Below, in pieces: positions 1-64,000 of a DNA stretch of 64,000 nt (positions are counted from its first letter, which is position 1; every line of letters begins with the position of its first letter). The notes beneath the pieces are model-generated. The model had not been told where the DNA came from. It searched no databases and was given only the letters and a program-made list of their open reading frames with translations. The stretch is from positions 3,558,425-3,622,424 of the forward strand of contig CP136052.1 in the NCBI GenBank assembly GCA_032620915.1. Direction: 5' to 3'. Position numbers and translations under genes: made by a program. Source of the stretch: Oscillospiraceae bacterium NTUH-002-81. Its GTDB lineage: Bacteria; Bacillota; Clostridia; Lachnospirales; Lachnospiraceae.

Positions 1-636
1 AGCGTCTCCGGCGGCACCAACACCGCAGGCACCCTGACCCGCTGGATGCGTGACACCCTCTACTTTGACATTCTGGAGGAGCAGGCAACATCCGGCAGAG
101 AGCCCTATCAGGTCATGATGGAGCGAGTGGCGGATATCCCGGCCGGCAGCAATGGTCTGGTCATCCTGCCTTATTTTGCAGGGGAGCGATGCCCCATCAA
201 CGATGCCCAGGCAAAGGGCATGATCTTCGGCCTAACACTGGAACACACAAGAGATCATATTTATCACGCCGCACTAGAGAGCATTGCTTATTGCATCGCC
301 CAGAACATCAAGGTCATGGAAGAGTTAAACCTGCCGGTAGCGAACCTGATCGCGGTGGGCGGCGGTACAAAGAACCCGGTATGGATGCAGATCGTGGCAG
401 ATGTCATCGGCCGCCCGGTATGCATTCCGAAGGTCAGCATCGGTGCCAGCTATGGAGAAGCCCTGATGGCCGCTCTCGGCGTAGGTGACCTGAAGGACTT
501 CCAGGAACTCAGCTCCGTAATCGAGCCAGATCGGGTGATCCTGCCAAACGAGGAAAATACAAAGATTTACAGAAAATACTGCGATATTTATGACAAACTG
601 TATACAGCGAACAAAGATCTGATGCATCTGCTGTAA
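1..636 (+). CDS. FGGY-family carbohydrate kinase, C-terminal part (5' end outside window)
   Basis: The reading frame is open from base 1 and ends at TAA 634-636, so this is the last 211 codons of a gene that starts upstream. The segment is the C-terminal ATPase-fold domain of FGGY sugar kinases (xylulokinase/gluconokinase/glycerol kinase type). It shows a PYFAGERCP motif near the start, then an AVGGGTKNPVWMQIVADV stretch that closes the nucleotide site, then a GASYGEALMAALG motif. These enzymes phosphorylate a sugar or polyol with ATP in the cytoplasm. The N-terminal substrate domain is missing, so the sugar cannot be named. A DeoR-type regulator follows after 41 bp on the same strand, a usual pairing for a sugar catabolic operon. 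The family call is secure. Confidence 0.85.
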   Translation, partial: SVSGGTNTAGTLTRWMRDTLYFDILEEQATSGREPYQVMMERVADIPAGSNGLVILPYFAGERCPINDAQAKGMIFGLTLEHTRDHIYHAALESIAYCIAQNIKVMEELNLPVANLIAVGGGTKNPVWMQIVADVIGRPVCIPKVSIGASYGEALMAALGVGDLKDFQELSSVIEPDRVILPNEENTKIYRKYCDIYDKLYTANKDLMHLL

Positions 637-677
637 TTTGCAGACAGGAAAAAGAGAGAGAATGTGAGGGGCGCCAA

Positions 678-1442
678 ATGATTCGTGCAGAACGTTTTAA
701 TTTAATTACTAATTTATCCAATGAAAAAGATGTGATCACTCTGGAGGAGCTGGCCGAGCGGCTGAATGTCTCCGTAGCCACCGTCCGCCGGGATGTGGAG
801 GAGCTGTGCGCCCAGGGCATCGTCGATAAGACCCGGGGCGGCATCATCTTCCGCAATAAGAAGCAGGATACAGAGCCCTCGCTCCAGCTGCGTTCTTATT
901 CCAATCTTGAAGAGAAAAAACGCATTGCACAGGCGGCCCTCCGTTATGTAGAGCCCAATTCCTATTACATGTTCGACTCCGGCTCCACCGTAGGACAGAT
1001 GATCCGGCTGATCCCCATGGATTTTCCCGTATCCATTGTCACCTACGATCTGAGCTACATCACAGATCTGAATGCCCTGAAAAATGCAGACGTCTTCATT
1101 CTCGGCGGCAAGCTCCGCCGGGGACAGATGGCCTGCCATGGCCCCAGCGCCGAACAGTGGCTGGATCAGATGAACGCCGAAATTGCCTTCATAGGCGCTG
1201 ACTCCATCGACTTAAACAAAGGCATCATGGGATACAATACCAACGATGTTCCGCTGAAACAGAAGATGATCGCCAACTCTGCCAGAACCATCCTTCTGTG
1301 TGATCACAGCAAGTTCGAGAGCCACGGTTTCATCAGCATCCACGGCTTTGATAAGATCGATCTGATCATTACCGACACCGGAACTGATCCTGAAATCATC
1401 CGTAAAATCCGGGAAAAAGGGGTAGACGTTGAAGTTGTATAA
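678..1442 (+). CDS. DeoR-family transcriptional regulator
   Basis: A 254-residue protein of normal DeoR length. Residues 1-60 form the winged helix-turn-helix, with the signature VITLEELAERLNVSVATVRRDVEEL and a following GGI strand. Residues 75-230 are the DeoR sensor domain (ISOCOT fold) with a FDSGSTV phosphate-binding loop and LGGKLRRG. The family represses or activates sugar-use genes in answer to a phosphorylated sugar. A GAGGGG ribosome site lies about 8 bp before the ATG at 678. Sitting just after an FGGY kinase, it probably controls that operon, but this is inference. A strong terminator follows at 1471. Confidence 0.9.
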   Translation: MIRAERFNLITNLSNEKDVITLEELAERLNVSVATVRRDVEELCAQGIVDKTRGGIIFRNKKQDTEPSLQLRSYSNLEEKKRIAQAALRYVEPNSYYMFDSGSTVGQMIRLIPMDFPVSIVTYDLSYITDLNALKNADVFILGGKLRRGQMACHGPSAEQWLDQMNAEIAFIGADSIDLNKGIMGYNTNDVPLKQKMIANSARTILLCDHSKFESHGFISIHGFDKIDLIITDTGTDPEIIRKIREKGVDVEVV

Positions 1443-1470
1443 TATGGAATATCGTCTGAGATAACGACAT

Positions 1471-1510
1471 AAGGGCGTAGAAAAAGGAATCCTTTTTTCT
1501 ACGCCCTTAC
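1471..1510 (+). terminator. Intrinsic terminator after the DeoR gene
   Basis: A long hairpin AAGGGCGTAGAAAAAGG / CCTTTTTTCTACGCCCTT with a very short loop. The T-rich run lies inside the right arm. It separates the sugar operon (+) from the convergent HAD gene (-), and may work in both directions. Confidence 0.8.
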
Positions 1511-1549
1511 CCGTCCGGGGCACATTGCCTTTGCAATGTCCCGGCTACG

Positions 1550-2339
1550 TCAATTTTCCTGTTTCTTTATCAGATGCAGCTTTTGAAGCGCCCGGGCAAT
1601 ACCTTCTTCCTCCAGAGTCCCGGTAACCAGATCTGCCATTTCCTTCAATTCGTCCGGTGAATCTCCCATAACCACACCAGTCCCTGCCGCATCAATGGCC
1701 GCCGCATCATTCATGCTATCCCCAAAGGCAATGGTATCTTCCATGGAAGCACCATAATATTCTGCCACTCTGCGGATACCGGAAGCTTTGTCGATGCCTT
1801 TCCACACAAACTCCCCAAAGCTGCCACTGTTGTTGGCATACATGTCATACCAGTCCAACAGCTCCGGCATCTGCCGGACGACCCGCCAAATATGTGCATA
1901 GTCGAAGGTGTGAATCGTAAATTTCTCAATTTTCAGATCTCTGCTCACATCTTCAATCCCTTTCAGGTGAGGAAAATCTCCTGTCAGTTCTACTTCTCCC
2001 GGCACAAAATATATCTGATCTGTCCCTTCCAGCACACCGGAAAAGTTATGGGCATAAAAGCCTTCCACCGTGCGGATCAGCACGTCCTCCGGAATATAAT
2101 GATGATAAATCTCTTTCCCGCCGATGATGATCTGTGCCCCGGCTCCCGCGATTATGCCGTCAAAGCCCACCTCAAACAGACTGTCATACACATCGCAGAT
2201 CGTCCGGGCTGTACAGATAAACGCCTTATGACCGTTGGCTCTGGCCATGCGGATCGCCTCTGTTGTCTCCTGTGACGGCGGCTGATCATTCCGGGCAATC
2301 GTCCCGTCAATATCAAAAAAAAAGATATTTGGGCGTCAT
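1550..2339 (-). pseudogene. HAD-superfamily (Cof-type) sugar phosphatase, frameshifted in a 9-bp homopolymer
   Basis: The long frame (1550-2248) lacks the HAD catalytic start. Upstream in another frame, from an ATG at 2339, the sequence reads MTPKYLFF and then, after a shift, DIDGTIARNDQPPSQETTEAIR, which contains the DxDGT nucleophile motif. The shift falls in a run of nine A (plus strand 2315-2323); eight would restore one frame of about 262 residues. Later motifs are present: ICTAR (motif II), and IAFGDSMNDAAAI (motif IV, metal binding). Cof-type HAD enzymes dephosphorylate sugar phosphates or FMN in the cytoplasm. Either the base count is a sequencing error or the gene is phase-switched or dead; the intact remainder favours the first. 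Confidence 0.8.
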
Positions 2340-2426
2340 CTTTTGTATTCCCATATACGCGCCTTCCCCCTCTCTCCCAGCTGCCACGCACCCACCGGCT
2401 TCGCAAATGGATACACCACATCGTCT

Positions 2427-3491
2427 TCAGCCCACAGATCCTTCCATCGTAACCAGTGCAACGCCTGCACAGTTGATCAGCAGACTCACCAGCAGGGTTG
2501 CCGATGCCAGGGATTCTCCCAGCATGAGTGCCGACAGCACCGTGCCGAAGATCGGTAATAACAGCGAGAACACCACCACTTTACTGATATTGTTGTATTT
2601 GTACAGCTGATTGGAAAGAATCAACGCCAGGCAGGACGTAAAGATAACGGCAACTGTCGGAGCCAGCGCCTGCACCAGGTCTGCCGCATGCAGACTCCCA
2701 CCGCCAAGTAACCCTATAAAAATCAGTATGCCGCCGCCGGTGAGCGTCTGTGCAGCCCCCAGCCATATAGCATTTTTCCCCGGAGAAATATATTTAAGAT
2801 ACACACCTCCCAATGTCCCTGCCCCCTGGGAAGCGATAACCAGCAGCCCGCCGATCAGCGACACCTGCATGCCCGTTCCCAGATCATTGACATTGAGGAT
2901 GATCACAGCCACCACGCCCAGTGCACACCCCAGGCCTTTGCGCACCGTCATCCGGTCTTCTTTAAACACCAGACTGGAAAACAGCATACCCAGGAACGCA
3001 CCGGAGCTGCTTAAAATGGAAGCCACCACCCCCGGCGACAGCGCTGTTCCGATATACAGAAAGATGTACTGCAACACAGACATGATCAGCCCCAGCTTCA
3101 GGATCTGTCCGGCTTCTTTTCCGGAAGCCGGCAGCAACCGCACACCGCGGTACCGGCAGAATCCCAGTGCCAACAGTCCGGCAAAGAACAGGCGGATACC
3201 TGCATAGGTCAGCATCTGGGGAATATCCCCTTCTCCAATGGCATATGCCGTATAACCCAGCTTTGTCAGCGGAACGCCCATCGCCCAGCAAAAATACACC
3301 AGCAGCACCAGAAGGAAGAAATTCCGCGGAGACGAATAAAAACACCGTTCCCGGTTTTCCCACATATCATCATCTGCCCTGCCAATCTTTCCCTTTGCCC
3401 CGGCATTTTCTCCCACATGGTTGCCGCCGGTTGCCGCATCTGTGCAGATCACCGTCTTTCCGCTTTCCTCTGCTTCATTGCACTCCATCAT
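2427..3491 (-). CDS. DMT-superfamily transporter (EamA family)
   Basis: The start chosen is the ATG at 3491 (MMECNEAEES...), 7 bp after a GGAGG site; the frame stays open further upstream but with no ribosome site. The 355-residue protein has a hydrophilic N-terminal tail of about 50 residues and then about ten membrane helices in two EamA repeats, with an FCWAMGVPLTKLGY first helix and a SSGAFLGMLFSSLVFKEDR segment typical of the family. EamA proteins export metabolites such as amino acids or nucleosides; the substrate here cannot be read from the sequence. It lies just upstream of the broken HAD gene on the same strand and may be co-transcribed with it. Confidence 0.85.
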   Translation of the reverse strand: MMECNEAEESGKTVICTDAATGGNHVGENAGAKGKIGRADDDMWENRERCFYSSPRNFFLLVLLVYFCWAMGVPLTKLGYTAYAIGEGDIPQMLTYAGIRLFFAGLLALGFCRYRGVRLLPASGKEAGQILKLGLIMSVLQYIFLYIGTALSPGVVASILSSSGAFLGMLFSSLVFKEDRMTVRKGLGCALGVVAVIILNVNDLGTGMQVSLIGGLLVIASQGAGTLGGVYLKYISPGKNAIWLGAAQTLTGGGILIFIGLLGGGSLHAADLVQALAPTVAVIFTSCLALILSNQLYKYNNISKVVVFSLLLPIFGTVLSALMLGESLASATLLVSLLINCAGVALVTMEGSVG

Positions 3492-3661
3492 ATGATATCC
3501 TCCGTATAAATGATCTGTTTTGCAAATAATTCTAGCAACAGCGGTTATATTTGTCAATATGCTTCAATTTATTATCATTTTATTTCATCTGCTTTCCAAT
3601 ATTCCTTTCAAAACTCTGCATGGCCTGTCACTAACAGCTTGGGGGAAATGCCCTGCAAAAA

Positions 3662-3714
3662 CAAACGGAATGACACAGCCGCTTTTCACGACCATGCCAC
3701 TCCGTTTGCTTTTC
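3662..3714 (-). terminator. Possible terminator after glgP
   Basis: An inverted repeat CAAACGGA ... TCCGTTTG with flanking A and T runs on both sides lies 30-80 bp beyond the glgP stop. The 30-base loop is long, so this is a weak call. Bases 3492-3661 hold no gene; they should carry the promoter of the EamA transporter. Confidence 0.4.
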
Positions 3715-3745
3715 TCTATTTGTTTTGCTGTTTTTCTGGCTTTAT

Positions 3746-6223
3746 TTACTTATAATAATCCAGTTCCACATGCATCTGATCCAGATGCCAGATCTCATCC
3801 ACATACTGCCGGATGGTTCTGTCAGACGTGAATTTGCCGCTGCTTGCAGTGTTCAGGATCGCACTCTTCGCCCATCCCTTTTCATCTCTGTAAGCCGCTT
3901 CCACCTTCTTCTGGGCATCCGCATAGGAACGGAAATCCTTCAGGATGAAATACATATCCGGTGTGCCATACTTGTCTGTCAGCAGAGAATCATAGATCTC
4001 CCGGAATCGATCCGGATCATCCGGCGCATAGGTGCCGTTGATGAGCTGCATCAGTACATTACGGATATCCTGGTCACTGTTGAAGATGTCCATCGGATTG
4101 TAGCCGCCGTGCAGCTCGTAATTGATCACCTCATCAGAGCTCATACCAAAGATAAATGCATTCTCTGCCCCTACTTCTTCTACGATCTCCACATTGGCAC
4201 CATCCATGGTACCCAACGTCAACGCACCGTTGAGCATCAGCTTCATGTTGCCGGTACCGGATGCCTCCTTGCTGGCAGTAGAGATCTGTTCACTCACATC
4301 TGCCGCCGCAAAAATAATCTCCGCGTTGGAAACCCGGTAGTCCTCAATGAACACCACCTTGATCTTTCCGTTGATCGAAGCGTCATGGTTGATCACATCC
4401 GCCACGGAATTGATGAGCTTGATGGTCAGCTTTGCCCGGCGATAGCCTGCTGCCGCTTTGGCACCGAAGATAAATGTTCTCGGGTAGAAATCCATCTCCG
4501 GGTGTGCCTTGATCTGGTTGTACAGATACATCACGTGTAAAATGTTCAGCAGCTGCCGTTTGTACTCGTGCAGACGTTTCACCTGCACATCAAAGATGGA
4601 ACGGGGATCCACATCTACGCCGTTGTTCTCTTTGATATATTTTGCCAGGCGCACTTTGTTCTGATACTTGATGTTCATGAACTCGTGCTGGGCTTTCTCA
4701 TCGTCCGCATACAGCTTCAGCTGAGAAATCTTGGACAGGTCGGTGATCCACTCGTCACCGATATGATCTGTCACCCAGGCTGCCAGCAGCGGATTTGCAT
4801 GCAGCAGGAACCGGCGCTGGGTAATGCCGTTGGTCTTGTTGTTGAATTTCTCCGGCATCATCTCATAGAAATCCTTCAGCTCCTGGTGTTTCAGGATCTC
4901 CGTGTGCAGTCTTGCCACGCCGTTCACCGAGTAGCTGGCTGCAATGGCCAGATAAGCCATCCGCACCTGACCGTCATAAATGATGGCCATTTTGCTGATC
5001 TTATTCTGGTCACCCGGGTAACGGTTCCGGATCTCGATGCAGAACCGGCGGTTGATCTCTTCCACGATCTGATAAATTCTCGGAAGCAGGCGGGAGAACA
5101 GCTCGATGGGCCATTTCTCCAGCGCCTCTGCCATGATCGTATGGTTGGTATAAGCACAGCATTTATGCGTGATCTCCCAAGCTTCTTCCCATTCCAGATT
5201 CTCCTCATCAATGAGGATGCGCATGAGCTCGGCCACCGTCACAGTCGGATGGGTGTCATTCATCTGGAATGTGACCTTCTCATACAGCCTGCGCACATCG
5301 CCGCCATGGTGCTCCTTATATCGGTTTACCGCGGTCTGTACACTGGCAGACACGAAGAAATACTGCTGCTTCAGGCGAAGCTCTTTCCCGGCATAATGGT
5401 TATCGTTGGGATAAAGCACTTCCACCAGCGTTTTTGCCAGATTTTCCTGCTCCACCGCTTTCTGATAATCGCCCTTGTCAAAGGCATCCAGATGGAACTC
5501 ATTGATGGCCTCCGCATCCCAGATGCGCAACGTGTCCACCACATTGTTGCCATAGCCCACGATGGGCATGTCGTAAGGCACAGCCAGCACCGACTGATAG
5601 CCCTCATGGACAAAATAATTCCGCTGTTTTTCCTGATCGTATTCCACCCGTACATAGCCGCCGAATTTTACCTCGGTGGCATACTCAGGGCGGCGGATCT
5701 CAAAGGGATTACCGTTTTTCAGCCAGTTATCCGGCACTTCCACCTGATAGCCGTCCTCGATCTTCTGCTTGAACATACCGTAACGGTAACGGATGCCACA
5801 GCCGTAAGCCGGATAGCCCAGCGTTGCCAGAGAGTCCAGGAAGCAGGCGGCAAGGCGACCCAGACCGCCATTGCCCAGAGCCGCATCCCGCTCTTCATCT
5901 TCGATCACATTCAGGTCGCAGCCCAGCTCCTCCAGCGCTTCCTTTACTTCATCATAATAGGTCAGGTTGATCAGATTGTTGCCAAGGGCACGGCCCATAA
6001 GAAACTCCATGGACATATAATACACGGTCTTCGGATCGGTTTTCTCGATCTCCTTCTTGGTAGACATCCAGGAATCAATGATCGCATCCTTTACCGCATA
6101 GCACACAGCCTGGAAGATCTGCTGCTCCGTGGCCTCCTCCATCGTTCTGCGGTACAGCGTTTTTACATTATATACGACGCTGCGTTTAAACATTTCCTTG
6201 TCAAAATCTCGTTTCTCTGCCAT
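3746..6223 (-). CDS. glgP: Glycogen/starch/alpha-glucan phosphorylase
   Basis: An 825-residue protein, the usual GlgP length. It cleaves alpha-1,4-glucan with phosphate to give glucose 1-phosphate, using pyridoxal phosphate. Visible signatures are YMSMEFLMGRALGNN near residue 70, LGNGGLGRLAACFLDS near 120, NGITQRRFLLHANP in the middle, and the PLP site KEASGTGNMKLMLNG followed by LTLGTMDGANVEI, with the PLP lysine in GNMK. The start ATG at 6223 has a GGGAG site 6 bp before it. The gene starts 12 bp after the ileS stop on the same strand, so it may be read through from the T-box-controlled ileS transcript, an odd pairing of tRNA charging and glycogen use. Confidence 0.96.
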   Translation of the reverse strand: MAEKRDFDKEMFKRSVVYNVKTLYRRTMEEATEQQIFQAVCYAVKDAIIDSWMSTKKEIEKTDPKTVYYMSMEFLMGRALGNNLINLTYYDEVKEALEELGCDLNVIEDEERDAALGNGGLGRLAACFLDSLATLGYPAYGCGIRYRYGMFKQKIEDGYQVEVPDNWLKNGNPFEIRRPEYATEVKFGGYVRVEYDQEKQRNYFVHEGYQSVLAVPYDMPIVGYGNNVVDTLRIWDAEAINEFHLDAFDKGDYQKAVEQENLAKTLVEVLYPNDNHYAGKELRLKQQYFFVSASVQTAVNRYKEHHGGDVRRLYEKVTFQMNDTHPTVTVAELMRILIDEENLEWEEAWEITHKCCAYTNHTIMAEALEKWPIELFSRLLPRIYQIVEEINRRFCIEIRNRYPGDQNKISKMAIIYDGQVRMAYLAIAASYSVNGVARLHTEILKHQELKDFYEMMPEKFNNKTNGITQRRFLLHANPLLAAWVTDHIGDEWITDLSKISQLKLYADDEKAQHEFMNIKYQNKVRLAKYIKENNGVDVDPRSIFDVQVKRLHEYKRQLLNILHVMYLYNQIKAHPEMDFYPRTFIFGAKAAAGYRRAKLTIKLINSVADVINHDASINGKIKVVFIEDYRVSNAEIIFAAADVSEQISTASKEASGTGNMKLMLNGALTLGTMDGANVEIVEEVGAENAFIFGMSSDEVINYELHGGYNPMDIFNSDQDIRNVLMQLINGTYAPDDPDRFREIYDSLLTDKYGTPDMYFILKDFRSYADAQKKVEAAYRDEKGWAKSAILNTASSGKFTSDRTIRQYVDEIWHLDQMHVELDYYK

Positions 6224-6235
6224 CGAAACTCCCTT

Positions 6236-9200
6236 CTAGCGTTTCTCTACGCCAAGAGTCACCTGCTCGCCATTGATGCTCCACTCTTTCACATATCCAA
6301 CGGTCTGCTCTTCCAGTATCTCGTCAGCAAGAACCTCTGCCTTAATTATAGCCGCATTCTTTTTAAATATGCCCGCGATCTTATCATTGCCCTCGTAAGA
6401 AACAGCAATACGGTCCATCACCTCAAATCCGGCTTCCTTACGCATGGTCTGGATCTTGCTGATGATCTCACGCACAAAGCCCTCTTCCAGCAGCTCCGGT
6501 GTCAGGTTTGTATCCAGCACAACAGTCACATCGCCGTCACCCTCAGATACATAGCCTTCCATCTGTGCCATGTCGATAAGCAGATCATCTTTCGTCAGAT
6601 CTACAGCCTCGCCATTGACCTCAAAGTGCAGGACGCCCTTCTCGTTCAGCTCATCCATAGCCGCGTTGCCGTCCAGTGCTGCCAGATGCTGCCTGATGCC
6701 GCCCAGCAATTTGCCGTATTTCGGTCCGACGGTCTTCAGCTGCGGTTTGAAGGTATAGGTTGTAAAATCACGCACGTCCTGGGTAAATACAACCTTCTTG
6801 ATGTTCAGCTCATCCTCGATGATCTCCTTGTAGAAATCAGACAGCTCCTTGTCCGCTTTGATAAACATGGTGCCGATGGGCTGACGGTTCTTGATGTTGG
6901 CGGTGTTCCGGCATGCACGGCCCATCACAACAATTTCCAGAACCTCATCCATATCTTTTTCCAGACCGGTGTTAATCCACTCCTCTTTCACAGCCGGGAA
7001 ATCACACAGATGGATGCTCTCCGGTGCAGTCTTGTCAATGCTTCTTACCAGATTCTGGTAAATATCCTCAGTCATGAACGGGATCATGGGCGCTGCTGCC
7101 TTGGCGATGGTCACCAGGGAGGTGTACAGCGTCATGTAGGCATTGATCTTATCCTGCTCCATGCCCTTTGCCCAGAAACGCTCACGGCTTCTTCTGACAT
7201 ACCAGTTACTTAAGTCGTCCACGAACTCCTGCAGCGCTCTTGCAGCCTCCGGGATCCGGTAGTTGGCCAGATGATTGTCCACAGCCTTCACCACAGAGTT
7301 CAGCTTGGACAGAATCCATTTGTCCATGACAGCCAGTTTGTCATAGTCCAGTGTATATTTTGTCGCATCAAAATTGTCAATATTCGCATACAGCACAAAG
7401 AATGCGTAGGTGTTCCACAGAGTTCCCATGAATTTGCGCTGACCTTCCATGACGGCCTTGCCGTGGAAACGGTTGGGCAGCCAGGGCGCACTGTTAATGT
7501 AGAAATACCAGCGGATGGCGTCTGCGCCGTACTGCTCCAGCGCGTCAAACGGATCCACCGCATTTCCCTTGGATTTACTCATCTTCTGGCCGTTCTCATC
7601 CTGCACGTGGCCCAGAACGATAACGTTCTTATAAGGCGCCTTGTTGAAGATCAGGGTAGAGATGGCCAGCAGGGAATAGAACCAGCCCCTTGTCTGGTCT
7701 ACAGCCTCGGAAATAAAGTTTGCCGGGAACTGCTGCTCGAACAGGTCCTTATTTTCAAACGGATAATGATGCTGTGCGAACGGCATGGAACCGGAATCGA
7801 ACCAGCAGTCAATGACCTCGGGTACCCGGTGCATCTGCTTGCCGCAGTGCGGGCACTTGATGGTCACAGCGTCAATGTACGGGCGGTGCAGCTCGATATC
7901 CTCCGGGCAGTTGTCGGACATTTCCTTCAGCTCTGCGATGCTGCCGATGGAATGCATGTGGCCGCACTCGCACTCCCAGATATTTAAGGGCGTGCCCCAG
8001 TACCGGTTCCGGCTGATGCCCCAGTCCTGTACGTTCTCCAGCCAGTCGCCAAAACGGCCCTTGCCGATGCTCTCCGGGATCCAGTTGATGGTGTTGTTAT
8101 TGCGGATCAGGTCATCCTTCACAGCAGTCATGCGGATGAACCAGGATTCTCTTGCATAGTAGATCAGCGGGGTGTCGCAGCGCCAGCAGTGCGGGTAGCT
8201 GTGCTCGAACTTGGGCGCGTCGTACAGAAGTCCTTTCTCATCCAAATCCTTCAGGATCATCGGGTCTGCTTTCTTACAGAACGTACCAGCCCACGGTGTC
8301 TCCTGGGTCATCTCACCCTTGGCGTCTACCAGCTGTACAAACGGCAGGTCGTATTTGCGGCCCACGTTGGCATCGTCTTCACCAAAGGCAGGTGCGATAT
8401 GAACGACACCAGTACCATCGGTCATGGTAACGTACGTGTCGCAGGTCACATAATGGCCCTTCTTGTGCTGTTTTTCACAGATCTCTCCGGTAAATGCGTA
8501 CAGCGGTTCGTACTCCTTGCCTTCCAGATCGGTACCCTTGTACTCCTCCAGAATCTCATAAGCCGGTGTATCCTCGGTAGCCAGCTTGCCCAGCACCTTG
8601 TCCAGCAGGGCCTTTGCCATATAGTAAACATAGCCGTCAGCTGCTTTTACTTTTACATACTCCTCTTCCGGGTTCACGCAGAGCGCCACGTTGGACGGCA
8701 GTGTCCAAGGCGTGGTCGTCCATGCCAGAATGTAGGCATCCTCGCCCTTTACCTTGAAGCGGACGATGGCGGAACGCTCTTTCACGTCCTTATAACCCTG
8801 TGCCACCTCATGGCTGGACAGCGGGGTGCCGCAGCGCGGGCAGTAAGGAACGATCTTGAAGCCCTTGTACAGCAGCTTCTTCTCCCAGATCTGTTTCAGC
8901 GCCCACCACTCGGACTCGATAAAGTTATTATCATAGGTAACATACGGGTGATCCATGTCGGCCCAGAAACCAACGGTGTTGGAGAAATCCTCCCACATGC
9001 CCTTGTATTTCCAGACACTCTCTTTACAATGCTTGATAAACGGCTCCAGACCATACTCCTCGATCTGCTCCTTGCCGTCCAGGCCCAGCATCTTCTCCAC
9101 TTCCAGCTCTACCGGCAGTCCGTGGGTATCCCATCCGGCCTTTCTCGGTACCATGTAGCCTTTCATGGTGCGGTATCTCGGGATCATATCCTTGATAACA

Positions 9201-9385
9201 CGGGTCAGCACGTGTCCGATATGCGGCTTGCCGTTGGCAGTCGGCGGGCCGTCATAAAACGTATACGTCTCTCCCTGTTTGCGCTGCTCGATACTCTTCT
9301 CGAAAATATGGTTCTCTCGCCAGAACTCTTCTGTCTTCTTTTCTCTTTCAACAAAATTCATATTTGTCGAAACCTTCTGATACAT
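6236..9385 (-). CDS. ileS: Isoleucine-tRNA ligase
   Basis: A 1049-residue class I aminoacyl-tRNA synthetase that charges tRNA-Ile. The HIGH signature appears as GKPHIGHVL near residue 50, and KMSKS as GQKMSKSKGNAVDP near residue 600. The CP1 editing domain lies between them with the TTTPWTLPSN motif, and an anticodon-binding domain follows with DDLSNWYVRRSRERFW. The length, over 1000 residues and ending without the short C-terminal zinc domain of the E. coli type, fits the IleS2 (eukaryote-like) group, some members of which resist mupirocin; this subgroup call is inference. A T-box leader lies immediately upstream. Confidence 0.97.
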   Translation of the reverse strand: MYQKVSTNMNFVEREKKTEEFWRENHIFEKSIEQRKQGETYTFYDGPPTANGKPHIGHVLTRVIKDMIPRYRTMKGYMVPRKAGWDTHGLPVELEVEKMLGLDGKEQIEEYGLEPFIKHCKESVWKYKGMWEDFSNTVGFWADMDHPYVTYDNNFIESEWWALKQIWEKKLLYKGFKIVPYCPRCGTPLSSHEVAQGYKDVKERSAIVRFKVKGEDAYILAWTTTPWTLPSNVALCVNPEEEYVKVKAADGYVYYMAKALLDKVLGKLATEDTPAYEILEEYKGTDLEGKEYEPLYAFTGEICEKQHKKGHYVTCDTYVTMTDGTGVVHIAPAFGEDDANVGRKYDLPFVQLVDAKGEMTQETPWAGTFCKKADPMILKDLDEKGLLYDAPKFEHSYPHCWRCDTPLIYYARESWFIRMTAVKDDLIRNNNTINWIPESIGKGRFGDWLENVQDWGISRNRYWGTPLNIWECECGHMHSIGSIAELKEMSDNCPEDIELHRPYIDAVTIKCPHCGKQMHRVPEVIDCWFDSGSMPFAQHHYPFENKDLFEQQFPANFISEAVDQTRGWFYSLLAISTLIFNKAPYKNVIVLGHVQDENGQKMSKSKGNAVDPFDALEQYGADAIRWYFYINSAPWLPNRFHGKAVMEGQRKFMGTLWNTYAFFVLYANIDNFDATKYTLDYDKLAVMDKWILSKLNSVVKAVDNHLANYRIPEAARALQEFVDDLSNWYVRRSRERFWAKGMEQDKINAYMTLYTSLVTIAKAAAPMIPFMTEDIYQNLVRSIDKTAPESIHLCDFPAVKEEWINTGLEKDMDEVLEIVVMGRACRNTANIKNRQPIGTMFIKADKELSDFYKEIIEDELNIKKVVFTQDVRDFTTYTFKPQLKTVGPKYGKLLGGIRQHLAALDGNAAMDELNEKGVLHFEVNGEAVDLTKDDLLIDMAQMEGYVSEGDGDVTVVLDTNLTPELLEEGFVREIISKIQTMRKEAGFEVMDRIAVSYEGNDKIAGIFKKNAAIIKAEVLADEILEEQTVGYVKEWSINGEQVTLGVEKR

Positions 9386-9432
9386 TGTTCTTCCTCCTTG
9401 TCAGATTCTCCGTAGAACTTCATGTTTTACGA

Positions 9433-9699
9433 AATAAAAAAACTTTCGCTCCTGTAATCAGGACGAAAGTTTCGCTACCACCTTATTACTGTATACATCC
9501 GATGCACGGCACCTTCGATATACGCTCCCTGTAACGGTGGAAAACCGTCAGATTCTACTTGCACCCTGCCTGCGGCAGGCCGTTCGGTCTGAGACTCCAA
9601 AGGGATCTTCTCCTTCCTCTACCGAATGTCAGCTCTCACCTGCCCTGACTCTCTGGGATTCCTCAAGAAAAGATACTGTCTTTTTCATAGTCTTTTACG
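9433..9699 (-). promoter_or_regulatory. T-box leader (tRNA-Ile sensing) of ileS
   Basis: Read on the minus strand, the leader contains the conserved T-box element AAGGTGGTAGCG (9473-9485 region), directly followed by a Rho-independent terminator, AACTTTCG..CCTGTAATCAGG..CGAAAGTT and a T run (9435-9472). The upstream 200 bases can form the long stem I. An ATC (Ile) triplet near 9604-9606 is a candidate specifier. Uncharged tRNA-Ile would stabilise the antiterminator and switch ileS, and perhaps glgP, on. Confidence 0.9.
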
Positions 9700-9705
9700 A
9701 AAGCC

Positions 9706-9734
9706 ATTATACGGAAAAAGCGCCGTATTGTCAA
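9706..9734 (-). promoter_or_regulatory. Sigma-A promoter of the ileS T-box transcript
   Basis: On the minus strand, TTGACA (9729-9734), a 17-base spacer and TATAAT (9706-9711): both hexamers match consensus perfectly. It stands at the expected place just upstream of the T-box leader. Confidence 0.85.
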
Positions 9735-9961
9735 GGGTTTTCGGATGGCGCTCTCCTGTTCTGCTCCCACCAGTTCAGCCGCGCCATTCGCAAAATCGCA
9801 CTGCCGTGCTCCCCGCCGCTTCGCAGCTCATTTTTGCTCATATGATGGTGCTCACTCGATGCTTCTCGGCAGGCAGCTTTTCGTGCAAGCCCGAAAGCTG
9901 CCCACCGGAATCATCGCTGAACTGGTGTTTCTTAAATTTCTGTTATATTCTGCCAGGAACC

Positions 9962-9990
9962 TTGCAATCATTTTTGCAATCCCCTATAAT
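9962..9990 (+). promoter_or_regulatory. Sigma-A promoter of the D,D-carboxypeptidase gene
   Basis: TTGCAA (9962-9967), 17-base spacer, TATAAT (9985-9990), about 38 bp before the ATG at 10028, with an AAGGAG ribosome site in between. The rest of 9735-9961 holds no gene I can support. Confidence 0.7.
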
Positions 9991-10027
9991 GGAAAGAAAT
10001 ATTGTTTCACCCAATTAAGGAGTTATC

Positions 10028-11642
10028 ATGAAATTATCGCATAAATTACTGACAATTCTTTTAGCCGGAATTGTCGTTTTTTCGTCTGGGGGGATTTCTT
10101 CCTATGCCTCGCAGACGACGGGAAGCAACCAGTCGAAGACGCAGACCACCGGCGGCTCGGGCAGCAGTACAGCTACAGGAACAGCCGGGGAGGATGCCTC
10201 CGAGGAGGACGGGGAAAACGGCGCGGACATCGAGGCGGAGATTCCCGAGATCCCGGTGGAGTCCAACGAGATCGACGGCTGGCCCCAGGGGCCCCAGGTC
10301 AGCGCAGAGTCCGCCATTGTCATGGAGGCGCAGACCGGCACGATCCTCTATGCCAAGAACATTGACGCCGCCGAGTATCCAGCCAGCATCACCAAGATCA
10401 TGACGGTGCTTCTGGCACTGGAGAACTGCTCCATGGACGAGACGGTGACGTTTTCAGAGAATGCGGTATTCAGCATTGAGCGGGGCAGCAGCCACATCGC
10501 CCGCACCACAGACGAAGAGCTGACGATGGAGCAGTGCCTGTATGCCATCATGCTGGAATCTGCCAATGAATGCGCCAACGCGGTGGCGGAGCACATCGCC
10601 GGTTCCACGGAAGCCTTTGCGGACATGATGAACCAGAAAGCAGCCGATCTGGGATGCACCAACACCCATTTCGTGAACCCCCCATGGCCTCCACGATCCC
10701 GAGCATTACACCTCGGCCCATGATATGGCGCTCATCACCCAGGCCGCGCTGAAATACGACAAGTTCCGGGAGATTGCCGGAACTGTCCGCTACACGATCC
10801 CTCCCACAAACAAGAACGAAAATGAGCTGATGATGAATAACCATCACTGCATGATCAGTACATACAAGACGTCCAAATATCTGGACAGCACGGTGTTTGC
10901 CGGAAAGACCGGTTTCACCACAGACGCGCTGAACACGCTGGTGACCTGTGCACACCGCAGTGAGATGGATGTGATCTGTGTTATCCTGCGCGGCCCCAGC
11001 GGCACCGCCTATCCGGACACGGCATCTCTTCTGGACTATGTTTCCAACCATTTCAGCCCGGCAGAGCTTCCTGCTGCTTATGCTGATCTGCCGGATACGG
11101 TCACTTCCCAGATCAGCGCCCAGGCGGGCAGCTCCGTGGATACTGCCAATATCACACTGGCTGACGGCAGCAACACCTATGCGGCCATTCCCGACGGCAC
11201 CACACTGGCTGATCTGACCCCGCAGGTTTCTGTCCAGACCGGCGCGGACAGCGCCCCCACCGCAGAAATCGCCTGGTACTACGGGGCAAATCAGGACGTC
11301 TGCGTGGGCAGGCAGCAGCTTATCCTTCCCCTGATCCAGACCGCAGCCGCGTCTGATGCCGATTCCTCTCTGGACGTAAAACTAAACCAGGAAGAGCCCA
11401 GAAAGTCCATCCCCTGGGGCACCCTGAAAATCATCCTTATCGTGCTGGTGGTTCTGGTGATCCTTGGCATTCTCGTCACAGGCATCCTGCTCATCCACGC
11501 AAAAAAAGAACGGGAAAAACAGCGCCGCAGAAGAGCGCGGATGCGGGAGCGGAACCTGCGCAGGATCCGCCGGGAGATCGACACCATGGCAGACCTGGAT
11601 GATGACACATACACGGAAGAAGATCCTTTTTCCAATTTATAA
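10028..11642 (+). pseudogene. D-alanyl-D-alanine carboxypeptidase (PBP5/DacF type), frameshifted in a C6 run
   Basis: Two frames make one protein of about 537 residues. The first (10028-10723) has a signal peptide, an acidic, Ser/Gly-rich linker and the serine-peptidase motifs PASITKIM (SxxK) and ESANECANAV (SxN). It then runs off frame after THFVNP. The second frame resumes with HGLHDPEHYTSAHDMAL and carries FAGKTGFT (KTG), a C-terminal domain, a membrane helix near the end and a basic tail. The break is a C6 run at 10678-10683; five C would restore NPHGLHD. These enzymes trim the terminal D-Ala of peptidoglycan side chains outside the membrane. All catalytic motifs are intact, so an extra-base error is the likeliest cause. 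Confidence 0.85.
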
Positions 11643-11702
11643 TCTGGCTCCGGTTGGCTGCCTGCGCTAAGTCACATTCAAAACACGATCCTATCGCACA
11701 AG

Positions 11703-11745
11703 AAAAAGCTTTGCAGGCCCTTTTACTCCTGCAAAGCTTTCTTTT
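11703..11745. terminator. Bidirectional intrinsic terminator
   Basis: Hairpin AAAGCTTTGCAGG / CCTGCAAAGCTTT with A run on the left and CTTTTTG on the right. It ends the carboxypeptidase transcript (+) and overlaps the stop codon (11723) of the convergent exonuclease gene (-). Confidence 0.8.
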
Positions 11746-12671
11746 TGCGTTTTTCTTTGATATGCTCTTTTCGCTCCCGGATGCCTTCCGCTTCCTCGGA
11801 GCTCACCAGTTTTAGCGTCTTCACGGCAAATACCTTACCGTTTTCGGCCTTTTTCAGGCGGATTTTTCCTTTCAGATACCCATGCTCCTCACAGCAGGAC
11901 ACGCTGTAATACAGCCTGCTGCCGCCGGAAAACCACCGCAGCTTCTTTTTCGCCGGATTCCCCACACAGGTAACAGCGGGTGCTCAACACCTCCCGGTCC
12001 TTCATGGCCCGTTCTTTTGTCGCAAACTCCCGGGAAATATACTTGCTGTATGTGTCGAATACCACGTAAACCTCTTCCTTACGGTTCTTCGGCGTCCGAT
12101 AATAGTCAATGGAATAATTTTTCAGAACGGCCCGGGGCAGCCCCTCCAGGATCAGCGCCGTGTAGTAGGCGTCGCTCTTTGCCCGGTGGAACGCCTCGTC
12201 CTTGTCAAATTTCAGATAGTCGATGGCATATTCCAGACTTCTGCGGCTCTTACGATCCTCGTAGGCAATGGAAAACAGCTTCTGCACATCATAATACACC
12301 AGCGGATAGCCCAGATGCCCGTCGATATCGTAATATTTCATGTTCCGCTGCAGCTCGGTGAGATCCATCATGCCCCAGGTGCAGAACCGGTAATCGCTGC
12401 CGCACCAGTCAAAAAACCGCCGGATCACATCCGGGAACGCGCCGCCGTGGGACAGCTGCTCCATATCCAGATGAATGAGCTCCTGGGTGATGCGGTGCAT
12501 CTGCCGGTAAATCCGGGGCGCAATGATCTCGCTGAACTCGCTCACGATCTCAAAATCCGCATTTAATTTGATGGCGCCGATCTCCACGATCTCAAAGGGC
12601 ACTGCCTTATTCTCCGTTCCCTTGCCGTTGGGACTTTGGTTCCATTCCAGATCCAGTACAATATAATCCAT
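11723..12671 (-). pseudogene. DEDDh 3'-5' exonuclease (KapD/ERI-1-like), frameshifted in a C4 run
   Basis: The N-terminal frame starts MDYIVLDLEWNQSP at 12671, giving the D-x-E of a DEDD exonuclease, and runs through EFSEIIAPRIYRQMHRITQELI and RFCTWGMMDLTELQRN, the second and third acidic motifs. It goes off frame after TRCYLCG. A second frame (from about 11963 down) continues as NPAKKKLRWFSGG and ends KKKALQE at 11723. Removing one C from the run 11960-11963 (plus strand) joins them to one protein of about 315 residues with a C-terminal CxxC-type zinc-ribbon-like and basic tail. Proteins of this group trim RNA or DNA 3' ends; the exact substrate is unknown. The break is probably a base-count error. 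Confidence 0.75.
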
Positions 12672-12863
12672 CGATCACGCAGCCTCCCCTTCTCTCATGC
12701 TTTCCGGCAGGATTCTTCCGGGTGATCTCTCCCGTTTCCTGATTATATTAACGTAACCCCACGCGCTTGTAAAGGATATTTTTTCTGCATCGTGTCTTTT
12801 TATCGACACACTTCTCTTTCCCTTTTATTTTCTTTGTTCTATCCTGTTTTATAGAGAAAACAC

Positions 12864-13240
12864 GTGGGGGAAAACGATGAAAAAATCATTTATCAGGATT
12901 ACATCAACTGCTATGACTGCTGGGTTCGCGCATCCTTTATCCCCGCAGCCTGGGACGCCGAAGGAAACCTGACCCATGTCATGCTCACCGACGAGGGCGC
13001 CCGGGCGGAAACCGCCGCCAACGGCAAAGAAGCTGTGGACGCATTCGCCCACAGCTCCCCGCAATATTACGATGTAATTTTGATGGACATGATGATGCCC
13101 GTACCATCCCGATTCTTGCCCTCACCGCCAATGCCTTTTCTGATGACATCAGCAAATGCCGGGCCGCCGGAATGAACGCACACCTTTCCAAACCGTTAAA
13201 TATGAAAACCGTGACGAAGGTCATTCGCCGGTTCACCTGA
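12864..13240 (+). pseudogene. Collapsed remnant of a PAS-receiver hybrid histidine kinase
   Basis: A short open frame begins with a PAS-like scrap (FIPAAWDAEGNLTHVML, usual in Lachnospiraceae hybrid sensors). It jumps straight into the middle of a receiver domain (AETAANGKEAVDAF ... YYDVILMDMMMPV). After a second gap, with a change of frame, the end of a receiver follows: TIPILALTANAFSDDI ... GMNAHLSKPLNMKTV, ending at TGA 13240. The kinase core and about 20 receiver residues are gone, so at least two deletions occurred. Unlike the one-base breaks elsewhere in the window, this is real decay. Bases 12672-12863 upstream hold no gene. Confidence 0.75.
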
Positions 13241-13245
13241 CATTT

Positions 13246-14644
13246 TTACATGGAAATCCATCCAAACGCATTTGCCACCGAGCTCACAAAGATGATGGCT
13301 GCAAAGATCGGACAGAGATACTGGATCATAAAATAGAAGACCCGTTTCCGTTTAAACCTGCTCTCCCCATGCAGTACTTCCTCCTCGACCCGTTTCATCC
13401 CGATGACACGGGATACAAGCAGACAGGTGGCAATGGCTGCGATGGGCATCATTACCGAGTTGGTGAGGAAATCAAAGAAATCCAGGAACTGCATGCCAAT
13501 GATCGTCACCCCGGCCAACGGCCCGTATCCCAGAGAAGAAAGGGTGCCCAGCGCCAGCATGATGATCCCCACCACCAGCGTAGCTTTCTTACGTCCCCAT
13601 TTCAGTTCATCCTGAAAAGTAGATACCGCACTTTCTGTCAACGCAATAGAGCTGGTCAGTGCCGCACACAGCACCAGCACAAAAAACAGAACACCAATAA
13701 TCGTACCCATGCCCATGCTCTCGAACACCTTCGGGATCGTGATAAACATGAGAGAAGGGCCTGCATTCAACGTATTCGGATCTCCGCCGGAGAAGGCAAA
13801 TACCGCCGGAATGATCATCAGTCCGGCCATGATCGCAATGGCCGTATCAAAAATCTCCACACTCGTGGTCGATTCCTCAATCGAAATATCTTTTTTCATA
13901 TAAGAACCAAAGGTCACCAGAATGCCCATGGCGATAGACAGGGAATAAAACATCTGGCCCATGGCAGACACCACCGTCATCCAGGAGAAATGCTCCAGAT
14001 TCGGCACCAGGAAATACTTCACACCCGTCAGCGCCCCCGGTCTGGTAATGGAATAAACCGCAATAACGATGGACAGTACCACCAGGACGGGCATCATCAC
14101 TTTGGATACCCGCTCCACGCCATTCTGCACACCGGCATAGATGACCAGCACCGTCAGCAGCGAAAACACCACAAAACAGAGCTCTGCCGATACGCCGTTG
14201 GAAATAAAAGAAGAAAAATAACCGTCCGAAGCTAGCGTGCTGCTCTGTCCCTTCACGTATTCCATCAGATATTTGATGACCCAGCCGCCGATTACCGAAT
14301 AGTACGGCACGATCAGCAGCGGGATGATGGCATTGATCCAGCCGCCGAAACACAGCCAGCCCGATTTTTTTCCCAGGTTTCGCAAACGCCCCGAAGGCGC
14401 CCACCGGGCTTTTGCCCGTCATACGGCCCAGCGCCGTCTCCGCTACGATCATGGAATATCCAAAGGTCAGTGCCAGAACAACGTACACCAGCAGGAAAAT
14501 ACCGCCGCCGTATTTCGCTGCCAGATAGGGGAATCTCCAGATATTCCCAAGTCCTACCGAAGCCCCTGCCGCAGACAGTACAAATCCCAGCTTGCCGGAA
14601 AACGTGCTTCTGTTCGTGTGAAGTTGTCCGTGATGTGTCTCCAT
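13246..14644 (-). pseudogene. Neurotransmitter:sodium symporter (NSS) family transporter, frameshifted in a T7 run
   Basis: The start is the ATG at 14644 (METHHGQLH...), with GGGAG upstream. The first frame shows the NSS hallmark of helix 1, FVLSAAGASVGLGNIWRFPY, and goes off frame after GAFAKPGKK. The second resumes with SGWLCFGGWINAIIPLLIVPYYSVIGGW and runs to the stop at 13246. Six instead of seven T at 14365-14371 (plus strand) joins them into about 466 residues with eleven to twelve membrane helices. Bacterial NSS proteins take up amino acids with sodium. The sequence is otherwise clean, so a sequencing error is likely. The receiver remnant (13240) ends only 6 bp away on the other strand. 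Confidence 0.85.
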
Positions 14645-14885
14645 AATTCTATTCTCTCCCAATACAAGATTTGGGTAATCATTCAGCCACATACCCGGCA
14701 GACAGATACTGTGCGCACACAGGAATCCAGATGCATTGATGCATGGCTGAACAATTACCCTTTATGACTACTAGAGTACCAAAAAACGCGAAAAATAGCA
14801 ACCATCAAAAAGTACAGGCTTCCCACCGGCCTTAAAATACGGTACACTGATACTGTTTGTATGAATGGAAAGGGGTATACGATAA

Positions 14886-16439
14886 ATGAGTATTTTAAAT
14901 GTTGAACACCTGTCCCACGGCTTCGGCGACCGTGCGATTTTCCACGACGTGTCCTTCCGCCTGCTGAAAGGGGAGCACATCGGGCTCATCGGCGCCAACG
15001 GCGAGGGAAAGTCCACCTTCATGAATATCGTCACCGGAAAACTGATGCCCGACGAGGGCAAGATCGAATGGGCGAAAAACGTCCGGGCCGGATACCTGGA
15101 TCAGCACGCCGTGCTGCAGAAGGGCATGACCATCCGCGACGTGCTGAAATCCGCCTTTTCCTGGCTTTTTGAGATGGAAGAACGGATGAACACCCTGTTT
15201 GAACAGATGGGGGAGGCCACCCCCGAGGAAATGGAGGCCATGATGGAGGAGACCGGCACGATCCAGGATCTGCTGACCATGCACGACTTCTATATCATTG
15301 ATGCCAAAATCGAGGAAATCGGCCGGGCGCTGGGCCTTGCCGACATCGGTCTGGACAAGGATGTCACCGACTTAAGCGGCGGCCAGCGTACCAAGGTGCT
15401 GCTGGGCAAGCTCCTGCTGGAAAAGCCGGACATTCTGCTGCTGGACGAGCCCACCAACTACCTGGATGAGCAGCACATCGAGTGGCTGAAACGCTACCTG
15501 AACGAGTATGAGAATGCGTTTATCCTCATTTCCCACGACATCCCGTTCCTGAACAGCGTCATCAACCTGATCTATCATATGGAAAATCAGTCCCTCACCC
15601 GCTACGTGGGCGACTACGACCATTTCCAGGAGGTTTACGCCGTGCAGAAAGCCCAGCTGGAGGCAGCTTACAAACGCCAGCAGCAGGAAATCAGCGAATT
15701 GCAGGATTTCGTTGCCCGCAACAAAGCCCGGGTATCCACCCGAAACATGGCCATGTCCCGGCAGAAAAAGCTGGATAAAATGGAAAAAATCGAGCTGGCC
15801 GCCGAGCGTCCCAAGCCGGAATTCCACTTCCAGGAAGCCCGGGCCGCCGGGAAAATCCTTTTCGAAACGAAGGATCTGGTCATCGGTTATGACGAACCGC
15901 TGTCCCGCCCCTTAAATCTCTCCATGGAGCGCGGCCAGAAGATTGCCCTTGTGGGCGCCAACGGCATCGGCAAAACCACTCTGCTCAAGAGCATTCTCGG
16001 CCTCATCCCGCCCCTGTCCGGTCAGGCACAGCTGGGTGACTACCTGTACATCGGCTACTTCGAACAGGAAATGGCACCGGGAAATACCACCACCTGCATC
16101 GAAGAGCTGTGGAAGGAATTCCCCTCCTACACCCAGTACCAGATCCGCTCCGCCCTGGCAAAGTGCGGCCTCACCACCAAGCACATCGAGAGCCAGGTGC
16201 GCGTCTTAAGCGGCGGCGAGCAGGCCAAGGTCCGGCTGTGCAAGCTCATCAACCGGGAGACCAACCTCCTGCTGCTGGACGAGCCCACCAACCACCTGGA
16301 CGTGGACGCCAAAGACGAGCTGAAACGGGCACTGAAGGACTACAGGGGAAGTATCCTGCTCATCTGCCATGAACCTGAGTTCTATCAGGATGTGGTATCT
16401 GAGGTGTGGCACTGCGAGGACTGGTCGCTGAAGATTTAA
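14886..16439 (+). CDS. ABC-F family ATP-binding protein
   Basis: A 517-residue soluble protein with two ABC cassettes and no membrane segment. Walker A motifs are GANGEGKST (residue about 38) and GANGIGKTT (about 358); signatures are LSGGQRTK and LSGGEQAK; Walker B motifs are ILLLDEPTNYLDE and LLLLDEPTNHLDV. Between the cassettes lies a charged linker (about residues 240-310, AAYKRQQQEISELQDF..RQKKLDKMEKIE), the ABC-F interdomain helix that reaches into the ribosomal E site. ABC-F proteins act on the ribosome as translation factors or antibiotic protection proteins; which one cannot be told here. The gene stands alone, with a hairpin at 16454 after it. Confidence 0.92.
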   Translation: MSILNVEHLSHGFGDRAIFHDVSFRLLKGEHIGLIGANGEGKSTFMNIVTGKLMPDEGKIEWAKNVRAGYLDQHAVLQKGMTIRDVLKSAFSWLFEMEERMNTLFEQMGEATPEEMEAMMEETGTIQDLLTMHDFYIIDAKIEEIGRALGLADIGLDKDVTDLSGGQRTKVLLGKLLLEKPDILLLDEPTNYLDEQHIEWLKRYLNEYENAFILISHDIPFLNSVINLIYHMENQSLTRYVGDYDHFQEVYAVQKAQLEAAYKRQQQEISELQDFVARNKARVSTRNMAMSRQKKLDKMEKIELAAERPKPEFHFQEARAAGKILFETKDLVIGYDEPLSRPLNLSMERGQKIALVGANGIGKTTLLKSILGLIPPLSGQAQLGDYLYIGYFEQEMAPGNTTTCIEELWKEFPSYTQYQIRSALAKCGLTTKHIESQVRVLSGGEQAKVRLCKLINRETNLLLLDEPTNHLDVDAKDELKRALKDYRGSILLICHEPEFYQDVVSEVWHCEDWSLKI

Positions 16440-16453
16440 AATTTACAAAGATA

Positions 16454-16498
16454 TTCTCGGCAGATTTGGCGTGACAGTACGAATCTGCCGAGATTCTT
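16454..16498 (+). terminator. Terminator-like hairpin after the ABC-F gene
   Basis: TTCTCGGCAGATT ... AATCTGCCGAGA, a 12-bp stem with a 15-base loop, 15 bp after the stop codon. The following T run is weak (TTCTTATTGC). Confidence 0.55.
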
Positions 16499-16578
16499 AT
16501 TGCTTTTAAAGCATATAGATTGCCAAATCAACTAAAATCATGTATGGTATTTGTAAAAATAAACGGGAGGAATTTTCT

Positions 16579-17097
16579 ATGAAGACACTGATCGTGATCG
16601 ATATGCAGAAAGATTTCATCGACGGCTCTCTGGGAACGAAAGAGGCACAGGCCATCGTCCCGAATGTTGCCGCCAAAATAAAAGAATATGAGAAAAACGG
16701 AGATGAGATCATTTTCACCCGGGACACCCATGGGGAAGATTATCTGGATACCCCGGAAGGCCGGAAGCTGCCTGTGAAGCACTGCATCAGGGGCACCGAC
16801 GGCTGGCAGATCGCCGACGGCCTGATGGTAAGCGGCGCTGTCTGTATCGACAAGCCCACCTTCGGCTGGACGCATTGGAATGAACGCCATTTCGACGAAA
16901 TTGAGCTGGTGGGACTGTGCACAGATATCTGCGTTGTCTCCAACGCCCTGATCCTGAAAGCACAGTTCCCGGAAGTACCCATCACTGTGGATGCAGCCTG
17001 CTGTGCCGGTGTCACCCCGGAAAGCCACCAGGCAGCCCTTACCACCATGAAAATGTGCCAGATTGATGTCATTCATGACCAAACAAACGCACGCTGA
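16579..17097 (+). CDS. Isochorismatase-family cysteine hydrolase (nicotinamidase-like)
   Basis: The start ATG at 16579 follows GGGAGGAA; an earlier in-frame start at 16540 has no ribosome site. The 172-residue protein has the family fold and its catalytic set: Asp in LIVIDMQKDFI (residue 8), a Lys in IDKPTFG, and the nucleophile Cys in GLCTDICVVSNA. The FTRDTHGEDYL segment is typical of nicotinamidase-type metal sites. Members hydrolyse nicotinamide, isochorismate, carbamoyl or related substrates; the FTRDTH motif and small size favour a nicotinamidase-like amidase, but the substrate is not proven. Confidence 0.85.
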   Translation: MKTLIVIDMQKDFIDGSLGTKEAQAIVPNVAAKIKEYEKNGDEIIFTRDTHGEDYLDTPEGRKLPVKHCIRGTDGWQIADGLMVSGAVCIDKPTFGWTHWNERHFDEIELVGLCTDICVVSNALILKAQFPEVPITVDAACCAGVTPESHQAALTTMKMCQIDVIHDQTNAR

Positions 17098-17146
17098 TAG
17101 TGTTGTATTCTTCGGCCATTGTCGGTGCGTAGGCATTCGGTTGCGT

Positions 17147-18292
17147 TTAGCACCCAAACAGTTCTGCTGTCTTTTCCATCCGCTCTGCGATGGGCACACC
17201 GAAGGGACACCGCTCTTCACAGGCATGACATCCGATGCACTCGGAGGCTTTGTGCTCCAGCAGTTCATAGTGGGATCTGACACCCGCCGGTACTTCCGGC
17301 TGCATGGTGGCCAGATCGTAGAATTTGTTGATCATGGCGATATCCAGGTTTGCCATGCAGGGCTTACAGTGGCCGCAGTAGGTACACTCGCCCCGGTAGG
17401 AATGGAAGGGCGCGTTGGCCAGCACGGAAGCATAGTCCTTCTCTTCCGCAGAGGCGGTCTCGTATGCCAGCGCCGCATCTACCTGGGCTTTGGTGTCGTA
17501 GCCGCACTCGATGGAACAGACTGCGGGTCTGGTGAGGGCATAGTGGATGCACTGCACCGGAGACAGGCTGACGCCAAAAGGCGAACGTCTGGCATCAAAG
17601 AGGCGACCGCCGGCGAAGCCTTTCATGACGGTGATCCCAATGTCATTTTCCTCGCATAATTTGTACAGATACGCCCGCTCTTCATCAATGCCTTTGAATT
17701 TTTCATCGAAGGTTTCTGCAAATAACGTCTCAATGTTATCACTGCCCGGCAGCATGTCGAAGGCCGGGTTGATGCTGAACAGGATCATTTCCACATACCC
17801 GCACTGGGCCGCCTTGATGGCAACCTTGGGGTTGTGGGAGCTCATGCCGATATGACGGATGATGCCCTTTTCCTTTAATTCCATGACGTAGTCCATGTAA
17901 TCGGAGTGTTGGATCTGCTCCCACTCTTCCTCCGAATCCACGTAGTGGATCATGCCAATGTCGATATAGTCGGTCTGCAGCCGTTTCAGCAGATCCTCGA
18001 AGGTAGGGCGCACGTAGCGCATGTCCCGCGTCCGGTAATACTGCTCATCCTTCCAGGTAGCGCCGATATGGCCCTGGATGTACCACTGTTCCCGGTTTTC
18101 CTTGATGCCCTCACCGATGATATTTCTGGATTTCGGATCTGGCATCCAGCAGTCCAGAGTATTGATCCCTTTCGATGACGCATAACGGATCAGCTCCACG
18201 CCCTCCGCTTCGGGGTGACGTTCCAGCCATTCCCCGCCAAAACCAATTTCACTGACCTGCAGGCCAGTTTTTCCCAATCTTCTCGTTTTCAT
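17147..18292 (-). CDS. Aldo/keto reductase with C-terminal 4Fe-4S ferredoxin domain
   Basis: A 381-residue protein. The first 280 residues are an aldo/keto reductase barrel (MKTRRLGKTGLQVSEIGFGGEWL; DYIDIGMIHYVD; IRHIGMSSHNP). The last 90 residues carry cysteine motifs CTYCGHCKPC and CIGCHACEERCPFG, enough for one or two 4Fe-4S clusters. Enzymes of this layout are common in anaerobic Firmicutes and probably link a carbonyl reduction to ferredoxin-type electron flow; the substrate is unknown. The stop is 50 bp from the convergent isochorismatase-like gene. Confidence 0.9.
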   Translation of the reverse strand: MKTRRLGKTGLQVSEIGFGGEWLERHPEAEGVELIRYASSKGINTLDCWMPDPKSRNIIGEGIKENREQWYIQGHIGATWKDEQYYRTRDMRYVRPTFEDLLKRLQTDYIDIGMIHYVDSEEEWEQIQHSDYMDYVMELKEKGIIRHIGMSSHNPKVAIKAAQCGYVEMILFSINPAFDMLPGSDNIETLFAETFDEKFKGIDEERAYLYKLCEENDIGITVMKGFAGGRLFDARRSPFGVSLSPVQCIHYALTRPAVCSIECGYDTKAQVDAALAYETASAEEKDYASVLANAPFHSYRGECTYCGHCKPCMANLDIAMINKFYDLATMQPEVPAGVRSHYELLEHKASECIGCHACEERCPFGVPIAERMEKTAELFGC

Positions 18293-18370
18293 AATTTCTC
18301 CCTTTTTCTGGCCATATACAGTCCCCTTACTACATACGGCTCTCTTCCTATAAAGATACGCTAAACTTAT

Positions 18371-19228
18371 TTATATTTTCTCGATAAACAATACCCCCAG
18401 CGTTCCCGGCCCGCAGTGGCTGGACACGACGCACCCGGCCCTTGTGATAAGAATCTCCTGAAAAACATGCAGGTCTTCCAGGTACTGCCGCACGTCCGCA
18501 ACGATCTGGGGATCACACCCGGAATGGGTGATGAATACCCGGTCGGGTTTCGCCGCTTTCAGGTCACTTTCCATATCTTTCGTATAGGACATGATGACAG
18601 ACGCGATTTTACCACGGTATTTCTTCGACGCATCCATGGCGCCGTCCTTCACAACGATCTTCGGATGCAGCTTCAGCACGCCCCCTGCCATGGCTGCCAG
18701 CGCACTGCAGCGGCCGCCCCGGCGCAGATACACCAGCGTATCTGTGACAAAGCTTGCCCGTACCCGGGGCCGAAGCGCTTCGATGGCCTCCCGGATCTCT
18801 TCCGCCGTTTTGCCCTGCTGCGCAAGAATGGCAGCTTCCACCACCAGATGCCCGATACCGGTGGAAAGATTCTGGGAATCAATGACGGTCACCAGATGCT
18901 CTGCCTCCAGTTCCTGTGCCGCCAGACGCATGGCATTGCCGGAGCTTGACATAGAATCTGAAATACTGAAGCAGACAACCTCTCTGCCGGCTTCCACAAA
19001 GGGGCGCATCAGTTCCATCGCCTCTTCCATAGACGGCGCGGAGGTCTTTGGCGTAGTGTTGTTCTCATCTGACCATCTGTAGATGTCCTCCGGCGTAATA
19101 TCCACCCCATCTTTATATTCCTTTTCCCCCAGAAGTACATGAAGCGGCAAAATAGAAATATCATATCTGTCGATCAATTCTCCGGACAAATCACATGTGC
19201 TGTCAGAAATAATTTTCACATATTCCAT
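18371..19228 (-). CDS. DegV-family fatty-acid-binding protein
   Basis: The start chosen is the ATG at 19228 (MEYVKIISDSTCDLS); an open extension to 19318 overlaps the end of the MATE gene but does not look like DegV. The 285-residue protein has the N-terminal DegV motif IISDSTCDL, the FSISDSMSSSGNAM loop that holds the carboxylate, and the C-terminal ITHSGCDP and SSHCGPGTLGVLF motifs. DegV/FakB proteins present fatty acids to FakA kinase for entry into phospholipid synthesis. It follows the MATE gene after 90 bp on the same strand. Confidence 0.92.
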   Translation of the reverse strand: MEYVKIISDSTCDLSGELIDRYDISILPLHVLLGEKEYKDGVDITPEDIYRWSDENNTTPKTSAPSMEEAMELMRPFVEAGREVVCFSISDSMSSSGNAMRLAAQELEAEHLVTVIDSQNLSTGIGHLVVEAAILAQQGKTAEEIREAIEALRPRVRASFVTDTLVYLRRGGRCSALAAMAGGVLKLHPKIVVKDGAMDASKKYRGKIASVIMSYTKDMESDLKAAKPDRVFITHSGCDPQIVADVRQYLEDLHVFQEILITRAGCVVSSHCGPGTLGVLFIEKI

Positions 19229-19318
19229 ATGCGTCCCAACCTTTCTTTTTTCAATATTTTCCTGCGTCAAAATACAGCCATCCTTTTTCTTCGTCATGCA
19301 CAGACCAGTTGATGCCAT

Positions 19319-20647
19319 TCATCTGCCATAATTACGGTAGCTTCTGACCAGCAGCGGCAGCTCCGCAATGAGCATGCCGATCCACCCGACCAGATAGGAA
19401 ATCGGCAGCGCCTCGATCTGCAGAGAAAACACAAACACCAGGATCACAGCTGCGATCACCCGCACGCCCATGTTCACAAAGCTGCTGATCAGCGTCACCT
19501 TCAGATCTCCGATGCCCCGGAAATATCCCTGAATGCCGTTGGTGATGGCGGGCAGCAGATACATGAACGAGATCAGCCGCAGATAAGTGGCGCCGTGCCC
19601 GCACACCTCCGCATCGCTGGAAAACAGGCGCATCAGCGGATCCGCCAGCAGGAAGCAGACGATAAAGATAAAAATGCCATATACCACTTCAATGCGGATG
19701 CCGCACCGAAATGCCTCCTTCAGACGATCCTTCTTCCCGGCCCCTTTGTTCTGCGCCATCAGCGCCGTCATGGCATGGCCGATATTCTGCTCCGGCGTAT
19801 AGGCAAAATCGTCGATCCGGTTGACCACGGCAAAAGCCGCCGCAATGGAGACACCCATGGAGTTGACGATGGCCTGGATACCCAGTTTTCCCAACTGCAC
19901 TGTGGCCTGCTGCATGGCAGACGCCCAGCCATAGGCAATCGTCTTTCCCAGCTGTGCCCGGTCAAATACAAGCCATTTTCTGCCCAGCTGCAGAACCGGC
20001 ACCTTCTTCTGAATATAAATGATACAGAGCAGACAGGACAGTGCCTCGCTGAGCACCGTGGAAATGGCGCAGCCCTCGCTGCCCATGTGCAGATACAGTA
20101 CAAAGAACAGATCGCCCACAATGTTGACCACCGCACTGGTGATGAGAAAATAGAGCGGCGACTGGCTGTCCCCCAGGGCACGCAAGGTACTTGCAAAAAA
20201 ATTATACATAAACGTAAACAGAAGCCCGGCAAAAATGATCCGCATATAGTGCATGGTCATCTGCAGAATGGAGGCATCCACCTGCATCAGAAGCAGGATC
20301 GGATGCGCAAACACGATACAAAACACCGATAAGAACACCGAAAACACCACACCGGACAGCATGGACGTGCTGATCTGCCGGTGCAGAAGGTCATAATCTT
20401 TGGCGCCAAACTGATTCCCCATGAGAATACTGGCCCCCATGCAGAGGCCGTTTAAAAACAGGATAAACAGTGTCGCAATGGGATTGCAGATACCGACCGC
20501 CGCCAGTGCCTCCTTACCCACATACCGGCCGACGATCACACTGTCCACCGCATTATAGGTCAGCTGAAAAATATTTCCCAGCACCAGCGGTATCGTAAAA
20601 CGCACCAGCTGCGGCATAATTTTCCCGGTTGTCAGATCTCTTTCCAT
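19319..20647 (-). CDS. MATE-family efflux transporter
   Basis: A 442-residue integral membrane protein with twelve predicted helices in two MatE halves. It begins MERDLTTGKIMPQLVRFTIPLVLGNIFQLTYNAVDSVIVG, the normal DinF/NorM-type N-terminus, and includes NPIATLFILFLNGLCMGASILMGNQFGAKD. MATE pumps export drugs and cationic metabolites using sodium or protons. The substrate cannot be predicted. The stop TGA at 19319 is followed directly by an ATG in the DegV frame. Confidence 0.92.
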   Translation of the reverse strand: MERDLTTGKIMPQLVRFTIPLVLGNIFQLTYNAVDSVIVGRYVGKEALAAVGICNPIATLFILFLNGLCMGASILMGNQFGAKDYDLLHRQISTSMLSGVVFSVFLSVFCIVFAHPILLLMQVDASILQMTMHYMRIIFAGLLFTFMYNFFASTLRALGDSQSPLYFLITSAVVNIVGDLFFVLYLHMGSEGCAISTVLSEALSCLLCIIYIQKKVPVLQLGRKWLVFDRAQLGKTIAYGWASAMQQATVQLGKLGIQAIVNSMGVSIAAAFAVVNRIDDFAYTPEQNIGHAMTALMAQNKGAGKKDRLKEAFRCGIRIEVVYGIFIFIVCFLLADPLMRLFSSDAEVCGHGATYLRLISFMYLLPAITNGIQGYFRGIGDLKVTLISSFVNMGVRVIAAVILVFVFSLQIEALPISYLVGWIGMLIAELPLLVRSYRNYGR

Positions 20648-20675
20648 ATAAACTCCTCTTTTTTGTGCCTATCCT

Positions 20676-21549
20676 TTACGGTTTTGGCTGATACCGCATA
20701 TTGGATACATGATAAACCGTAATAAACGCTTTCGGATCCTTCTGATTGATAAATTTCATCAGCTTCTGATATTCGCTCTTATCCACGATGGTGATGATCT
20801 CGTTATGTTTTTTCCAAATTATACGCACCGATCGCTTCATACACGGTAGCGCCGCTGTGCAGGTCATGGATGATAAACTGCCGCAGCTCCTCCTCTTTTT
20901 CCGTGATGATACAGACGCGCCGCTTGATGTTGTTGTCAAAAATAAAATGATCCAGCACCATGCCATTAAAATATGTACCGAGAATACTCAGTACCACGGT
21001 TTTCTTGTCGTACACCAGTGCCGCAGAAAGCGCCACACACATGCCCGAAAGGGACATGGCTTTTCCCAGCTCCATATGCAGATATTTATTCATGATCTTC
21101 GCCACAATATCCAGGCCGCCGGAGGACGCATTCCGGTTAAACAAAATGCTCAGGCCCACGCTGACCACCAGAATATAGCAGAGCACATCCAGCTCCTGAC
21201 TGTCTGTCATGGAACCAAAATCGGGGAATACCTTTTCAAAAAGCCCCAGGAACAACGGCAGCATGATACTTGTATACACCGTTTTCACGCCAAATTCTCT
21301 GCCGCACGTCACAAAACCGATGAGCAGCAGCACCACATTCAGGATCATCGTGATGGCCGACAGCGGCAGCGGTACAAAGTTGGACAGCACAATGCCCAGA
21401 CCCGAAATGCTGCTTACCGACGTATGGCTCGGCACCAGGAAAAAATACACCGCCGCCGCAATGATCGCCACCGCGACGGTCAGAATGACGGTTTCCTTTA
21501 TGATCTCTATCGCATGCAAATCCTTTTTCACGACTTCATAAACCTCCAT
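20676..21549 (-). pseudogene. YitT-family membrane protein (DUF161/DUF2179), frameshifted in a T6 run
   Basis: Start taken as ATG 21549 (MEVYEVVKKDL); the GTG 18 bases further in, behind GGAGG, is an alternative. The first 240 residues have five membrane helices with the YitT motif GLGIVLSN and NRNASSGGLDIVAKI, then the start of the soluble DUF2179 domain. The frame ends early at YNLEKT; a second frame continues HNEIITIVDKSEYQKLMKFI ... KAFITVYHVSNMRYQPKP to 20676. One T fewer in 20808-20813 (plus strand) rejoins the DUF2179 domain. The break is thus late and likely a base-count error. The function of YitT proteins is not established. Confidence 0.85.
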
Positions 21550-21640
21550 AAAAAATGACGGGTGTCTTACCCGCCGTTTGGTGGGCCCAGGTCTTCCGGC
21601 CAGCCCAAAGATGCGATCATACGCATCTGTATTGCACGAA
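21550..21640 (-). promoter_or_regulatory. Structured leader with terminator hairpin abutting the YitT start
   Basis: On the minus strand three hairpins follow one another: GATGCG-TATGAT-CGCATC, then a GGGC..GGCCC-closed stem, then GGCGGGT-AAGAC-ACCCGTC followed by T6 and the ATG of the YitT gene. The last looks like an intrinsic terminator placed right before the coding region, as in attenuators and riboswitches. I cannot assign it to a known riboswitch class. Confidence 0.45.
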
Positions 21641-21745
21641 AATACTAGCATAAATCAATATTTTTTTCAAGTGGGGGATGTTTATTGACACTCATCCTCA
21701 TTCAGCTGACTATACAAAAATTCTGTAAGCACATACTTTTACGCA

Positions 21746-21773
21746 AAGAAAAACAGCAGGTTGTTGGCCTGCT
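21746..21773 (-). terminator. Intrinsic terminator after the PD-(D/E)XK gene
   Basis: Minus strand AGCAGG-CCAACAA-CCTGCT followed by GTTTTTCTTT. It lies about 35 bp beyond the restored stop of the PD-(D/E)XK gene. Confidence 0.7.
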
Positions 21774-21805
21774 ATTAATTAACAACTTTTGTTTTATCAT
21801 TTAAG

Positions 21806-22616
21806 TCACTTCTGGAGCTGCTTTGTAATATAAGTTCTGGATGATCCATGGATATCAAGCGCATTTAAAGCCTGCTCCAATGTAAGCTGTAAATTTTCCA
21901 TAAGTTTTTTACTTTTGTCACATCTCGTTCATCCGCATATTCTTTTGCATATTCTTTTACTGATTCTTTTACTGATTCACACATAATTTCACGGTCTCCG
22001 CTTCGCTCCGGTCGGTTCTAACCGGATGTCCACCGGACATCCAGAACCCTTCCTCAGTTTCCTTGAAATGTTTTACCCCATCAGCCAATGCCTTATAATG
22101 CATATCCTCTGATTCCTTTTGGTGAAAGTCTTCTATAAGCTGAGCAATCTCACCTTCGCCCTTGTAACTACCATTCACATATATAATATGCGAACCGTCC
22201 TCAAAAAGTTTTCCAGTCTCCCTGACATATCGGTCAATATGATATATCGGTAATCCTTCCTTGAATTTATCTTTTTTATAGATAAAAATCACGTAGGAAT
22301 CCTTGAGTTCTTTAAAATCCTGACTTACTTTCAACATTCTGGCATCAACCATACTGCTATGGAATCTTGCACGTTCCACAGCTGCACCCTTTACATCGCC
22401 CTGAACTTCTATATCAATCTCTTTCCCATGAGAGTCTATTGCATGTACATCCAGAGTAATATTACGGCCATCTACCAGAGGATTCTTCAACTCATCCTGT
22501 CCATCCACCCTGATTACCTTAATGTCTTCTCCAAGAATAATGCGAAGTATAAGCTCTGTCGCTTCTATATTTTTATCAAACACATGACTCATCAGATCAT
22601 CATCAAAAAGAGTCAT
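21806..22616 (-). pseudogene. PD-(D/E)XK nuclease-family transposase (Rpn-like), C-terminus disrupted
   Basis: From ATG 22616 the frame begins MTLFDDDLMSHVFDKNIEATELILRII and contains the family nuclease core: DGRNITLDVHAIDSHGKEIDIEVQ (D..ExQ), RARFHSSMVDARML, and YVIFIYKKD. After KETEEG the coding frame enters a 35-bp palindrome (22014-22048) plus flanking bases and stops at 21969. The original tail can still be read in another frame (MCESVKESVKEYAKEYADERD, then after a missing T at 21905-21910, LMENLQLTLEQALNALDIH) to a TGA at 21806. Such proteins are recombination-promoting nucleases often scattered in Lachnospiraceae. The core is intact, the tail is not. Upstream the frame is open without a start. 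Confidence 0.75.
22014..22048. repeat. 35-bp REP-like palindrome inside the PD-(D/E)XK gene
   Basis: GGTTCT..GGATGTCC-GGT-GGACATCC..AGAACC: nested inverted repeats that fold into one hairpin. It breaks the reading frame, as a short inserted repeat would. Confidence 0.6.
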
Positions 22617-22730
22617 ATCATCAACGAGTTTATTTACCCGTTTCTGCTGGTTTTCATCGTAGCACGAATTTACCTGACTTACAAATTAAATTTACATAAG
22701 ATAGGTTTATCTATCGGTCTGAATAGTGAC

Positions 22731-22862
22731 TTATGCGATACTTTCCGCCATCCAACTGGATCCACCGGAATTCCTTTTCTTTAAAAGGTTATAAATAGTA
22801 GGTCTGCTGACTCCTAAGATTTCCTGTAACTCCTGAACTGTATAACATCTTTTCTCTGACAT
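22731..22862 (-). pseudogene. Small helix-turn-helix (excisionase-like) protein, truncated
   Basis: From ATG 22862 the frame reads MSEKRCYTVQELQEILGVSRPTIYNLLKK, an HTH_17/MerR-type DNA-binding domain of the sort found in excisionases of conjugative transposons. It then goes off frame. With one more T in the T4 run at 22775-22778 (plus strand) it continues KEFRWIQLDGGKYRIS, the usual wing of this domain, before ending soon after. The gene is therefore damaged at both the run and its 3' end. A relaxase fragment at 30.1 kb may come from the same lost element. Confidence 0.55.
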
Positions 22863-22909
22863 TTCTTTATCCTCTTTTCTTTGAAATACGAAAGAAAAAT
22901 TATTCCTTC

Positions 22910-22970
22910 ATATAACGAAACGCTCAGAGCATGTTTTACAGTGGTCAAAAGCAATCTTTTTGAATTTTTT
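22910..22970. repeat. Imperfect terminal inverted repeat, left copy
   Basis: ATATAACGAAACGCTCAGAG (22910-22929) is matched exactly in reverse at 30060-30079. The similarity goes on inward (TGTTTTA.AGTGG..AAAAG, then GAATTTTTT) for a total of about 55-60 bp in both copies. Confidence 0.6.
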
Positions 22971-22991
22971 GCATTTTTTCTGAAATTAAGT

Positions 22992-23030
22992 AAAAAAAAG
23001 AGCATATGGAGTTTGAATCCATACACTCTA
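22992..23030 (-). terminator. Intrinsic terminator after the hybrid kinase
   Basis: Minus strand GAGTGTATGGA-TTCAAAC-TCCATATGCTC followed by T8; an 11-bp stem with two G.U pairs, 25-60 bp after the kinase gene. Confidence 0.75.
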
Positions 23031-23065
23031 TGATTAATAATATTATTATTTTTAGTGGTTATTGA

Positions 23066-25351
23066 TTAATGCCTTGAGTTTCGCCCCCCCCCGCCGGATT
23101 TTATGCTTCTGATCGTCTTTTCCAACACCCTCATCTCAACCGGTTTTGAAACATGAGCATTCATACCGGCTGCCAGAGAATGCTGAATATCCTCCGAGAA
23201 TGCATTGGCGGTCATTGCAATAATCGGAATCTTCTTTGCCAACTCATGAGAACTTCTGCGGATTGCCCTCGTTGCCTCATAACCATTCATAACAGGCATC
23301 TGCACATCCATCAGGATCATGTCATAATCCCCTGGTGCAGACTTTTCAAATGTCTTCAAAATCTCTTCACCATTTTCACAGATGGTACATTCTGCACCCT
23401 CAATCTTTAACAGTTCCGTCAGGATTTCTGCATTCAGCTCATTATCCTCCGCACACAGGAATCTCATTCCTTGAAAGATATTATCATTCTGTTCATTCTT
23501 TTCTTCCTGTACTGCTGACGAAACAGATCTATTTTCTGCAATTCTCAGATCTATAAGAACCTCAAAACAGCTTCCCTGGCTCAGTTCACTCTCCACATCA
23601 ATGGTGCCTCCCATTGCTTCAACCAGATTTTTGGTAATAGCCATTCCAAGACCGGTTCCCTGTATCTTATTCGTCACAGAATCTTCAGCACGAGTAAACG
23701 GATCAAAAATTGTCTTCTTGAAATCTGCCGACATTCCCATTCCATTATCGCTGACTAAGAAACGGTACTTTGCGTAGACAGATGACTTTGTCTCACATTC
23801 TTCTACCAGAAACTGAATTTTTCCACCTTCCTGCGTATACTTCACTGCATTAGAAAGCAAGTTGTTGAAAATCTGCATTAAATGAACCTGGTCCCCATTT
23901 ACCCACTCATGCCGGATATTTTCTTTTGTGACAGTAAGCGTCTGATTTTTCTCAGCTATCTGTGGGTGGAATATGGTATTGAGTTCTGTAATAAAATCCA
24001 AAATGGAAAAATCTGTATACTTAAAAACTGTTTTTCCTGCCTCAATCTTACTCATATCAAGAACATCATTAATGATTCCTAACAGATGCTGTGATGAAAT
24101 GTCTATTTTATCTGCATACTCTATTACTTTATCTTTATTTCCGGCATCATGTCTGATCAATGATGTCATTCCGATAATTGCATTCATTGGTGTACGAATA
24201 TCATGTGACATGTTGGACAGGAAATCTGTTTTCGCCTTATTTGCATTTTCAGCTGTCTGCAGTGCTTCCGTTGTAATGTCCTTTGCCTTTTTCAGTTTTT
24301 TATTGGACGCTTCCATTTCCCTCAATGCCTGCATCTGAATCTCATTATTTCTTTTTTCATATTCAGCTTTTTGATCAGCAAGATTGCATCTGGAAATACT
24401 GTAGAATAATCCGACAAAAAGCAAAAGTATAAAACCTGCCATGAGTATTGTCGCAAACACTATCGTTTTCTGATAATCTCTCAGCACATTATCTACGACA
24501 CCTTTTTCTACAATGCAGATCAGCATGGTGTTATTATTTTCTATCGGACAGTATCCCAGATAGTAAGGTTTGTCATTTCCCAGGAGTTCTACTCCCTGCT
24601 CTCTGCCATCCAGCTTTTTTTTGAGTGAATCAGCCTCTTCCTCTGTGATAGCCTGTCCTCCTTTTAAATGTTTTAACAGGGAATAGTTTCTAAAAAATTT
24701 ATCTTCCTGCTGGTTTGTATAAGTTATATTTCCGTCATTGTCCAGCATAAACAGATACGCATTCCCATTATAGCTTTTCACACTTAACATGGAATCTAAT
24801 TTTGAATGATTATACACAGTTCCAATTGCCGTATAAGTTTCCCCATTAATCATATATTCCTGACATGGAATTGCAACCAGATAACTATCTTTTTTCTTCT
24901 GCTCATAATCAAGAGAAACCAATTTTCCAATATTATATCCGTTCTTCAACTCCAACAAAAGTTTACTTGGCATGTCAACCCGAATTTTTGTTCCATCAGT
25001 GGTGATTGCCTTTCCATTTTCCTGGAGAAATATGAGTGTACTTTCAGATTCTTTTTGCCATGCCTCAAAGAACTTTTTGTTACTATCTAGTTCAAGAGAT
25101 CTTTCTTCCTCTTGAATAAGAGCATCCTCAAGCATATGCAGCTGACTGTAGTATCCATTCACCTGCAGATCATAGGTCTGCTGTATCTGTTCAATAACGG
25201 CTCCCATACTGCTTTTCCCGTTTTCCGCAATATAGCTGTTCATCCTGTTTAAAAGGAGTTTTACAAAAATCAAACTTGAAAAGATAAGAATTAGAAAAAA
25301 CAATGGTACTATGATCTTTTTTCTTTTTGTTATCGCTTGTTCTGTTCCCAC
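23066..25351 (-). CDS. Hybrid sensor histidine kinase with receiver domain
   Basis: A 761-residue membrane sensor starting at GTG 25351, two bases after the upstream gene's stop. It has an N-terminal membrane helix (about 13-33), an extracytoplasmic sensor region to about 295 (Cache-like, not certain), a second helix (about 296-318), a coiled linker, the HisKA box NMSHDIRTPMNAIIGM with the phospho-His, HATPase motifs (NNLLSNAVKYTQEGG, GTGLGMAITKNLVE) and a C-terminal receiver ([21 protein letters not shown], with TANAF and VSKPVE). The last residues, after a G/C run at 23084-23092, look off frame: one base fewer gives AKLKALINNH and a stop at 23052. It follows the binding-protein gene, and the two probably form one signalling unit. 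Confidence 0.9.
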   Translation of the reverse strand: MGTEQAITKRKKIIVPLFFLILIFSSLIFVKLLLNRMNSYIAENGKSSMGAVIEQIQQTYDLQVNGYYSQLHMLEDALIQEEERSLELDSNKKFFEAWQKESESTLIFLQENGKAITTDGTKIRVDMPSKLLLELKNGYNIGKLVSLDYEQKKKDSYLVAIPCQEYMINGETYTAIGTVYNHSKLDSMLSVKSYNGNAYLFMLDNDGNITYTNQQEDKFFRNYSLLKHLKGGQAITEEEADSLKKKLDGREQGVELLGNDKPYYLGYCPIENNNTMLICIVEKGVVDNVLRDYQKTIVFATILMAGFILLLFVGLFYSISRCNLADQKAEYEKRNNEIQMQALREMEASNKKLKKAKDITTEALQTAENANKAKTDFLSNMSHDIRTPMNAIIGMTSLIRHDAGNKDKVIEYADKIDISSQHLLGIINDVLDMSKIEAGKTVFKYTDFSILDFITELNTIFHPQIAEKNQTLTVTKENIRHEWVNGDQVHLMQIFNNLLSNAVKYTQEGGKIQFLVEECETKSSVYAKYRFLVSDNGMGMSADFKKTIFDPFTRAEDSVTNKIQGTGLGMAITKNLVEAMGGTIDVESELSQGSCFEVLIDLRIAENRSVSSAVQEEKNEQNDNIFQGMRFLCAEDNELNAEILTELLKIEGAECTICENGEEILKTFEKSAPGDYDMILMDVQMPVMNGYEATRAIRRSSHELAKKIPIIAMTANAFSEDIQHSLAAGMNAHVSKPVEMRVLEKTIRSIKSGGGGRNSRH

Positions 25352-25353
25352 TT

Positions 25354-27198
25354 TTATTTTTCAACCTCTATATAATCTTCCGGTGCTGACGGCTGCTGTC
25401 CGTTTGCCGTTGCTGCGGTCCATGCACTTGATAATGTTGTGTTCCCAAGCTGCCTGATCTCACATTCCGGATTTATTTTTTCCAAAATAGACATTGTGGT
25501 GTTTGTAAGAAGAATAGAATACTCCTTTTCTTTGTCTATTTTTTCCTTATTTACTTCTATGTCCTTTAATGAGAATCCGTTTTCCTCTTGCCTGACGATT
25601 ATTTTCATACCGGATGCAATTGGTAATTCATATTTATTGATTACACGAAATTTCTCATCGGACTCAGCAAGATATTTCTCCGCAAGCTCATAAACCTCTT
25701 TGCCATTGATCTTTGCCAGGTATAATGATGTATCTGAACTCTTTGCTGTCATCAGACCAACCCGGCTGTCGGTACACTCCCCTTTGTAAATGGAAGAAGT
25801 AAAATAATAATATGGCACCAGCGCCAGCTGCGCATCATTTTCCTCTCTGATCGTAGTTAAAATAGAAGATGCCGCATCACGACCGTTTTTATCATTTAGT
25901 GAAATGGCATATTCGTTTTCAAAATTTACTGTGATTTTTTCTTTTGAATCCTTACGATTCATTGTGCTGCGAAAAGCATCATAAGCCTGTGTTTCATCCA
26001 TTTCCCCTGACAATAATCCGTGAACGGCCTTAAGGCTGGCCTCAAATGATTTTTGAGCAGAATATCGGATATAAACAGAATTATTATTAATTTCATTTTC
26101 CAGGCCAGGTACATCTTCCATCATGTTTGGAACATCTACATTTAATGAAATTACACCCTTTCCATCTGCAATCAACGTTTGTCCTTCTTTTGAAATCATA
26201 CAATCCAGGACATCGAATGCCAGGTCCAGTTTTTCCTGATCTTTTTCCAGATCTTTGTTGAATGCAATATTCAAAGAAGGGGTCATATTTATAAAAGCTT
26301 CATCCGAAATCTGTGAAAAAAACGGTATACGGGTTAATTCTGCATCCATCTGTTCCTGATATTCCTGCATAAGTGCCGGATAACCATGAAACATTGCTGC
26401 TTTTCCCTCAAGGAACATCTGCGCTGCAGTATTAATATCGACGCTGATATCATCTTTCGCAAAATGTGAGTCCTTCAGAAATGTATGGGTTTCTGAAAAA
26501 ATACGTTTCCATAATGCATCATCAAACGCGATATCCCCTGATGCACTTTCAGCTGATCTTCTCCATTCGATTCCATCCAGACTCATGAATTCACCAATTG
26601 CACCTGCCTGAATCACCTCATGAGCAGACCAGTCTTCTGCAAGATCCAGGGAATACGGTTTTATACCATTATCATAAAATTGCTGGCACGCCTGTGCATA
26701 TTCCTTATAATTTTTCGGTATCTTGATTCCATACTGTTCAAACAATGTCTTGTTGGCAATGATTGTCTGCGGCATACCGCAGACAGGAAGCCACTGAATC
26801 TCATCTTTTGAATTTTTATAGTATTGCAATGCATAGGAGTAATACCTGGAAACAACATCATAAGAAGCAAAATCCATAAGATATGGCTCCAGATCCTGTG
26901 CATCTGTTCCTGAGAATCGACGCACGGTTATGACATCCGGCAGTTCACCATGTTCTTCAAAATAGCTGTATAAATCGGTATCATTATTACCTGTAATAAA
27001 CTCAATATCCTGATCTGGAAACTGCTCATAGATATAGGGTACAATATTTTTCATTAAACTATTTTCCCACAGATACACAGTAAGATGATCATCATTTTTA
27101 GATACCGCTTTTTGAGATTGTCCACATCCAGGCAAAACAGTAGCTGCTACAAGCACCCCTGACAATAACGCTATCAGATAATGTTTTACCTTTTCCAT
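25354..27198 (-). CDS. ABC-type extracellular solute-binding lipoprotein with C-terminal 5'-nucleotidase-C-like domain
   Basis: The start chosen is ATG 27198 (MEKVKHYLIALLSG) after GAGGA; the open extension to 27279 belongs to the neighbouring receiver remnant. A signal peptide ends in a lipobox (TVLPGC, Cys about 24). Residues about 35-400 are a family 1 sugar-binding protein fold (VYLWENSLMKNIVPYIYEQFPD; ITVRRFSGTDAQD; FLEGKAAMFHGYP). Residues about 470-600 resemble the 5'-nucleotidase C-terminal domain (INGKEVYELAEKYL ... LPIASGMKIIV ... KEYSILLTNTT). No permease genes are near. It is coupled to a hybrid kinase, so it is more likely a sensing partner than part of an importer; that is inference. 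Confidence 0.8.
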   Translation of the reverse strand: MEKVKHYLIALLSGVLVAATVLPGCGQSQKAVSKNDDHLTVYLWENSLMKNIVPYIYEQFPDQDIEFITGNNDTDLYSYFEEHGELPDVITVRRFSGTDAQDLEPYLMDFASYDVVSRYYSYALQYYKNSKDEIQWLPVCGMPQTIIANKTLFEQYGIKIPKNYKEYAQACQQFYDNGIKPYSLDLAEDWSAHEVIQAGAIGEFMSLDGIEWRRSAESASGDIAFDDALWKRIFSETHTFLKDSHFAKDDISVDINTAAQMFLEGKAAMFHGYPALMQEYQEQMDAELTRIPFFSQISDEAFINMTPSLNIAFNKDLEKDQEKLDLAFDVLDCMISKEGQTLIADGKGVISLNVDVPNMMEDVPGLENEINNNSVYIRYSAQKSFEASLKAVHGLLSGEMDETQAYDAFRSTMNRKDSKEKITVNFENEYAISLNDKNGRDAASSILTTIREENDAQLALVPYYYFTSSIYKGECTDSRVGLMTAKSSDTSLYLAKINGKEVYELAEKYLAESDEKFRVINKYELPIASGMKIIVRQEENGFSLKDIEVNKEKIDKEKEYSILLTNTTMSILEKINPECEIRQLGNTTLSSAWTAATANGQQPSAPEDYIEVEK

Positions 27199-27256
27199 AC
27201 TCGTATTTTCCTCATTCTTTCCTGATAAAATCATTAATTCAATAATTGGGAAGCAA

Positions 27257-27594
<338 letters not shown>

Positions 27595-27599
27595 CAGAG

Positions 27600-28168
27600 A
27601 ACTTTTCTCACACATTTTGGCATACAAAAAGGACACCTGCGACAATCTGCCAGTGCCCTTTCTACATTTCTTTAAGATCACGCATTCATATCGTATAAGA
27701 TTTATCAAAATCTCTTCCGTTCTCACATTTTTCCATATATGATATGGAAACAGTAGCAACCGGCTGACCTGGTCAAAATTCCTGACTTTAGCCCCTTCTA
27801 GCTTTGCGTCCCTGCTTTTCAACAAGTTTGCCTTTAAATAATTTCCATTTTTCCCAAAATAAAAATACCATGAAGTTTTTTACACGTCAATAATATTGGA
27901 TGGAAAATCTGTATATTTTTTTATCTTGATACACTTCATTAATCAAAGTCACTATTCTTGCTTCCAGATTTTAATTTTACATTCATTAATTATCAATAAC
28001 CTCCCCGCTATTTTTTACAATATTTTTATTCAAGTACTCTGCCATAAAAAAACTTTATCGTTTTAACGTAAACATATTGTCTTTTATCAGAAAATTTATT
28101 GTGTTTTTCAACTTCTGTGATATAATGCTTTATTATAAAATACCCATGGATAAAACGAGGTGAACCAA
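27600..28168. other. Intergenic region without a supported gene
   Basis: About 570 bp of A+T-rich sequence between divergent genes. A palindrome TCTCTGTATACAGAGA lies at its left edge (about 27586-27601). A TATAAT at about 28121-28126 may be the -10 box of the diguanylate cyclase gene. Short open frames here show no recognisable motif. Confidence 0.5.
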
Positions 28169-29930
28169 GTGAAGAAGAAAACACTTGTGCCTCTTATCAT
28201 TTTTTTTACTGGGAATATGCCTTGTTAGTTTAATTGTATACAAAACAGACACCCATGAAAAAGAGCAGAGACACATAACAGCACAATTAAATGTAGCCAC
28301 CTATGGTGAACGCATAAAGAATGAAATTACATCCGGAATTGAGATTACGAATGCTTTGAAGCAAATCTTAATAAGTGAAGATGGTGACATCCATCATTTT
28401 GAAACGATTGCCGGAAATCTTATATCTGATTCTATTGAAAGCATACAACTTGCTCCTAATGGTGTTGTAACCGATATTTATCCGGCTGCCGGAAATGAGG
28501 CAGGTAAGATTGATCTGATCCATGATAAAGACCGTGGAAAGATTTCCTGTTATGCCAGAGACAACCATACAATCATTACACAAGGTCCTTTCAAATTGAA
28601 ACAGGGCGGATATGGAATTGCCGTCCGCAATCCAGTCTACCTGAAAGATAAAAACGATCAAGAGTATTTCTGGGGATTTACGATCATTATCCTGCATGTT
28701 CCGGACATTTTTTCAGACTCGATCCATGCACTTTCAGATTTTGGATATGAATATAGAATTTTAAAAACAGTTACTCCCTGGAGTAACACTTATAAAGTGG
28801 TTTATCAGTCAGATGATCAAATAAACCATCCTGTTTCTTATACTTTTACAATAGGAGATGAAAACTGGAAAATTGAGATAACACCTAAAAGTGGATGGAG
28901 GAATAGCACATTAATCATAATCACCAGCGGAATATTTGTTATAATAATCCTTTTTCTGACAGTTCTTACCAGAGTATGGTTAGTAGCAAAAGAACATAAG
29001 AACAAATATCAAATACTGGCACATACAGATTCTCTTACAGGTATTTATAACCGCTATGGATTTGATGAGTTAGCAGAAAAGATGATTTCTAAAAATCCGC
29101 AAACACATTTTGTGGCTGCACTCCTTGATATCGATGATTTCAAGTTTATCAATGATATCTATGGACACAGTTACGGAGACATGGCATTAAAGAATCTTGC
29201 AGACAGCATGAAAGCTTTTTTCCCATCCGATGCATTACTTGGAAGAAACGGTGGTGATGAATTCTGCATTCTTTTACCAAATTGTACCTTTACAGAAGCA
29301 GATGTACAGCTACATCAATTCACCGAACTTCCCAAAGTATTCTCATGTCATGGTGAGGAACATGCATTTTATATTTCTCTAGGATATGCAGAATATCCAA
29401 CATTTGCATCCAACCGTTCACAACTCATGCGCTGTGCAGATGCAGCTCTTTATGAAATAAAGCTTCATGGTAAAAACGGATGTATGGTCTACAGTGAAGG
29501 TCTTCAGTCAGGTATCCGCAAACAGCTTGGATTCGCATTCAAGGATATTTCAAAGCATCTCCCAGGTGCATTTATCATATACAGAGCTGATAAAGAAGAT
29601 GATGAACTATTTTATGCAAATGATGAATTTCTTCATATGTCTGGATATAAAGATATAGATGAACTATTCAGACTTACTAAGAAAAGTTTTCGAAACCTGA
29701 TTCAGGAAGATGAACAACAACGGATAGAATCAAGTATCTGGGAACAGATTGACAGTGGTAATGAAAATGACTATATTCACTTCCATCTTCGAAAAGCTGA
29801 CGGAACTTACCTTTCTGTACTTGATCACGGAAGAATCGTAGAAAGCCAGCAATACGGAAGAGTATTTTACGTATTGTTCATGGATTGGGATGATATGTAT
29901 ATTCGATACCGTGATAAATTCTCAAGATAA
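28169..29930 (+). pseudogene. Membrane diguanylate cyclase (GGDEF) with C-terminal PAS domain, frameshifted near its start
   Basis: The natural start is GTG 28169 behind GAGGTG. The signal-anchor reads KKKTLVPLII and then goes off frame at a T8 run (28200-28207); seven T give IFLLGICLVSLIVYKTD and the rest of a 587-residue protein. Residues about 45-235 form a CHASE-type extracytoplasmic sensor, followed by a membrane helix (STLIIITSGIFVIIILFL), a GGDEF domain (DSLTGIYNRYGFDEL, RNGGDEFCILLP) and a final PAS domain (LPGAFIIYRAD ... ANDEFLHMSGY). GGDEF is intact, so it should make c-di-GMP. A PAS domain after GGDEF is less usual than before it. The break is probably a sequencing error. Confidence 0.85.
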
Positions 29931-29945
29931 TAAAATATCGCAAAA

Positions 29946-29993
29946 GGAAAAATCCAGGGCACATCGCATGATGTGAACTGGATTTTTCTCTTT
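29946..29993 (+). terminator. Intrinsic terminator after the diguanylate cyclase
   Basis: GAAAAATCCAG ... CTGGATTTTTC TCTTTT, an 11-bp stem with a loop of 20 bases that itself can pair (CACATCGCATGATGTG), 16 bp after the stop. Confidence 0.75.
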
Positions 29994-30016
29994 TAATGGT
30001 TTCTAACGTATAACAT

Positions 30017-30079
30017 AAAAAATTCTTGTAGTTTTTCTTTTCTCCCACTATAAAACAGCCTCTGAGCGTTTCGTTATAT
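30017..30079. repeat. Imperfect terminal inverted repeat, right copy
   Basis: CTCTGAGCGTTTCGTTATAT (30060-30079) is the reverse complement of 22910-22929; further inward matches extend the repeat to about 55-60 bp. The pair encloses the hybrid kinase, binding protein and diguanylate cyclase genes. Confidence 0.6.
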
Positions 30080-30130
30080 AGAGGGGTACAATTAAGAGCA
30101 AGATCCACCCATGTTTAACAGTATTGCCGT

Positions 30131-30823
30131 TTGGCATCCTGTCATCCTATGGGATTTATCTTGATGGGGATCTCCCCATACCCTCTCAATAACAGACGTT
30201 TCACTTGTCTGTTGGTTCCACCTAAAGGTGTTCACAGCACTATTTCTAAGAAAACTGTCATGGATCGGTGCCAACAGGAAGGACTTCACCAGATAGATCT
30301 TCTTGCTCCGGCTGAAAGAAAAATTACTCAGAAAGAGTATATGGCACAGAAACATGGTCAGCAAAAACTGGATGAGATCAATCAGAAAATCATCGAAGAT
30401 GGTCTCAAACCAACATCCACCGTGTTCCTTACACAGAAAGAATATTTGCGTAATGCGATTGATGAATGTGCTGCCACATCCAATAGTTTTGATGAATTCC
30501 AATCTAAGCTTCTGGAACAATTTCAGATTTCTGTGATTGAGCATCGTGGCAGATACAGCTATCTTCATCCTGATCGACAGAAGCGGATCACTGAACGTGC
30601 ACTGGGAACACGATATGGAAAAACACACCTGGAACAGACCTTCTTACGCAAGGATCCATTGGCCATCCTCTATGTCAGATCTCACCTGCGACTGGTTGTA
30701 AATCTCCAGACAAATGTGAAAGCAATGCAGAGCCCGGCCTATGCTCATCGGGTAAAACTTTCTAACCTGCAGCAAATGACAAATACCATTACAGTACCTT
30801 CATTATTTTTAATTCAATTCTAA
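30131..30823 (+). pseudogene. Relaxase (mobilization nuclease) internal fragment
   Basis: From about 30215 the frame reads like the C-terminal half of a conjugative-element relaxase: KTVMDRCQQEGLHQIDLL, TQKEYMAQKHGQQKLDEIN, then YSYLHPDRQKRITERALGTRYGKTHLEQ, and DPLAILYVRSHLRLVVNLQTNVKAMQSPAYAHRVKLSNLQQM. The N-terminal nuclease domain with its HxH motif is missing, and the end runs into the A+T-rich repeat at 30821. It is a leftover of an excised or eroded mobile element. Confidence 0.7.
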
Positions 30824-30856
30824 CTCGTTTTTAACTCGTTTCTTTTTGAGTTAAAC
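30821..30856. repeat. TAACTC direct repeat beyond the AlbA-type gene, copy A
   Basis: TAACTCGTTTTTAACTCG, followed by GAGTTAAAC in inverted sense. A close copy stands upstream of the same gene at 32556-32588. Confidence 0.5.
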
Positions 30857-30860
30857 TGCG

Positions 30861-32520
30861 TTAAGAATTAACCACTTTGTACTTAGAATATTTTCCCCCA
30901 CATAACAATTTCAAACGACCTTCTCCTTGAAGTTTTTTTATAACTGTATATGCCTGTGAAGGAGTTACTTTCAACAATTCAATTACATCTTGCTTTGTGA
31001 TAATTCCGTTCTGAGTATTTGCCAGCTTCATTACTAATTCAGGATATCTAATACTGTCTATGTCTGTCTGTCGAACATACTGTATTGCTTTTTTATTCTC
31101 ACGATAAATCTTTTTTCCCAGAATGCAAGTACGATTTTTTTCCTTTTCCAGATGCTTCAATCAATCCAGATTCAATCATAAACTCAATTGCCGATCTGAT
31201 CTTATTTTCTCCAAGATTTGTCAACTCAACAATCCGTTCAACAGTACATCTTCTTTCATTATTAAGAACCGACAAAATCATTAACACATATATTGATAAC
31301 GGTTTCCCCTGTCTGTTTTGCTCATCCGCAACAAATTTTGCAAACGGTAAATCTGCTTTTGCTCTTTGAATAAATAATTTAACAGATCTACTGGTGGACT
31401 CAGAATAGTCTGGCCAAGGTCTTCCAAAAATGATAGATCCTTCATAAATTCTATCAATTCCTCTTCCCGTTTTCTCAGCTAAGCCAATTCGTTTCATTGC
31501 ATCTGCAAGTGCCGGATTACGTCCATGTGGTTCTACTGTAAGAAGATTTTTTAAATTAACCCCATCTATAAATCCGCCAGGATTACTAATAGTCATTCCT
31601 TCATCATCTATCAAAACCCTTACTGAGCCAAGCATAGTATAATCCCTATGGCAAAATGCATTTACCAAACCTTCTCGAAAAGCAGCCCAGTCAAACTCCG
31701 GGATTGGAATTCTAAATAAGCCATACTCGGTCTCTCTTTCCGGATTCCATGCTTTGATATATGTCTCATAGCTCTCGAACAATTCAAGAAGAGGTTTATT
31801 ACTATCCTCATTTACACGGACAGCTGTTCCCTCTAAAACCTGAAATGCAGCTTTCGCTGTTGGTAGCAACTCTGCAATGCGTTCCTCCTTACCAATTAAT
31901 AGCATACCTGTAACTGTTGGAACATAGTTACCAGCAACATTTGTAACAAGACGCAATGCAATATCCAATTCCTCATCCGGTAAAGAAAGTAAAGTTTTTT
32001 CGCCCCCAGATCTATTCTGGATGATTCGCCGAAGTCTTACTCTCTGATTTGGGTCCAAGTCATCTAAAGTAGCTCCTGCTAAAGGCTGAGCGGAATAATC
32101 AAGCATCCCAAGCTCTGCAAGACGAGATGGGATCTCATATGAATACATTGGTATTACTTCCGGGCTTCCATCCAGCTTATTCCGCCTTCTCAATATTTTC
32201 CCTGATGCAGTAGATACAACCCCTCGACTTCTTGGCACTTCAATTTTCAAAACATCCTTATCTTCTTCAGTAATTATCTCTGCCCTCACAGCTATAGGCG
32301 GAACAGTGCTATTGGCAATCAGCGCAGTTACTCCTATAGGGTCTCTATGTTTTTTATGAACACCGGTAATTGTTCCATCATCTTCAACGCCAAGGAATAA
32401 ACATCCCCCGGCCGTATTTGTCATTCCAACAATTTCTTCAATAAGATCGTGATCCGGGTAACATTTTAAATCACTCTTGAACTCGATATCTAAACTTTCC
32501 TCTTTAGGAATTGTACGCAT
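30861..32520 (-). pseudogene. AlbA_2-domain ATP-binding protein (Schlafen-like divergent AAA), frameshifted in a T7 run
   Basis: Start at ATG 32520 (MRTIPKEESLDIEFKSD) behind AGGAGG. The N-terminal AlbA_2 domain shows ESLDIEFKSDL, EEIVGMTNTAGGCLFLGVEDDG and ITGVHKKHRD. A central ATP-binding region (HATPase_c_4 type) has FREGLVNAFCHRDYTM, ISNPGGF and GRNPALADAMKRIGLAEKTGRGIDRIY. Two winged-helix units follow; the frame ends early at 31099 but continues as NRTCILGKKIYRENKKAIQYVRQTD ... GGKYSKYKVVNS to 30861 if the T7 run 31135-31141 (plus strand) has six T. The restored protein is about 552 residues. Members act as regulators or in phage defence; no function is proven. Confidence 0.8.
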
Positions 32521-32555
32521 CTCAATCCCTCCTATCATTTAACTCAAATATAGTG

Positions 32556-32588
32556 TAACTCGTTTTAACTCATTTGTCGAGTTAAATA
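32556..32588. repeat. TAACTC direct repeat in the promoter region of the AlbA-type gene, copy B
   Basis: TAACTCGTTTTAACTCATTTG then CGAGTTAAA, with more TTTAACTC-like units on both sides (32539-32640). It lies between this gene and the divergent S24 repressor, so it may be an operator. Confidence 0.5.
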
Positions 32589-32692
32589 TCTCATTTAATT
32601 CATTTTTACGAATTAAGTTGAATTAGGTATGCTAAATGCAATCTTACATATTCGAAATCATCTATTTTAGTTTTATTACATGGAGGTGTATG

Positions 32693-33400
32693 ATGATAAA
32701 GAAAGATTTTGGATCCATTATTGCTAATAAAAGAAAAGACCGAAAACTGTCTCAACCACAACTGGCAGCTCTTCTGTGTGAAAGAGGCTTAGATGTAAAA
32801 GCTCATTCTATCAGTAAATGGGAAAAAAATGTAAACCTGCCAAATGTTTTACAATTTTTTGCCCTCTGTGAGATTCTTGAGATTTCCGATATAAATAGAA
32901 CATTCCAGATTGGAACGGATGAGAAACTTTTCTCCAAATTAAATGACGAAGGACAAGCCAAAGTTCTTGACTACATGAACCTATTAATGAAAAGTGGGGA
33001 ATACATTCGAGAAGAACCAATCATTTATCAATTTCCACGAAGAACTCTCAGTCTCTATGATCTCCCGGTTTCAGCTGGAACAGGACAATTCCTTGATTCC
33101 GACCGTTTTTCCGAAATTGAAGTTGGTGATGAAGTATCTTCCAGTGCTGACTTCGGTGTCCGGGTATGTGGTGACAGCATGGAGCCTCTCTATCTGGATG
33201 GACAGATCATCTGGATTCATAAACAAGAAACACTTGAAGAAGGAGAAATCGGTGTCTTCTTCCTTGATGGTGATGCTTATGTAAAGAAATATCATCAATC
33301 CGATTCCGGTATTCAGCTTATTTCTCTAAATAAAAAATATGCCCCTATCCAAGTCACTTCCGGATCCACCTTAAAAACTTTTGGAAAAGTAGTTGGCTAA
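32693..33400 (+). CDS. XRE/S24 LexA-like repressor
   Basis: Start ATG 32693 (second of two adjacent ATG codons), 6 bp after GGAGG. A 235-residue protein: residues 5-65 are an XRE helix-turn-helix (IANKRKDRKLSQPQLAALL ... HSISKWEKNVNLPNVLQFF). Residues about 120-235 are the S24 auto-protease domain with the catalytic Ser in CGDSMEPLY and the Lys in DGDAYVKKYH, as in LexA and phage CI repressors. Such repressors cleave themselves when RecA is activated and switch on a mobile element. It is divergent from the AlbA-type gene, with TAACTC repeats between them. Its last 236 coding bases are copied at 42414. Confidence 0.9.
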   Translation: MIKKDFGSIIANKRKDRKLSQPQLAALLCERGLDVKAHSISKWEKNVNLPNVLQFFALCEILEISDINRTFQIGTDEKLFSKLNDEGQAKVLDYMNLLMKSGEYIREEPIIYQFPRRTLSLYDLPVSAGTGQFLDSDRFSEIEVGDEVSSSADFGVRVCGDSMEPLYLDGQIIWIHKQETLEEGEIGVFFLDGDAYVKKYHQSDSGIQLISLNKKYAPIQVTSGSTLKTFGKVVG

Positions 33401-33416
33401 TTTTAAAAGGCTGATG
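33165..33416 (+). repeat. 252-bp direct repeat, copy 1 (S24 domain end)
   Basis: Matches 42414-42665 over the same 252 bp with roughly ten, mostly silent, differences and no gaps. It runs from CGDSMEP in the repressor to 16 bp beyond its stop. Confidence 0.85.
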
Positions 33417-33566
33417 GTTCAGAACGAGGACCTGGATTATTTCGGACTCTGCAGTTCATTAAATGCGACTCCGGAACTAATGAGCTTTAAATTATACAGC
33501 CTGACAAAACGAGGCCAGGCTTATCATATGCCGATGGAGATTCAGAGCAATTTCCTGGCAAAATAA
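33414..33566 (+). pseudogene. C-terminal fragment of an unrecognised mobile-element gene
   Basis: A 50-codon frame from ATG 33414 reads NEDLDYFGLCSSLNATPELMSFKLYSLTKR and ends at TAA 33566. I do not recognise it. It has no ribosome site of its own and begins right where the 252-bp repeat ends, so it looks like the tail of a gene cut by that junction. Confidence 0.4.
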
Positions 33567-33575
33567 AGTAAATAA

Positions 33576-33620
33576 AGATCCTGTTCTATATATCATAGTA
33601 TGAACAGGATCTTTTTATAA
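33576..33620 (+). terminator. Intrinsic terminator
   Basis: AAAGATCCTGTTC ... GAACAGGATCTTTTT, a 13-bp stem with a 15-base loop and T run. It closes the S24 repressor transcript. Confidence 0.85.
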
Positions 33621-33743
33621 TGATTTATTTTCTATCTAAAATTTTATTAAACTGACTAAAGACTCCATAGTTTGTGTGTTTGACTTACTGTTTATATCTA
33701 TCTTCTCCTAAATATTTTTCTAGTCATTGCAATATAAAATTGC

Positions 33744-34316
33744 TTATACAGTCTCTTCCTTAAGAGTCCTGGTATTCTGGATAATATACAGAGCGACCGA
33801 TATGACCATCATTATAGCGCACAAACCAATCAACAGATCTGATACCATCGGTGTAATGTGGAACCATATAATATGCACCGCTGCAGTTCCATATAATAAA
33901 AAGGTTACTATCTTTCCATGCCAGTCTGCACCATGTACTTTTCCTGTCTTTCGTATCACAAGACATCCACTGACTACCATATACAGCTCCTTACCTGCCA
34001 TTATTACGATTAAAAGAAGCACATGCGGAAAACGAGTAAACAGACAGATTAACATCGCTGCCTGTGTCAGCTTATCAGCCACCGGATCAAGTATTTTTCC
34101 TAAATTACTAATCCTATGGAATCTTCTTGCGATATATCCATCAGCAAGATCCGTAAGACCAGACAGCAATAAGATTTCACCAGCTAACAGAGGATTTTTC
34201 TTTACACAATAACTCCATATAATTACCGGAATCAGACAAAGCCGAAAAAAAGAAAGAAGATTAGGAACCGTAATAATTCTATTCAAATTTTCTTCCTGAT
34301 TCACTTCACTCTGCAT
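33744..34316 (-). CDS. CDP-alcohol phosphatidyltransferase (PgsA-like)
   Basis: A 190-residue membrane enzyme with the CDP-alcohol transferase signature D-x2-DG-x2-AR-x8-G-x3-D-x3-D seen as LADGYIARRFHRISNLGKILDPVADKL. Four to six membrane helices follow. The family makes phosphatidylglycerophosphate (PgsA) or cardiolipin (Cls type II) from CDP-diacylglycerol at the inner membrane face. Last gene of a likely five-gene operon (PLD, response regulator, kinase, FUSC, this), 11 bp after the FUSC gene. With a PLD-type enzyme in the same operon, a role in phosphatidylglycerol supply is likely. This may be a second copy beside a housekeeping pgsA. Confidence 0.88.
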   Translation of the reverse strand: MQSEVNQEENLNRIITVPNLLSFFRLCLIPVIIWSYCVKKNPLLAGEILLLSGLTDLADGYIARRFHRISNLGKILDPVADKLTQAAMLICLFTRFPHVLLLIVIMAGKELYMVVSGCLVIRKTGKVHGADWHGKIVTFLLYGTAAVHIIWFHITPMVSDLLIGLCAIMMVISVALYIIQNTRTLKEETV

Positions 34317-34327
34317 GTACGGTCATC

Positions 34328-35371
34328 TCACTTTCCTTTTTTTTTAGACATAAACCAATAAAATATAACACAAAATGCTAAAGCAAACACAACACCAAAA
34401 ACATTTTGAATCACTCTAAGACTAACCGCTCCTTGTAGTCCATAAGTCTCTGCAGCAATGGCTAAAGCACCAAATGTGTTAAATACTGCCTGCCAGCCAT
34501 ATTGTGCTGAAAATCCTACACCGATTCCACCAAGAATTCCTATATATGCATAGATTGACGAAGGAAGCAGAAAATATAATACTGTAAAACATATAACACC
34601 TGCAATATTTCCGACAATCCTTTTACGGACTCTGTAGTGCATATCTTCCATAAACGGCAAAATCGCGGACATGGCCGCAATACCAGCCCACATTGCACGT
34701 GGCATATTACAAAGTTCTGCAATGCAAAGGACAATCGGTACGCATAAAATCTGACATATCTGCCATTTTGTTCTGGAAGAAGTGATATCAAATTCTTGTA
34801 TCAGATCTTTCAGATTTCTTTTATAAGTTCTGTTTTTATGATTTCGATAAAATACGAAGCAGGTAAGTGCTGCACCTAAAGCCATTCCGACTAATCGCAT
34901 CTGATAGCTTTTTCCCGTAACATCATAACCATATAGCAGCAGATACCCAAGAACCAATGTAGATTGATTAAACATGAATGGATTATGGCATCCGAACAGA
35001 ATCAACACAGCCAGTGCCGCAATATTTAATAGCATTCCCAATACCGGTGAAAACTGATTTGCCAAATGCGGACATACAGTCATAATTACAAAGAACAAAG
35101 CCAAAAGCATCGTAGATTGTCCGGTGTGGATCCCCAGATCCGCATTTCTAAACACCATGAGACATAATAAGACTACTACACCTACAATGCTGTTCTCATT
35201 TCCAAATAGGATACTGAAAATACTAACAAAGAAAAAACAAAATGCCATTGTAACAGCTATCTTCACCAGATATACCCACATATGATATAATTTTTCTTTT
35301 AGTGTTTCACTCTTTTTCAACAGGTTTTTAGAACCTGCCTGATTTAACTGCAACTCCTGATAAAATGTCAT
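34328..35371 (-). CDS. FUSC-family inner membrane protein
   Basis: A 347-residue protein with two blocks of about five or six membrane helices (residues 30-180 and 210-340) parted by a cytoplasmic loop rich in Lys/Arg. The second block begins IVLCIAELCNMPRAMWAGIAAMSAILPFMED.HYRVRKRIVGNIAG, the FUSC/aromatic-acid-exporter hallmark with an AMWA turn and R-x2-KR-x2-G-x2-AG. FUSC proteins are thought to export aromatic acids or other amphipathic compounds. Next to a two-component system and lipid enzymes it could remove membrane-active compounds such as bile acids, but this is inference. Confidence 0.85.
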   Translation of the reverse strand: MTFYQELQLNQAGSKNLLKKSETLKEKLYHMWVYLVKIAVTMAFCFFFVSIFSILFGNENSIVGVVVLLCLMVFRNADLGIHTGQSTMLLALFFVIMTVCPHLANQFSPVLGMLLNIAALAVLILFGCHNPFMFNQSTLVLGYLLLYGYDVTGKSYQMRLVGMALGAALTCFVFYRNHKNRTYKRNLKDLIQEFDITSSRTKWQICQILCVPIVLCIAELCNMPRAMWAGIAAMSAILPFMEDMHYRVRKRIVGNIAGVICFTVLYFLLPSSIYAYIGILGGIGVGFSAQYGWQAVFNTFGALAIAAETYGLQGAVSLRVIQNVFGVVFALAFCVIFYWFMSKKKGK

Positions 35372-35404
35372 ATAAATCCTCCCATCTTCTAATTTATCTT
35401 AAAA

Positions 35405-36448
35405 CTATATAATCTCATCTTTCTGCTTTGGCAGCTCTATAACAAATCTGCATCCACCATATTCACGGTTTTCTGCTTTGATTGTTCCTCCGGCACTATC
35501 TACAATCCGTTTTACAAGTGCAAGACCTAGGCCATTTCCTTCTGCTTTATGAGATCCATCTACCTGATAGAACTTGTCAAATATTCTGGATTTTACATCA
35601 TCCTCTATTCCTGGTCCTTCATCTTCCAGAATGAACTTAACAGAATCCTGTTCTTGTTTCAGAAACATCGTAATTGTCCCCTTTGAAGGGCTGAACTTAA
35701 TCGCATTATCCAAAAGATTTATCCAGACATGCATAAAAAGACCTTCATTCCCAGTATATTTAACTTCCTCCAATTCTACCTGAAAACCAATTTCTTTTTC
35801 TGTCCATTTTGTTTCCAATGAAAGAAATGCCTGACGGATCTGTTCATCCAGACGATATTCTGTTTTTTTCATTGGTATATTCTGATTCTCTAACTTGGAT
35901 AACAGCAAAATATTACCAACCAATCCGGAAAGTCTTTGGGTGTTAAATAAGATTTTTTCTACATATTCCTCTTGATCCGGAGACAGTTCTTCTCCCTGAA
36001 GCAGCATTGTATATCCTTCAATGGCATTAATCGGGGTCTTAAACTCATGAGAAACATTAGATACAAAATCCATCTGCAGCACCTCTGTTGCACGAAGTTC
36101 TTTTGTCATAACGTTAAAACTTTGATAAGATTCTCCAACTTCTGCTATACGGCTGTTCGTTTCCAAATGCTGTTCAAAATCTCCCTGAGAAACTTCCTTC
36201 ATTGCTTTACTAAGTCTGGTAATTGGTTCCAGTAACTTTGCATTGATAAAGGAAGTGATCAGCCCTGCAATCAATGTATTGAAAATCAAAAGCCAGCCAA
36301 GCACAGGTATGCTGCCCGGCAGATTAAAAAAATGATTCAAAAAAGCAAATAATAAAGCAGATATGACTGTTGAAAATACAAGTGCCAGCCAGATTGCACC
36401 AGTCAGACAGGATCGGATCCGCAATCCTTTTTTTTTCTTTTGTTCCAT
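35405..36448 (-). CDS. Sensor histidine kinase (intramembrane-sensing type)
   Basis: A 347-residue kinase. Two membrane helices (about 16-36 and 48-68) are joined by a loop of roughly ten residues, so there is almost no outside domain, as in BceS/LiaS-type sensors of envelope stress. A HAMP-like linker follows (LLEPITRLSKAMKEVSQGDF), then HisKA with SNVSHEFKTPINAIEGY, and HATPase with NLLDNAIKFSPSKG, DEGPGIEDDV and GNGLGLALVKRIV. The ATG overlaps the stop of the response regulator (TAATG), so translation is coupled. Its signal is probably membrane damage; inference from layout. Confidence 0.93.
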   Translation of the reverse strand: MEQKKKKGLRIRSCLTGAIWLALVFSTVISALLFAFLNHFFNLPGSIPVLGWLLIFNTLIAGLITSFINAKLLEPITRLSKAMKEVSQGDFEQHLETNSRIAEVGESYQSFNVMTKELRATEVLQMDFVSNVSHEFKTPINAIEGYTMLLQGEELSPDQEEYVEKILFNTQRLSGLVGNILLLSKLENQNIPMKKTEYRLDEQIRQAFLSLETKWTEKEIGFQVELEEVKYTGNEGLFMHVWINLLDNAIKFSPSKGTITMFLKQEQDSVKFILEDEGPGIEDDVKSRIFDKFYQVDGSHKAEGNGLGLALVKRIVDSAGGTIKAENREYGGCRFVIELPKQKDEII

Positions 36449-37119
36449 TATTTTTTCACCACCTTGTATCCAATTCCACGCATTGTTACGATTTCAAAAT
36501 CCGGGTTATCTTTAAAACGCTCTCTGAGTCTTCCTATATGTACCTCTATTGTATGTGGGTCTGCCTCCGTCTCGTATCCCCATACTTCATCCATCAACTG
36601 TTGTTTTGTAAATATTCTGCCTGGCGAAGCTGCAAGCTTATATAAAAGCAGGAATTGTTTTTTAGGTAAAACAAGACTTTCCTTATCAGTTGTAACCGTC
36701 ATTGCATCATAATCAAACTCTGTTGAACCGATCACAATTTTGTGTTCATTCAATATCTGTGCACGGCGAAGCAGTGCTCCGACTCTTAAAACCATTTCAT
36801 TCACATTTACCGGTTTTACCATATAATCATCACTTCCCGAAAAAAATCCCTGACGCATATCATCAAAGGAACCTTTCGCAGTGATCATAAGCACTGGTAT
36901 CTGATATCCTGCTGAACGAAGTTCTGACACCAGTTCATAGCCATCCATAACCGGCATCATAATATCAGAAATGATCAGATCAATATATTCCTTATCCAAT
37001 ACTTCTAATGCCTGTGCTCCATCCGATGCACTTTTGACTTGATATCCATTCTTCTCAAGCACTTTTTGGAATAGCTGGCTTAATTCTTTATCATCTTCTA
37101 CAATCAATATTTGAAACAC
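36448..37119 (-). CDS. OmpR-family response regulator
   Basis: Start taken as GTG 37119 (MFQILIVEDDKELSQLF) because AAGGAGGAAGG stands 5-15 bp before it and the receiver fold begins at once. 223 residues: receiver with acidic pocket VEDD, phospho-Asp in LIISDIMMPVMDGYE, conserved Lys in YMVKPVNV; then a winged helix (VLPKKQFLLLYKLAASPGRIFTKQQLMDEVWGYE ... TIEVHIGRLRERF ... GYKVVKK). The frame is also open upstream into the phospholipase gene, giving one apparent 707-residue fusion; that is judged an artefact of one extra base. Partner of the kinase that starts on its stop codon. Confidence 0.9.
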   Translation of the reverse strand: MFQILIVEDDKELSQLFQKVLEKNGYQVKSASDGAQALEVLDKEYIDLIISDIMMPVMDGYELVSELRSAGYQIPVLMITAKGSFDDMRQGFFSGSDDYMVKPVNVNEMVLRVGALLRRAQILNEHKIVIGSTEFDYDAMTVTTDKESLVLPKKQFLLLYKLAASPGRIFTKQQLMDEVWGYETEADPHTIEVHIGRLRERFKDNPDFEIVTMRGIGYKVVKK

Positions 37120-37136
37120 GTTTTCCTTCCTCCTTA

Positions 37137-38571
37137 TTAAAACAGATACCTTGCCCATCCAAGCAGATGCTGTACCAAAAATATTTTTTCTCTGACGTTT
37201 CTTTGTTAATTCGATTGGCTCTACATGATATGGATCATTATAAGTTCCGCCTTCTAATATCTGGCGGGACACTTTTTCATATTCCATCATGCCCTCTTCC
37301 AACTGTTTATTAATATCTTTACTGCGTATTACAAGCATCAGTTCCGTATCCAGATATGCACTTCTCATGTCCATATTAAAGGAACCGATTACAGACAGAT
37401 CATCGTCAATCAGAATACTTTTTCCGTGGTATGAATAACCGCCTTCATATTCCCAGATATCAATTCCTGTACTTAAGATTCTATTTCTGTTTTTCGCATA
37501 ATCGGCAGCCCCAAATGGATTCCCATTATTCGCAACTGAATTTGTCATGATAGAAAAATCTGAAACGTTCTCTGCAATCTCCTCCCATGTATTATACATC
37601 ATATCATTACAGATAATATATGGCGTGTGGATCTTCACACGATTTTTTGCATTTTTCATCAATTCTCCCAACTGATACCACACTACTGGTTCTTTGGAAC
37701 CTGTGTGAATAGGATTTGACACTAATGTAATCTTTTCTGTCTCAAAAGTTTCGTCCGTATAATCGGTCTCGCAGATTCTTTCCTTATTCTCTTCAAAATA
37801 TTTCTGATAGCTGTTCTGCAGCTCTAAAATTGCGTTCTTTACAGATTTTCTATTTGCCAGTTTTTTATTGTCATGAAAATAACCACTGTCTTCCTGATTC
37901 CATATGGTTTCAAAATACTCTGACAACTGGTTAACTGAATTTTCTTTCTCAGGTTCATCGCAAACCACTAACACGTCTCTGTCATAGTTCTTATGTCCCG
38001 GAAAATCACCCAGGAAATAATTGTATGTATTTCTTCCCCCAAGAATATATCTCTTTCCATCTGCAATCAAATATTTATCATGCATTCTACCCATCATTTT
38101 CCACGGTTTCAACGGATTGGCCTTATTATACAGTTTAATTTCAACATTCTCATGGGAAGATAATCCATAGAAATACGGATTTCCTTCCATATCAATCCAA
38201 CTCTCCATTCCATCTACTAACAGACGAATATGTACACCTCTGTCTGCCGCATCATGCAGTGCTCCTAAAATCAATTTTCCACTTTCATCGGATTGAAATG
38301 CAAAAGTAGAAAGAATAATTTCCTTTTTTGCATTCTTGATCAAACGCACTCTTTGTAAAAGCGCTTCTGGATTCTTTTCTATGATTACTGCCCGTTCTGT
38401 ATTTTCACTGCATTCGTTCCATGACCCATTTTTTGTTTCTTTTTTGGTTGTATTGGACACTTCCGGCTGCTTTTTATATGCAACGCAGATTCCGAGCAAT
38501 TCATAAAAAACCACACATAAAAAAATTGACAGTATAGCAAAAACAATTTTAAATATCTTACGTTTTCCCAT
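37137..38571 (-). pseudogene. Phospholipase D-like protein (cardiolipin synthase superfamily), frameshift near its C-terminus
   Basis: A membrane-anchored protein: one N-terminal helix (IFKIVFAILSIFLCVVFYELLG), then two PLD domains with HxK motifs MHDKYLIADGKRYILGGRN (about residue 165) and YHGKSILIDDDLSVIGSFN (about 380). Such enzymes transfer phosphatidyl groups or cut phospholipids; no Cls-type double N-terminal helix is present, so a Cls or a surface phospholipase are both possible. At 37184-37189 (plus strand) six T should probably be five: then the end reads KIFLVQHLLGWARYLF and stops at 37137, just before the regulator's ribosome site. First gene of the lipid/two-component operon. Confidence 0.8.
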
Positions 38572-38698
38572 CGCACATCACCTGACTTTTTTCATCTTAT
38601 GTCTATACAATACAAAGTCAGCCTCAATTTAACCTCAACAAGGTTTGTTTTTTTCATCCATGCAAAATCTTCTTTGTACAACAGACTGTTAGATATAG

Positions 38699-38757
38699 CA
38701 AAAACGGCCTTTCAAAAACAGTTAACTTCTAAATCAACTGTTTTTTGAAAGGTCGTT
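38699..38757 (-). terminator. Strong intrinsic terminator after cardiolipin synthase
   Basis: A hairpin of about 22 bp, ACGGCCTTTCAAAAACAGTT / AACTGTTTTTTGAAAGGTCGT, with one bulge and a T-rich run on the minus-strand side, 12 bp after the cls stop. Confidence 0.85.
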
Positions 38758-38768
38758 TCATCAAATTC

Positions 38769-40328
38769 TTATAGCAATCCAGCAAATAATCTCATAAATA
38801 ATTGTCCCAGTCGCAAATATGCACTTCGTCCGGTTTGATATTGGTCTGTCACATCACGACATTCTCCCATCGTTCTTATCAGATCATTTTTTATTTCCAC
38901 AACTGCCTGACAATCTGCCATAAAACAGCCGTTTTCAAAATGGTGATATAAACTTCGATAATCCAAATTAATTGTTCCACAAGTTGCCATACAGTCATCT
39001 GCCACACTCATTTTTGCATGACAGAAACCAGGGGTCCACTCATAAACACGAACACCATGTTTAACTAATCCATGATAAAAAGAACGAGTTACATTATAAA
39101 TGAATTTTTTATCAGGGATACCAGGTGTGATAATTCTTACGTCTACCCCTCGCTTAGCAGCCAGACATAACGCATGCGTCATTTCATCTGTTATGATTAG
39201 ATATGGAGTCATAAACCAACAATATTTTTCAGCTTTATTTATCATACTGATATAAACTTCTTCTCCGACCTGCTCATTATCCATAGGACTGTCTGCATAA
39301 GGCTGAACAAAACCTGTTTGCTGTGCTTTATAATCGTAATGAATAATGTATTTACTAAAATCAGTATCATTCGTAGCTTTTTCACTAACAGCATTCCACA
39401 TTTCTAAAAATGTCACTGTAAGCGACTGAACAGCATCTCCTTCTAAACGAATACCTGTATCTTTCCACTGTCCATACGGGTGTGTGTAATTAAAATATTC
39501 GTTTGCTAGATTATATCCACCTGTAAATCCGACTTTTCCATCAATAACTGTTATTTTTCTATGATCACGATTGTTCAAAAACAGATTTAAACCTGGCATA
39601 AACGGATTGAATACACGGCAATGAATTCCTATTGCCTCCATTTTTTTCACAAAATCTGTGTTAATAAAGCCTATAGAACCCATATCATCGTAGAATACTC
39701 TAACTTCCACACCTGCTTTTACTCGCTCTTCCAGAACATCTTGAATCTTATGCCATGCTTCAGCGTCTTCTATCGCATGATATTCCATAAAGATAAACTT
39801 TTGTGCTTTCTCCAAATCCTTAAGCTGTGCCTCTAATCCTTTCACTGCTTCATCAAAATACACAATATCCGTATTCTGATAGATTGGATACTGCGAATTT
39901 CTTTGTATATAACTTGCAATATTTCCTGCCTTCGGAATCGTTTCGTTTATTCTGTTTAAGCACTCCTGATTATCGGAAAGCATTGGTAACAATTTGCTAT
40001 CAATTTCTGCATATCGCTCACGCATTTTATGTGTGCCACCATTCAAACCAATCAACAAATACAGGCCTACACCCATAATTGGGAAAATTAGAATTAAGAT
40101 GACCCAAGGCATTTTCATAGAGGATGTCTTATTTGATGCGTACAATCCCAAAACCAAGATCCCACTCAAAATCCTTGTAAATAAATTTATGATTTCTGCA
40201 TATTCATTCAAGCGTGTTACGATAGTAATAATAAAAATCACTTCCAGAAGAATGCAGATTATGGAAAAACACAGCCGTTTTACCCCATTTTTTGTTTTTG
40301 CTTTGCCCTCTAAAGTATCTTGTTTCAT
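38769..40328 (-). CDS. cls: Cardiolipin synthase
   Basis: 519 residues, the normal ClsA length. Two N-terminal membrane helices (about 19-37 and 46-64, plus a third near 75-93) precede two PLD domains with HRKITVIDGKVGFTGGYN and CHAKMSVADDCMATCGTINLDYRS, both with the HxK-x4-D motif. It joins two phosphatidylglycerols to make cardiolipin and glycerol in the membrane. It follows the small alarmone synthetase gene after 35 bp on the same strand, and lies upstream of the PLD/two-component/PgsA operon. Together these suggest tuning of anionic lipids under stress. Confidence 0.94.
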   Translation of the reverse strand: MKQDTLEGKAKTKNGVKRLCFSIICILLEVIFIITIVTRLNEYAEIINLFTRILSGILVLGLYASNKTSSMKMPWVILILIFPIMGVGLYLLIGLNGGTHKMRERYAEIDSKLLPMLSDNQECLNRINETIPKAGNIASYIQRNSQYPIYQNTDIVYFDEAVKGLEAQLKDLEKAQKFIFMEYHAIEDAEAWHKIQDVLEERVKAGVEVRVFYDDMGSIGFINTDFVKKMEAIGIHCRVFNPFMPGLNLFLNNRDHRKITVIDGKVGFTGGYNLANEYFNYTHPYGQWKDTGIRLEGDAVQSLTVTFLEMWNAVSEKATNDTDFSKYIIHYDYKAQQTGFVQPYADSPMDNEQVGEEVYISMINKAEKYCWFMTPYLIITDEMTHALCLAAKRGVDVRIITPGIPDKKFIYNVTRSFYHGLVKHGVRVYEWTPGFCHAKMSVADDCMATCGTINLDYRSLYHHFENGCFMADCQAVVEIKNDLIRTMGECRDVTDQYQTGRSAYLRLGQLFMRLFAGLL

Positions 40329-40363
40329 ATATATTCCACCTTCCTACTTGCTCAGTTTTCTCC

Positions 40364-41044
40364 CTAAATTTCGTGGAACATACCAATTTTGTCTTTTATT
40401 CTCTGCATTTCATTATCTGCTTCAATGATAGCTCTTGCAGAATGAAGTAATTCTTCACTTATCTCATCATAGCCAGGCATTTCTTCAATTCCTTTTTTAT
40501 AGCGAAGTTGATGTTCCAATGTTGCCCAGAAATCCATACCATTGGTTCGAATCTGTAATTCTACACGCATAGGTGTTTTACCCTTAGCAAAAAATACTGG
40601 TATTTCAACAATCATATGATAGCTTCGATAACCATTCGATTTTGGATTTTTTATATAATCTTTTATTTCAATAACTTTAATATCATCCTGTTGGGTAATC
40701 AAATCTGATATCATATAAATATCGTCAATAAACGCACAAACTATTCGAACGCCTGCTACATCATTGAGATATGTCTGTATATTTTCTGTTGTAAATTCAT
40801 ATCCCATCTTCTGCAGTTTATCGTAAATACTATTGGGCTTCTTAATTCTTGTTTTTATAAAAGAAATAGGATTTCGATTGTTCTCAACTGAAAATTCATC
40901 ATCCAAAACCTCAAGTTTAGTTTGTATCTCCCGAATAGCACAACGATACATCATCATTAAATTATAAAATTTTGTAGCATTATTTAAAAACTGTAGTGAT
41001 TCCGGACTGTTCATCCTGAGTTTTTTTACTTCATCTTTTGTCAT
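40364..41044 (-). CDS. Small alarmone synthetase (GTP pyrophosphokinase family, RelQ/YjbM type)
   Basis: A 226-residue protein made only of the RelA/SpoT synthetase domain, without hydrolase or regulatory parts. Visible are IKTRIKKPNSIYDKLQKMG (ATP/GTP binding), DVAGVRIVCAFIDDIY, NPKSNGYRSYHMIVE and the synthetase motif ELQIRTNGMDFWATLEHQLRYKK. It makes (p)ppGpp or pGpp from GTP/GDP and ATP. It sits between bile salt hydrolase (38 bp upstream) and cardiolipin synthase (35 bp downstream), all in the same direction, so an operon is likely. This location points to a local stress response rather than general starvation. Confidence 0.93.
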   Translation of the reverse strand: MTKDEVKKLRMNSPESLQFLNNATKFYNLMMMYRCAIREIQTKLEVLDDEFSVENNRNPISFIKTRIKKPNSIYDKLQKMGYEFTTENIQTYLNDVAGVRIVCAFIDDIYMISDLITQQDDIKVIEIKDYIKNPKSNGYRSYHMIVEIPVFFAKGKTPMRVELQIRTNGMDFWATLEHQLRYKKGIEEMPGYDEISEELLHSARAIIEADNEMQRIKDKIGMFHEI

Positions 41045-41082
41045 GGAACTTTCCTTTCTACCTCATCCCTGATTTCAAAACA

Positions 41083-42061
41083 TTATTTATTTTGATAGTT
41101 GATTCGTTCTCCTTGAATTACTGAATAACAAATCATTTTATCACTATCCAGATTTTCTACATGCATATCTACTGCACTGATCTGATGGTTTTCATAAGTA
41201 TTGTAATAATAAATACCTTTTGTAACATTACAACACGACGTATACAATGTGATTTCATATTTTCCATCCGCTACTTCGCAACATCCTCGTTGCTGATCCA
41301 CAGATCCGAGAATGTGGAAGAATTGGCTAACGCTTTCTTCCTCTGATTCACCTGAAATTGCATTTACCTTTGTAAAAGCTACACGTACAAAGCGTGAGGA
41401 AGATGAGAGATCTCCCGGAAGACCTAATCCTCCCATACCTCTACTATATGCATCAAGAGCCAAATTTTCGCAGAAAGTATTTCTGGGCTGTTTAGGAGAT
41501 AAATGCATATAATTATTTAGTTGAAACATCTGCTGTGGAAATGGCGGATTATTCGTAAGCACTCCTACTGGATTATCATAAATATGCAAACCATCTGACA
41601 TAGATTCTACCGTAATTGACTCATTCTCATCAGAAATGATCCAGTGTAATTGTGCTAATGGCAATTGCTCGCTGAAAGGAGTATTAACAATATTAATTCG
41701 TTCAAGAAGCTCGCGAACTTCAACTAAAGAAGAACACTGACTTAAAATCCACGGAATAAATTCAAACTGTGCAATATTTTCCACATCTGGCTTAATCGCG
41801 GCATAAACAGCATTTCCGACAAAATTCAGTCCTGCCATTGCCACTCCTTTTTTCATTCATAGCATCATAATACAAAGGATAATCCTCTGCAACATGAGCC
41901 ATTCCAATAATTGCATAATGATTTTTCATATCGCCAACATGGCGAAAATTAAACGCATAATTACGTGGTGTAATTACTATCTGATCACCATAAGAGAATT
42001 CATAATCGAGGGTTCGTCCAAAGTAAAAATCTTTTGTCTTATAAGTTGCTGCTGTACACAT
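41083..42061 (-). pseudogene. bsh: Bile salt hydrolase (choloylglycine hydrolase), frameshifted in a T6 run
   Basis: Starts MCTAATYKTKDFYFGRTLDYE at 42061, giving the N-terminal nucleophile Cys2 with Arg16 and Asp19. After YYDAMNEK the frame shifts; the second frame gives GVAMAGLNFVGNAVY (Asn of the active site), then GVLTNNPPF (second Asn), GLPGDLSSSSRFVRVAF (Arg) and TLYTSCCNVTKGIYYYNTYENHQI, and ends at 41083. Five T instead of six at 41849-41854 (plus strand) restores about 325 residues, the usual length. Ntn hydrolase that frees glycine or taurine from bile acids in the cytoplasm. It matches Clostridium-type BSH along its whole length (from memory of that family). Penicillin acylases share the fold but differ in these motifs. 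Break probably a sequencing error. Confidence 0.88.
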
Positions 42062-42196
42062 GATCGTTTATCCTCCTAAATAGATTGAAATATGTCAATG
42101 AGTTTTTTTTCTTGAACAATAGTATAGCACAATCTTTTATTTTGTTCCAACTTCATACATGATCATAACATGTAAACTTTAAACTATTTTCCTGGA

Positions 42197-42412
42197 TTAT
42201 TTCTCCATCAGTTTTTCAAACCAAGTATCCATAGCTAGGATGAATTGACCTACGTCTGGCAATTCTTGCAGCATTTCGTTTAGGGTTTTGTGCTTCACAT
42301 ATTTCTGCACATACACCCAACAGGCAAGGCTACTGGCTTCTGATACAATGTCAGCTATGGTTTTGCGCATAAGCTCTTCAAATTCAGCAATTTCTTCTTT
42401 CGGAACAACATC
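42197..42412 (-). pseudogene. C-terminal fragment of an unrecognised gene
   Basis: About 70 codons reading VVPKEEIAEFEELMRKTIADIVSEA.. and ending EKLMEK at 42197, mostly helical. No start or ribosome site; upstream it is cut exactly where the second 252-bp repeat begins (42414). I do not recognise the family. It is probably a mobile-element gene truncated by the rearrangement that placed the repeat. Confidence 0.45.
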
Positions 42413-42413
42413 A

Positions 42414-42665
42414 TATGTGGTGACAGTATGGAGCCTCTCTATCTGGATGGACAGATCATCTGGATTCATAAACAAGAAACTCTTAAAGAAGGAGAAATCG
42501 GTGTCTTTTTCCTCGATGGTGATGCTTATGTAAAGAAATATCATCAATCTGATTCCGGTATCCAACTTATTTCTCTAAATAAAAAATATGCTCCTATCCA
42601 AGTCACTTCCGGCTCCACCTTAAAAACTTTTGGAAAAGTAGTTGGCTAATTTTAAAAGGCTGATG
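42414..42665 (+). repeat. 252-bp direct repeat, copy 2 (orphan S24 domain end)
   Basis: Carries only the last 78 codons of the repressor (GDSMEPLY to KVVG, stop at 42649), with the catalytic Ser and Lys but no DNA-binding domain and no start region. An ATG at 42428 (MEPLYLDG) has no ribosome site. About 4 percent differences from copy 1, mostly silent, suggest an origin from a related element or an old duplication. Confidence 0.85.
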
Positions 42666-42704
42666 CATTAACAGCTCACTTCTGCTATGCACCAGCCTTC
42701 TATT

Positions 42705-43142
42705 TTATATTTCTTCATATCCACAAATTTCTTCCACAGGTTTTTCAAAAAATTCTGTGAAATCATGATGGAGCTGATATGTAGGATTTATAAATTTGTT
42801 CCTCTCCAGTCTCCTTATATTATCCTTGCAATTTTCCACCATCTCGGCAAGTTCTGCTTGTGTAAATCCAGCTTCCATGAGAATTTTCTTTAAGCTTGTC
42901 CTTAGTTCTTTCATTGGCAAAAATTTCCATCTGTTTCTGCGCCATATATTATCCATTTCATAAACATCCTGCAATGCTTCATCTTTGGAAATAAACTGTT
43001 TGTCTAAATTTGATGTATCTCCCGGAAGTGTATAATGAACATTCCAATGATCATTTTCTGCCTGCACTGTATATAAGCCCTCTTTTCCAAGAAGCAACAA
43101 ATAATCTGCCTGCTCTTCCAAAAATACTACACCATTAATCAT
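42705..43142 (-). CDS. Protein with C-terminal XRE-like helix-turn-helix
   Basis: 145 residues. The first 75 (MINGVVFLEEQADYLLLLGKEGLYTVQAENDHWNVHYTL..) form a small beta-rich domain I cannot name. The last 70 (LRTSLKKILMEAGFTQAELAEMVENCKDNIRRLERNKFINPTYQLHHDFTEFF) are an XRE-type HTH. It may be a regulator of the surrounding mobile elements or an antitoxin-like protein; no toxin gene is adjacent. It stands alone, on the opposite strand to the orphan S24 fragment. Confidence 0.65.
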   Translation of the reverse strand: MINGVVFLEEQADYLLLLGKEGLYTVQAENDHWNVHYTLPGDTSNLDKQFISKDEALQDVYEMDNIWRRNRWKFLPMKELRTSLKKILMEAGFTQAELAEMVENCKDNIRRLERNKFINPTYQLHHDFTEFFEKPVEEICGYEEI

Positions 43143-43555
43143 TTTCTATTATATTGCATTTTTCTACTTTCCAAACCCTTTCTGCTGAATTTACTCTTTA
43201 TAATAAACGTATCAAAATGAAAAAAATCACAGCAAATTTCAAATTATTTTATTTTTGTACAATATCACTATAATTTGTCTCAGGGTAAAGAAACAAATGC
43301 ACCTGTTATAGTGGCTCCGCCGTAGTTCCAACTTTTACATGGAATAAAAGGAAAAGGACAGCACAAAAAAGACGAAACTGCACTGCCTTTCCTGGCCAGA
43401 TACAGTTCCACCTCTTTACATTCCTTTTTTGTTATTTAATGTATTCTTTTATTAACATCTGATCTTTTAGACAATGCTTAAATACTTTGTTATAAAGGAT
43501 TCAGATATCGTCACTTTTTCTCACTAACGATGCGATTTTCCTGATGCTCCGACAC
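43143..43555. other. Intergenic region without a supported gene
   Basis: 413 bp, A+T-rich. It has a TATAAT-like element near 43270 but no coding frame with recognisable motifs, and no clear terminator for the hybrid kinase gene that ends at 43556. Confidence 0.5.
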
Positions 43556-45535
43556 TTATCTGTCATTTTGTTTCTGCTTCAGTTCCTTTTCCAAACATGT
43601 ATCGTCTTTAATGTATTTAGCGATTGTATCAGTTACTTCTTCCATGTTAATCGGCTTGGAAATATGGTCATTCATGCCTGAATCCAAGGATTCCTGAATA
43701 TCATCTATAAAAGCATTTGCAGACAAAGCTATAATTGGAATCGTAACTGCATCGGACCGTTCTATACCCAAGGCTCGAATGGCTTTTGCTGCTTGGTGTC
43801 CATCCATGTTTGGCATCATAATATCCATCAAAATAAGGTCGTATGTGCCTCGTGGATGATTTTTAAACAAATCCACAACTTCTTTTCCGTCTGATGCGCG
43901 TGTTACGGTCATACCAGCATCTTCCAGTATTATCGTAGCAAGTTCAGCATTTAGATCATTATCCTCAGCCATAAGAACATGAATACCCGTCAAATCTCTA
44001 TGTAGACGTTGTTTTTGTTCTGATTGAATAACCTGTTCTGGCAACTCCAGTGGGATCTCCACTGTGAATGTAGAACCTACACCTTTTTTGCTCTCAACAG
44101 CAATCGAACCGCCCATCATATCCACATATTTTTTTGTGATGGCCATACCAAGACCGGTTCCCTTATATTGAGTTCTGGCATTAGCATCATCTTCTTGTGA
44201 AAACGGATCGAATAATTTTTTCTGGAACTCTTCGCTCATGCCAATACCGTTATCTCGAACAACATAACGAGTTATGATATGTTTCTCATCCGCTCCTGGG
44301 TAACTGCTGATATCCAAAGTAATCTTTCCGCCGTCCTTGGTGAATTTCACAGCATTGCCAAGAAGATTCACCAAAACTTCTCGGATACGCACAACATCCG
44401 CAAGGACATATGGGTTCTTTGGTCTTTCTCGATGTACTTCAAACTTAAGATCTCGGTTATAAAGAAGTCCATTCATAATCGCCTGGACGTTATCTGTCAA
44501 TTGAGTAATGTCCACTGGCTCGGGCGAAATAGTAACTTTTCCACTTTCAATGCGAGTAAAATCCAGAACGTCATTCAACAAAGAGAGAAGATGATTCGAA
44601 CTTTTTTGAACTTTCTCCAAGCTATCATGAATATCTGAAACCGTGTTCTGGTGAAGCGCAATGTTTGTAAATCCAATAATGGCATTCATCGGCGTTCTGA
44701 TGTCATGGCTAATACTAAGCAAAAACGCAGATTTTGCTTTGTTGGCAGCATCTGCTTCCTCAGCGGCGGTCATTAATAATTGTTTTTGTTTTTGCTCTTC
44801 TGCCTTGCTTTTCTGGTAAACATAATAGGTATATAGACAAATTAAAAGCAATACAGCTCCTGCGACTAAACCGCAGATGATGGAAATATGATTCGTCTTT
44901 TCAACCATTCCATAAGCCGATTGCATATCCATTTCAATGCAAAATGCGCCAATGATTTCTCCTGTCCCATCATGATTTGCGCTTACAGGATAGCAAGCCG
45001 TAAAAATCGGCCCCCATGTTGTATCAATGATATCCTGAGAGTACACACTCTCCCCAGAAATAGCCCTATCAATATACGGAACCATTTCTTCCTCAATATA
45101 ATCTCCAGGGTGCCTTACATCATCCGCATCCGAATCCAAACCGTCTACCACGTAAACGAGTTTTCCTTCTTCATTTTTTTTAGCGGTGTAAATATATCGA
45201 GTAGAATTCAGTGTTCTGATTTCATTGAAATATGAAGAAATATCCTTATATATTTGCTTCTTTTCATCAGATTGATCTTTGATTTGATCAAAATCTTCTT
45301 TGCTGATTCTTCCATCCACAAGTTTGTGTACTGCATCTGCACTCGCTGTATCACGCGCAATTTCTGTTTCAAGGGCGGTCTTAGTGTAAGAACTTTGCAG
45401 GATAAATGTGTACAGTGCTATTACAAAAATTATCGAAAGCCCCATAAGCACAAGGATACTACCTGTATTCTTCAGTCTAAGGAATTTCTTTTTCTTCAAA
45501 TTAACTCCTTCTTTTGTTTTCTTCATGTCGTTCAC
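43556..45535 (-). CDS. Hybrid sensor histidine kinase with receiver domain
   Basis: 659 residues. Membrane helices at about 26-48 and 215-237 enclose an outside sensor of about 165 residues (YFNEIRTLNSTRYIYTAKKNEEGKLVYVVDG ... GPIFTACYPVSA), like a Cache domain for small ligands. The cytoplasmic part has HisKA (LSISHDIRTPMNAIIGFTNIAL), HATPase (NLLGNAVKFTKDGGK, GTGLGMAITKKYVDMMGG) and a receiver (LILMDIMMPNMDGHQAAKAIRALG, TIPIIALSANAF, HISKPINM). It has no nearby output gene, so its phosphorelay partner is elsewhere. Similar in layout to the kinase at 23066 but with a different sensor. Confidence 0.92.
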   Translation of the reverse strand: MNDMKKTKEGVNLKKKKFLRLKNTGSILVLMGLSIIFVIALYTFILQSSYTKTALETEIARDTASADAVHKLVDGRISKEDFDQIKDQSDEKKQIYKDISSYFNEIRTLNSTRYIYTAKKNEEGKLVYVVDGLDSDADDVRHPGDYIEEEMVPYIDRAISGESVYSQDIIDTTWGPIFTACYPVSANHDGTGEIIGAFCIEMDMQSAYGMVEKTNHISIICGLVAGAVLLLICLYTYYVYQKSKAEEQKQKQLLMTAAEEADAANKAKSAFLLSISHDIRTPMNAIIGFTNIALHQNTVSDIHDSLEKVQKSSNHLLSLLNDVLDFTRIESGKVTISPEPVDITQLTDNVQAIMNGLLYNRDLKFEVHRERPKNPYVLADVVRIREVLVNLLGNAVKFTKDGGKITLDISSYPGADEKHIITRYVVRDNGIGMSEEFQKKLFDPFSQEDDANARTQYKGTGLGMAITKKYVDMMGGSIAVESKKGVGSTFTVEIPLELPEQVIQSEQKQRLHRDLTGIHVLMAEDNDLNAELATIILEDAGMTVTRASDGKEVVDLFKNHPRGTYDLILMDIMMPNMDGHQAAKAIRALGIERSDAVTIPIIALSANAFIDDIQESLDSGMNDHISKPINMEEVTDTIAKYIKDDTCLEKELKQKQNDR

Positions 45536-45784
45536 TCATATCCTCTCTTCATTCTCTTCCAAATATTCCGAGCATTTTATTATATCACAGCAACATATTG
45601 TTCCGCTATCAATTTTTCAAGACATGTGTCTATGACAAATACATTATTAAAAAATGGTACAATGCCAATAGCTGTCATCTCTCTTCTCCATTTTTTAGCT
45701 GCTTCAGCAATAATCCGCACATCCAAAATAAACATTTCTTTGATTTTTTGTGTTTATACCTGAGAGCTAAGAATAGCAGGGACA

Positions 45785-45860
45785 GGCAGTGTATATACAC
45801 TGCCGGGCATTCGCCTCAAAAGCGGGACCCTCCCCACTTTTGGAATCTTCGCTTCGCTCG
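45785..45860 (+). other. Candidate origin of transfer (oriT) upstream of a mobC remnant
   Basis: A perfect 20-bp palindrome GGCAGTGTATATACACTGCC (45785-45804) is followed by CGGGACCCTCCCC and CTTCGCTTCGCTCG (about 45822-45860), ending 30 bp before a mobC start. Palindrome plus GC-rich nick-like region in front of mobC is the usual place of oriT in Firmicutes mobilisable elements. 45536-45784 otherwise holds no gene. Confidence 0.4.
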
Positions 45861-45890
45861 ATTTTATGAAAACATAAGGGAGATTTTTAT

Positions 45891-46019
45891 ATGGCAAACA
45901 GAAAAAGAGATGTACAGATACCACTTATTTGAAAGCAATGTATCAGGAAATGCACAAGATTGGTGTGAACATCAATCAGCTTACCAAAGTCGCAAATACA
46001 GTAGGTACTGCCACACCAC
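45891..46019 (+). pseudogene. MobC-like relaxosome protein, internal deletion
   Basis: ATG 45891, behind AAGGGAGA, opens MANRKRDVQIPL, the typical N-terminus of MobC relaxase accessory proteins. The frame then breaks and the end of the same protein appears in another frame, YQEMHKIGVNINQLTKVANT. The central ribbon-helix-helix part (about 40 residues) is gone. Directly after it the next fragment begins, so a deletion also joined the two genes. Confidence 0.6.
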
Positions 46020-46382
46020 AAGATATTCCTTGTTGGGCGAGACGGAGAATTTGATCAGCTTGTTTCATCAACGGTTCGCAGATGCAAGCGAACCATCCGT
46101 GATGACAACAGTTCTCTCGTTCTTGTACTGCCATATATGACGGCAGAATATCGGGACAATGAACAGGCATTTCATGAGTATTATGATGAAATTGAAATCT
46201 GTCTCGAATCCGCAGAAAAGCACTTCAAGTCCGCCCATCAAGTCAGAAACCGGTCCATGGTTGACCGGTCGGATTTAGTTATTTTCTGCGTAAAACGCAA
46301 TTCTGGCGGAGCTTATCGGACCATGCAATATGCAAAAAAGGCAGATGCAAAGATCATGAATCTGCCAGATGTACCTCGTTGA
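46020..46382 (+). pseudogene. SLOG-family (DprA/YspA-like) protein, N-terminally truncated
   Basis: The frame FLVGRDGEFDQLVSSTVRRCKR ... SSLVLVLPYMTAEYRDNEQ ... NRSMVDRSDLVIFCVKRNSGGAYRTMQYAKKADAKIMNLP is the C-terminal two thirds of a SLOG/Rossmann-fold nucleotide-binding protein common in Lachnospiraceae mobile elements. The FxVGRDGEFD start of the conserved region is kept but the first residues, with the GxxG loop and start codon, are missing, replaced by the mobC remnant. Stop at 46382. Confidence 0.55.
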
Positions 46383-46414
46383 CTTTCGTATTATTTTTCT
46401 CGGAAAGGAAGAAC

Positions 46415-46930
46415 ATGAATAAAAAGAAACGAATAGCCATTCTACTTGCCGTCATTATTGTTGTGGCAGTTGGAATTATAATTGCGGTGGCATCACATCA
46501 GAAACAGGAAATGGACTTCGATGAATTTGCTGACCGTTTTGAAAAGAGCGCAGAAGAAGTTCTTGGAGAAGATGTAAGGAAGATCTCCAAAACAGAACTC
46601 GCAGCCACACTGACCTATGGAGACCCAAATGACAAGGATAACAACATCTACTACCGTATCCTTAAAACCACATTTTACGAAGGAGGCCCGGAAGAAATCA
46701 CCGGATTACATACGGAAGCCCTGGGTTTGCTTTTCCCTGTTGACAGTATGGACAGTTGTGAGGAAATGATGATTCAGGATTGGCCGGGCGCTCTTTACAA
46801 GAAAGATGACACGGCATTTCTCTGTTGGACTTATTCTCCGGAAGTCACTTATGTTCTGGAATACACTCCAAGCAAACTTGATGATTCCGAAATCATCAAA
46901 ATGGCTGAAAGTGCAGAACCTGTAAAATAA
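46415..46930 (+). CDS. Membrane-anchored protein of unknown function
   Basis: Start ATG 46415 after AAAGGAAG. 171 residues: KKKR, one membrane helix (about 7-27), then an outside domain of about 140 residues starting QEMDFDEFADRFEKSAEEVLGEDVRKI. Many acidic residues and one Cys pair (DSCEEM, FLCWTY). I do not recognise the family. It is followed by a terminator and stands alone between the SLOG remnant and the redox island. Confidence 0.6.
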   Translation: MNKKKRIAILLAVIIVVAVGIIIAVASHQKQEMDFDEFADRFEKSAEEVLGEDVRKISKTELAATLTYGDPNDKDNNIYYRILKTTFYEGGPEEITGLHTEALGLLFPVDSMDSCEEMMIQDWPGALYKKDDTAFLCWTYSPEVTYVLEYTPSKLDDSEIIKMAESAEPVK

Positions 46931-46935
46931 AAAAC

Positions 46936-46979
46936 CACAGTCTACACTTCAAATCGGAGCGTGACTGTGACTTTTTTAT
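46936..46979 (+). terminator. Terminator after the membrane-anchored protein gene
   Basis: CCACAGTC ... GACTGTG followed by ACTTTTTTATTT, about 8 bp after the stop; the 20-base loop is long. Confidence 0.55.
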
Positions 46980-47023
46980 TTATGCACGGGAATGATTTTT
47001 CTATTATTCCTTCTTGGAAAAAT

Positions 47024-47064
47024 GTGATTTTATCACGGAGAGTACCCCCGAAACAGGTTATAAT
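47024..47064 (+). promoter_or_regulatory. Crp/Fnr-type operator and promoter of the SDR gene (site A)
   Basis: GTGATTTTATCAC (47024-47036) followed by GG, then TATAAT (47059-47064). No -35 consensus. Dyad centre is 34 nt before the last base of the -10 box, about -41 from the likely start, as in class II activation. Confidence 0.75.
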
Positions 47065-47094
47065 ACGAGTACAAAAACACAAGGAGGTACTCTT

Positions 47095-47841
47095 ATGAGA
47101 CTGAAAGATAAAGTTGTAATTATCACCGGAGGCAGCCGTGGCATTGGTTACGCTACCGCAGACAAATTTTTGAAGGAAGGTGCTACGGTAATCCTGACCG
47201 CAAGCTCGCAAGGTTCTGCTGATAAAGCGGTTGAGCAGCTAAAAGAAAAATACCCTGATGCAACAGTTGCTGGAATCAGTCCTAACCTATCCAATTTGGA
47301 ATCTGTCCGCAATGCTTTCCGAGAAGCTGCCTCAAAATACGGTTGCATTGATATTCTGGTGAACAATGCCGGTGTATCCGAAAGCACTCCCTTTACCGAG
47401 TATACGGAGGAAACCTTTGACAAGGTTATGGATCTGAATGTAAAAGGCGTGTTCAATGCTACAAGAGCCGCCAGTGAGTGCATGATTGCAAAAGGTCACG
47501 GTGTTATTCTCTCCACCTCCTCAATGGTTAGCATTTACGGCCAGCCCAGTGGCTTTGCATATCCAGCATCCAAATTTGCTGTCAATGGCCTGACGGTTTC
47601 CCTTGCCCGGGAATTGGGTCCGAAGGGTATTCGAGTGAATGCAGTCGCTCCTGGTATTACCCTGACTGATATGATGAAAGCTGTTCCCAAGGAAGTAATT
47701 GATCCGCTCATCAAACAGATCCCCCTGCGCCGCCTGGGTCAGCCGGAGGATATTGCCAATGCATTTGTGTTCCTGGCATCTGACGAAGCATCCTATATCA
47801 CAGGTGTTGTACTCAGCGTAGACGGCATGGCAAGAACATAA
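47095..47841 (+). CDS. Short-chain dehydrogenase/reductase (BaiA/FabG-like)
   Basis: Start ATG 47095 behind AAGGAGG. 248 residues with the classical SDR pattern: cofactor loop TGGSRGIGYA, NNAG, catalytic Ser in LSTSSM, YPASK (Tyr-x3-Lys), and the C-terminal FLASDEASYITGVVLSVDG. The stretch QLKEKYPDATVAGISPNL resembles 3-alpha-hydroxysteroid dehydrogenase BaiA as I remember it, more than FabG, but substrate cannot be told. It uses NAD(P)H in the cytoplasm. It has its own operator-promoter of the island's common type, so it belongs to the redox regulon. Confidence 0.85.
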   Translation: MRLKDKVVIITGGSRGIGYATADKFLKEGATVILTASSQGSADKAVEQLKEKYPDATVAGISPNLSNLESVRNAFREAASKYGCIDILVNNAGVSESTPFTEYTEETFDKVMDLNVKGVFNATRAASECMIAKGHGVILSTSSMVSIYGQPSGFAYPASKFAVNGLTVSLARELGPKGIRVNAVAPGITLTDMMKAVPKEVIDPLIKQIPLRRLGQPEDIANAFVFLASDEASYITGVVLSVDGMART

Positions 47842-47901
47842 AAATCGGAAACAGGGCAGCTGGAAACGGCTGCCCTATCTTCAAAATATGGAGGTCTATA
47901 C

Positions 47902-48291
47902 ATGAAAAGATTTATTCCCATTTTAATGATGCTTCTACTTTTAACAGGTTGTGGAGCCCAGTCATCTGAAACTACCTATCGACAGATTTCCATGGAGGAA
48001 GCTGTCACGATGATGGAGGAGGAAACCGAATACATCATCCTCGATGTACGGACTGCTGAGGAATATAGTGAAAAGCATATTCCAGGTGCGATTAATATTG
48101 CCAACGAATCCATCGGCACAGAGGACATTCCGGAGCTGCCGGATAAAGATCAGTTGATTCTGGTATACTGCCGCAGCGGTAATCGGAGTAAGCAGGCCTC
48201 TGAAAAGCTGGTAAAACTGGGCTACACCAATATCGTTGAAATCGGCGGTATTAATAGTTGGCCCGGTGAAACCGTCGCCGGCGATAAGTGA
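47902..48291 (+). CDS. Rhodanese-domain lipoprotein
   Basis: 129 residues. Signal peptide MKRFIPILMMLLLLTGC with lipobox LTGC (Cys 17), so it is anchored outside the membrane. The rest is one rhodanese domain: YIILDVRTAEEYSEKHIPGAINI and the catalytic loop VYCRSGNRS with the sulfur-carrying Cys, then GYTNIVEIGGINSW. Rhodaneses carry persulfide sulfur. Follows the SDR gene after 60 bp, with a GC hairpin (47853-47878) between, so reading through from the SDR promoter is likely but partial. Ribosome site GGAGG. Confidence 0.88.
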   Translation: MKRFIPILMMLLLLTGCGAQSSETTYRQISMEEAVTMMEEETEYIILDVRTAEEYSEKHIPGAINIANESIGTEDIPELPDKDQLILVYCRSGNRSKQASEKLVKLGYTNIVEIGGINSWPGETVAGDK

Positions 48292-48328
48292 CAAAATCAC
48301 GGAAAAAGCAACGACTACTGGATATACT
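48288..48328 (+). promoter_or_regulatory. Crp/Fnr-type operator and promoter of the thioredoxin operon (site B)
   Basis: GTGACAAAATCAC (48288-48300) followed by GGAAAA, then TATACT (48323-48328). Dyad centre to end of -10 box: 34 nt, the same as site A. The site overlaps the stop of the rhodanese lipoprotein gene. Confidence 0.75.
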
Positions 48329-48362
48329 AAAGCCATAAAAAAGAAAACAGGAGGACTTAAAT

Positions 48363-48668
48363 ATGTCTGCTATCAATGTAAATAAAAACAATTTCAATCA
48401 AGAGGTTTTGAACTCGGACAAGCCCGTCCTGATGGATTTTTGGGCTCCCTGGTGTGGTCCTTGCCGCATGGTAGTTCCTCTGGTAGAGGAAATTGCCGAG
48501 GAGCGCTCCGATATCAAGGTTGTTAAAATTAATGTGGATGAGGAACAGGAACTGGCTATGCAGTTTGGTGTGATGAGCATTCCCACTCTGGTGGTTATGA
48601 AGAACGGCAAAGTCGTAAATCAGGCCACCGGTGCCAGACCTAAGGCTCAGATTCTCGCCATGCTGTAA
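48363..48668 (+). CDS. trxA: Thioredoxin
   Basis: 101 residues, a complete thioredoxin with active site WCGPC in [16 protein letters not shown], the cis-proline SIPTL and the C-terminal [14 protein letters not shown] loop. It reduces protein disulfides in the cytoplasm. First gene of an operon with a rhodanese (12 bp later) and a CoA-disulfide-reductase-like enzyme. Here it may also reduce protein persulfides produced by the rhodaneses. A second thioredoxin is fused to its reductase at 55853. Confidence 0.95.
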
Positions 48669-48680
48669 GGAGGTGCAAAG

Positions 48681-49001
48681 ATGGGATTTTTTGATTTCCT
48701 GAAAGGCCCTGACATCAATCAGGGTGTCAAAGAATATAGCGTTACGGATGGCGCAGTCCTGCTGGATGTTCGTACCCCTGACGAATACCGGCAGGGGCAT
48801 ATCCCCGGCAGTAAAAATATTCCTTTGCAGTCCATTAACAAAGTGGCTGGCGTGATTGACAATAAAGCTACCCCCATTTTTGTTCATTGTCTCAGCGGTG
48901 CAAGAAGCCGTCAGGCAACTGCTATTTTGCAGCAGATGGGTTATACCAATGTGAAAAACATAGGCGGAATTTCCGCTTATGCAGGAAAGGTGGAACGCTA
49001 A
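48681..49001 (+). CDS. Single-domain rhodanese
   Basis: 106 residues without signal peptide, so cytoplasmic. Rhodanese pattern VLLDVRTPDEYRQGHIPGSKNIPLQSI, catalytic loop VHCLSGARS with the active Cys, and GYTNVKNIGGI. Its stop TAA is one base from the ATG of the flavoprotein gene, so they are translated together. It likely passes sulfane sulfur between thioredoxin and the downstream enzyme. Confidence 0.92.
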   Translation: MGFFDFLKGPDINQGVKEYSVTDGAVLLDVRTPDEYRQGHIPGSKNIPLQSINKVAGVIDNKATPIFVHCLSGARSRQATAILQQMGYTNVKNIGGISAYAGKVER

Positions 49002-49002
49002 T

Positions 49003-50694
49003 ATGAAAGTTGTTATTGTAGGTGGTGTGGCTGGCGGTGCTACCGCTGCCGCCCGCATTCGCAGACTAAATGAGCAGGCAGAAATTGTGGTTTTTGAGCG
49101 GTCAAAGTTTATTTCCTATGCCAACTGCGGTCTGCCTTACTATATCGGAGATGTAATTACCGATCCGGAAGATCTGACCTTGCAGACCCCGGAGAGCTTC
49201 TTCTCCCGTTTCCGTGTTACCATGAAGGTACGGCATGAGGTGACCGCCATTCATCCTGACAGAAAGACGGTATCTGTGAAGAACCTCGAAACCGGTGAAG
49301 AATTTGAAGAAAGCTATGATAAGCTGATCCTCTCTCCCGGTGCAAAGCCCACGCAACCGAAGCTGTCCGGTATGGATGTGGACAGGCTGTTCACGCTGCG
49401 TACCGTGGAAGATACCTTCAAAATCAAAAACTATATCAATGAAAACAAGCCGAAGTCTGCCGTACTTGCAGGCGGTGGCTTCATTGGATTGGAGCTTGCG
49501 GAAAATCTTCGGGAGTTGGGTACGGATGTAACCATCGTGCAGAGCCAAAAGCAGCTCATGATGCCTTTTGATGCAGATATGGCAGCGTTTATTCACGCAG
49601 AAGTCAGAAAGCACGGCATTCATCTGGCGTTGGGGCATAAGGTGGAAGGCTTCACCGAAAAAGACGGCGGTGTAGATGTTCTGCTCTCGGACGGCACATC
49701 CCTACACGGAGATATGGCGGTACTTGCCATCGGTGTAACGCCGGACACTCATCTTGCCAAAGATGCCGGATTGGAGCTGGGCGTAAGGGGTAGCATTGTG
49801 GTGAATGACCGCATGGAAACTTCTGTGCCTGACATTTACGCCGCAGGAGACGCCGTACAAGTCAAGCATTTTGTCACAGGAGAAGATACCCTCATCTCCC
49901 TTGCAGGACCGGCGAATAAGCAGGGACGCATCATTGCCGACAATATTTGCGGTGGCGACAGCCGATACATGGGTAGTCAGGGCAGCTCTGTAATCAAGGT
50001 GTTCGATTTGACCGCCGCCTCCACCGGTATCAACGAAACCCATGCGAAAAATGCAGGGCTGAATGCAGATACGGTCATTCTGTCCCCCATGAGCCATGCA
50101 GGATATTATCCCGGCGGCAAGGTTATGACTATGAAGGTGGTTTTTGAAAAGGAAACCTACCGTCTGTTGGGCGCACAGATCGTGGGCTACGAGGGCGTAG
50201 ATAAGCGGATCGACGTATTAGCAACTGCTATCCGTGCAAAAATGACAGCCGTAGAGCTGAAAGACTTAGACCTCGCCTATGCGCCGCCCTATTCCTCGGC
50301 AAAAGATCCTGTCAATATGGCAGGATTTATGATCGACAACATTGCAAATGGAACACTGAAACAGTGGCATCTTGCGGATTTGGAAAGTCTGCCGATGGAC
50401 GGCAGTGTCACGCTTCTTGACGCCAGAACCGTAGGAGAATACCGGCGTGGTCATATCGACGGCTTCTTAAACATTCCGGTGGATGATCTTCGAGAGCGAT
50501 TGAACGAGCTTGACAGGAGCAAACCTATCTATGTGATCTGCCAAAGCGGACTGCGCAGCTACATTGCCAGCCGCATTTTGGAGGGCAACGGTTTCGCTGC
50601 CTACAATTTCTCAGGTGGTTTCCGCTTCTACGATACTGTTATCAATGACCGTGCGCTTGTGGAATCTTCGTTTACTTGTGGTATGGATAAATAA
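49003..50694 (+). CDS. CoA-disulfide reductase-like flavoprotein with C-terminal rhodanese domain
   Basis: Start ATG 49003. 563 residues: FAD domain (VVIVGGVAGGATAAARIRR), the single redox Cys in ISYANCGLPYYIG, NAD(P)H domain (AVLAGGGFIGLELAENLRELG), FAD motif VPDIYAAGDAVQV, dimer domain, and from about 465 a rhodanese domain (LLDARTVGEYRRGHIDG, catalytic VICQSGLRS). This layout is that of NADH-dependent persulfide/polysulfide reductases (Npsr) and CoA-disulfide reductase-rhodanese (CoADR-RHD) proteins. It reduces CoA or protein disulfides or persulfides with NAD(P)H, and so ties the operon to sulfane sulfur and oxidative stress. Confidence 0.92.
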   Translation: MKVVIVGGVAGGATAAARIRRLNEQAEIVVFERSKFISYANCGLPYYIGDVITDPEDLTLQTPESFFSRFRVTMKVRHEVTAIHPDRKTVSVKNLETGEEFEESYDKLILSPGAKPTQPKLSGMDVDRLFTLRTVEDTFKIKNYINENKPKSAVLAGGGFIGLELAENLRELGTDVTIVQSQKQLMMPFDADMAAFIHAEVRKHGIHLALGHKVEGFTEKDGGVDVLLSDGTSLHGDMAVLAIGVTPDTHLAKDAGLELGVRGSIVVNDRMETSVPDIYAAGDAVQVKHFVTGEDTLISLAGPANKQGRIIADNICGGDSRYMGSQGSSVIKVFDLTAASTGINETHAKNAGLNADTVILSPMSHAGYYPGGKVMTMKVVFEKETYRLLGAQIVGYEGVDKRIDVLATAIRAKMTAVELKDLDLAYAPPYSSAKDPVNMAGFMIDNIANGTLKQWHLADLESLPMDGSVTLLDARTVGEYRRGHIDGFLNIPVDDLRERLNELDRSKPIYVICQSGLRSYIASRILEGNGFAAYNFSGGFRFYDTVINDRALVESSFTCGMDK

Positions 50695-50746
50695 GAATGT
50701 CCCACATTTCCTGTATCATTGGAAATGTGGGGTAGGTATTGCTTTG

Positions 50747-50787
50747 GTGATGTCATCACGGAAGAATATCATGCTTTCTGCTATAAT
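50747..50787 (+). promoter_or_regulatory. Crp/Fnr-type operator and promoter of the ferredoxin operon (site C)
   Basis: GTGATGTCATCAC (50747-50759), a perfect dyad apart from its central base, followed by GGAAGA and TATAAT (50782-50787). Centre-to-end-of--10 distance is again 34 nt. A hairpin CCCACATTTCC / GGAAATGTGGG (50699-50731) before it may end the previous operon. Confidence 0.75.
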
Positions 50788-50820
50788 ACCAACTGTTAAG
50801 GGAACATGGGGAGGGCTATT

Positions 50821-51030
50821 ATGACGGCGATCAAAAAGAAACGAAAGGCATTCGTGGATCAGGAGTATTGCGTTGCTTGCGGATGTTGTGTTAAGGTTTG
50901 CCCCCTTGGGGCAATTCAAATCAGGCAAGGTGTGGCTGCACAGGTGAATTTGGAAAAATGCGTTGGGTGCGGCAAGTGTGCAAAGGAATGTCCGGCAAGC
51001 GTAATTGTGATTCAGGAGGCAGAGGCATGA
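50821..51030 (+). CDS. 2x[4Fe-4S] ferredoxin
   Basis: Start ATG 50821 after GGGAGG. 69 residues with two full cluster motifs, CVACGCCVKVCP and CVGCGKCAKECP, and a short basic N-terminus. It carries low-potential electrons in the cytoplasm. Its stop overlaps the ATG of the next gene (ATGA), so the two are coupled and probably work as one electron-transfer pair. Confidence 0.93.
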   Translation: MTAIKKKRKAFVDQEYCVACGCCVKVCPLGAIQIRQGVAAQVNLEKCVGCGKCAKECPASVIVIQEAEA

Positions 51031-51614
51031 GCAAGCAGAAAAAGCGTTGGTATGATTATCTCTGGATCGCATCGCTGACCTACTTAGTACTGGGATTCTT
51101 TAATATCCTGTTTGCGTGGCTGGGGTTGATTTGTTTTCTTGTTCCACTGATTATTTCCATAGCCAAAGGAACAAAAGGATATTGTAACCGCTACTGCGGA
51201 CGGGGACAACTTTTCGGCATCTTGGGTGGACGCTTCGGACTATCACGGAAAAAGGATATTCCCAGGTGGATGAAAAGCAAATGGTTTCGGTATGGTTTCC
51301 TGATTTTCTTTTTTGTGATGTTTTTTCAGATGCTCTGGAATACTTATTTGGTTTTTGCAGGAGCGCAGGACTTAAAACAAGTCGTGACACTGCTCTGGAC
51401 ATTCAAATTACCTTGGAATTGGGCATATCACGGGACACTGTTCCATCCGGGCGTTACACAGTTTGCCTTTGGCTTTTACAGCGTGATGCTGACTTCGACC
51501 GTGCTTGGACTGATTACGATGGTACTGTATAAGCCACGAAGCTGGTGCGTTTACTGCCCGATGGGTACAATGACGCAGCTTATTTGTAAGGTAAAGGACA
51601 AAAAAGACGGATAA
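51027..51614 (+). CDS. Membrane 4Fe-4S binding protein (NapH/RnfC-chain-like)
   Basis: 195 residues starting in the ATGA overlap with the ferredoxin stop. About four membrane helices (for example LWIASLTYLVLGFFNILFAW, FRYGFLIFFFVMFFQMLW, FYSVMLTSTVLGLITMVLY). Cys motifs are YCNRYCGRGQLF near 60 and WCVYCPMGTMTQLIC near 178, placing Cys at the cytoplasmic face. This is the NapH/CcoG-type family of membrane iron-sulfur proteins that move electrons between quinone or ferredoxin and a reductase. With the ferredoxin, it may feed the island's reductases or a membrane thiol path (DUF6132/CcdA at the far end); inference. Confidence 0.8.
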   Translation: MSKQKKRWYDYLWIASLTYLVLGFFNILFAWLGLICFLVPLIISIAKGTKGYCNRYCGRGQLFGILGGRFGLSRKKDIPRWMKSKWFRYGFLIFFFVMFFQMLWNTYLVFAGAQDLKQVVTLLWTFKLPWNWAYHGTLFHPGVTQFAFGFYSVMLTSTVLGLITMVLYKPRSWCVYCPMGTMTQLICKVKDKKDG

Positions 51615-51652
51615 AACAATCGCCATCGGTACATACATACCGATGGCGATTT
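51614..51652. terminator. Bidirectional intrinsic terminator
   Basis: AATCGCCATCGGTA / TACCGATGGCGATT with a short loop, between the NapH-like gene (+) and the convergent Crp/Fnr gene (-). Confidence 0.8.
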
Positions 51653-51665
51653 CGTAACGATTTCA

Positions 51666-52322
51666 TTATTCGCTCAGTCCCCGGAGCTTCTCTTCGTCTG
51701 TGATGGTCACAGTACCACGGGACAGTTTGACCATGCCCTCGCTCTGGAAATACCGCAACATCCGGGTGATGACTTCCCGGTGAGAGCCGAGGTGGTTGGC
51801 AATGATTTCATGGGTGATTTTTAATTCGCTTGTGTTTTCAATGGTAGATTCCTCAAGTAAAAAAGCGGCTACCCGTTTATCAAGGCTTTTCCACATAATC
51901 TGTTCCATAAGCCACATTACATCGGAAAACCGACTTGCCATCAGTTCGTTGGTGTAGTTTGCAACCGGTGCAGATTCTTCCATAATGCTCTTGTAAATCT
52001 CAGAGGGGATCACCCACAGTTCCGTATCTTTTTCCGCCTCAATCGTGATTTCAAACTGAATAGAGCGCATGATGCAGGAGGCAGAGAACAGACACATATC
52101 CCGATCAAACAAACGATAGAGGCTAATCTCCCGTCCTTCATCGGAAAGAATATAGGCACGAAGCTGTCCGCTTCTTACCAGCAGAAGACCGGTACACTCC
52201 ACAGTTCCGTTGTGAATCACAGTCCCTTTGTCCACTTTTCGTAAAACTGCATTTCGCTCCAAAATCTGCTGCTGGGTCGGTGTCAGTTTGTTCCAAATTG
52301 GAAAATAAGATGAAAAATCCAT
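51666..52322 (-). CDS. Crp/Fnr-family transcriptional regulator of the redox island
   Basis: Start ATG 52322 behind AAGGAGG; upstream open frame has no relation. 218 residues: cyclic-nucleotide-binding-type fold (about 10-125; GTVIHNGTVECTGLLLVRSGQLRAYILSDEGREISLYRLFDRD), long dimer helix (about 125-150) and a winged HTH (about 150-215). Recognition helix GSHREVITRMLRYF has R-E-x-x-x-R, the residues CRP uses to read GTGA. It lacks the N-terminal Cys cluster of FNR but has Cys43, Cys77 and Cys83, which could sense thiol or persulfide stress. The five GTGA-N5-TCAC promoters around it are its likely targets. Confidence 0.9.
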   Translation of the reverse strand: MDFSSYFPIWNKLTPTQQQILERNAVLRKVDKGTVIHNGTVECTGLLLVRSGQLRAYILSDEGREISLYRLFDRDMCLFSASCIMRSIQFEITIEAEKDTELWVIPSEIYKSIMEESAPVANYTNELMASRFSDVMWLMEQIMWKSLDKRVAAFLLEESTIENTSELKITHEIIANHLGSHREVITRMLRYFQSEGMVKLSRGTVTITDEEKLRGLSE

Positions 52323-52346
52323 GGGTACACCTCCTTGAATACACAT

Positions 52347-52412
52347 AGTATAAAATAATTTATAGCATATGTCAATAACTCCATTGACATATGGGAAAGG
52401 GAGATGTACAAT
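52347..52412. promoter_or_regulatory. Divergent promoters with -35 boxes inside a perfect 10-bp dyad
   Basis: CATATGTCAA (52366-52375) and TTGACATATG (52384-52393) are exact inverted repeats. Plus strand: TTGACA 52384-52389, 17 bp, TACAAT 52407-52412, toward the DUF134 gene. Minus strand: TTGACA 52370-52375, 17 bp, TATACT 52347-52352, toward the Crp/Fnr gene. The dyad could be an operator shared by both. Confidence 0.75.
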
Positions 52413-52457
52413 GATCGTATAAATGGCATATGCCGCAAATAATGTGGAGGTGAATCT

Positions 52458-53228
52458 ATGCCAAGACCGAGAAAATGTAGAAAAGTATGTTGTCTGCCAG
52501 ATAATGATGGTTTTGTTCCGGTTCGTGGCGGCGAGGAACTGACTCCCATTGTCCTGAATGTGGATGAGTATGAAGCTATTCGTCTGATTGACCGTGAAGG
52601 TTTTTCTCAAGAGCAATGCGGAGAGTATATGCATATTGCCAGAACAACGGTTCAGCAGATTTATGCAGCTGCCCGCAAAAAACTGGCCGATACGCTGGTT
52701 GAGGGACTTCCTCTGCGAATCGAGGGAGGGGATTTTACACTCTGTAGCGGTAACAGCGCAGCCTACGGGTGCAGAAATTGCTATCAGCAAAAAATCCATC
52801 CGATGCACAAAAAACCGAAAGGAGATCATATTATGAGAATCGCAGTTACTTACGAAAACGGAGAAATCTTTCAGCACTTCGGTCACACCGAACAGTTCAA
52901 AATCTATGATGTGGAAAATGGAAATATCATTTCGTCTGAGATTGTGGATGCGGGCACCAGCGGCCATGGTGCGCTGGCAGGAGTTCTGAGCGCCCTGAAG
53001 GTGGATGCCCTGATCTGTGGCGGTATTGGCGGCGGTGCACAGATAGCACTCAGCGATGCGGGTATCCGACTTTACGGTGGTGTTTCCGGAAGCGCTGATG
53101 TAGCAGCAGAAGCGCTGGTAGCAGGTGAGCTGGACTTCAATCCAAATGTCCGGTGTGATCATCACGACCACCATGGGGAAGGCCACTCTTGCGGTTCCCA
53201 CAGCTGCGATCATCACTCCTGCGGCTAA
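52458..53228 (+). CDS. DUF134 DNA-binding protein fused to a NifX/NafY-like (dinitrogenase Fe-Mo cofactor) domain
   Basis: 256 residues. Residues 1-115 are DUF134: MPRPRKCRKVCCLPD, FVPVRGG, an HTH (NVDEYEAIRLIDREGFSQEQCGEYMHIARTTVQQIYAAAR) and Cys residues near YGCRNCYQQ. Residues 125-235 are a NifX-type domain (RIAVTYENGEIFQHFGHTEQFKIYD ... ICGGIGGGAQIALSDAGIRLYGGVSG). The tail of about 20 residues is rich in His and Cys (HHDHHGEGHSCGSHSC) and should bind metal. An internal ATG at 52834 with AAAGGAG could also give the NifX part alone. Likely a metal- or cluster-responsive regulator; divergent from the Crp/Fnr gene. Confidence 0.85.
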   Translation: MPRPRKCRKVCCLPDNDGFVPVRGGEELTPIVLNVDEYEAIRLIDREGFSQEQCGEYMHIARTTVQQIYAAARKKLADTLVEGLPLRIEGGDFTLCSGNSAAYGCRNCYQQKIHPMHKKPKGDHIMRIAVTYENGEIFQHFGHTEQFKIYDVENGNIISSEIVDAGTSGHGALAGVLSALKVDALICGGIGGGAQIALSDAGIRLYGGVSGSADVAAEALVAGELDFNPNVRCDHHDHHGEGHSCGSHSCDHHSCG

Positions 53229-53232
53229 ATAG

Positions 53233-53272
53233 GTGATAAAGTCACGGAATTTGTGTCGTGATTTGGTAAAAT
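53233..53272 (+). promoter_or_regulatory. Crp/Fnr-type operator and promoter of the rubredoxin operon (site D)
   Basis: GTGATAAAGTCAC (53233-53245) followed by GGAATT, then a TAAAAT -10 box (53267-53272). Centre-to-end-of--10 distance is 33 nt, one less than the other four. Confidence 0.65.
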
Positions 53273-53297
53273 ATAGACACAGGAGGCGGTAAAATCT

Positions 53298-53456
53298 ATG
53301 AAACAATATGTTTGCAGCATTTGTGGCTACGTTCACGATGAAGCTGTCGGTGATCCTGACAATGGAATTGCACCCGGCACAAAATGGGAAGACCTTCCTG
53401 AGGATTTTGAGTGCCCTCTGTGCAGCGTAGGAAAAGATCAGTTCTCTTATGAATAA
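53298..53456 (+). CDS. Rubredoxin
   Basis: 52 residues, start ATG 53298 behind AGGAGG. The iron site is complete: CSICGYVHD (Cys 6 and 9) and [12 protein letters not shown] (Cys 39 and 42), with the usual [23 protein letters not shown] core. It passes single electrons to superoxide reductase and peroxidases in anaerobes. It is followed by desulfoferrodoxin and ferritin in one operon under site D. Confidence 0.96.
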
Positions 53457-53502
53457 CCCGTAAATTCTGTAGTAAAAACAAATCATGTAAAGGAGAGTAA
53501 CT

Positions 53503-53880
53503 ATGAACGCAAAATTTTATATCTGCCGTCATTGCGGCAATCTGGTTGGTATGATTCACGACGCAGGTGTTCCCATGATGTGTTGTGGTCAGAAAATGGA
53601 AGCTCTTGAGCCTAACACCGTAGAAGCCAGCGGCGAAAAGCATCTGCCTGCTGTTACTGTTGAAGATGGTGCAATCCATGTCAATGTGGGTTCTGTAGAT
53701 CATCCTATGCTTCCGGAGCATTTCATTGAGTGGGTCTATGTTCAGACCGAAAACGGTGGTCAGCGTAAGGTATTGAAGCCCGGTGACGAACCCCATGTCA
53801 CCTTCTTCCTGGGAGACGATAAAGCAGTAGCTGTCTATGCTTATTGCAACCTCCACGGCCTGTGGAAAACTGAAATTTAA
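53503..53880 (+). CDS. Desulfoferrodoxin (superoxide reductase, 2Fe type)
   Basis: 125 residues. The N-terminal desulforedoxin-like domain has CRHCGNLVG and MMCCGQKM (four Cys for one Fe). The catalytic domain keeps the His4Cys site: GEKHLPAV, VDHPMLPEHF, and CNLHGLW, with the active-site Lys in GEKH. It reduces superoxide to peroxide without making oxygen, taking electrons from the rubredoxin encoded 46 bp upstream. This is the main oxygen-defence enzyme of strict anaerobes. Confidence 0.96.
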   Translation: MNAKFYICRHCGNLVGMIHDAGVPMMCCGQKMEALEPNTVEASGEKHLPAVTVEDGAIHVNVGSVDHPMLPEHFIEWVYVQTENGGQRKVLKPGDEPHVTFFLGDDKAVAVYAYCNLHGLWKTEI

Positions 53881-53897
53881 CATGGAGGTTCTTGCAA

Positions 53898-54407
53898 ATG
53901 AACGAAAAAGTACATGCGCTTATCAATCAACAGATAAATAAGGAATTCTATTCCGCATACCTTTATCTTGATTTTTCAAACTATTTCGAGGAAGCCGGGC
54001 TTGACGGCTTTGCCAACTGGTATAAAATCCAGGCTCAGGAAGAGCGTGACCACGCCATGCTTTTCTATCAATACCTGCAAAACGAAAACCAGAAGGTAAC
54101 GCTCGAAGCCATTGACAAGCCTGATCTGAATGCAGCTTGCCATATGGATGTTTTGAAGGCAGGTCTTGAGCACGAAAAATATGTGACCTCGCTGATTAAT
54201 GATATCTATAGTGAGGCTTACGAAGCAAGGGATTTCCGTACCATGCAGTTCCTCGATTGGTTTGTGAAAGAACAAGGTGAAGAAGAAACCAATGCAAATA
54301 ATTTGATTTCCAAAATTGAACTCTTTGGCTCCGATCCCAAGAGCTTGTATATGCTCAATCAGGAATTGGCAACACGAATTTACTCTGCTCCTTCTTTGGT
54401 TCTTTAA
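53898..54407 (+). CDS. ftnA: Ferritin (bacterial non-haem)
   Basis: Start ATG 53898 behind GGAGG. 169 residues in the four-helix fold with the ferroxidase ligands: Glu 16 (INKEFYSAYLYL), QAQEERDHAMLFYQYL (Glu and His), DWFVKEQGEEETNAN. It stores iron and so limits Fenton chemistry, fitting its place behind superoxide reductase, whose product is peroxide. Last gene of the rubredoxin operon; a terminator follows 40 bp later. Confidence 0.95.
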   Translation: MNEKVHALINQQINKEFYSAYLYLDFSNYFEEAGLDGFANWYKIQAQEERDHAMLFYQYLQNENQKVTLEAIDKPDLNAACHMDVLKAGLEHEKYVTSLINDIYSEAYEARDFRTMQFLDWFVKEQGEEETNANNLISKIELFGSDPKSLYMLNQELATRIYSAPSLVL

Positions 54408-54447
54408 TCACTATAGCCTATAGATGATGGAAGCATAAAAGGCAGTA

Positions 54448-54481
54448 TGCCGCCTGTCGGTTTCCGGCAGGCGGTTTTTTT
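54448..54481 (+). terminator. Intrinsic terminator after ferritin
   Basis: CCGCCTGTCGG-TTT-CCGGCAGGCGG followed by T7. The next gene starts only 15 bp later, so it may be reached by read-through. Confidence 0.9.
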
Positions 54482-54495
54482 ACAGGAGGATACCT

Positions 54496-55447
54496 ATGAG
54501 TCAAGACAATGCCAGCTTTACCTTTTTTACATCGCATAGAGGAAGTAGAACTGAACATTGAGGATGGACGCTGGCAATCTGCTTTGGCATTGGCGCTGAC
54601 TTTGCCCGATATTTGCGGCGGCATTGCTTTCCCAGAAATTGTAAAACGTTATCGGGATGGGCGTGCTGTTCTGGACAGAAATCAGAGACCAACCCGTGAT
54701 GTAGGAAATCAATATATTCGTTGGTTTGATACATACGCAGCACCTTTCTTTAAAGTCTCTGCGCAGGATATCTCTCCCTATATCTGCGGAGAACGATGCT
54801 GGCAGCTTCGGTGCGAATACCTGCACCAGAACAAAGGCTTTGCAAATACTGAGGACAATACCTCGATTCGTTTTCACTTGGGTGTGAATTGCGGAACCTC
54901 AGTTTGCCAACTGGATAGAATAAGTTCTGCCAACAGCCTCACGGACATCCGTATTGATATTGAACAGTTTTGCCGAAGAATGTGCCGAGCGGTCAGAGCT
55001 TATTATGAAGCAGTACATACAGAGAAAGATTTCAACCTTTATAATACGCCTGTTCTGGATTTTATAAAGGCATCACAAGATGAGAAATCAAATGCTACGA
55101 TTGCCATTATGTGCAGTGATTCAGCCTATGGGAACGGACTGAGGCTGGTACTTCAAAACTTATCCAAACATATCCTTGTATTTGAAACCCCGGAAGCTGC
55201 AAGAAAAGAACTTGGCAAGAAAAAGCCTATGCTTTGGATTGTTACAGAACCTCTGACAAAACAGCCAGATCAGCCATGGAGGGCAGATAAAAGAACACCC
55301 GTGATTCTTCTGTCCAATCAACCGGAATCGGAAATAGCGATTGAAAAGAATGCGGGGAAATTGACCGTCTTGCCCTTGCCTGTTCTACTGGAAACTCTCC
55401 GTAATGCAGTTAAGGCTTATCTTTTGACAAAGGAGGATAAGAACTAA
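54496..55447 (+). pseudogene. Uncharacterised protein with HEPN-like N-terminal and receiver-like C-terminal regions, frameshifted in a T6 run
   Basis: ATG 54496, 7 bp after AGGAGG, reads MSQDNASFTF and then goes off frame at T6 (54523-54528); with five T it continues LHRIEEVELNIEDGRWQSAL for about 317 residues. Residues 10-190 are helical, with DICGG, RDVGNQYIRWFDTY and GERCWQLRCEYLHQ, the last resembling the RxxxxH-type motif of HEPN ribonuclease-like domains. Residues 200-317 form an alpha/beta unit like a receiver (TIAIMCSDSAYGNGLRLVLQN ... MLWIVTEP) without a clear phospho-Asp. Function unknown. It is translated with a small coiled-coil membrane protein. The break is probably an error. 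Confidence 0.65.
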
Positions 55448-55449
55448 GA

Positions 55450-55755
55450 ATGATTATTATTATCTTTTCACTCATCCTGTTGCTTCTTGCTTATTTCCTC
55501 TATGTCCAAAAGAAAAAAGTGATATCACTTCAACAGCAGATTGGTGACCTGCAAAATAAAAATAGTATTCTTGAGAAACAAGAGCTTGCAGCTGAACAGC
55601 ATAACGATTATCTTAGGCAGGAAGCAAACACGGTTCATTTATATGCTTCTCTCTCGCTGGAGGAGACAAGAAAAACATCCATAAAAGAAAAGCAGTCTCA
55701 AATCATCCGTTCCAGTGAACATATCCTCGAATTACTTAATAGCGAAAAAGTTTAG
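55450..55755 (+). CDS. Small membrane protein with coiled coil
   Basis: 101 residues, starting 3 bp after the previous stop. One N-terminal membrane helix (IIIIFSLILLLLAYFLYVQ), then a coiled coil (ISLQQQIGDLQNKNSILEKQELAAEQHNDYL) and a charged tail. Not a recognised family. Tight spacing to the HEPN/receiver-like gene suggests that the pair works together, possibly at the membrane. Confidence 0.65.
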   Translation: MIIIIFSLILLLLAYFLYVQKKKVISLQQQIGDLQNKNSILEKQELAAEQHNDYLRQEANTVHLYASLSLEETRKTSIKEKQSQIIRSSEHILELLNSEKV

Positions 55756-55780
55756 AGCGGCAGCAATGCCGCTCTTTTTA
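55754..55780 (+). terminator. Intrinsic terminator
   Basis: AGAGCGGCA-GCAA-TGCCGCTCT followed by TTTTA, directly after the coiled-coil gene's stop and immediately before operator E. Confidence 0.85.
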
Positions 55781-55781
55781 T

Positions 55782-55822
55782 GTGATATCATCACCGAAAT
55801 GTTATTTTAGATTGGCTATACT
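55782..55822 (+). promoter_or_regulatory. Crp/Fnr-type operator and promoter of the Trx-TrxR operon (site E)
   Basis: GTGATATCATCAC (55782-55794) followed by CGAAAT, then TATACT (55817-55822). Centre-to-end-of--10 distance is 34 nt. Confidence 0.75.
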
Positions 55823-55852
55823 ATGCTCAAACAAAGGAAAGGAGCTGGCAAT

Positions 55853-57136
55853 ATGGCAGTTATCAATATCAATAGAAATCAATTTGAAGAAATGGTGCAT
55901 AGCGGAAAAACTGTTCTGGTGGAATTTTCAGCCCCTTGGTGCGTATATTGCCGCCGTCTGGCTCCGGCATTGGAAAGCGTGGCTGAGGAATATAAGGATA
56001 CGCTGGTATTCACTGCGGTTAACATTGATGATGAGCCGGAATTGGCTGAGGCCGAAGCTATAGAAGTTGTCCCTACTCTGCTGATCTATCACAGCGAACA
56101 GGCTCTTGGCTCTATCGTCGCTCCGGAATCCAGGGCGCAGTTGGTGGCGTTCATTGAAGAAACTTTACAGCACCAGACGCAGGAAGCAACTACTGTGCAG
56201 CATATTTACGACATGATCGTGGTAGGAGGTGGTCCCGGCGGCTATACCGCAGCCCTTTATGCCGCCAGAGCAGGTATGAACACCGTGGTTTTAGAGAAGT
56301 TATCCGCTGGTGGGCAGATGGCTCTGACCGAGCAAATCGACAACTATCCCGGCTTCGAGGATGGTATCGACGGCTTCTCTCTGGGAGAAAAGATGAAGCG
56401 AGGAACGGAACGATTTGGAGTGGAAACCAAGCTGACTGAGGTGCTGTCCCTGGAACTGTCCGGTTCTATAAAGAAAGCGGTGACCAGCGAAGGCCCTATG
56501 TACGCAAAGACCATTGTGCTCGCTACCGGAGCTGGCCCCAGAGAGCTGGGTGTTGATGGTGAACAGGAGTTAATCGGCAAGGGTGTCCACTACTGCGCAG
56601 CCTGTGACGGAATGTTCTATCGGAACAAAACGGTTGTCATCGCAGGAGGTGGCAATACCGCTGCGGCGGATGCCCTTATCCTCTCCCGTATCTGCAAAAA
56701 AGTCATCGTCGTTCACCGGAGAGATACCTTAAAAGCAACAAAGATCTACCATGAGCCTTTGATGAAAACGGAAAATGTAGAATTCCTCTGGGACAGTGAG
56801 ATCGTCACACTGCTCCATAACGAAAAGCTGACCGGTATCCAGACTCGGAATGTGAAAACCGGAGAGGAAAGCACGCTTGCTTGCGACGGTGTGTTTGTCA
56901 GCGTCGGAAGAAAACCTTCCACCGAATTGGTGAAAGATCAGATTACGATTGATCCGGCTGGATACATTATCGCAGATGAGAGTACCTGCACCAACATCCC
57001 CGGTGTATTCGCCGTTGGGGATGTCCGCACAAAGGCATTGCGGCAGGTCGTGACTGCTGTAGCCGATGGGGCAACCGCTGTTCACTATGCAGAGGAATAT
57101 TTAGCAGGAGGAATACGAGATGAAAGAAAATATTAA
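55853..57136 (+). CDS. Thioredoxin-thioredoxin reductase fusion protein
   Basis: Start ATG 55853 behind AAAGGAG (an ATG at 55823 has no ribosome site). 427 residues. Residues 1-105 are a thioredoxin with an altered active site, APWCVYCRRL instead of WCGPC, and cis-Pro VVPTL. Residues about 120-427 are a low-molecular-weight thioredoxin reductase: FAD (VVGGGPGGYTAALYAARAG), redox pair HYCAACDG, NADPH (VIAGGGNTAAADALI), and FAVGDVRTKALRQVVTAVADGA. Fusions with the thioredoxin at the N-terminus are less usual than the mycobacterial C-terminal type. It moves NADPH electrons to disulfides, here perhaps to the membrane proteins encoded next. Confidence 0.93.
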   Translation: MAVININRNQFEEMVHSGKTVLVEFSAPWCVYCRRLAPALESVAEEYKDTLVFTAVNIDDEPELAEAEAIEVVPTLLIYHSEQALGSIVAPESRAQLVAFIEETLQHQTQEATTVQHIYDMIVVGGGPGGYTAALYAARAGMNTVVLEKLSAGGQMALTEQIDNYPGFEDGIDGFSLGEKMKRGTERFGVETKLTEVLSLELSGSIKKAVTSEGPMYAKTIVLATGAGPRELGVDGEQELIGKGVHYCAACDGMFYRNKTVVIAGGGNTAAADALILSRICKKVIVVHRRDTLKATKIYHEPLMKTENVEFLWDSEIVTLLHNEKLTGIQTRNVKTGEESTLACDGVFVSVGRKPSTELVKDQITIDPAGYIIADESTCTNIPGVFAVGDVRTKALRQVVTAVADGATAVHYAEEYLAGGIRDERKY

Positions 57137-57335
57137 AAAATGGCTGAAGCCAATTCTATTTACCGTAGGCGGCGCTCTGGTCGGCCTTGCATATTACTAC
57201 TTTGTGGGATGCTCCACAGGAGCTTGTCCGCTGACTTCTAACCCGTTCATCACGATGGCCCATATGGGCTTTATCGGCTGGCTGTTGTCCGGTGTGTTCG
57301 GAAATGGGTGTAGCGGTTCATGCAATATGCAATAA
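57120..57335 (+). CDS. DUF6132-type small membrane protein
   Basis: 71 residues overlapping the end of the Trx-TrxR gene by 17 bp. Two membrane helices (ILFTVGGALVGLAYYYFVG and ITMAHMGFIGWLLSGVFG) with three or four Cys in CSTGACPLTSNP and GNGCSGSCNMQ. The family is uncharacterised but repeatedly sits with rhodaneses and thioredoxins, consistent with thiol or sulfur transfer at the membrane. Its last codons overlap the ccdA start. Confidence 0.75.
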   Translation: MKENIKKWLKPILFTVGGALVGLAYYYFVGCSTGACPLTSNPFITMAHMGFIGWLLSGVFGNGCSGSCNMQ

Positions 57336-57549
57336 CTTTCCTGGAGGGAATCATCACCTTCATATCGCCCTGCCTGCTTCCTATGCTGCCCATCTATATC
57401 TCCTATTTTGCAGGCGGTGGGCAACACACCACAAAAAGACTTTGTTGGACGCATTGGGATTTGTTAGTGGATTTACCGTAATTTTTGTAGCAATGGGCGC
57501 AGAAACCCTGCAGCGAGGAATTGACATGATTATTTCCGACAGGCGATGA
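57320..57549 (+). pseudogene. ccdA: CcdA-type cytochrome c biogenesis/thiol transporter, truncated
   Basis: ATG 57320 overlaps the DUF6132 gene. The frame reads MQYAITFLEGIITFISPCLLPMLPIYISYFAGG, the CcdA/DsbD helix 1 with the redox Cys-Pro, then breaks at an A5 run (57433-57437; six A give TTKKTLLDALGFVSGFTVIFVAMGA). It then ends in unrelated residues at TGA 57549, after about 75 codons; normal CcdA has over 200. So the gene is cut at the border with the mobile element. Intact, it would carry reducing power from thioredoxin across the membrane. Confidence 0.75.
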
Positions 57550-57576
57550 TCAGCATATTATATCGAAGTAAAATAT

Positions 57577-57617
57577 AAAAAAGCGGCCACGGTCTCACAC
57601 TCCAAAACGGAATGGAC
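57577..57617 (-). terminator. Intrinsic terminator after the relaxase
   Basis: Minus strand ATAGCCACGGTC ... GACCGTGGCCGCT followed by T6. Fifteen bases past the relaxase stop, close to the border with the redox island. Confidence 0.8.
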
Positions 57618-57631
57618 CGTGGCTATTTGCT

Positions 57632-59050
57632 TTAACGGAAGTTCTTCTTTTGCTCTTTCTCTTGTTCTTTTTCCTGCTCTTTCTGCCTGTCGATATTCAG
57701 AATCGTTTCAACCGTCCGTTTGGCAATCAGTAATTCTTCTTTCTCTTTTCTTATCTGACGGTACTCAGCGTAGTCTTGCTTTTTCTGGACTGCCAGCTGA
57801 TGAAATTCCTCATACAGAGATTGACTGGATGGAAGCTTTGTAATCTGCAATTCGTCAAAGGCTTGCTTCGCCGCTTTATGAATTGTGATTTCCTGACGGT
57901 GTTCCTCAAAGAACTTTTTGCTATATCCAGACTTGCGGTACTCGATATAGATTTGTCTTGTGTTGCGATAATTTTTGATGTGCTGCTGCAATGCCTGAAC
58001 CTCAACCATTCGTTTTTCTGCGGTCTTGATGGAATCAGACAATTCATCGAAACGGGCAGACAGCTTTTCAATATGAGCAGTCAGATCATCATAGTTGCCC
58101 AAGCCTTTTTCTTTCAGAAGAATGACGGTACGGGCGGCTTCTTTTCGGTTGAACTTCTTCGCCCACTTTTCATAACCGATGGTTTTACCTTCTGCCATCT
58201 TTGCCTGAATATCAATCAGCATCTGGAACTGCTTCGGGGCAGGAGCTTTGGCAAAGCCGCCTTTTGATTTATGCAGGTTCTTACCAGAGATAACAGCTTG
58301 AACTTCCTCTTTGCTATATCCTTCGCCCAGAGAACGCAGCCGAATGAAACGCTTCTGATTCTCGCCCTTGAACGCAGGCTGCTTTCCATCCTTGAACTCA
58401 AATCCCATGTTAGCCAGAGCCTGAGTGAAGCCATCGAAGCTCTTTGGTTTCTGCCTCAGCACCGCATCAATCGCATCACATAATTCGTCACGCTGGGTAC
58501 GCTTCTTGGGATAAACGGTTCTTTTCTGGCGCTCCCGATATGGCTTCGGTGTAATAATGGACAGACCGTGTTCCAGGCAAACCATATCGCTGAGTCTTTG
58601 AACGGCCAGACCAGAAAGGAAGAAATTCTTGAATTTCCGTGTGGCATCCAGCGAGGTCGAATTATAAATGATATGGTTGTGAATGTGAGATTTGTCGATG
58701 TGGGTCGCAACGATGAAAGCGTGTTTGCCCTTTGTCCATCGCATCGCTGTTTCATAGCCGACCTGGTTCGCTTCTTCCGGCGTGATTTCTCCCGGCTTAA
58801 AAGACTGGCGTATCTGGTATGCGATGATATTGTTCTTCTGCTGTCTGCCGGTAATATGTTGGTACTGCCGTTTGGAAAGCAGAAATTCTTCATCCGCTGT
58901 CTTTGGATCACACTCATAGGAGCTGATAAATTCTCCATCATTGGTTTTTGCGGCGTTTTGTGAGTAGTCGGTTCTGTCTGCCAAACATTGAGCGACGGTC
59001 TTTCCCTTATTCACATGAAGCGCAATCAATCTTGTTGCTGCCATTCTCAT
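57632..59050 (-). CDS. MobP-type relaxase (mobilization nuclease)
   Basis: Start ATG 59050 (MRMAATRLIALHVNKGK) after GGAAGGAAG. 472 residues. Nuclease domain in the first 200: GRQQKNNIIAYQIRQSFKPGEITPEEANQVGYETA and the metal site HIDKSHIHNHIIYNS, the HxDxxHxHNH pattern of VirD2/MobP relaxases; the catalytic Tyr is probably one of those in the N-terminal part. Residues 300-472 are a long coiled coil ending in EKEQEKEQEKEQKK repeats. It nicks oriT and leads the DNA strand into the conjugation channel. Same-strand neighbours upstream are mobC and cargo genes. Confidence 0.9.
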   Translation of the reverse strand: MRMAATRLIALHVNKGKTVAQCLADRTDYSQNAAKTNDGEFISSYECDPKTADEEFLLSKRQYQHITGRQQKNNIIAYQIRQSFKPGEITPEEANQVGYETAMRWTKGKHAFIVATHIDKSHIHNHIIYNSTSLDATRKFKNFFLSGLAVQRLSDMVCLEHGLSIITPKPYRERQKRTVYPKKRTQRDELCDAIDAVLRQKPKSFDGFTQALANMGFEFKDGKQPAFKGENQKRFIRLRSLGEGYSKEEVQAVISGKNLHKSKGGFAKAPAPKQFQMLIDIQAKMAEGKTIGYEKWAKKFNRKEAARTVILLKEKGLGNYDDLTAHIEKLSARFDELSDSIKTAEKRMVEVQALQQHIKNYRNTRQIYIEYRKSGYSKKFFEEHRQEITIHKAAKQAFDELQITKLPSSQSLYEEFHQLAVQKKQDYAEYRQIRKEKEELLIAKRTVETILNIDRQKEQEKEQEKEQKKNFR

Positions 59051-59106
59051 CACTTCCTTCCCAAAAAGAAAAAGCCACCGGTCGGTGACTTTTCTCTGAT
59101 ATTATC

Positions 59107-59391
59107 TTATGACCTGATAAATGCTCCCAGACTTTCTCCTATATTCTCAGCTTTCATAACAGCCCAAACGAGCAGGAACACCGCTGCTATTGTCGCAATT
59201 CCAAGAACCACAAGGATAAGCAGGGACTGCCATAAAGCCTTTACAATGCAGTAAATCGCAGAGCAGCCAATGACCAAAAGCAGTACGCCAATCACATAGG
59301 ACACAACGTTTGTAAGCAGATTTCCAAGGATGCAAATCAATTTTACAACGAACAGCACCGGCAGTGCCAATATCTTCAATACCAGCTTCAT
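59107..59391 (-). CDS. Small membrane protein of conjugative elements
   Basis: 94 residues, at least three membrane helices (LALPVLFVVKLICILGNLLTN, VSYVIGVLLLVIGCSAIYCIV, LLILVVLGIATIAAVFLLVWAV). No motif with known function. Such proteins often lie next to relaxase genes in Lachnospiraceae conjugative elements. 56 bp before the relaxase start, same strand. Confidence 0.7.
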   Translation of the reverse strand: MKLVLKILALPVLFVVKLICILGNLLTNVVSYVIGVLLLVIGCSAIYCIVKALWQSLLILVVLGIATIAAVFLLVWAVMKAENIGESLGAFIRS

Positions 59392-59465
59392 AGGTTCAAC
59401 CCCTTTCTTCTAACTACATTGTACAAGGGTATCTGCCATAACGCAATGATGTCAACCCTTATGTA

Positions 59466-59505
59466 AAAAGAAAGGACGCAAAGGATTCTATCTCCTCTGC
59501 GCCCT
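59466..59505 (-). terminator. Intrinsic terminator after the VOC gene
   Basis: Minus strand GGGCGCAGAGGA-GATAGAA-TCCTTTGCGTCC followed by TTTCTTTTT, 45 bp beyond the VOC gene stop. Confidence 0.75.
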
Positions 59506-59550
59506 AATATTTTCAGATTTTGTTCGTCAAACTGGGAGTTGTTTATTACT

Positions 59551-60003
59551 TTACAAAGGTTGCATCATCTCAAGAATGATTCCATCCGGGTCTCTGAAAT
59601 AAAACGCTCTGCTTTCCCCAAAGCCATCTGCCCTGAAATCGAAATGTTGCGGTTCAGACAAGCACTCCACATGATTTTCGATAAGGGTTTTGTAGACAGA
59701 ATCAATGTCATCCGTATAAAAGCACACTTCTGAGATAGATGTCGTAAACAAGTCTGATTGTTCTTTATGGATTTTGCTGTCTACAAACTGAATCAATTCA
59801 ACCGGTGGTGCTTCAAGAGCCTTCGAACCGTTCAAATATGCAACCCTTGCTTTACAATTTTCCTTACGGAACATTTTATCTGTTTCTTTGCCTTCCATGA
59901 AGATTTCCCCCTGAAATTCAAGCCCAAGAATATCTCTGTAGAAAGCAATCGAGCGATCCAAATCAGAAACGGTTAATCCAACGTGATAAATTCTCCCAAC
60001 CAT
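59551..60003 (-). CDS. VOC-family protein (glyoxalase/bleomycin resistance type)
   Basis: Start taken as ATG 60003 (MVGRIYHVGLTVSDLDRSIAFYRDILGLEF); an ATG at 60018 is also open. 150 residues with two beta-alpha-beta3 units: metal-ligand-type His in YHVGLTVSD, Glu in VELIQF, and the second unit EVCFYTDDIDSVYKTL ... AFYFRDPDGIILEMMQP. Family members act on small toxic molecules or antibiotics. It follows catP by 43 bp and likely shares its promoter, so it is cargo of the resistance unit. Substrate unknown. Confidence 0.88.
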   Translation of the reverse strand: MVGRIYHVGLTVSDLDRSIAFYRDILGLEFQGEIFMEGKETDKMFRKENCKARVAYLNGSKALEAPPVELIQFVDSKIHKEQSDLFTTSISEVCFYTDDIDSVYKTLIENHVECLSEPQHFDFRADGFGESRAFYFRDPDGIILEMMQPL

Positions 60004-60046
60004 ATTTTCCCTCTCCAATAATTTCTTTATTTCATCAAACTTGAAG

Positions 60047-60670
60047 TTAACTATTTATCAATTCTTGCAGTTCATCGACAAACCGGCAGATATGGAATCC
60101 ATCACATACCGCATGATGAACTTGAACTGCTAAAGGAAGCAAAATTCTCCCATCTTCCTCGTAATATTTCCCCAAGGTGAAAATAGGAATCAAATAATCA
60201 TATCCTTTCTGCAAATTCAGATTAAAACCATCAAATGTTGACCACGGTATCATAGATACCGTAAAAACATTTTCCGGAACATCTGGTTTTCCTATCATGC
60301 TGTGATTACTTCCATACCGTTGAATATCGTTTTCATAAGCCCTTGAAAATTCTTCAATGTTCAGCATATATTCAGTCCAAAGGTCAGAAAATGTCTCTGT
60401 GTCCTCATGAAATACGGTATAGCTTGGTAGCATCTCGTCATATATTCCCAATTCACCCGCTTGGTTGATTGCCGTTCTGAACTCCGGATGACGGTTTACG
60501 ATCGTTGTAAGATAATAAAGCATTGCAGGGTATAATTTCATTCGCTTCTTTTTTATTTGCGTAATATCCAATTTCACAGTCATACTGTATGTACAAGGTA
60601 CATTAGTAAAGTAGTGTTCAAAATATTCATTTCGCTTCCAACTACTTCTATCAATTTTTTCAAATACCAT
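60047..60670 (-). CDS. catP: Type A chloramphenicol O-acetyltransferase (CatP-like)
   Basis: 207 residues, the length of clostridial CatP. The catalytic His is in VQVHHAVCDGFHICRFV; the Asp-Arg pair and the PWSTFDGFNLNLQKGYDYLIPIFT stretch are intact. N-terminus MVFEKIDRSSWKRNEYF and core CTYSMTVKLDIT resemble CatP of Tn4451/Tn4453 closely as remembered, with scattered differences. It acetylates chloramphenicol with acetyl-CoA, giving resistance. It has its own promoter (60731-60759) and sits inside the mob region, between mobC and the relaxase, so it moved there as cargo. Confidence 0.93.
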   Translation of the reverse strand: MVFEKIDRSSWKRNEYFEHYFTNVPCTYSMTVKLDITQIKKKRMKLYPAMLYYLTTIVNRHPEFRTAINQAGELGIYDEMLPSYTVFHEDTETFSDLWTEYMLNIEEFSRAYENDIQRYGSNHSMIGKPDVPENVFTVSMIPWSTFDGFNLNLQKGYDYLIPIFTLGKYYEEDGRILLPLAVQVHHAVCDGFHICRFVDELQELINS

Positions 60671-60730
60671 CTAAGTTCCCTCACGAATTCCAATCTATCA
60701 ATCTGTTTCCTGGCGAATTTCTTTAACAAT

Positions 60731-60759
60731 ATTGTAGTGTATCAATGTGAATATTTCAA
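60731..60759 (-). promoter_or_regulatory. Promoter of catP
   Basis: Minus strand TTGAAA (60754-60759), 17-base spacer, TACAAT (60731-60736), 61 bp before the catP ATG. Confidence 0.75.
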
Positions 60760-60783
60760 CCAACGAAAGATATTTCCTTATGT

Positions 60784-60806
60784 AAAAGCCGCAGTCGAAA
60801 CTGCGA
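60784..60806 (-). terminator. Intrinsic terminator after mobC
   Basis: Minus strand GTCGCAGT-TTCG-ACTGCGGC followed by TTTTACAT, 21 bp beyond the restored mobC stop. Confidence 0.7.
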
Positions 60807-60826
60807 CTTCTCGACAAGTTGTCGGA

Positions 60827-61158
60827 TTACTGTATTGAGGACAGACGGACAAGGACTTCTTTCATATCCGTCCAAATCTCCTCCAGTCGTTTTTGCAAAT
60901 CCTCAATGTCGGCATGATAGATGCTCCCCGTTTCATTCGCTCGCTTTGCGTACTGGTTCAGATTGTTGGAGCAGATTCGCAAAGGGAAACCAGAGCTTTC
61001 ACATCCTGCAAATCCAGTCTGATGCAGTACCCATCCATCGCCATTTTCCGCAGATAGGCTCCCATGCTGCGGATGCCAAGCTCGTCCATCTTCTCATGGA
61101 TTCGCTCGACCTCCTCTTTGGATGCAAGGAAATGAACATCCTGGTCTCGCTTTGTCAT
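60827..61158 (-). pseudogene. mobC: MobC-like relaxosome accessory protein, frameshifted
   Basis: ATG 61158 overlaps the helicase stop (TAATG). It reads MTKRDQDVHFLASKEEVERIHEKMDELGIRSMGAYLRKMAMDGYCIRLD, a ribbon-helix-helix MobC. It then ends early at 60958; with one more A in the run 60981-60983 (plus strand), it goes on RICSNNLNQYAKRANETGSIYHADIEDLQKRLEEIWTDM to a stop at 60827, the full 110 residues. MobC helps the relaxase open oriT. Here a base is missing rather than extra; error or real cannot be told. Confidence 0.75.
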
Positions 61159-62265
61159 TACAACACCTCCTCACGGGTTTCAGAGTATTTTGCAGGCGGG
61201 ATATGCTCCGCTTTGGATTTCAGATCAGCCAACACAGAAGGACGCTCTGGCTCGCTCCTTTCGTCACGATTTTCCGCAGAGTCCTCCATATTCAGGGCTG
61301 CATCCAGTTCTGCCAGTCGCTGACTTTTTGTTGCCAGCTCTGCTTCCTGCGGAAACGGTTTTCCAACCTCCGCCTTGGCTGCTTCCTGCTGATTGTAGAG
61401 GTTATTCAACTGCTCATTGGCTCGTTCTAAGCGCTCAGGAATGCCTGCAAGGGCATTGTCCAGTCGGGTGATATTTCCTCGTGCATCCGTGCCAAGGGCT
61501 ACTCTGTGGCTCACAGTGCCCTTCAGGGTCACATCGAACTCGTTTCGGAAGCTGTCAAAAGAAAGCTCCATCTGAAAGCCACGGTAACTGCCAAGCGGAA
61601 CCGGATCGGCGCTTTTGGTATCCTTACAAGCCGCAAGGAGGATTTCACCGGCATCTGCCTTTTCGGTGTAGGCTTTGCCCATGATTTCCATGCCGCAAAA
61701 GCCATCGGCAATCTGTGGGTGTGCTTCCACGGTTTTAATATCAGCTTCAAAGCCATGAATATAGCCTGTCTGCTTTTCAATCTCAGCCGGGAAGTATTTC
61801 AGGAGCTTATCTTCCATGCGGTACTGCTGGCTCTGGTGGTCAGCTTTCAGCACCTTCAGCCTTGCCACATCAATGTCCAAGTCCATCTTTTCCTTGATAA
61901 GCGGATTGCCGGCACACAGCGCCTTGATCTCCGCATAGGACAGTGCCTGCTCGTCCACATCGTCACAGGAGCGAACCGGTGATTTGGAGGTCATAATCTG
62001 AGAAATAAACTTCTGCTTGTTTTCCAAGGTCTGATACAGGTAGGCATCGAAGGTTCCCTCGGTCACATACTGATACACCTGAACCTCTTTGTTTCGGTTG
62101 CCCTGACGGATGATACGACCATTTCTCTGGGTCATATCAGACGGACGCCAGCCCACATCCAGGTGGTGAACTGCCACCAGTTTGTCCTGGACGTTGGTTC
62201 CTGCGCCCATCTTTTGCGTACTGCCAAGCAGCACTCGCACCTGCCCGGTACGAACCTTGGCAACC
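61158..62265 (-). pseudogene. C-terminal fragment of a large SNF2-like helicase of conjugative elements
   Basis: About 365 codons carrying the helicase C-terminal motifs V and VI: VRVLLGSTQKMGAGTNVQDKLVAVHHLDVGWRPSDMTQRNGRIIRQGN, then a long tail (KSPVRSCDDVDEQALSYAEIKAL; GSYRGFQMELSF; a coiled coil near the end). Full-length proteins of this type (often with a methylase part) exceed 2000 residues, so the whole front is gone. The border lies near 62260, where the frame runs into the start of a Cys-rich gene. No own start. Ends at TAA overlapping mobC. Confidence 0.8.
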
Positions 62266-62478
62266 AATGCACGGGTGATCTCGCCCATAGGGACAGCCAT
62301 CACATTCTGACTTGGGTTTCGGCGGCAAAGAGATTAAGTAGTAGCAATTATCTCTACCCAGACGGCAACCCTTTCTGCCATTCGTCCAGAAGTAACAGTA
62401 ATGACAGTCGCTCGGCTTGTCTGCGGCATAAACAGGCTTGCTCAAATAAAACACCTCCCATCTCTTGTATTTGCCCAT
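62262..62478 (-). pseudogene. Cys-rich small protein of conjugative elements, 3'-truncated and joined to the helicase
   Basis: From ATG 62478 (or TTG 62445, 8 bp after GGGAGG) it reads AADKPSDCHYCYFWTNGRKGCRLGRDNCYYLI ... CDGCPYGRDHPCIG, four Cys pairs in a zinc-finger-like pattern, a gene type common in Lachnospiraceae mobile elements. At CIG it runs into the helicase in another frame, so a deletion joined the two. The intron 3' end lies just upstream of the ATG. Confidence 0.6.
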
Positions 62479-62486
62479 GGTTTGGG

Positions 62487-64000
62487 TAGAGTAGGCGGAT
62501 GAAAGATTCATCCACCCCTCATCAAACCGTGCATGAGGTTCTCCCTCACACGGCTTTCCGACATTCTTCTTTCTACAGCATTACGTCATGCTCTAGCCAT
62601 TTTCCTTAATCCTTTTTCGTAAATGCTATTTCTAACAAATCCCACTCTTGACATATGTTTACGCCTTTGGTGTTTCTTGTTATACCATCTTGTAAAGGTA
62701 CAGATAATGTACCAGTCTAGTGCCTGCATCCATTTCTCATTTGTTTTGGTGGAATAATAATTCTTCCAACCTGTGATTTTCGGATTTAGATTCTTTATTA
62801 AATCCTCTTCCTTTGCAACTAACAGACTTCGACCGTTTACATTCTTTTTGATTTCTGCTTTCATCTTCTTCATGGCTTTCCTGCTCGGGTACTGATAAGT
62901 TTCTTTATACAATTGTCCTTTGCTTGTTTCCGTTGTCATTCTTCTGTGATGCATTCCAAGGAAGTCAAATCCCTCTTTTCCGTCCCACATGCTGACAATC
63001 TTTGTTTTTACTGGGTGTAGCTTTAAATCCAGTTTTGCCATGATATACTGCAATAAGTTCAGTGCGTGATTTGCACTTTTCTTATTCTTGCAGATAATTA
63101 CTGTATCATCTGCGTACCTTACAAGAATACCGTGAGTAAGTCCATACTTTTCCCACAGTCTGTCCAGTGTATTTAAGTAGATGTTTGCCAATAACGGAGA
63201 TATAACTGAACCTTGACTTGTTCCCTGTTCAGAAATTGTCAGTACATTTCCGTATAATACTCCTGATACTAACCATTGTCTTATCAGTTTCAATATCCTA
63301 CGGTCTGATATTCTCTGCTCTACCAGTTTCATCAGCTTATCTTGGTTTACGTTATCAAAGAACTTCTCAATATCTGCGTCTACTACATAATAGCCCTTGT
63401 TGTTACACGCTTTCCTTACCACTTCCAGTGCTTGTTTGGCACTTCTTTTCGGTCGGAATCCATAGGAACAATCTCTAAAGTCAGCTTCGAATACTGGCTC
63501 TATTGCTATCTTGGTAGCCATCTGCACAATTCTGTCCTTGACTGTTGGTATTCCAAGAGGTCTTTCACTTCCGTCTGGTTTTGGTATCATAACTCGCTTT
63601 ACTGGGGATGGTTTGTACTTTCCATCCATCAGTTCCGATTTGATTTCTGACAGATATTTTTCAATTCCCATCTCTTCAATATCTTCGATTCTGATACCAT
63701 CTACACCACTGGAACCTTTGTTAGCTTTTACCCGTTTCCATGCTTCAAAAAGTACATCATCCCGATATACCTTATCATAAAGTGCATGAAATCTTCGGCT
63801 ATCACATTTCTTGGCTGTCAGATATAGTTTGTTTTGAAGTTGTCGAACTTTTTCTTTGGAGTTGTTAGTCTGCATGACATTCTCTCACTCTTACCCTCTC
63901 TACAAACGAGAATGAAGCAAGGAACCTTCCCATAGACTGCGTTTTCTTGCACAGTCATTATCGGTACTATGTTCCTCTCCGACTCCCTCCCATCAGAAAT
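62487..64000 (-). mobile_element. Group II intron (5' end outside window)
   Basis: The minus strand downstream of the reverse transcriptase gene shows domain V, AGCCGTGTGAGGGAGAA-CCTCATGCACGGTTT (about 62523-62556), then a domain VI hairpin (GGTGGATGAATCTTTCATCCGCC) with CCTACTCTAC, which marks the 3' end near 62487. Beyond the RT start, 63876-64000 is structured intron RNA with no gene. It has landed next to the start of the Cys-rich gene, as part of a damaged conjugative element. Confidence 0.85.
62586..63875 (-). CDS. ltrA: Group II intron reverse transcriptase/maturase
   Basis: 429 residues. RT domain (about 50-310) with GSSGVDGI, RPLGIPTVKDRIVQMATKIAIEPVFEADFRDCSYGFRPKRSAKQAL, VDADIEKFFDNV, QGSVISPLLANIYLNTLD and the catalytic LVRYADDTVII (YADD). 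Maturase domain X follows (LNPKITGWKNYYS ... MQALDWYIICTFTRWYNKKH) and a short basic end. No HNH endonuclease domain, so it moves by targeting DNA without second-strand cutting. It splices and mobilises its own intron. Confidence 0.95.
   Translation of the reverse strand: MQTNNSKEKVRQLQNKLYLTAKKCDSRRFHALYDKVYRDDVLFEAWKRVKANKGSSGVDGIRIEDIEEMGIEKYLSEIKSELMDGKYKPSPVKRVMIPKPDGSERPLGIPTVKDRIVQMATKIAIEPVFEADFRDCSYGFRPKRSAKQALEVVRKACNNKGYYVVDADIEKFFDNVNQDKLMKLVEQRISDRRILKLIRQWLVSGVLYGNVLTISEQGTSQGSVISPLLANIYLNTLDRLWEKYGLTHGILVRYADDTVIICKNKKSANHALNLLQYIMAKLDLKLHPVKTKIVSMWDGKEGFDFLGMHHRRMTTETSKGQLYKETYQYPSRKAMKKMKAEIKKNVNGRSLLVAKEEDLIKNLNPKITGWKNYYSTKTNEKWMQALDWYIICTFTRWYNKKHQRRKHMSRVGFVRNSIYEKGLRKMARA

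Follow-up and report, generated by a model that had tools for sequence, protein, structure and literature searches.

A redox gene island with five similar promoters

The window analysed here is a stretch of 64,000 nucleotides from the 3.62-Mb genome of Oscillospiraceae bacterium NTUH-002-81. Its island of redox genes contains five promoter sites, each made of a dyad (GTGA and TCAC arms), a three-base tail and a −10 box, and a gene of the Crp/Fnr family. The features, with the Pfam families that identify them, are the following:

47024..47064, + strand: site 1, 5' of the SDR gene; dyad 47024-47036, tail GGA, −10 box TATAAT at 47059-47064
47095..47841, + strand: short-chain dehydrogenase/reductase (SDR) gene (adh_short_C2; scan begun at 47014)
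47902..48291, + strand: rhodanese-domain protein (Rhodanese), with an N-terminus that looks lipoprotein-like by eye
48288..48328, + strand: site 2, 5' of trxA; dyad 48288-48300, tail GGA, −10 box TATACT at 48323-48328
48363..48668, + strand: thioredoxin gene (Thioredoxin)
48681..49001, + strand: second rhodanese-domain protein (Rhodanese)
49003..50694, + strand: CoA-disulfide-reductase-like flavoprotein with a C-terminal rhodanese domain (scan begun at 48979; CoA_CoA_reduc 528.5 bits, under the cut-off of 578.8)
50747..50787, + strand: site 3, 5' of the ferredoxin gene; dyad 50747-50759, tail GGA, −10 box TATAAT at 50782-50787
50821..51030, + strand: 2[4Fe-4S] ferredoxin-type protein (Fer4)
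51027..51614, + strand: membrane protein (Fer4_5), called NapH-like in the sequence-only reading
51666..52322, − strand: proposed regulator, Crp/Fnr family, 218 aa (HTH_Crp_2 and cNMP_binding; relative of PDB 3DV8)
52347..52375, − strand: promoter of the regulator gene, TTGACA-17-TATACT, lacking a dyad (sigma-70 consensus scan)
52458-53228: DUF134/NifX-like protein gene, divergent from the regulator gene
53233..53272, + strand: site 4, 5' of the rubredoxin gene; dyad 53233-53245, tail GGA, −10 box TAAAAT at 53267-53272, offset 21
53298..53456, + strand: rubredoxin gene (Rubredoxin)
53503..53880, + strand: desulfoferrodoxin gene (Desulfoferrodox; NCBIfam dfx_rbo under its cut-off)
53892..54407, + strand: ferritin-like protein gene (Ferritin)
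55782..55822, + strand: site 5, 5' of trx-trxR; dyad 55782-55794, tail CGA, −10 box TATACT at 55817-55822
55853..57136, + strand: thioredoxin-thioredoxin reductase fusion gene (Thioredoxin, Pyr_redox_2; TRX_reduct above cut-off), start codon chosen by us
57120..57335, + strand: DUF6132 protein gene
57320..57481, + strand: ccdA-type short open reading frame, 53 aa (partial DsbD_TM match, 3.3e-6, slightly under cut-off)

The sequence-only reading had proposed five GTGA-N5-TCAC dyads at a near-constant distance from a −10 box, and this description was accurate. All five dyads are present on the forward strand, and their −10 boxes start 22, 22, 22, 21 and 22 nt past the dyad in sites 1 to 5, giving 34, 34, 34, 33 and 34 nt from the dyad centre to the end of the box. 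Exact dyads occurred six times in the window (0.69 expected), a count reached in none of 100 shuffles. Dyads with one mismatch were at chance level (24 against 22.5 expected), showing that the signal resides in the exact arms. The sixth exact dyad, at 56796 within the trx-trxR gene, is not followed by a −10 box and was not retained as a member.

The whole genome contained 33 exact dyads against 17 matches to the reversed pattern. Among the 66 dyad orientations, the five sites and a dyad at 2,965,193 were those followed at 21-22 nt by a −10 box matching in at least five of six positions; the latter was discarded, having no NGA tail and no evident gene ahead of it. The possibility, raised in the sequence-only reading, that the motif is equally common at unrelated promoters was not borne out, since the full architecture (dyad, NGA tail and −10 box) was found in this genome only at the five island sites. 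With two mismatches allowed, the two strands of the genome gave 38 and 32 matches where the control gave 20 on each; beyond the known sites, these were taken as a group for noise.

Half-site spacing is conserved across orthologous loci

We retained 80 loci carrying an orthologue of the island Crp/Fnr protein, out of 364 relatives. The full architecture was found 100 times with a spacer of 5 bp and never with spacers of 2-4 or 6-9 bp. When up to two arm mismatches were allowed, there were 109 sites in the forward sequence and none in the reversed sequence. The −10 box was mostly at offset 22 (90 cases) or 21 (21 cases), every other offset from 14 to 31 having at most 10. A control with permuted arms (TGGA-Nk-TCCA), which required the arms alone and neither NGA nor a −10 box, was not rare in the loci (37 matches at k=5 and up to 64 at k=11), a point against the reading. 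The window count and the reversed-sequence and spacer controls rule out a chance origin of the dyads.

The exact architecture was absent from 11 of the 80 loci. Five of these are contigs shorter than 7 kb and two have sites with one mismatch; the other four (L047, L061, L084 and L092, each longer than 10 kb) gave no site even with two mismatches allowed. Sites were also present in 18 of 20 extra regions picked around distant regulators or sites.

The consensus across sites was GTGA-Y-N-W-Y-R-TCAC. Classical CRP and FNR sites have 6 bp between GTGA and TCAC. The putative operator deviates, by its 5-bp spacer, from the Crp/Fnr motifs considered here, and the spacing noted as odd in the five sites is backed by the orthologous loci.

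The NGA tail and the position of the −35 box

Counted from the −10 box, the dyad centre would fall at −41 (offset 22) or −40 (offset 21), with a poor −35; class II promoters have the dyad centred near −41.5 and likewise a poor −35. The comparison of orthologous loci upholds the proposal of a single dedicated regulon with sites in this position. The claim that none of the promoters has a −35 box was only half right: TTGACA is absent from all five, but the asymmetric NGA tail places a conserved GA at −33/−32 (offset 22), matching the GA of the −35 hexamer. The sigma-70 consensus scan of the window listed the regulator's promoter and none of the five sites; it found 19 promoters against 15.9 in shuffles, and as a whole is therefore at chance.

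The tail was analysed in 105 dereplicated sites chosen by their arms and −10 box, with the tail left unconstrained. Its G was invariant (105/105), while the mirror base was C in 8, which mostly rejects NGA as a part of the dyad. The tail A (96/105) is less clear as a non-dyad base, since its mirror position was A or T in 100 of the 105 sites.

The regulator and its association with the sites

The 51666-52322 product belongs to the Crp/Fnr superfamily (HTH_Crp_2, 58.7 bits for a cut-off of 27; cNMP_binding, 35.7 for a cut-off of 27.5), and its residues 1-216 align to PDB 3DV8 (E = 4.8e-111). Its translation contains the expected GSHREVITR. We aligned 131 regulators, including duplicates (L109, L035) and leaving out matches under about 190 residues. 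R182, E183 and R187, which we take to be the equivalents of CRP R180, E181 and R185, were identical in all of them. CRP R180 and E181 are tied to motif bases in passages of PMC1274295. The R-E-x-x-x-R helix and the GTGA/TCAC arms are together consistent with a CRP-like reading of the half-sites.

Cys43 and Cys83 were present in 131 of the 131 regulators and Cys77 in 128. FNR has a set of four cysteines for its [4Fe-4S] cluster. The window protein, unlike FNR, has only three cysteines in total and so lacks this set. No CRP cAMP-contact pattern was recognised by eye in the regulator.

The sites followed the regulator across genomes. In 299 genomes of the same family (offsets 21-23), sites were found in 92 of 111 with the regulator and in 39 of 188 without it (P = 9e-27). 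In 299 genomes of the phylum (offsets 21-22), the corresponding figures were 21 of 27 and 26 of 272 (P = 2e-14). The 39 regulator-free family genomes had 53 sites against 32 matches to the reversed-pattern control, which is near background. Conversely, the exact architecture was missing from 19 of the 111 regulator-bearing genomes of the family and from 6 of the 27 in the phylum set. In four genomes (G552, G556, G599 and G606), sites adjoin regulators of just 32-33% identity. This co-occurrence is in part the co-inheritance of neighbouring genes. The association with the regulator family, like the sites, their architecture and their conservation, is established by computation, and it points to the island Crp/Fnr protein as the likely regulator, as had been suggested.

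The first genes 3' of the sites encode mostly thioredoxin, thioredoxin reductase, rubredoxin-domain proteins, SDR, ferredoxin and rhodanese, so that the predicted target classes are redox functions. A heavy-metal P-type ATPase gene lies behind a site in two loci (L043 and L076; confirmed by Pfam in L043).

A putative class II redox activator

These data suggest, with a probability of about 0.85, a horizontally mobile redox regulon that is self-contained in the genome and governed by the island Crp/Fnr protein as a class-II-type activator with odd half-site spacing. The protein, expressed from its own consensus promoter, would bind GTGA-Y-N-W-Y-R-TCAC as a dimer centred at about −41 and recruit RNA polymerase, as class II activators do, to promoters that combine a good −10 box with a degenerate −35 box, of which the GA of the tail would be the conserved portion. 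It would thereby turn on thioredoxin/thioredoxin reductase, rhodanese, CoA-disulfide-reductase-like enzymes and ferredoxin, and also genes for superoxide, peroxide and oxygen defence. What we infer is that this protein binds the sites, that it activates and does not repress, that NGA serves as part of a −35 element, and how the signal is sensed.

The dyads might be bound by another protein, such as the DUF134/NifX-like protein or a further Crp-type protein encoded by the host, with the neighbouring Crp/Fnr gene a bystander. The genome does have eight HTH_Crp_2 matches (five above the family cut-off), and the DUF134 and regulator genes are divergently oriented. Yet a DUF134 relative went undetected in 47 of the 80 loci, 41 of which have a site, leading us to reject this protein as the binder; 14 of the 16 DUF134-less regions among the 20 extra ones also have a site. 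As the motif moreover follows the regulator family throughout the phylum, we hold a different binder to be very improbable. Hardly more credit goes to the idea that the regulator binds the dyads and mainly represses, covering the −35 region until a signal frees the promoter. The dyad overlaps the −35 position and a bound dimer could exclude polymerase, but a repressor would require neither the fixed 21-22 nt to the −10 box nor the degenerate −35, and the sites are not in the sigma-70 promoter list.

The signal is the less settled part of this activator model. An oxygen or persulfide signal was deduced from the target genes, and the three conserved cysteines, as far as the alignment can tell, may be the best lead (to oxygen, disulfide, persulfide or haem). 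We favour oxidation or persulfidation of Cys43, Cys77 and Cys83 as the putative sensing step. The same regulon could instead use bound haem or metal, which we regard as unlikely, though far less so than the two alternatives above. Haem is bound by PgRsp, for which 3DV8 was the modelling template, and single replacement of Cys76, Met78 or His85 is described as leaving the spectra of this protein unchanged (passages of PMC6955866); the ATPase gene with a site would also fit a metal. Against this stand the conservation of the cysteines, a weak argument since these could also bind metal or haem, and the enzymes of thiol, persulfide or oxygen metabolism that form most of the targets.

Relation to known regulators

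The island system resembles class II regulation by E. coli CRP and FNR in protein fold, GTGA-type half-site, R-E-x-x-x-R helix and dyad position, and differs from it in the spacer. HcpR and HcpR2 are likewise Crp/Fnr proteins, of Clostridia and other groups, with a small redox/NO regulon. However, their motifs (wTGTGAnnnnnnTCACAw, wyTTGACnnnnGTCAArw and GTAACnnnnGTTAC) all have 6 bp between four-base arms, and their targets in these passages are hcp and frdX (PMC1274295); hcp did not appear in the target classes tabulated for the present sites. The difference in motif excludes that the regulator is HcpR. The portions consulted of a C. difficile hcpR paper (PMC12915319) gave no operator of use for comparison.

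3DV8 is a Crp/Fnr protein of Eubacterium rectale that served as the template for PgRsp of Porphyromonas gingivalis (excerpts of PMC6955866); we found no operator or regulon for it in the literature. PgRsp is, like the island protein, a Crp/Fnr redox regulator of an anaerobe, but it binds haem and, by EMSA, has hmu, bcp and its own gene as targets; these excerpts gave no operator consensus. The Rrf2 protein C0FN14 of Lachnospiraceae, encoded near BOOR genes and next to rubrerythrin and thioredoxin, was also proposed as an oxygen-stress regulator of gut Clostridia, but it belongs to an unrelated Fe-S protein family with another core target (PMC13404960, in part).

No published account of the regulon or its operator was recognised in the literature, subscription journals and RegPrecise being outside the search. 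Oxygen and reactive-sulfur sensing is poorly known in gut anaerobes such as Lachnospiraceae. The 2026 preprint on C0FN14 puts that protein, which is of a different family, forward as a novel candidate (PMC13404960, in part), and in C. difficile "a common still uncharacterized regulator" was inferred behind the oxygen-induced thioredoxin genes (passages of PMC10880999). The island protein appears to be a little-studied Crp-family switch, present in many gut Clostridia, which would activate genes for thioredoxin, persulfide handling and defence against oxygen. Its putative site has halves one base closer together than those of classical Crp and Fnr sites. The definition of regulator, operator and targets is now precise enough to be put to the test directly.

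A broader reading, to which we give somewhat less than even odds, is that of a distinct Bacillota branch of Crp/Fnr proteins with half-sites 9 and not 10 bp apart, centre to centre, whose cysteines would sense persulfide or oxidants and which would travel as a portable module. Such a module would carry sensor, operators and detoxification enzymes jointly. If true, this would give the 3DV8 structure family a function and gut Clostridia a thioredoxin/rubredoxin regulator. The solved relative allows one to ask why the spacing departs from 6 bp.

Promoter architecture in the island

The window contains six exact GTGA-N5-TCAC dyads against 0.69 expected, a count reached by none of 100 shuffles; dyads with one mismatch were present at chance frequency. 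As the sequence-only reading had described, five of the six are each followed by a three-base tail, NGA (GGA in four, CGA in one), and a TATAAT-like -10 box at near-constant offset, counted in nucleotides from the dyad to the start of the box:

47024, + strand, dyad then NGA, -10 box at offset 22
48288, + strand, dyad then NGA, -10 box at offset 22
50747, + strand, dyad then NGA, -10 box at offset 22
53233, + strand, dyad then NGA, -10 box at offset 21
55782, + strand, dyad then NGA, -10 box at offset 22

The sixth dyad, at 56796, falls within the Trx-TrxR gene. Rubredoxin-type promoters (53267-53272 and its relatives) mostly use offset 21, and the other classes mostly 22.

The genome, a single contig of 3,622,424 bases, holds 33 exact dyads versus 17 for the reversed pattern. 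When all 33 were read in both orientations, a -10 box matching at least 5/6 at 21-22 nt followed only the five sites and the dyad at 2,965,193, which lacks NGA, is aimed at no evident gene and lies about 250 nt past the 3' end of an unfused trxB. This genome-wide check, part of what the earlier reading had proposed, met the full architecture (dyad, NGA and -10 box) only at the five island sites. A search allowing two mismatches gave 70 matches on both strands, versus 40 in the control, and no additional exact member. Since neither search yielded a further exact member, the visible regulon is limited to the 9-kb island, which also encodes the proposed regulator. Near the lone NGA-less dyad (contig C1, 2,964,000-2,966,700; locus L025) lie a further trxA-trxB pair, also not fused, and a gene for another Crp-type protein.

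Conservation among related loci

The proposed regulator is a Crp/Fnr-family protein of 218 aa (51666..52322, - strand). A scan of genome contigs returned 364 relatives, of which 80 (72-83% identity) were retained, their loci totaling 1.17 Mb. These loci contain 144 N5 dyads, versus 1-39 for each other spacer from 0 to 13, 3 for the reversed N5 pattern and 37 for permuted arms (TGGA-N5-TCCA). The -10 boxes (at least 5/6) lay at offset 22 in 90 cases and at offset 21 in 21; no other offset in the range 14-31 had more than 10. Requiring both NGA and a -10 box left 100 sites with spacer 5 and 0 with each of spacers 2-4 and 6-9, which bears out the proposed spacing of 5 rather than 6 bp. Among places picked by NGA and -10 box, 100 had intact arms, 8 had a single arm mismatch, 1 had two and 18 had three; the three-mismatch group resembles background. 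With up to two mismatches allowed, the forward sequence gave 109 places and the reversed sequence 0. By a looser count, 69 of the 80 loci have a site. The other 11 include five contigs shorter than 7 kb and two loci (L101 and L107) with one-mismatch sites; L047, L061, L084 and L092, each longer than 10 kb, have no site at up to two mismatches.

The logo represents the 105 sites left after dereplication of 153 (88 with offset 22 and 17 with offset 21) and reads GTGA-[TC]-N-[TA]-[CT]-[AG]-TCAC-[AG]-G-A-A. The central base of the dyad is A or T in 104/105 sites, and offset-22 sites favor T at -17 (61/88) and G at -14 (64/88). The G of NGA is present in 105/105 sites, with C at its mirror position in just 8/105. 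If the -10 box is taken to occupy -12 to -7, the dyad runs from -47 to -35 (center, -41), GA falls at -33/-32 and the hexamer C-N-G-A-A-N lies 17 bp from the -10 box (16 bp for offset 21). TTGACA has GA at this same position; because of this match and the 17-bp gap, NGA may be read as a vestigial -35 element. The earlier statement that these promoters lack a -35 box is thus half right: there is no full element, but NGA places a putative remnant there. At class-II promoters, the TCAC of CRP sites occupies -38 to -35; by analogy, the missing base pair would displace the upstream subunit, the downstream TCAC sitting at the CRP-like position.

Proposed regulator and putative targets

The regulator matches the Pfam HTH_Crp_2 and cNMP-binding-type domains, and PDB 3dv8 aligns to residues 1-216 (E 4.8e-111). 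Six NCBIfam models match it, none at its cutoff, and a search of its own genome at E 0.001 found no relative besides itself. In an alignment of 131 regulators (21 under 60% identity, some duplicates included), R182, E183, R187, Cys43 and Cys83 are invariant and Cys77 is present in 128/131. The regulator's own promoter (TTGACA-17-TATACT) lacks the dyad. The regulator and a DUF134/NifX-like gene have divergent promoters, whose two -35 boxes are covered by a perfect 11-bp inverted repeat (52366-52393, CATATGTCAAT-N6-ATTGACATATG); this repeat is perhaps an operator for the DUF134/NifX-like protein.

First genes were assigned by similarity to window proteins for 154 site orientations from the window and the 80 loci: thioredoxin (40), rubredoxin-domain (21), Trx-TrxR (18), SDR (16), ferredoxin (15), rhodanese (7), Crp (2), DUF6132 (1) and desulfoferrodoxin (1). 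The 33/154 orientations that matched none of the window proteins include many second reading directions of the palindrome. Elsewhere, genes behind sites were named by Pfam as rubrerythrin, a ferredoxin-thioredoxin reductase chain, CcdA and a CcdA-redoxin fusion; an MsrAB gene follows a site with offset 23. Most predicted targets form a disulfide, persulfide and oxygen defense set. A heavy-metal P-type ATPase (Pfam) lies behind a site in L043, with a like protein in L076. A flavodiiron-type gene at L172, which faces the side of a thioredoxin site that lacks NGA, is an unsure target.

Co-occurrence of motif and regulator

Among 299 same-family genomes, the pattern was found in 92/111 with the regulator (E 1e-20) and in 39/188 without it (Fisher test; P = 9e-27), amounting to 215 and 53 sites, respectively (reversed controls, 23 and 32). 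Among 299 genomes of the phylum, the figures were 21/27 and 26/272 (P = 2e-14). In genomes G552, G556, G599 and G606, regulators of only 32-33% identity lie no more than about 250 bases from a site, and 20 regions chosen for distant regulators or sites hold 25 N5 dyads versus 1-5 for each of spacers 2-4 and 6-9. This co-occurrence is strong evidence of binding, yet not independent evidence, because part of it reflects coinheritance of neighboring genes. Genomes with the regulator and without the pattern (19/111 and 6/27) may have degenerate sites or other signals. Two examples of genomes with sites but no regulator at E 1e-20 are G573 and G029. G573 has a well-formed site (contig C19, 3104-3144; GTGACTTTGTCAC-TGA, TATAAT), and its regulator may be more distant or fall in a gap. 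G029, a draft of about 110 contigs, has four sites resembling those of G289 and G218, and an assembly gap is likely.

Probable mode of action

The best reading of these sequence data is that the regulator would be a class-II activator of the five promoters, because the dyad position is fixed, the -35 element is degenerate and a sigma-70 scan listed the regulator's own promoter and none of the five. A repressor acting at the same sites is less likely on this evidence. The putative activator would thus work as CRP and FNR do at class-II promoters, and it belongs to their superfamily; it differs from both in that the island sites lack the 6-bp spacing, and from FNR in lacking the four-cysteine arrangement. 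As effector, we favor oxidation or persulfide, which the conserved cysteines could sense. Haem is an alternative candidate in view of the haem-binding PgRsp (PMC6955866). HcpR motifs have 6 bp between four-base arms versus 5 here (PMC1274295). Our literature search recognized no paper as describing this regulon.

Apparent mobility and flanks of the island

Parts of the island share 98.8% DNA identity with Lacrimispora amygdalina (L029; 92% for the regulator segment), and stretches from rubredoxin/desulfoferrodoxin downstream share about 95% with Oscillibacter valericigenes An907 (L042) and Mogibacterium kristiansenii (L063). Stretches match other loci at 86-93%, and 14/80 loci have DNA matches (>300 bases, at least 85%). 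Since identity this high covers parts of the island in other taxa, including Oscillibacter, which belongs to another order than Lachnospiraceae, the presumed family of the host, it appears that the module spreads between families in mosaic form.

The interval 54509-55755, which lies between the ferritin gene and the Trx-TrxR gene, holds two ORFs (312 and 101 aa), neither of which matches a Pfam model. At 57320-59053, a 53-aa ccdA-type ORF lies close to an opposed MobA/VirD2-type relaxase ORF (57632-59053), and a mobilization region appears to interrupt the island's last operon. Farther on, the minus strand carries ORFs judged by eye from their translations: 60047-60670 resembles a chloramphenicol acetyltransferase, 61158-62303 is a portion of a helicase-like ORF and 62586-63875 looks like a reverse transcriptase of the group II intron type.
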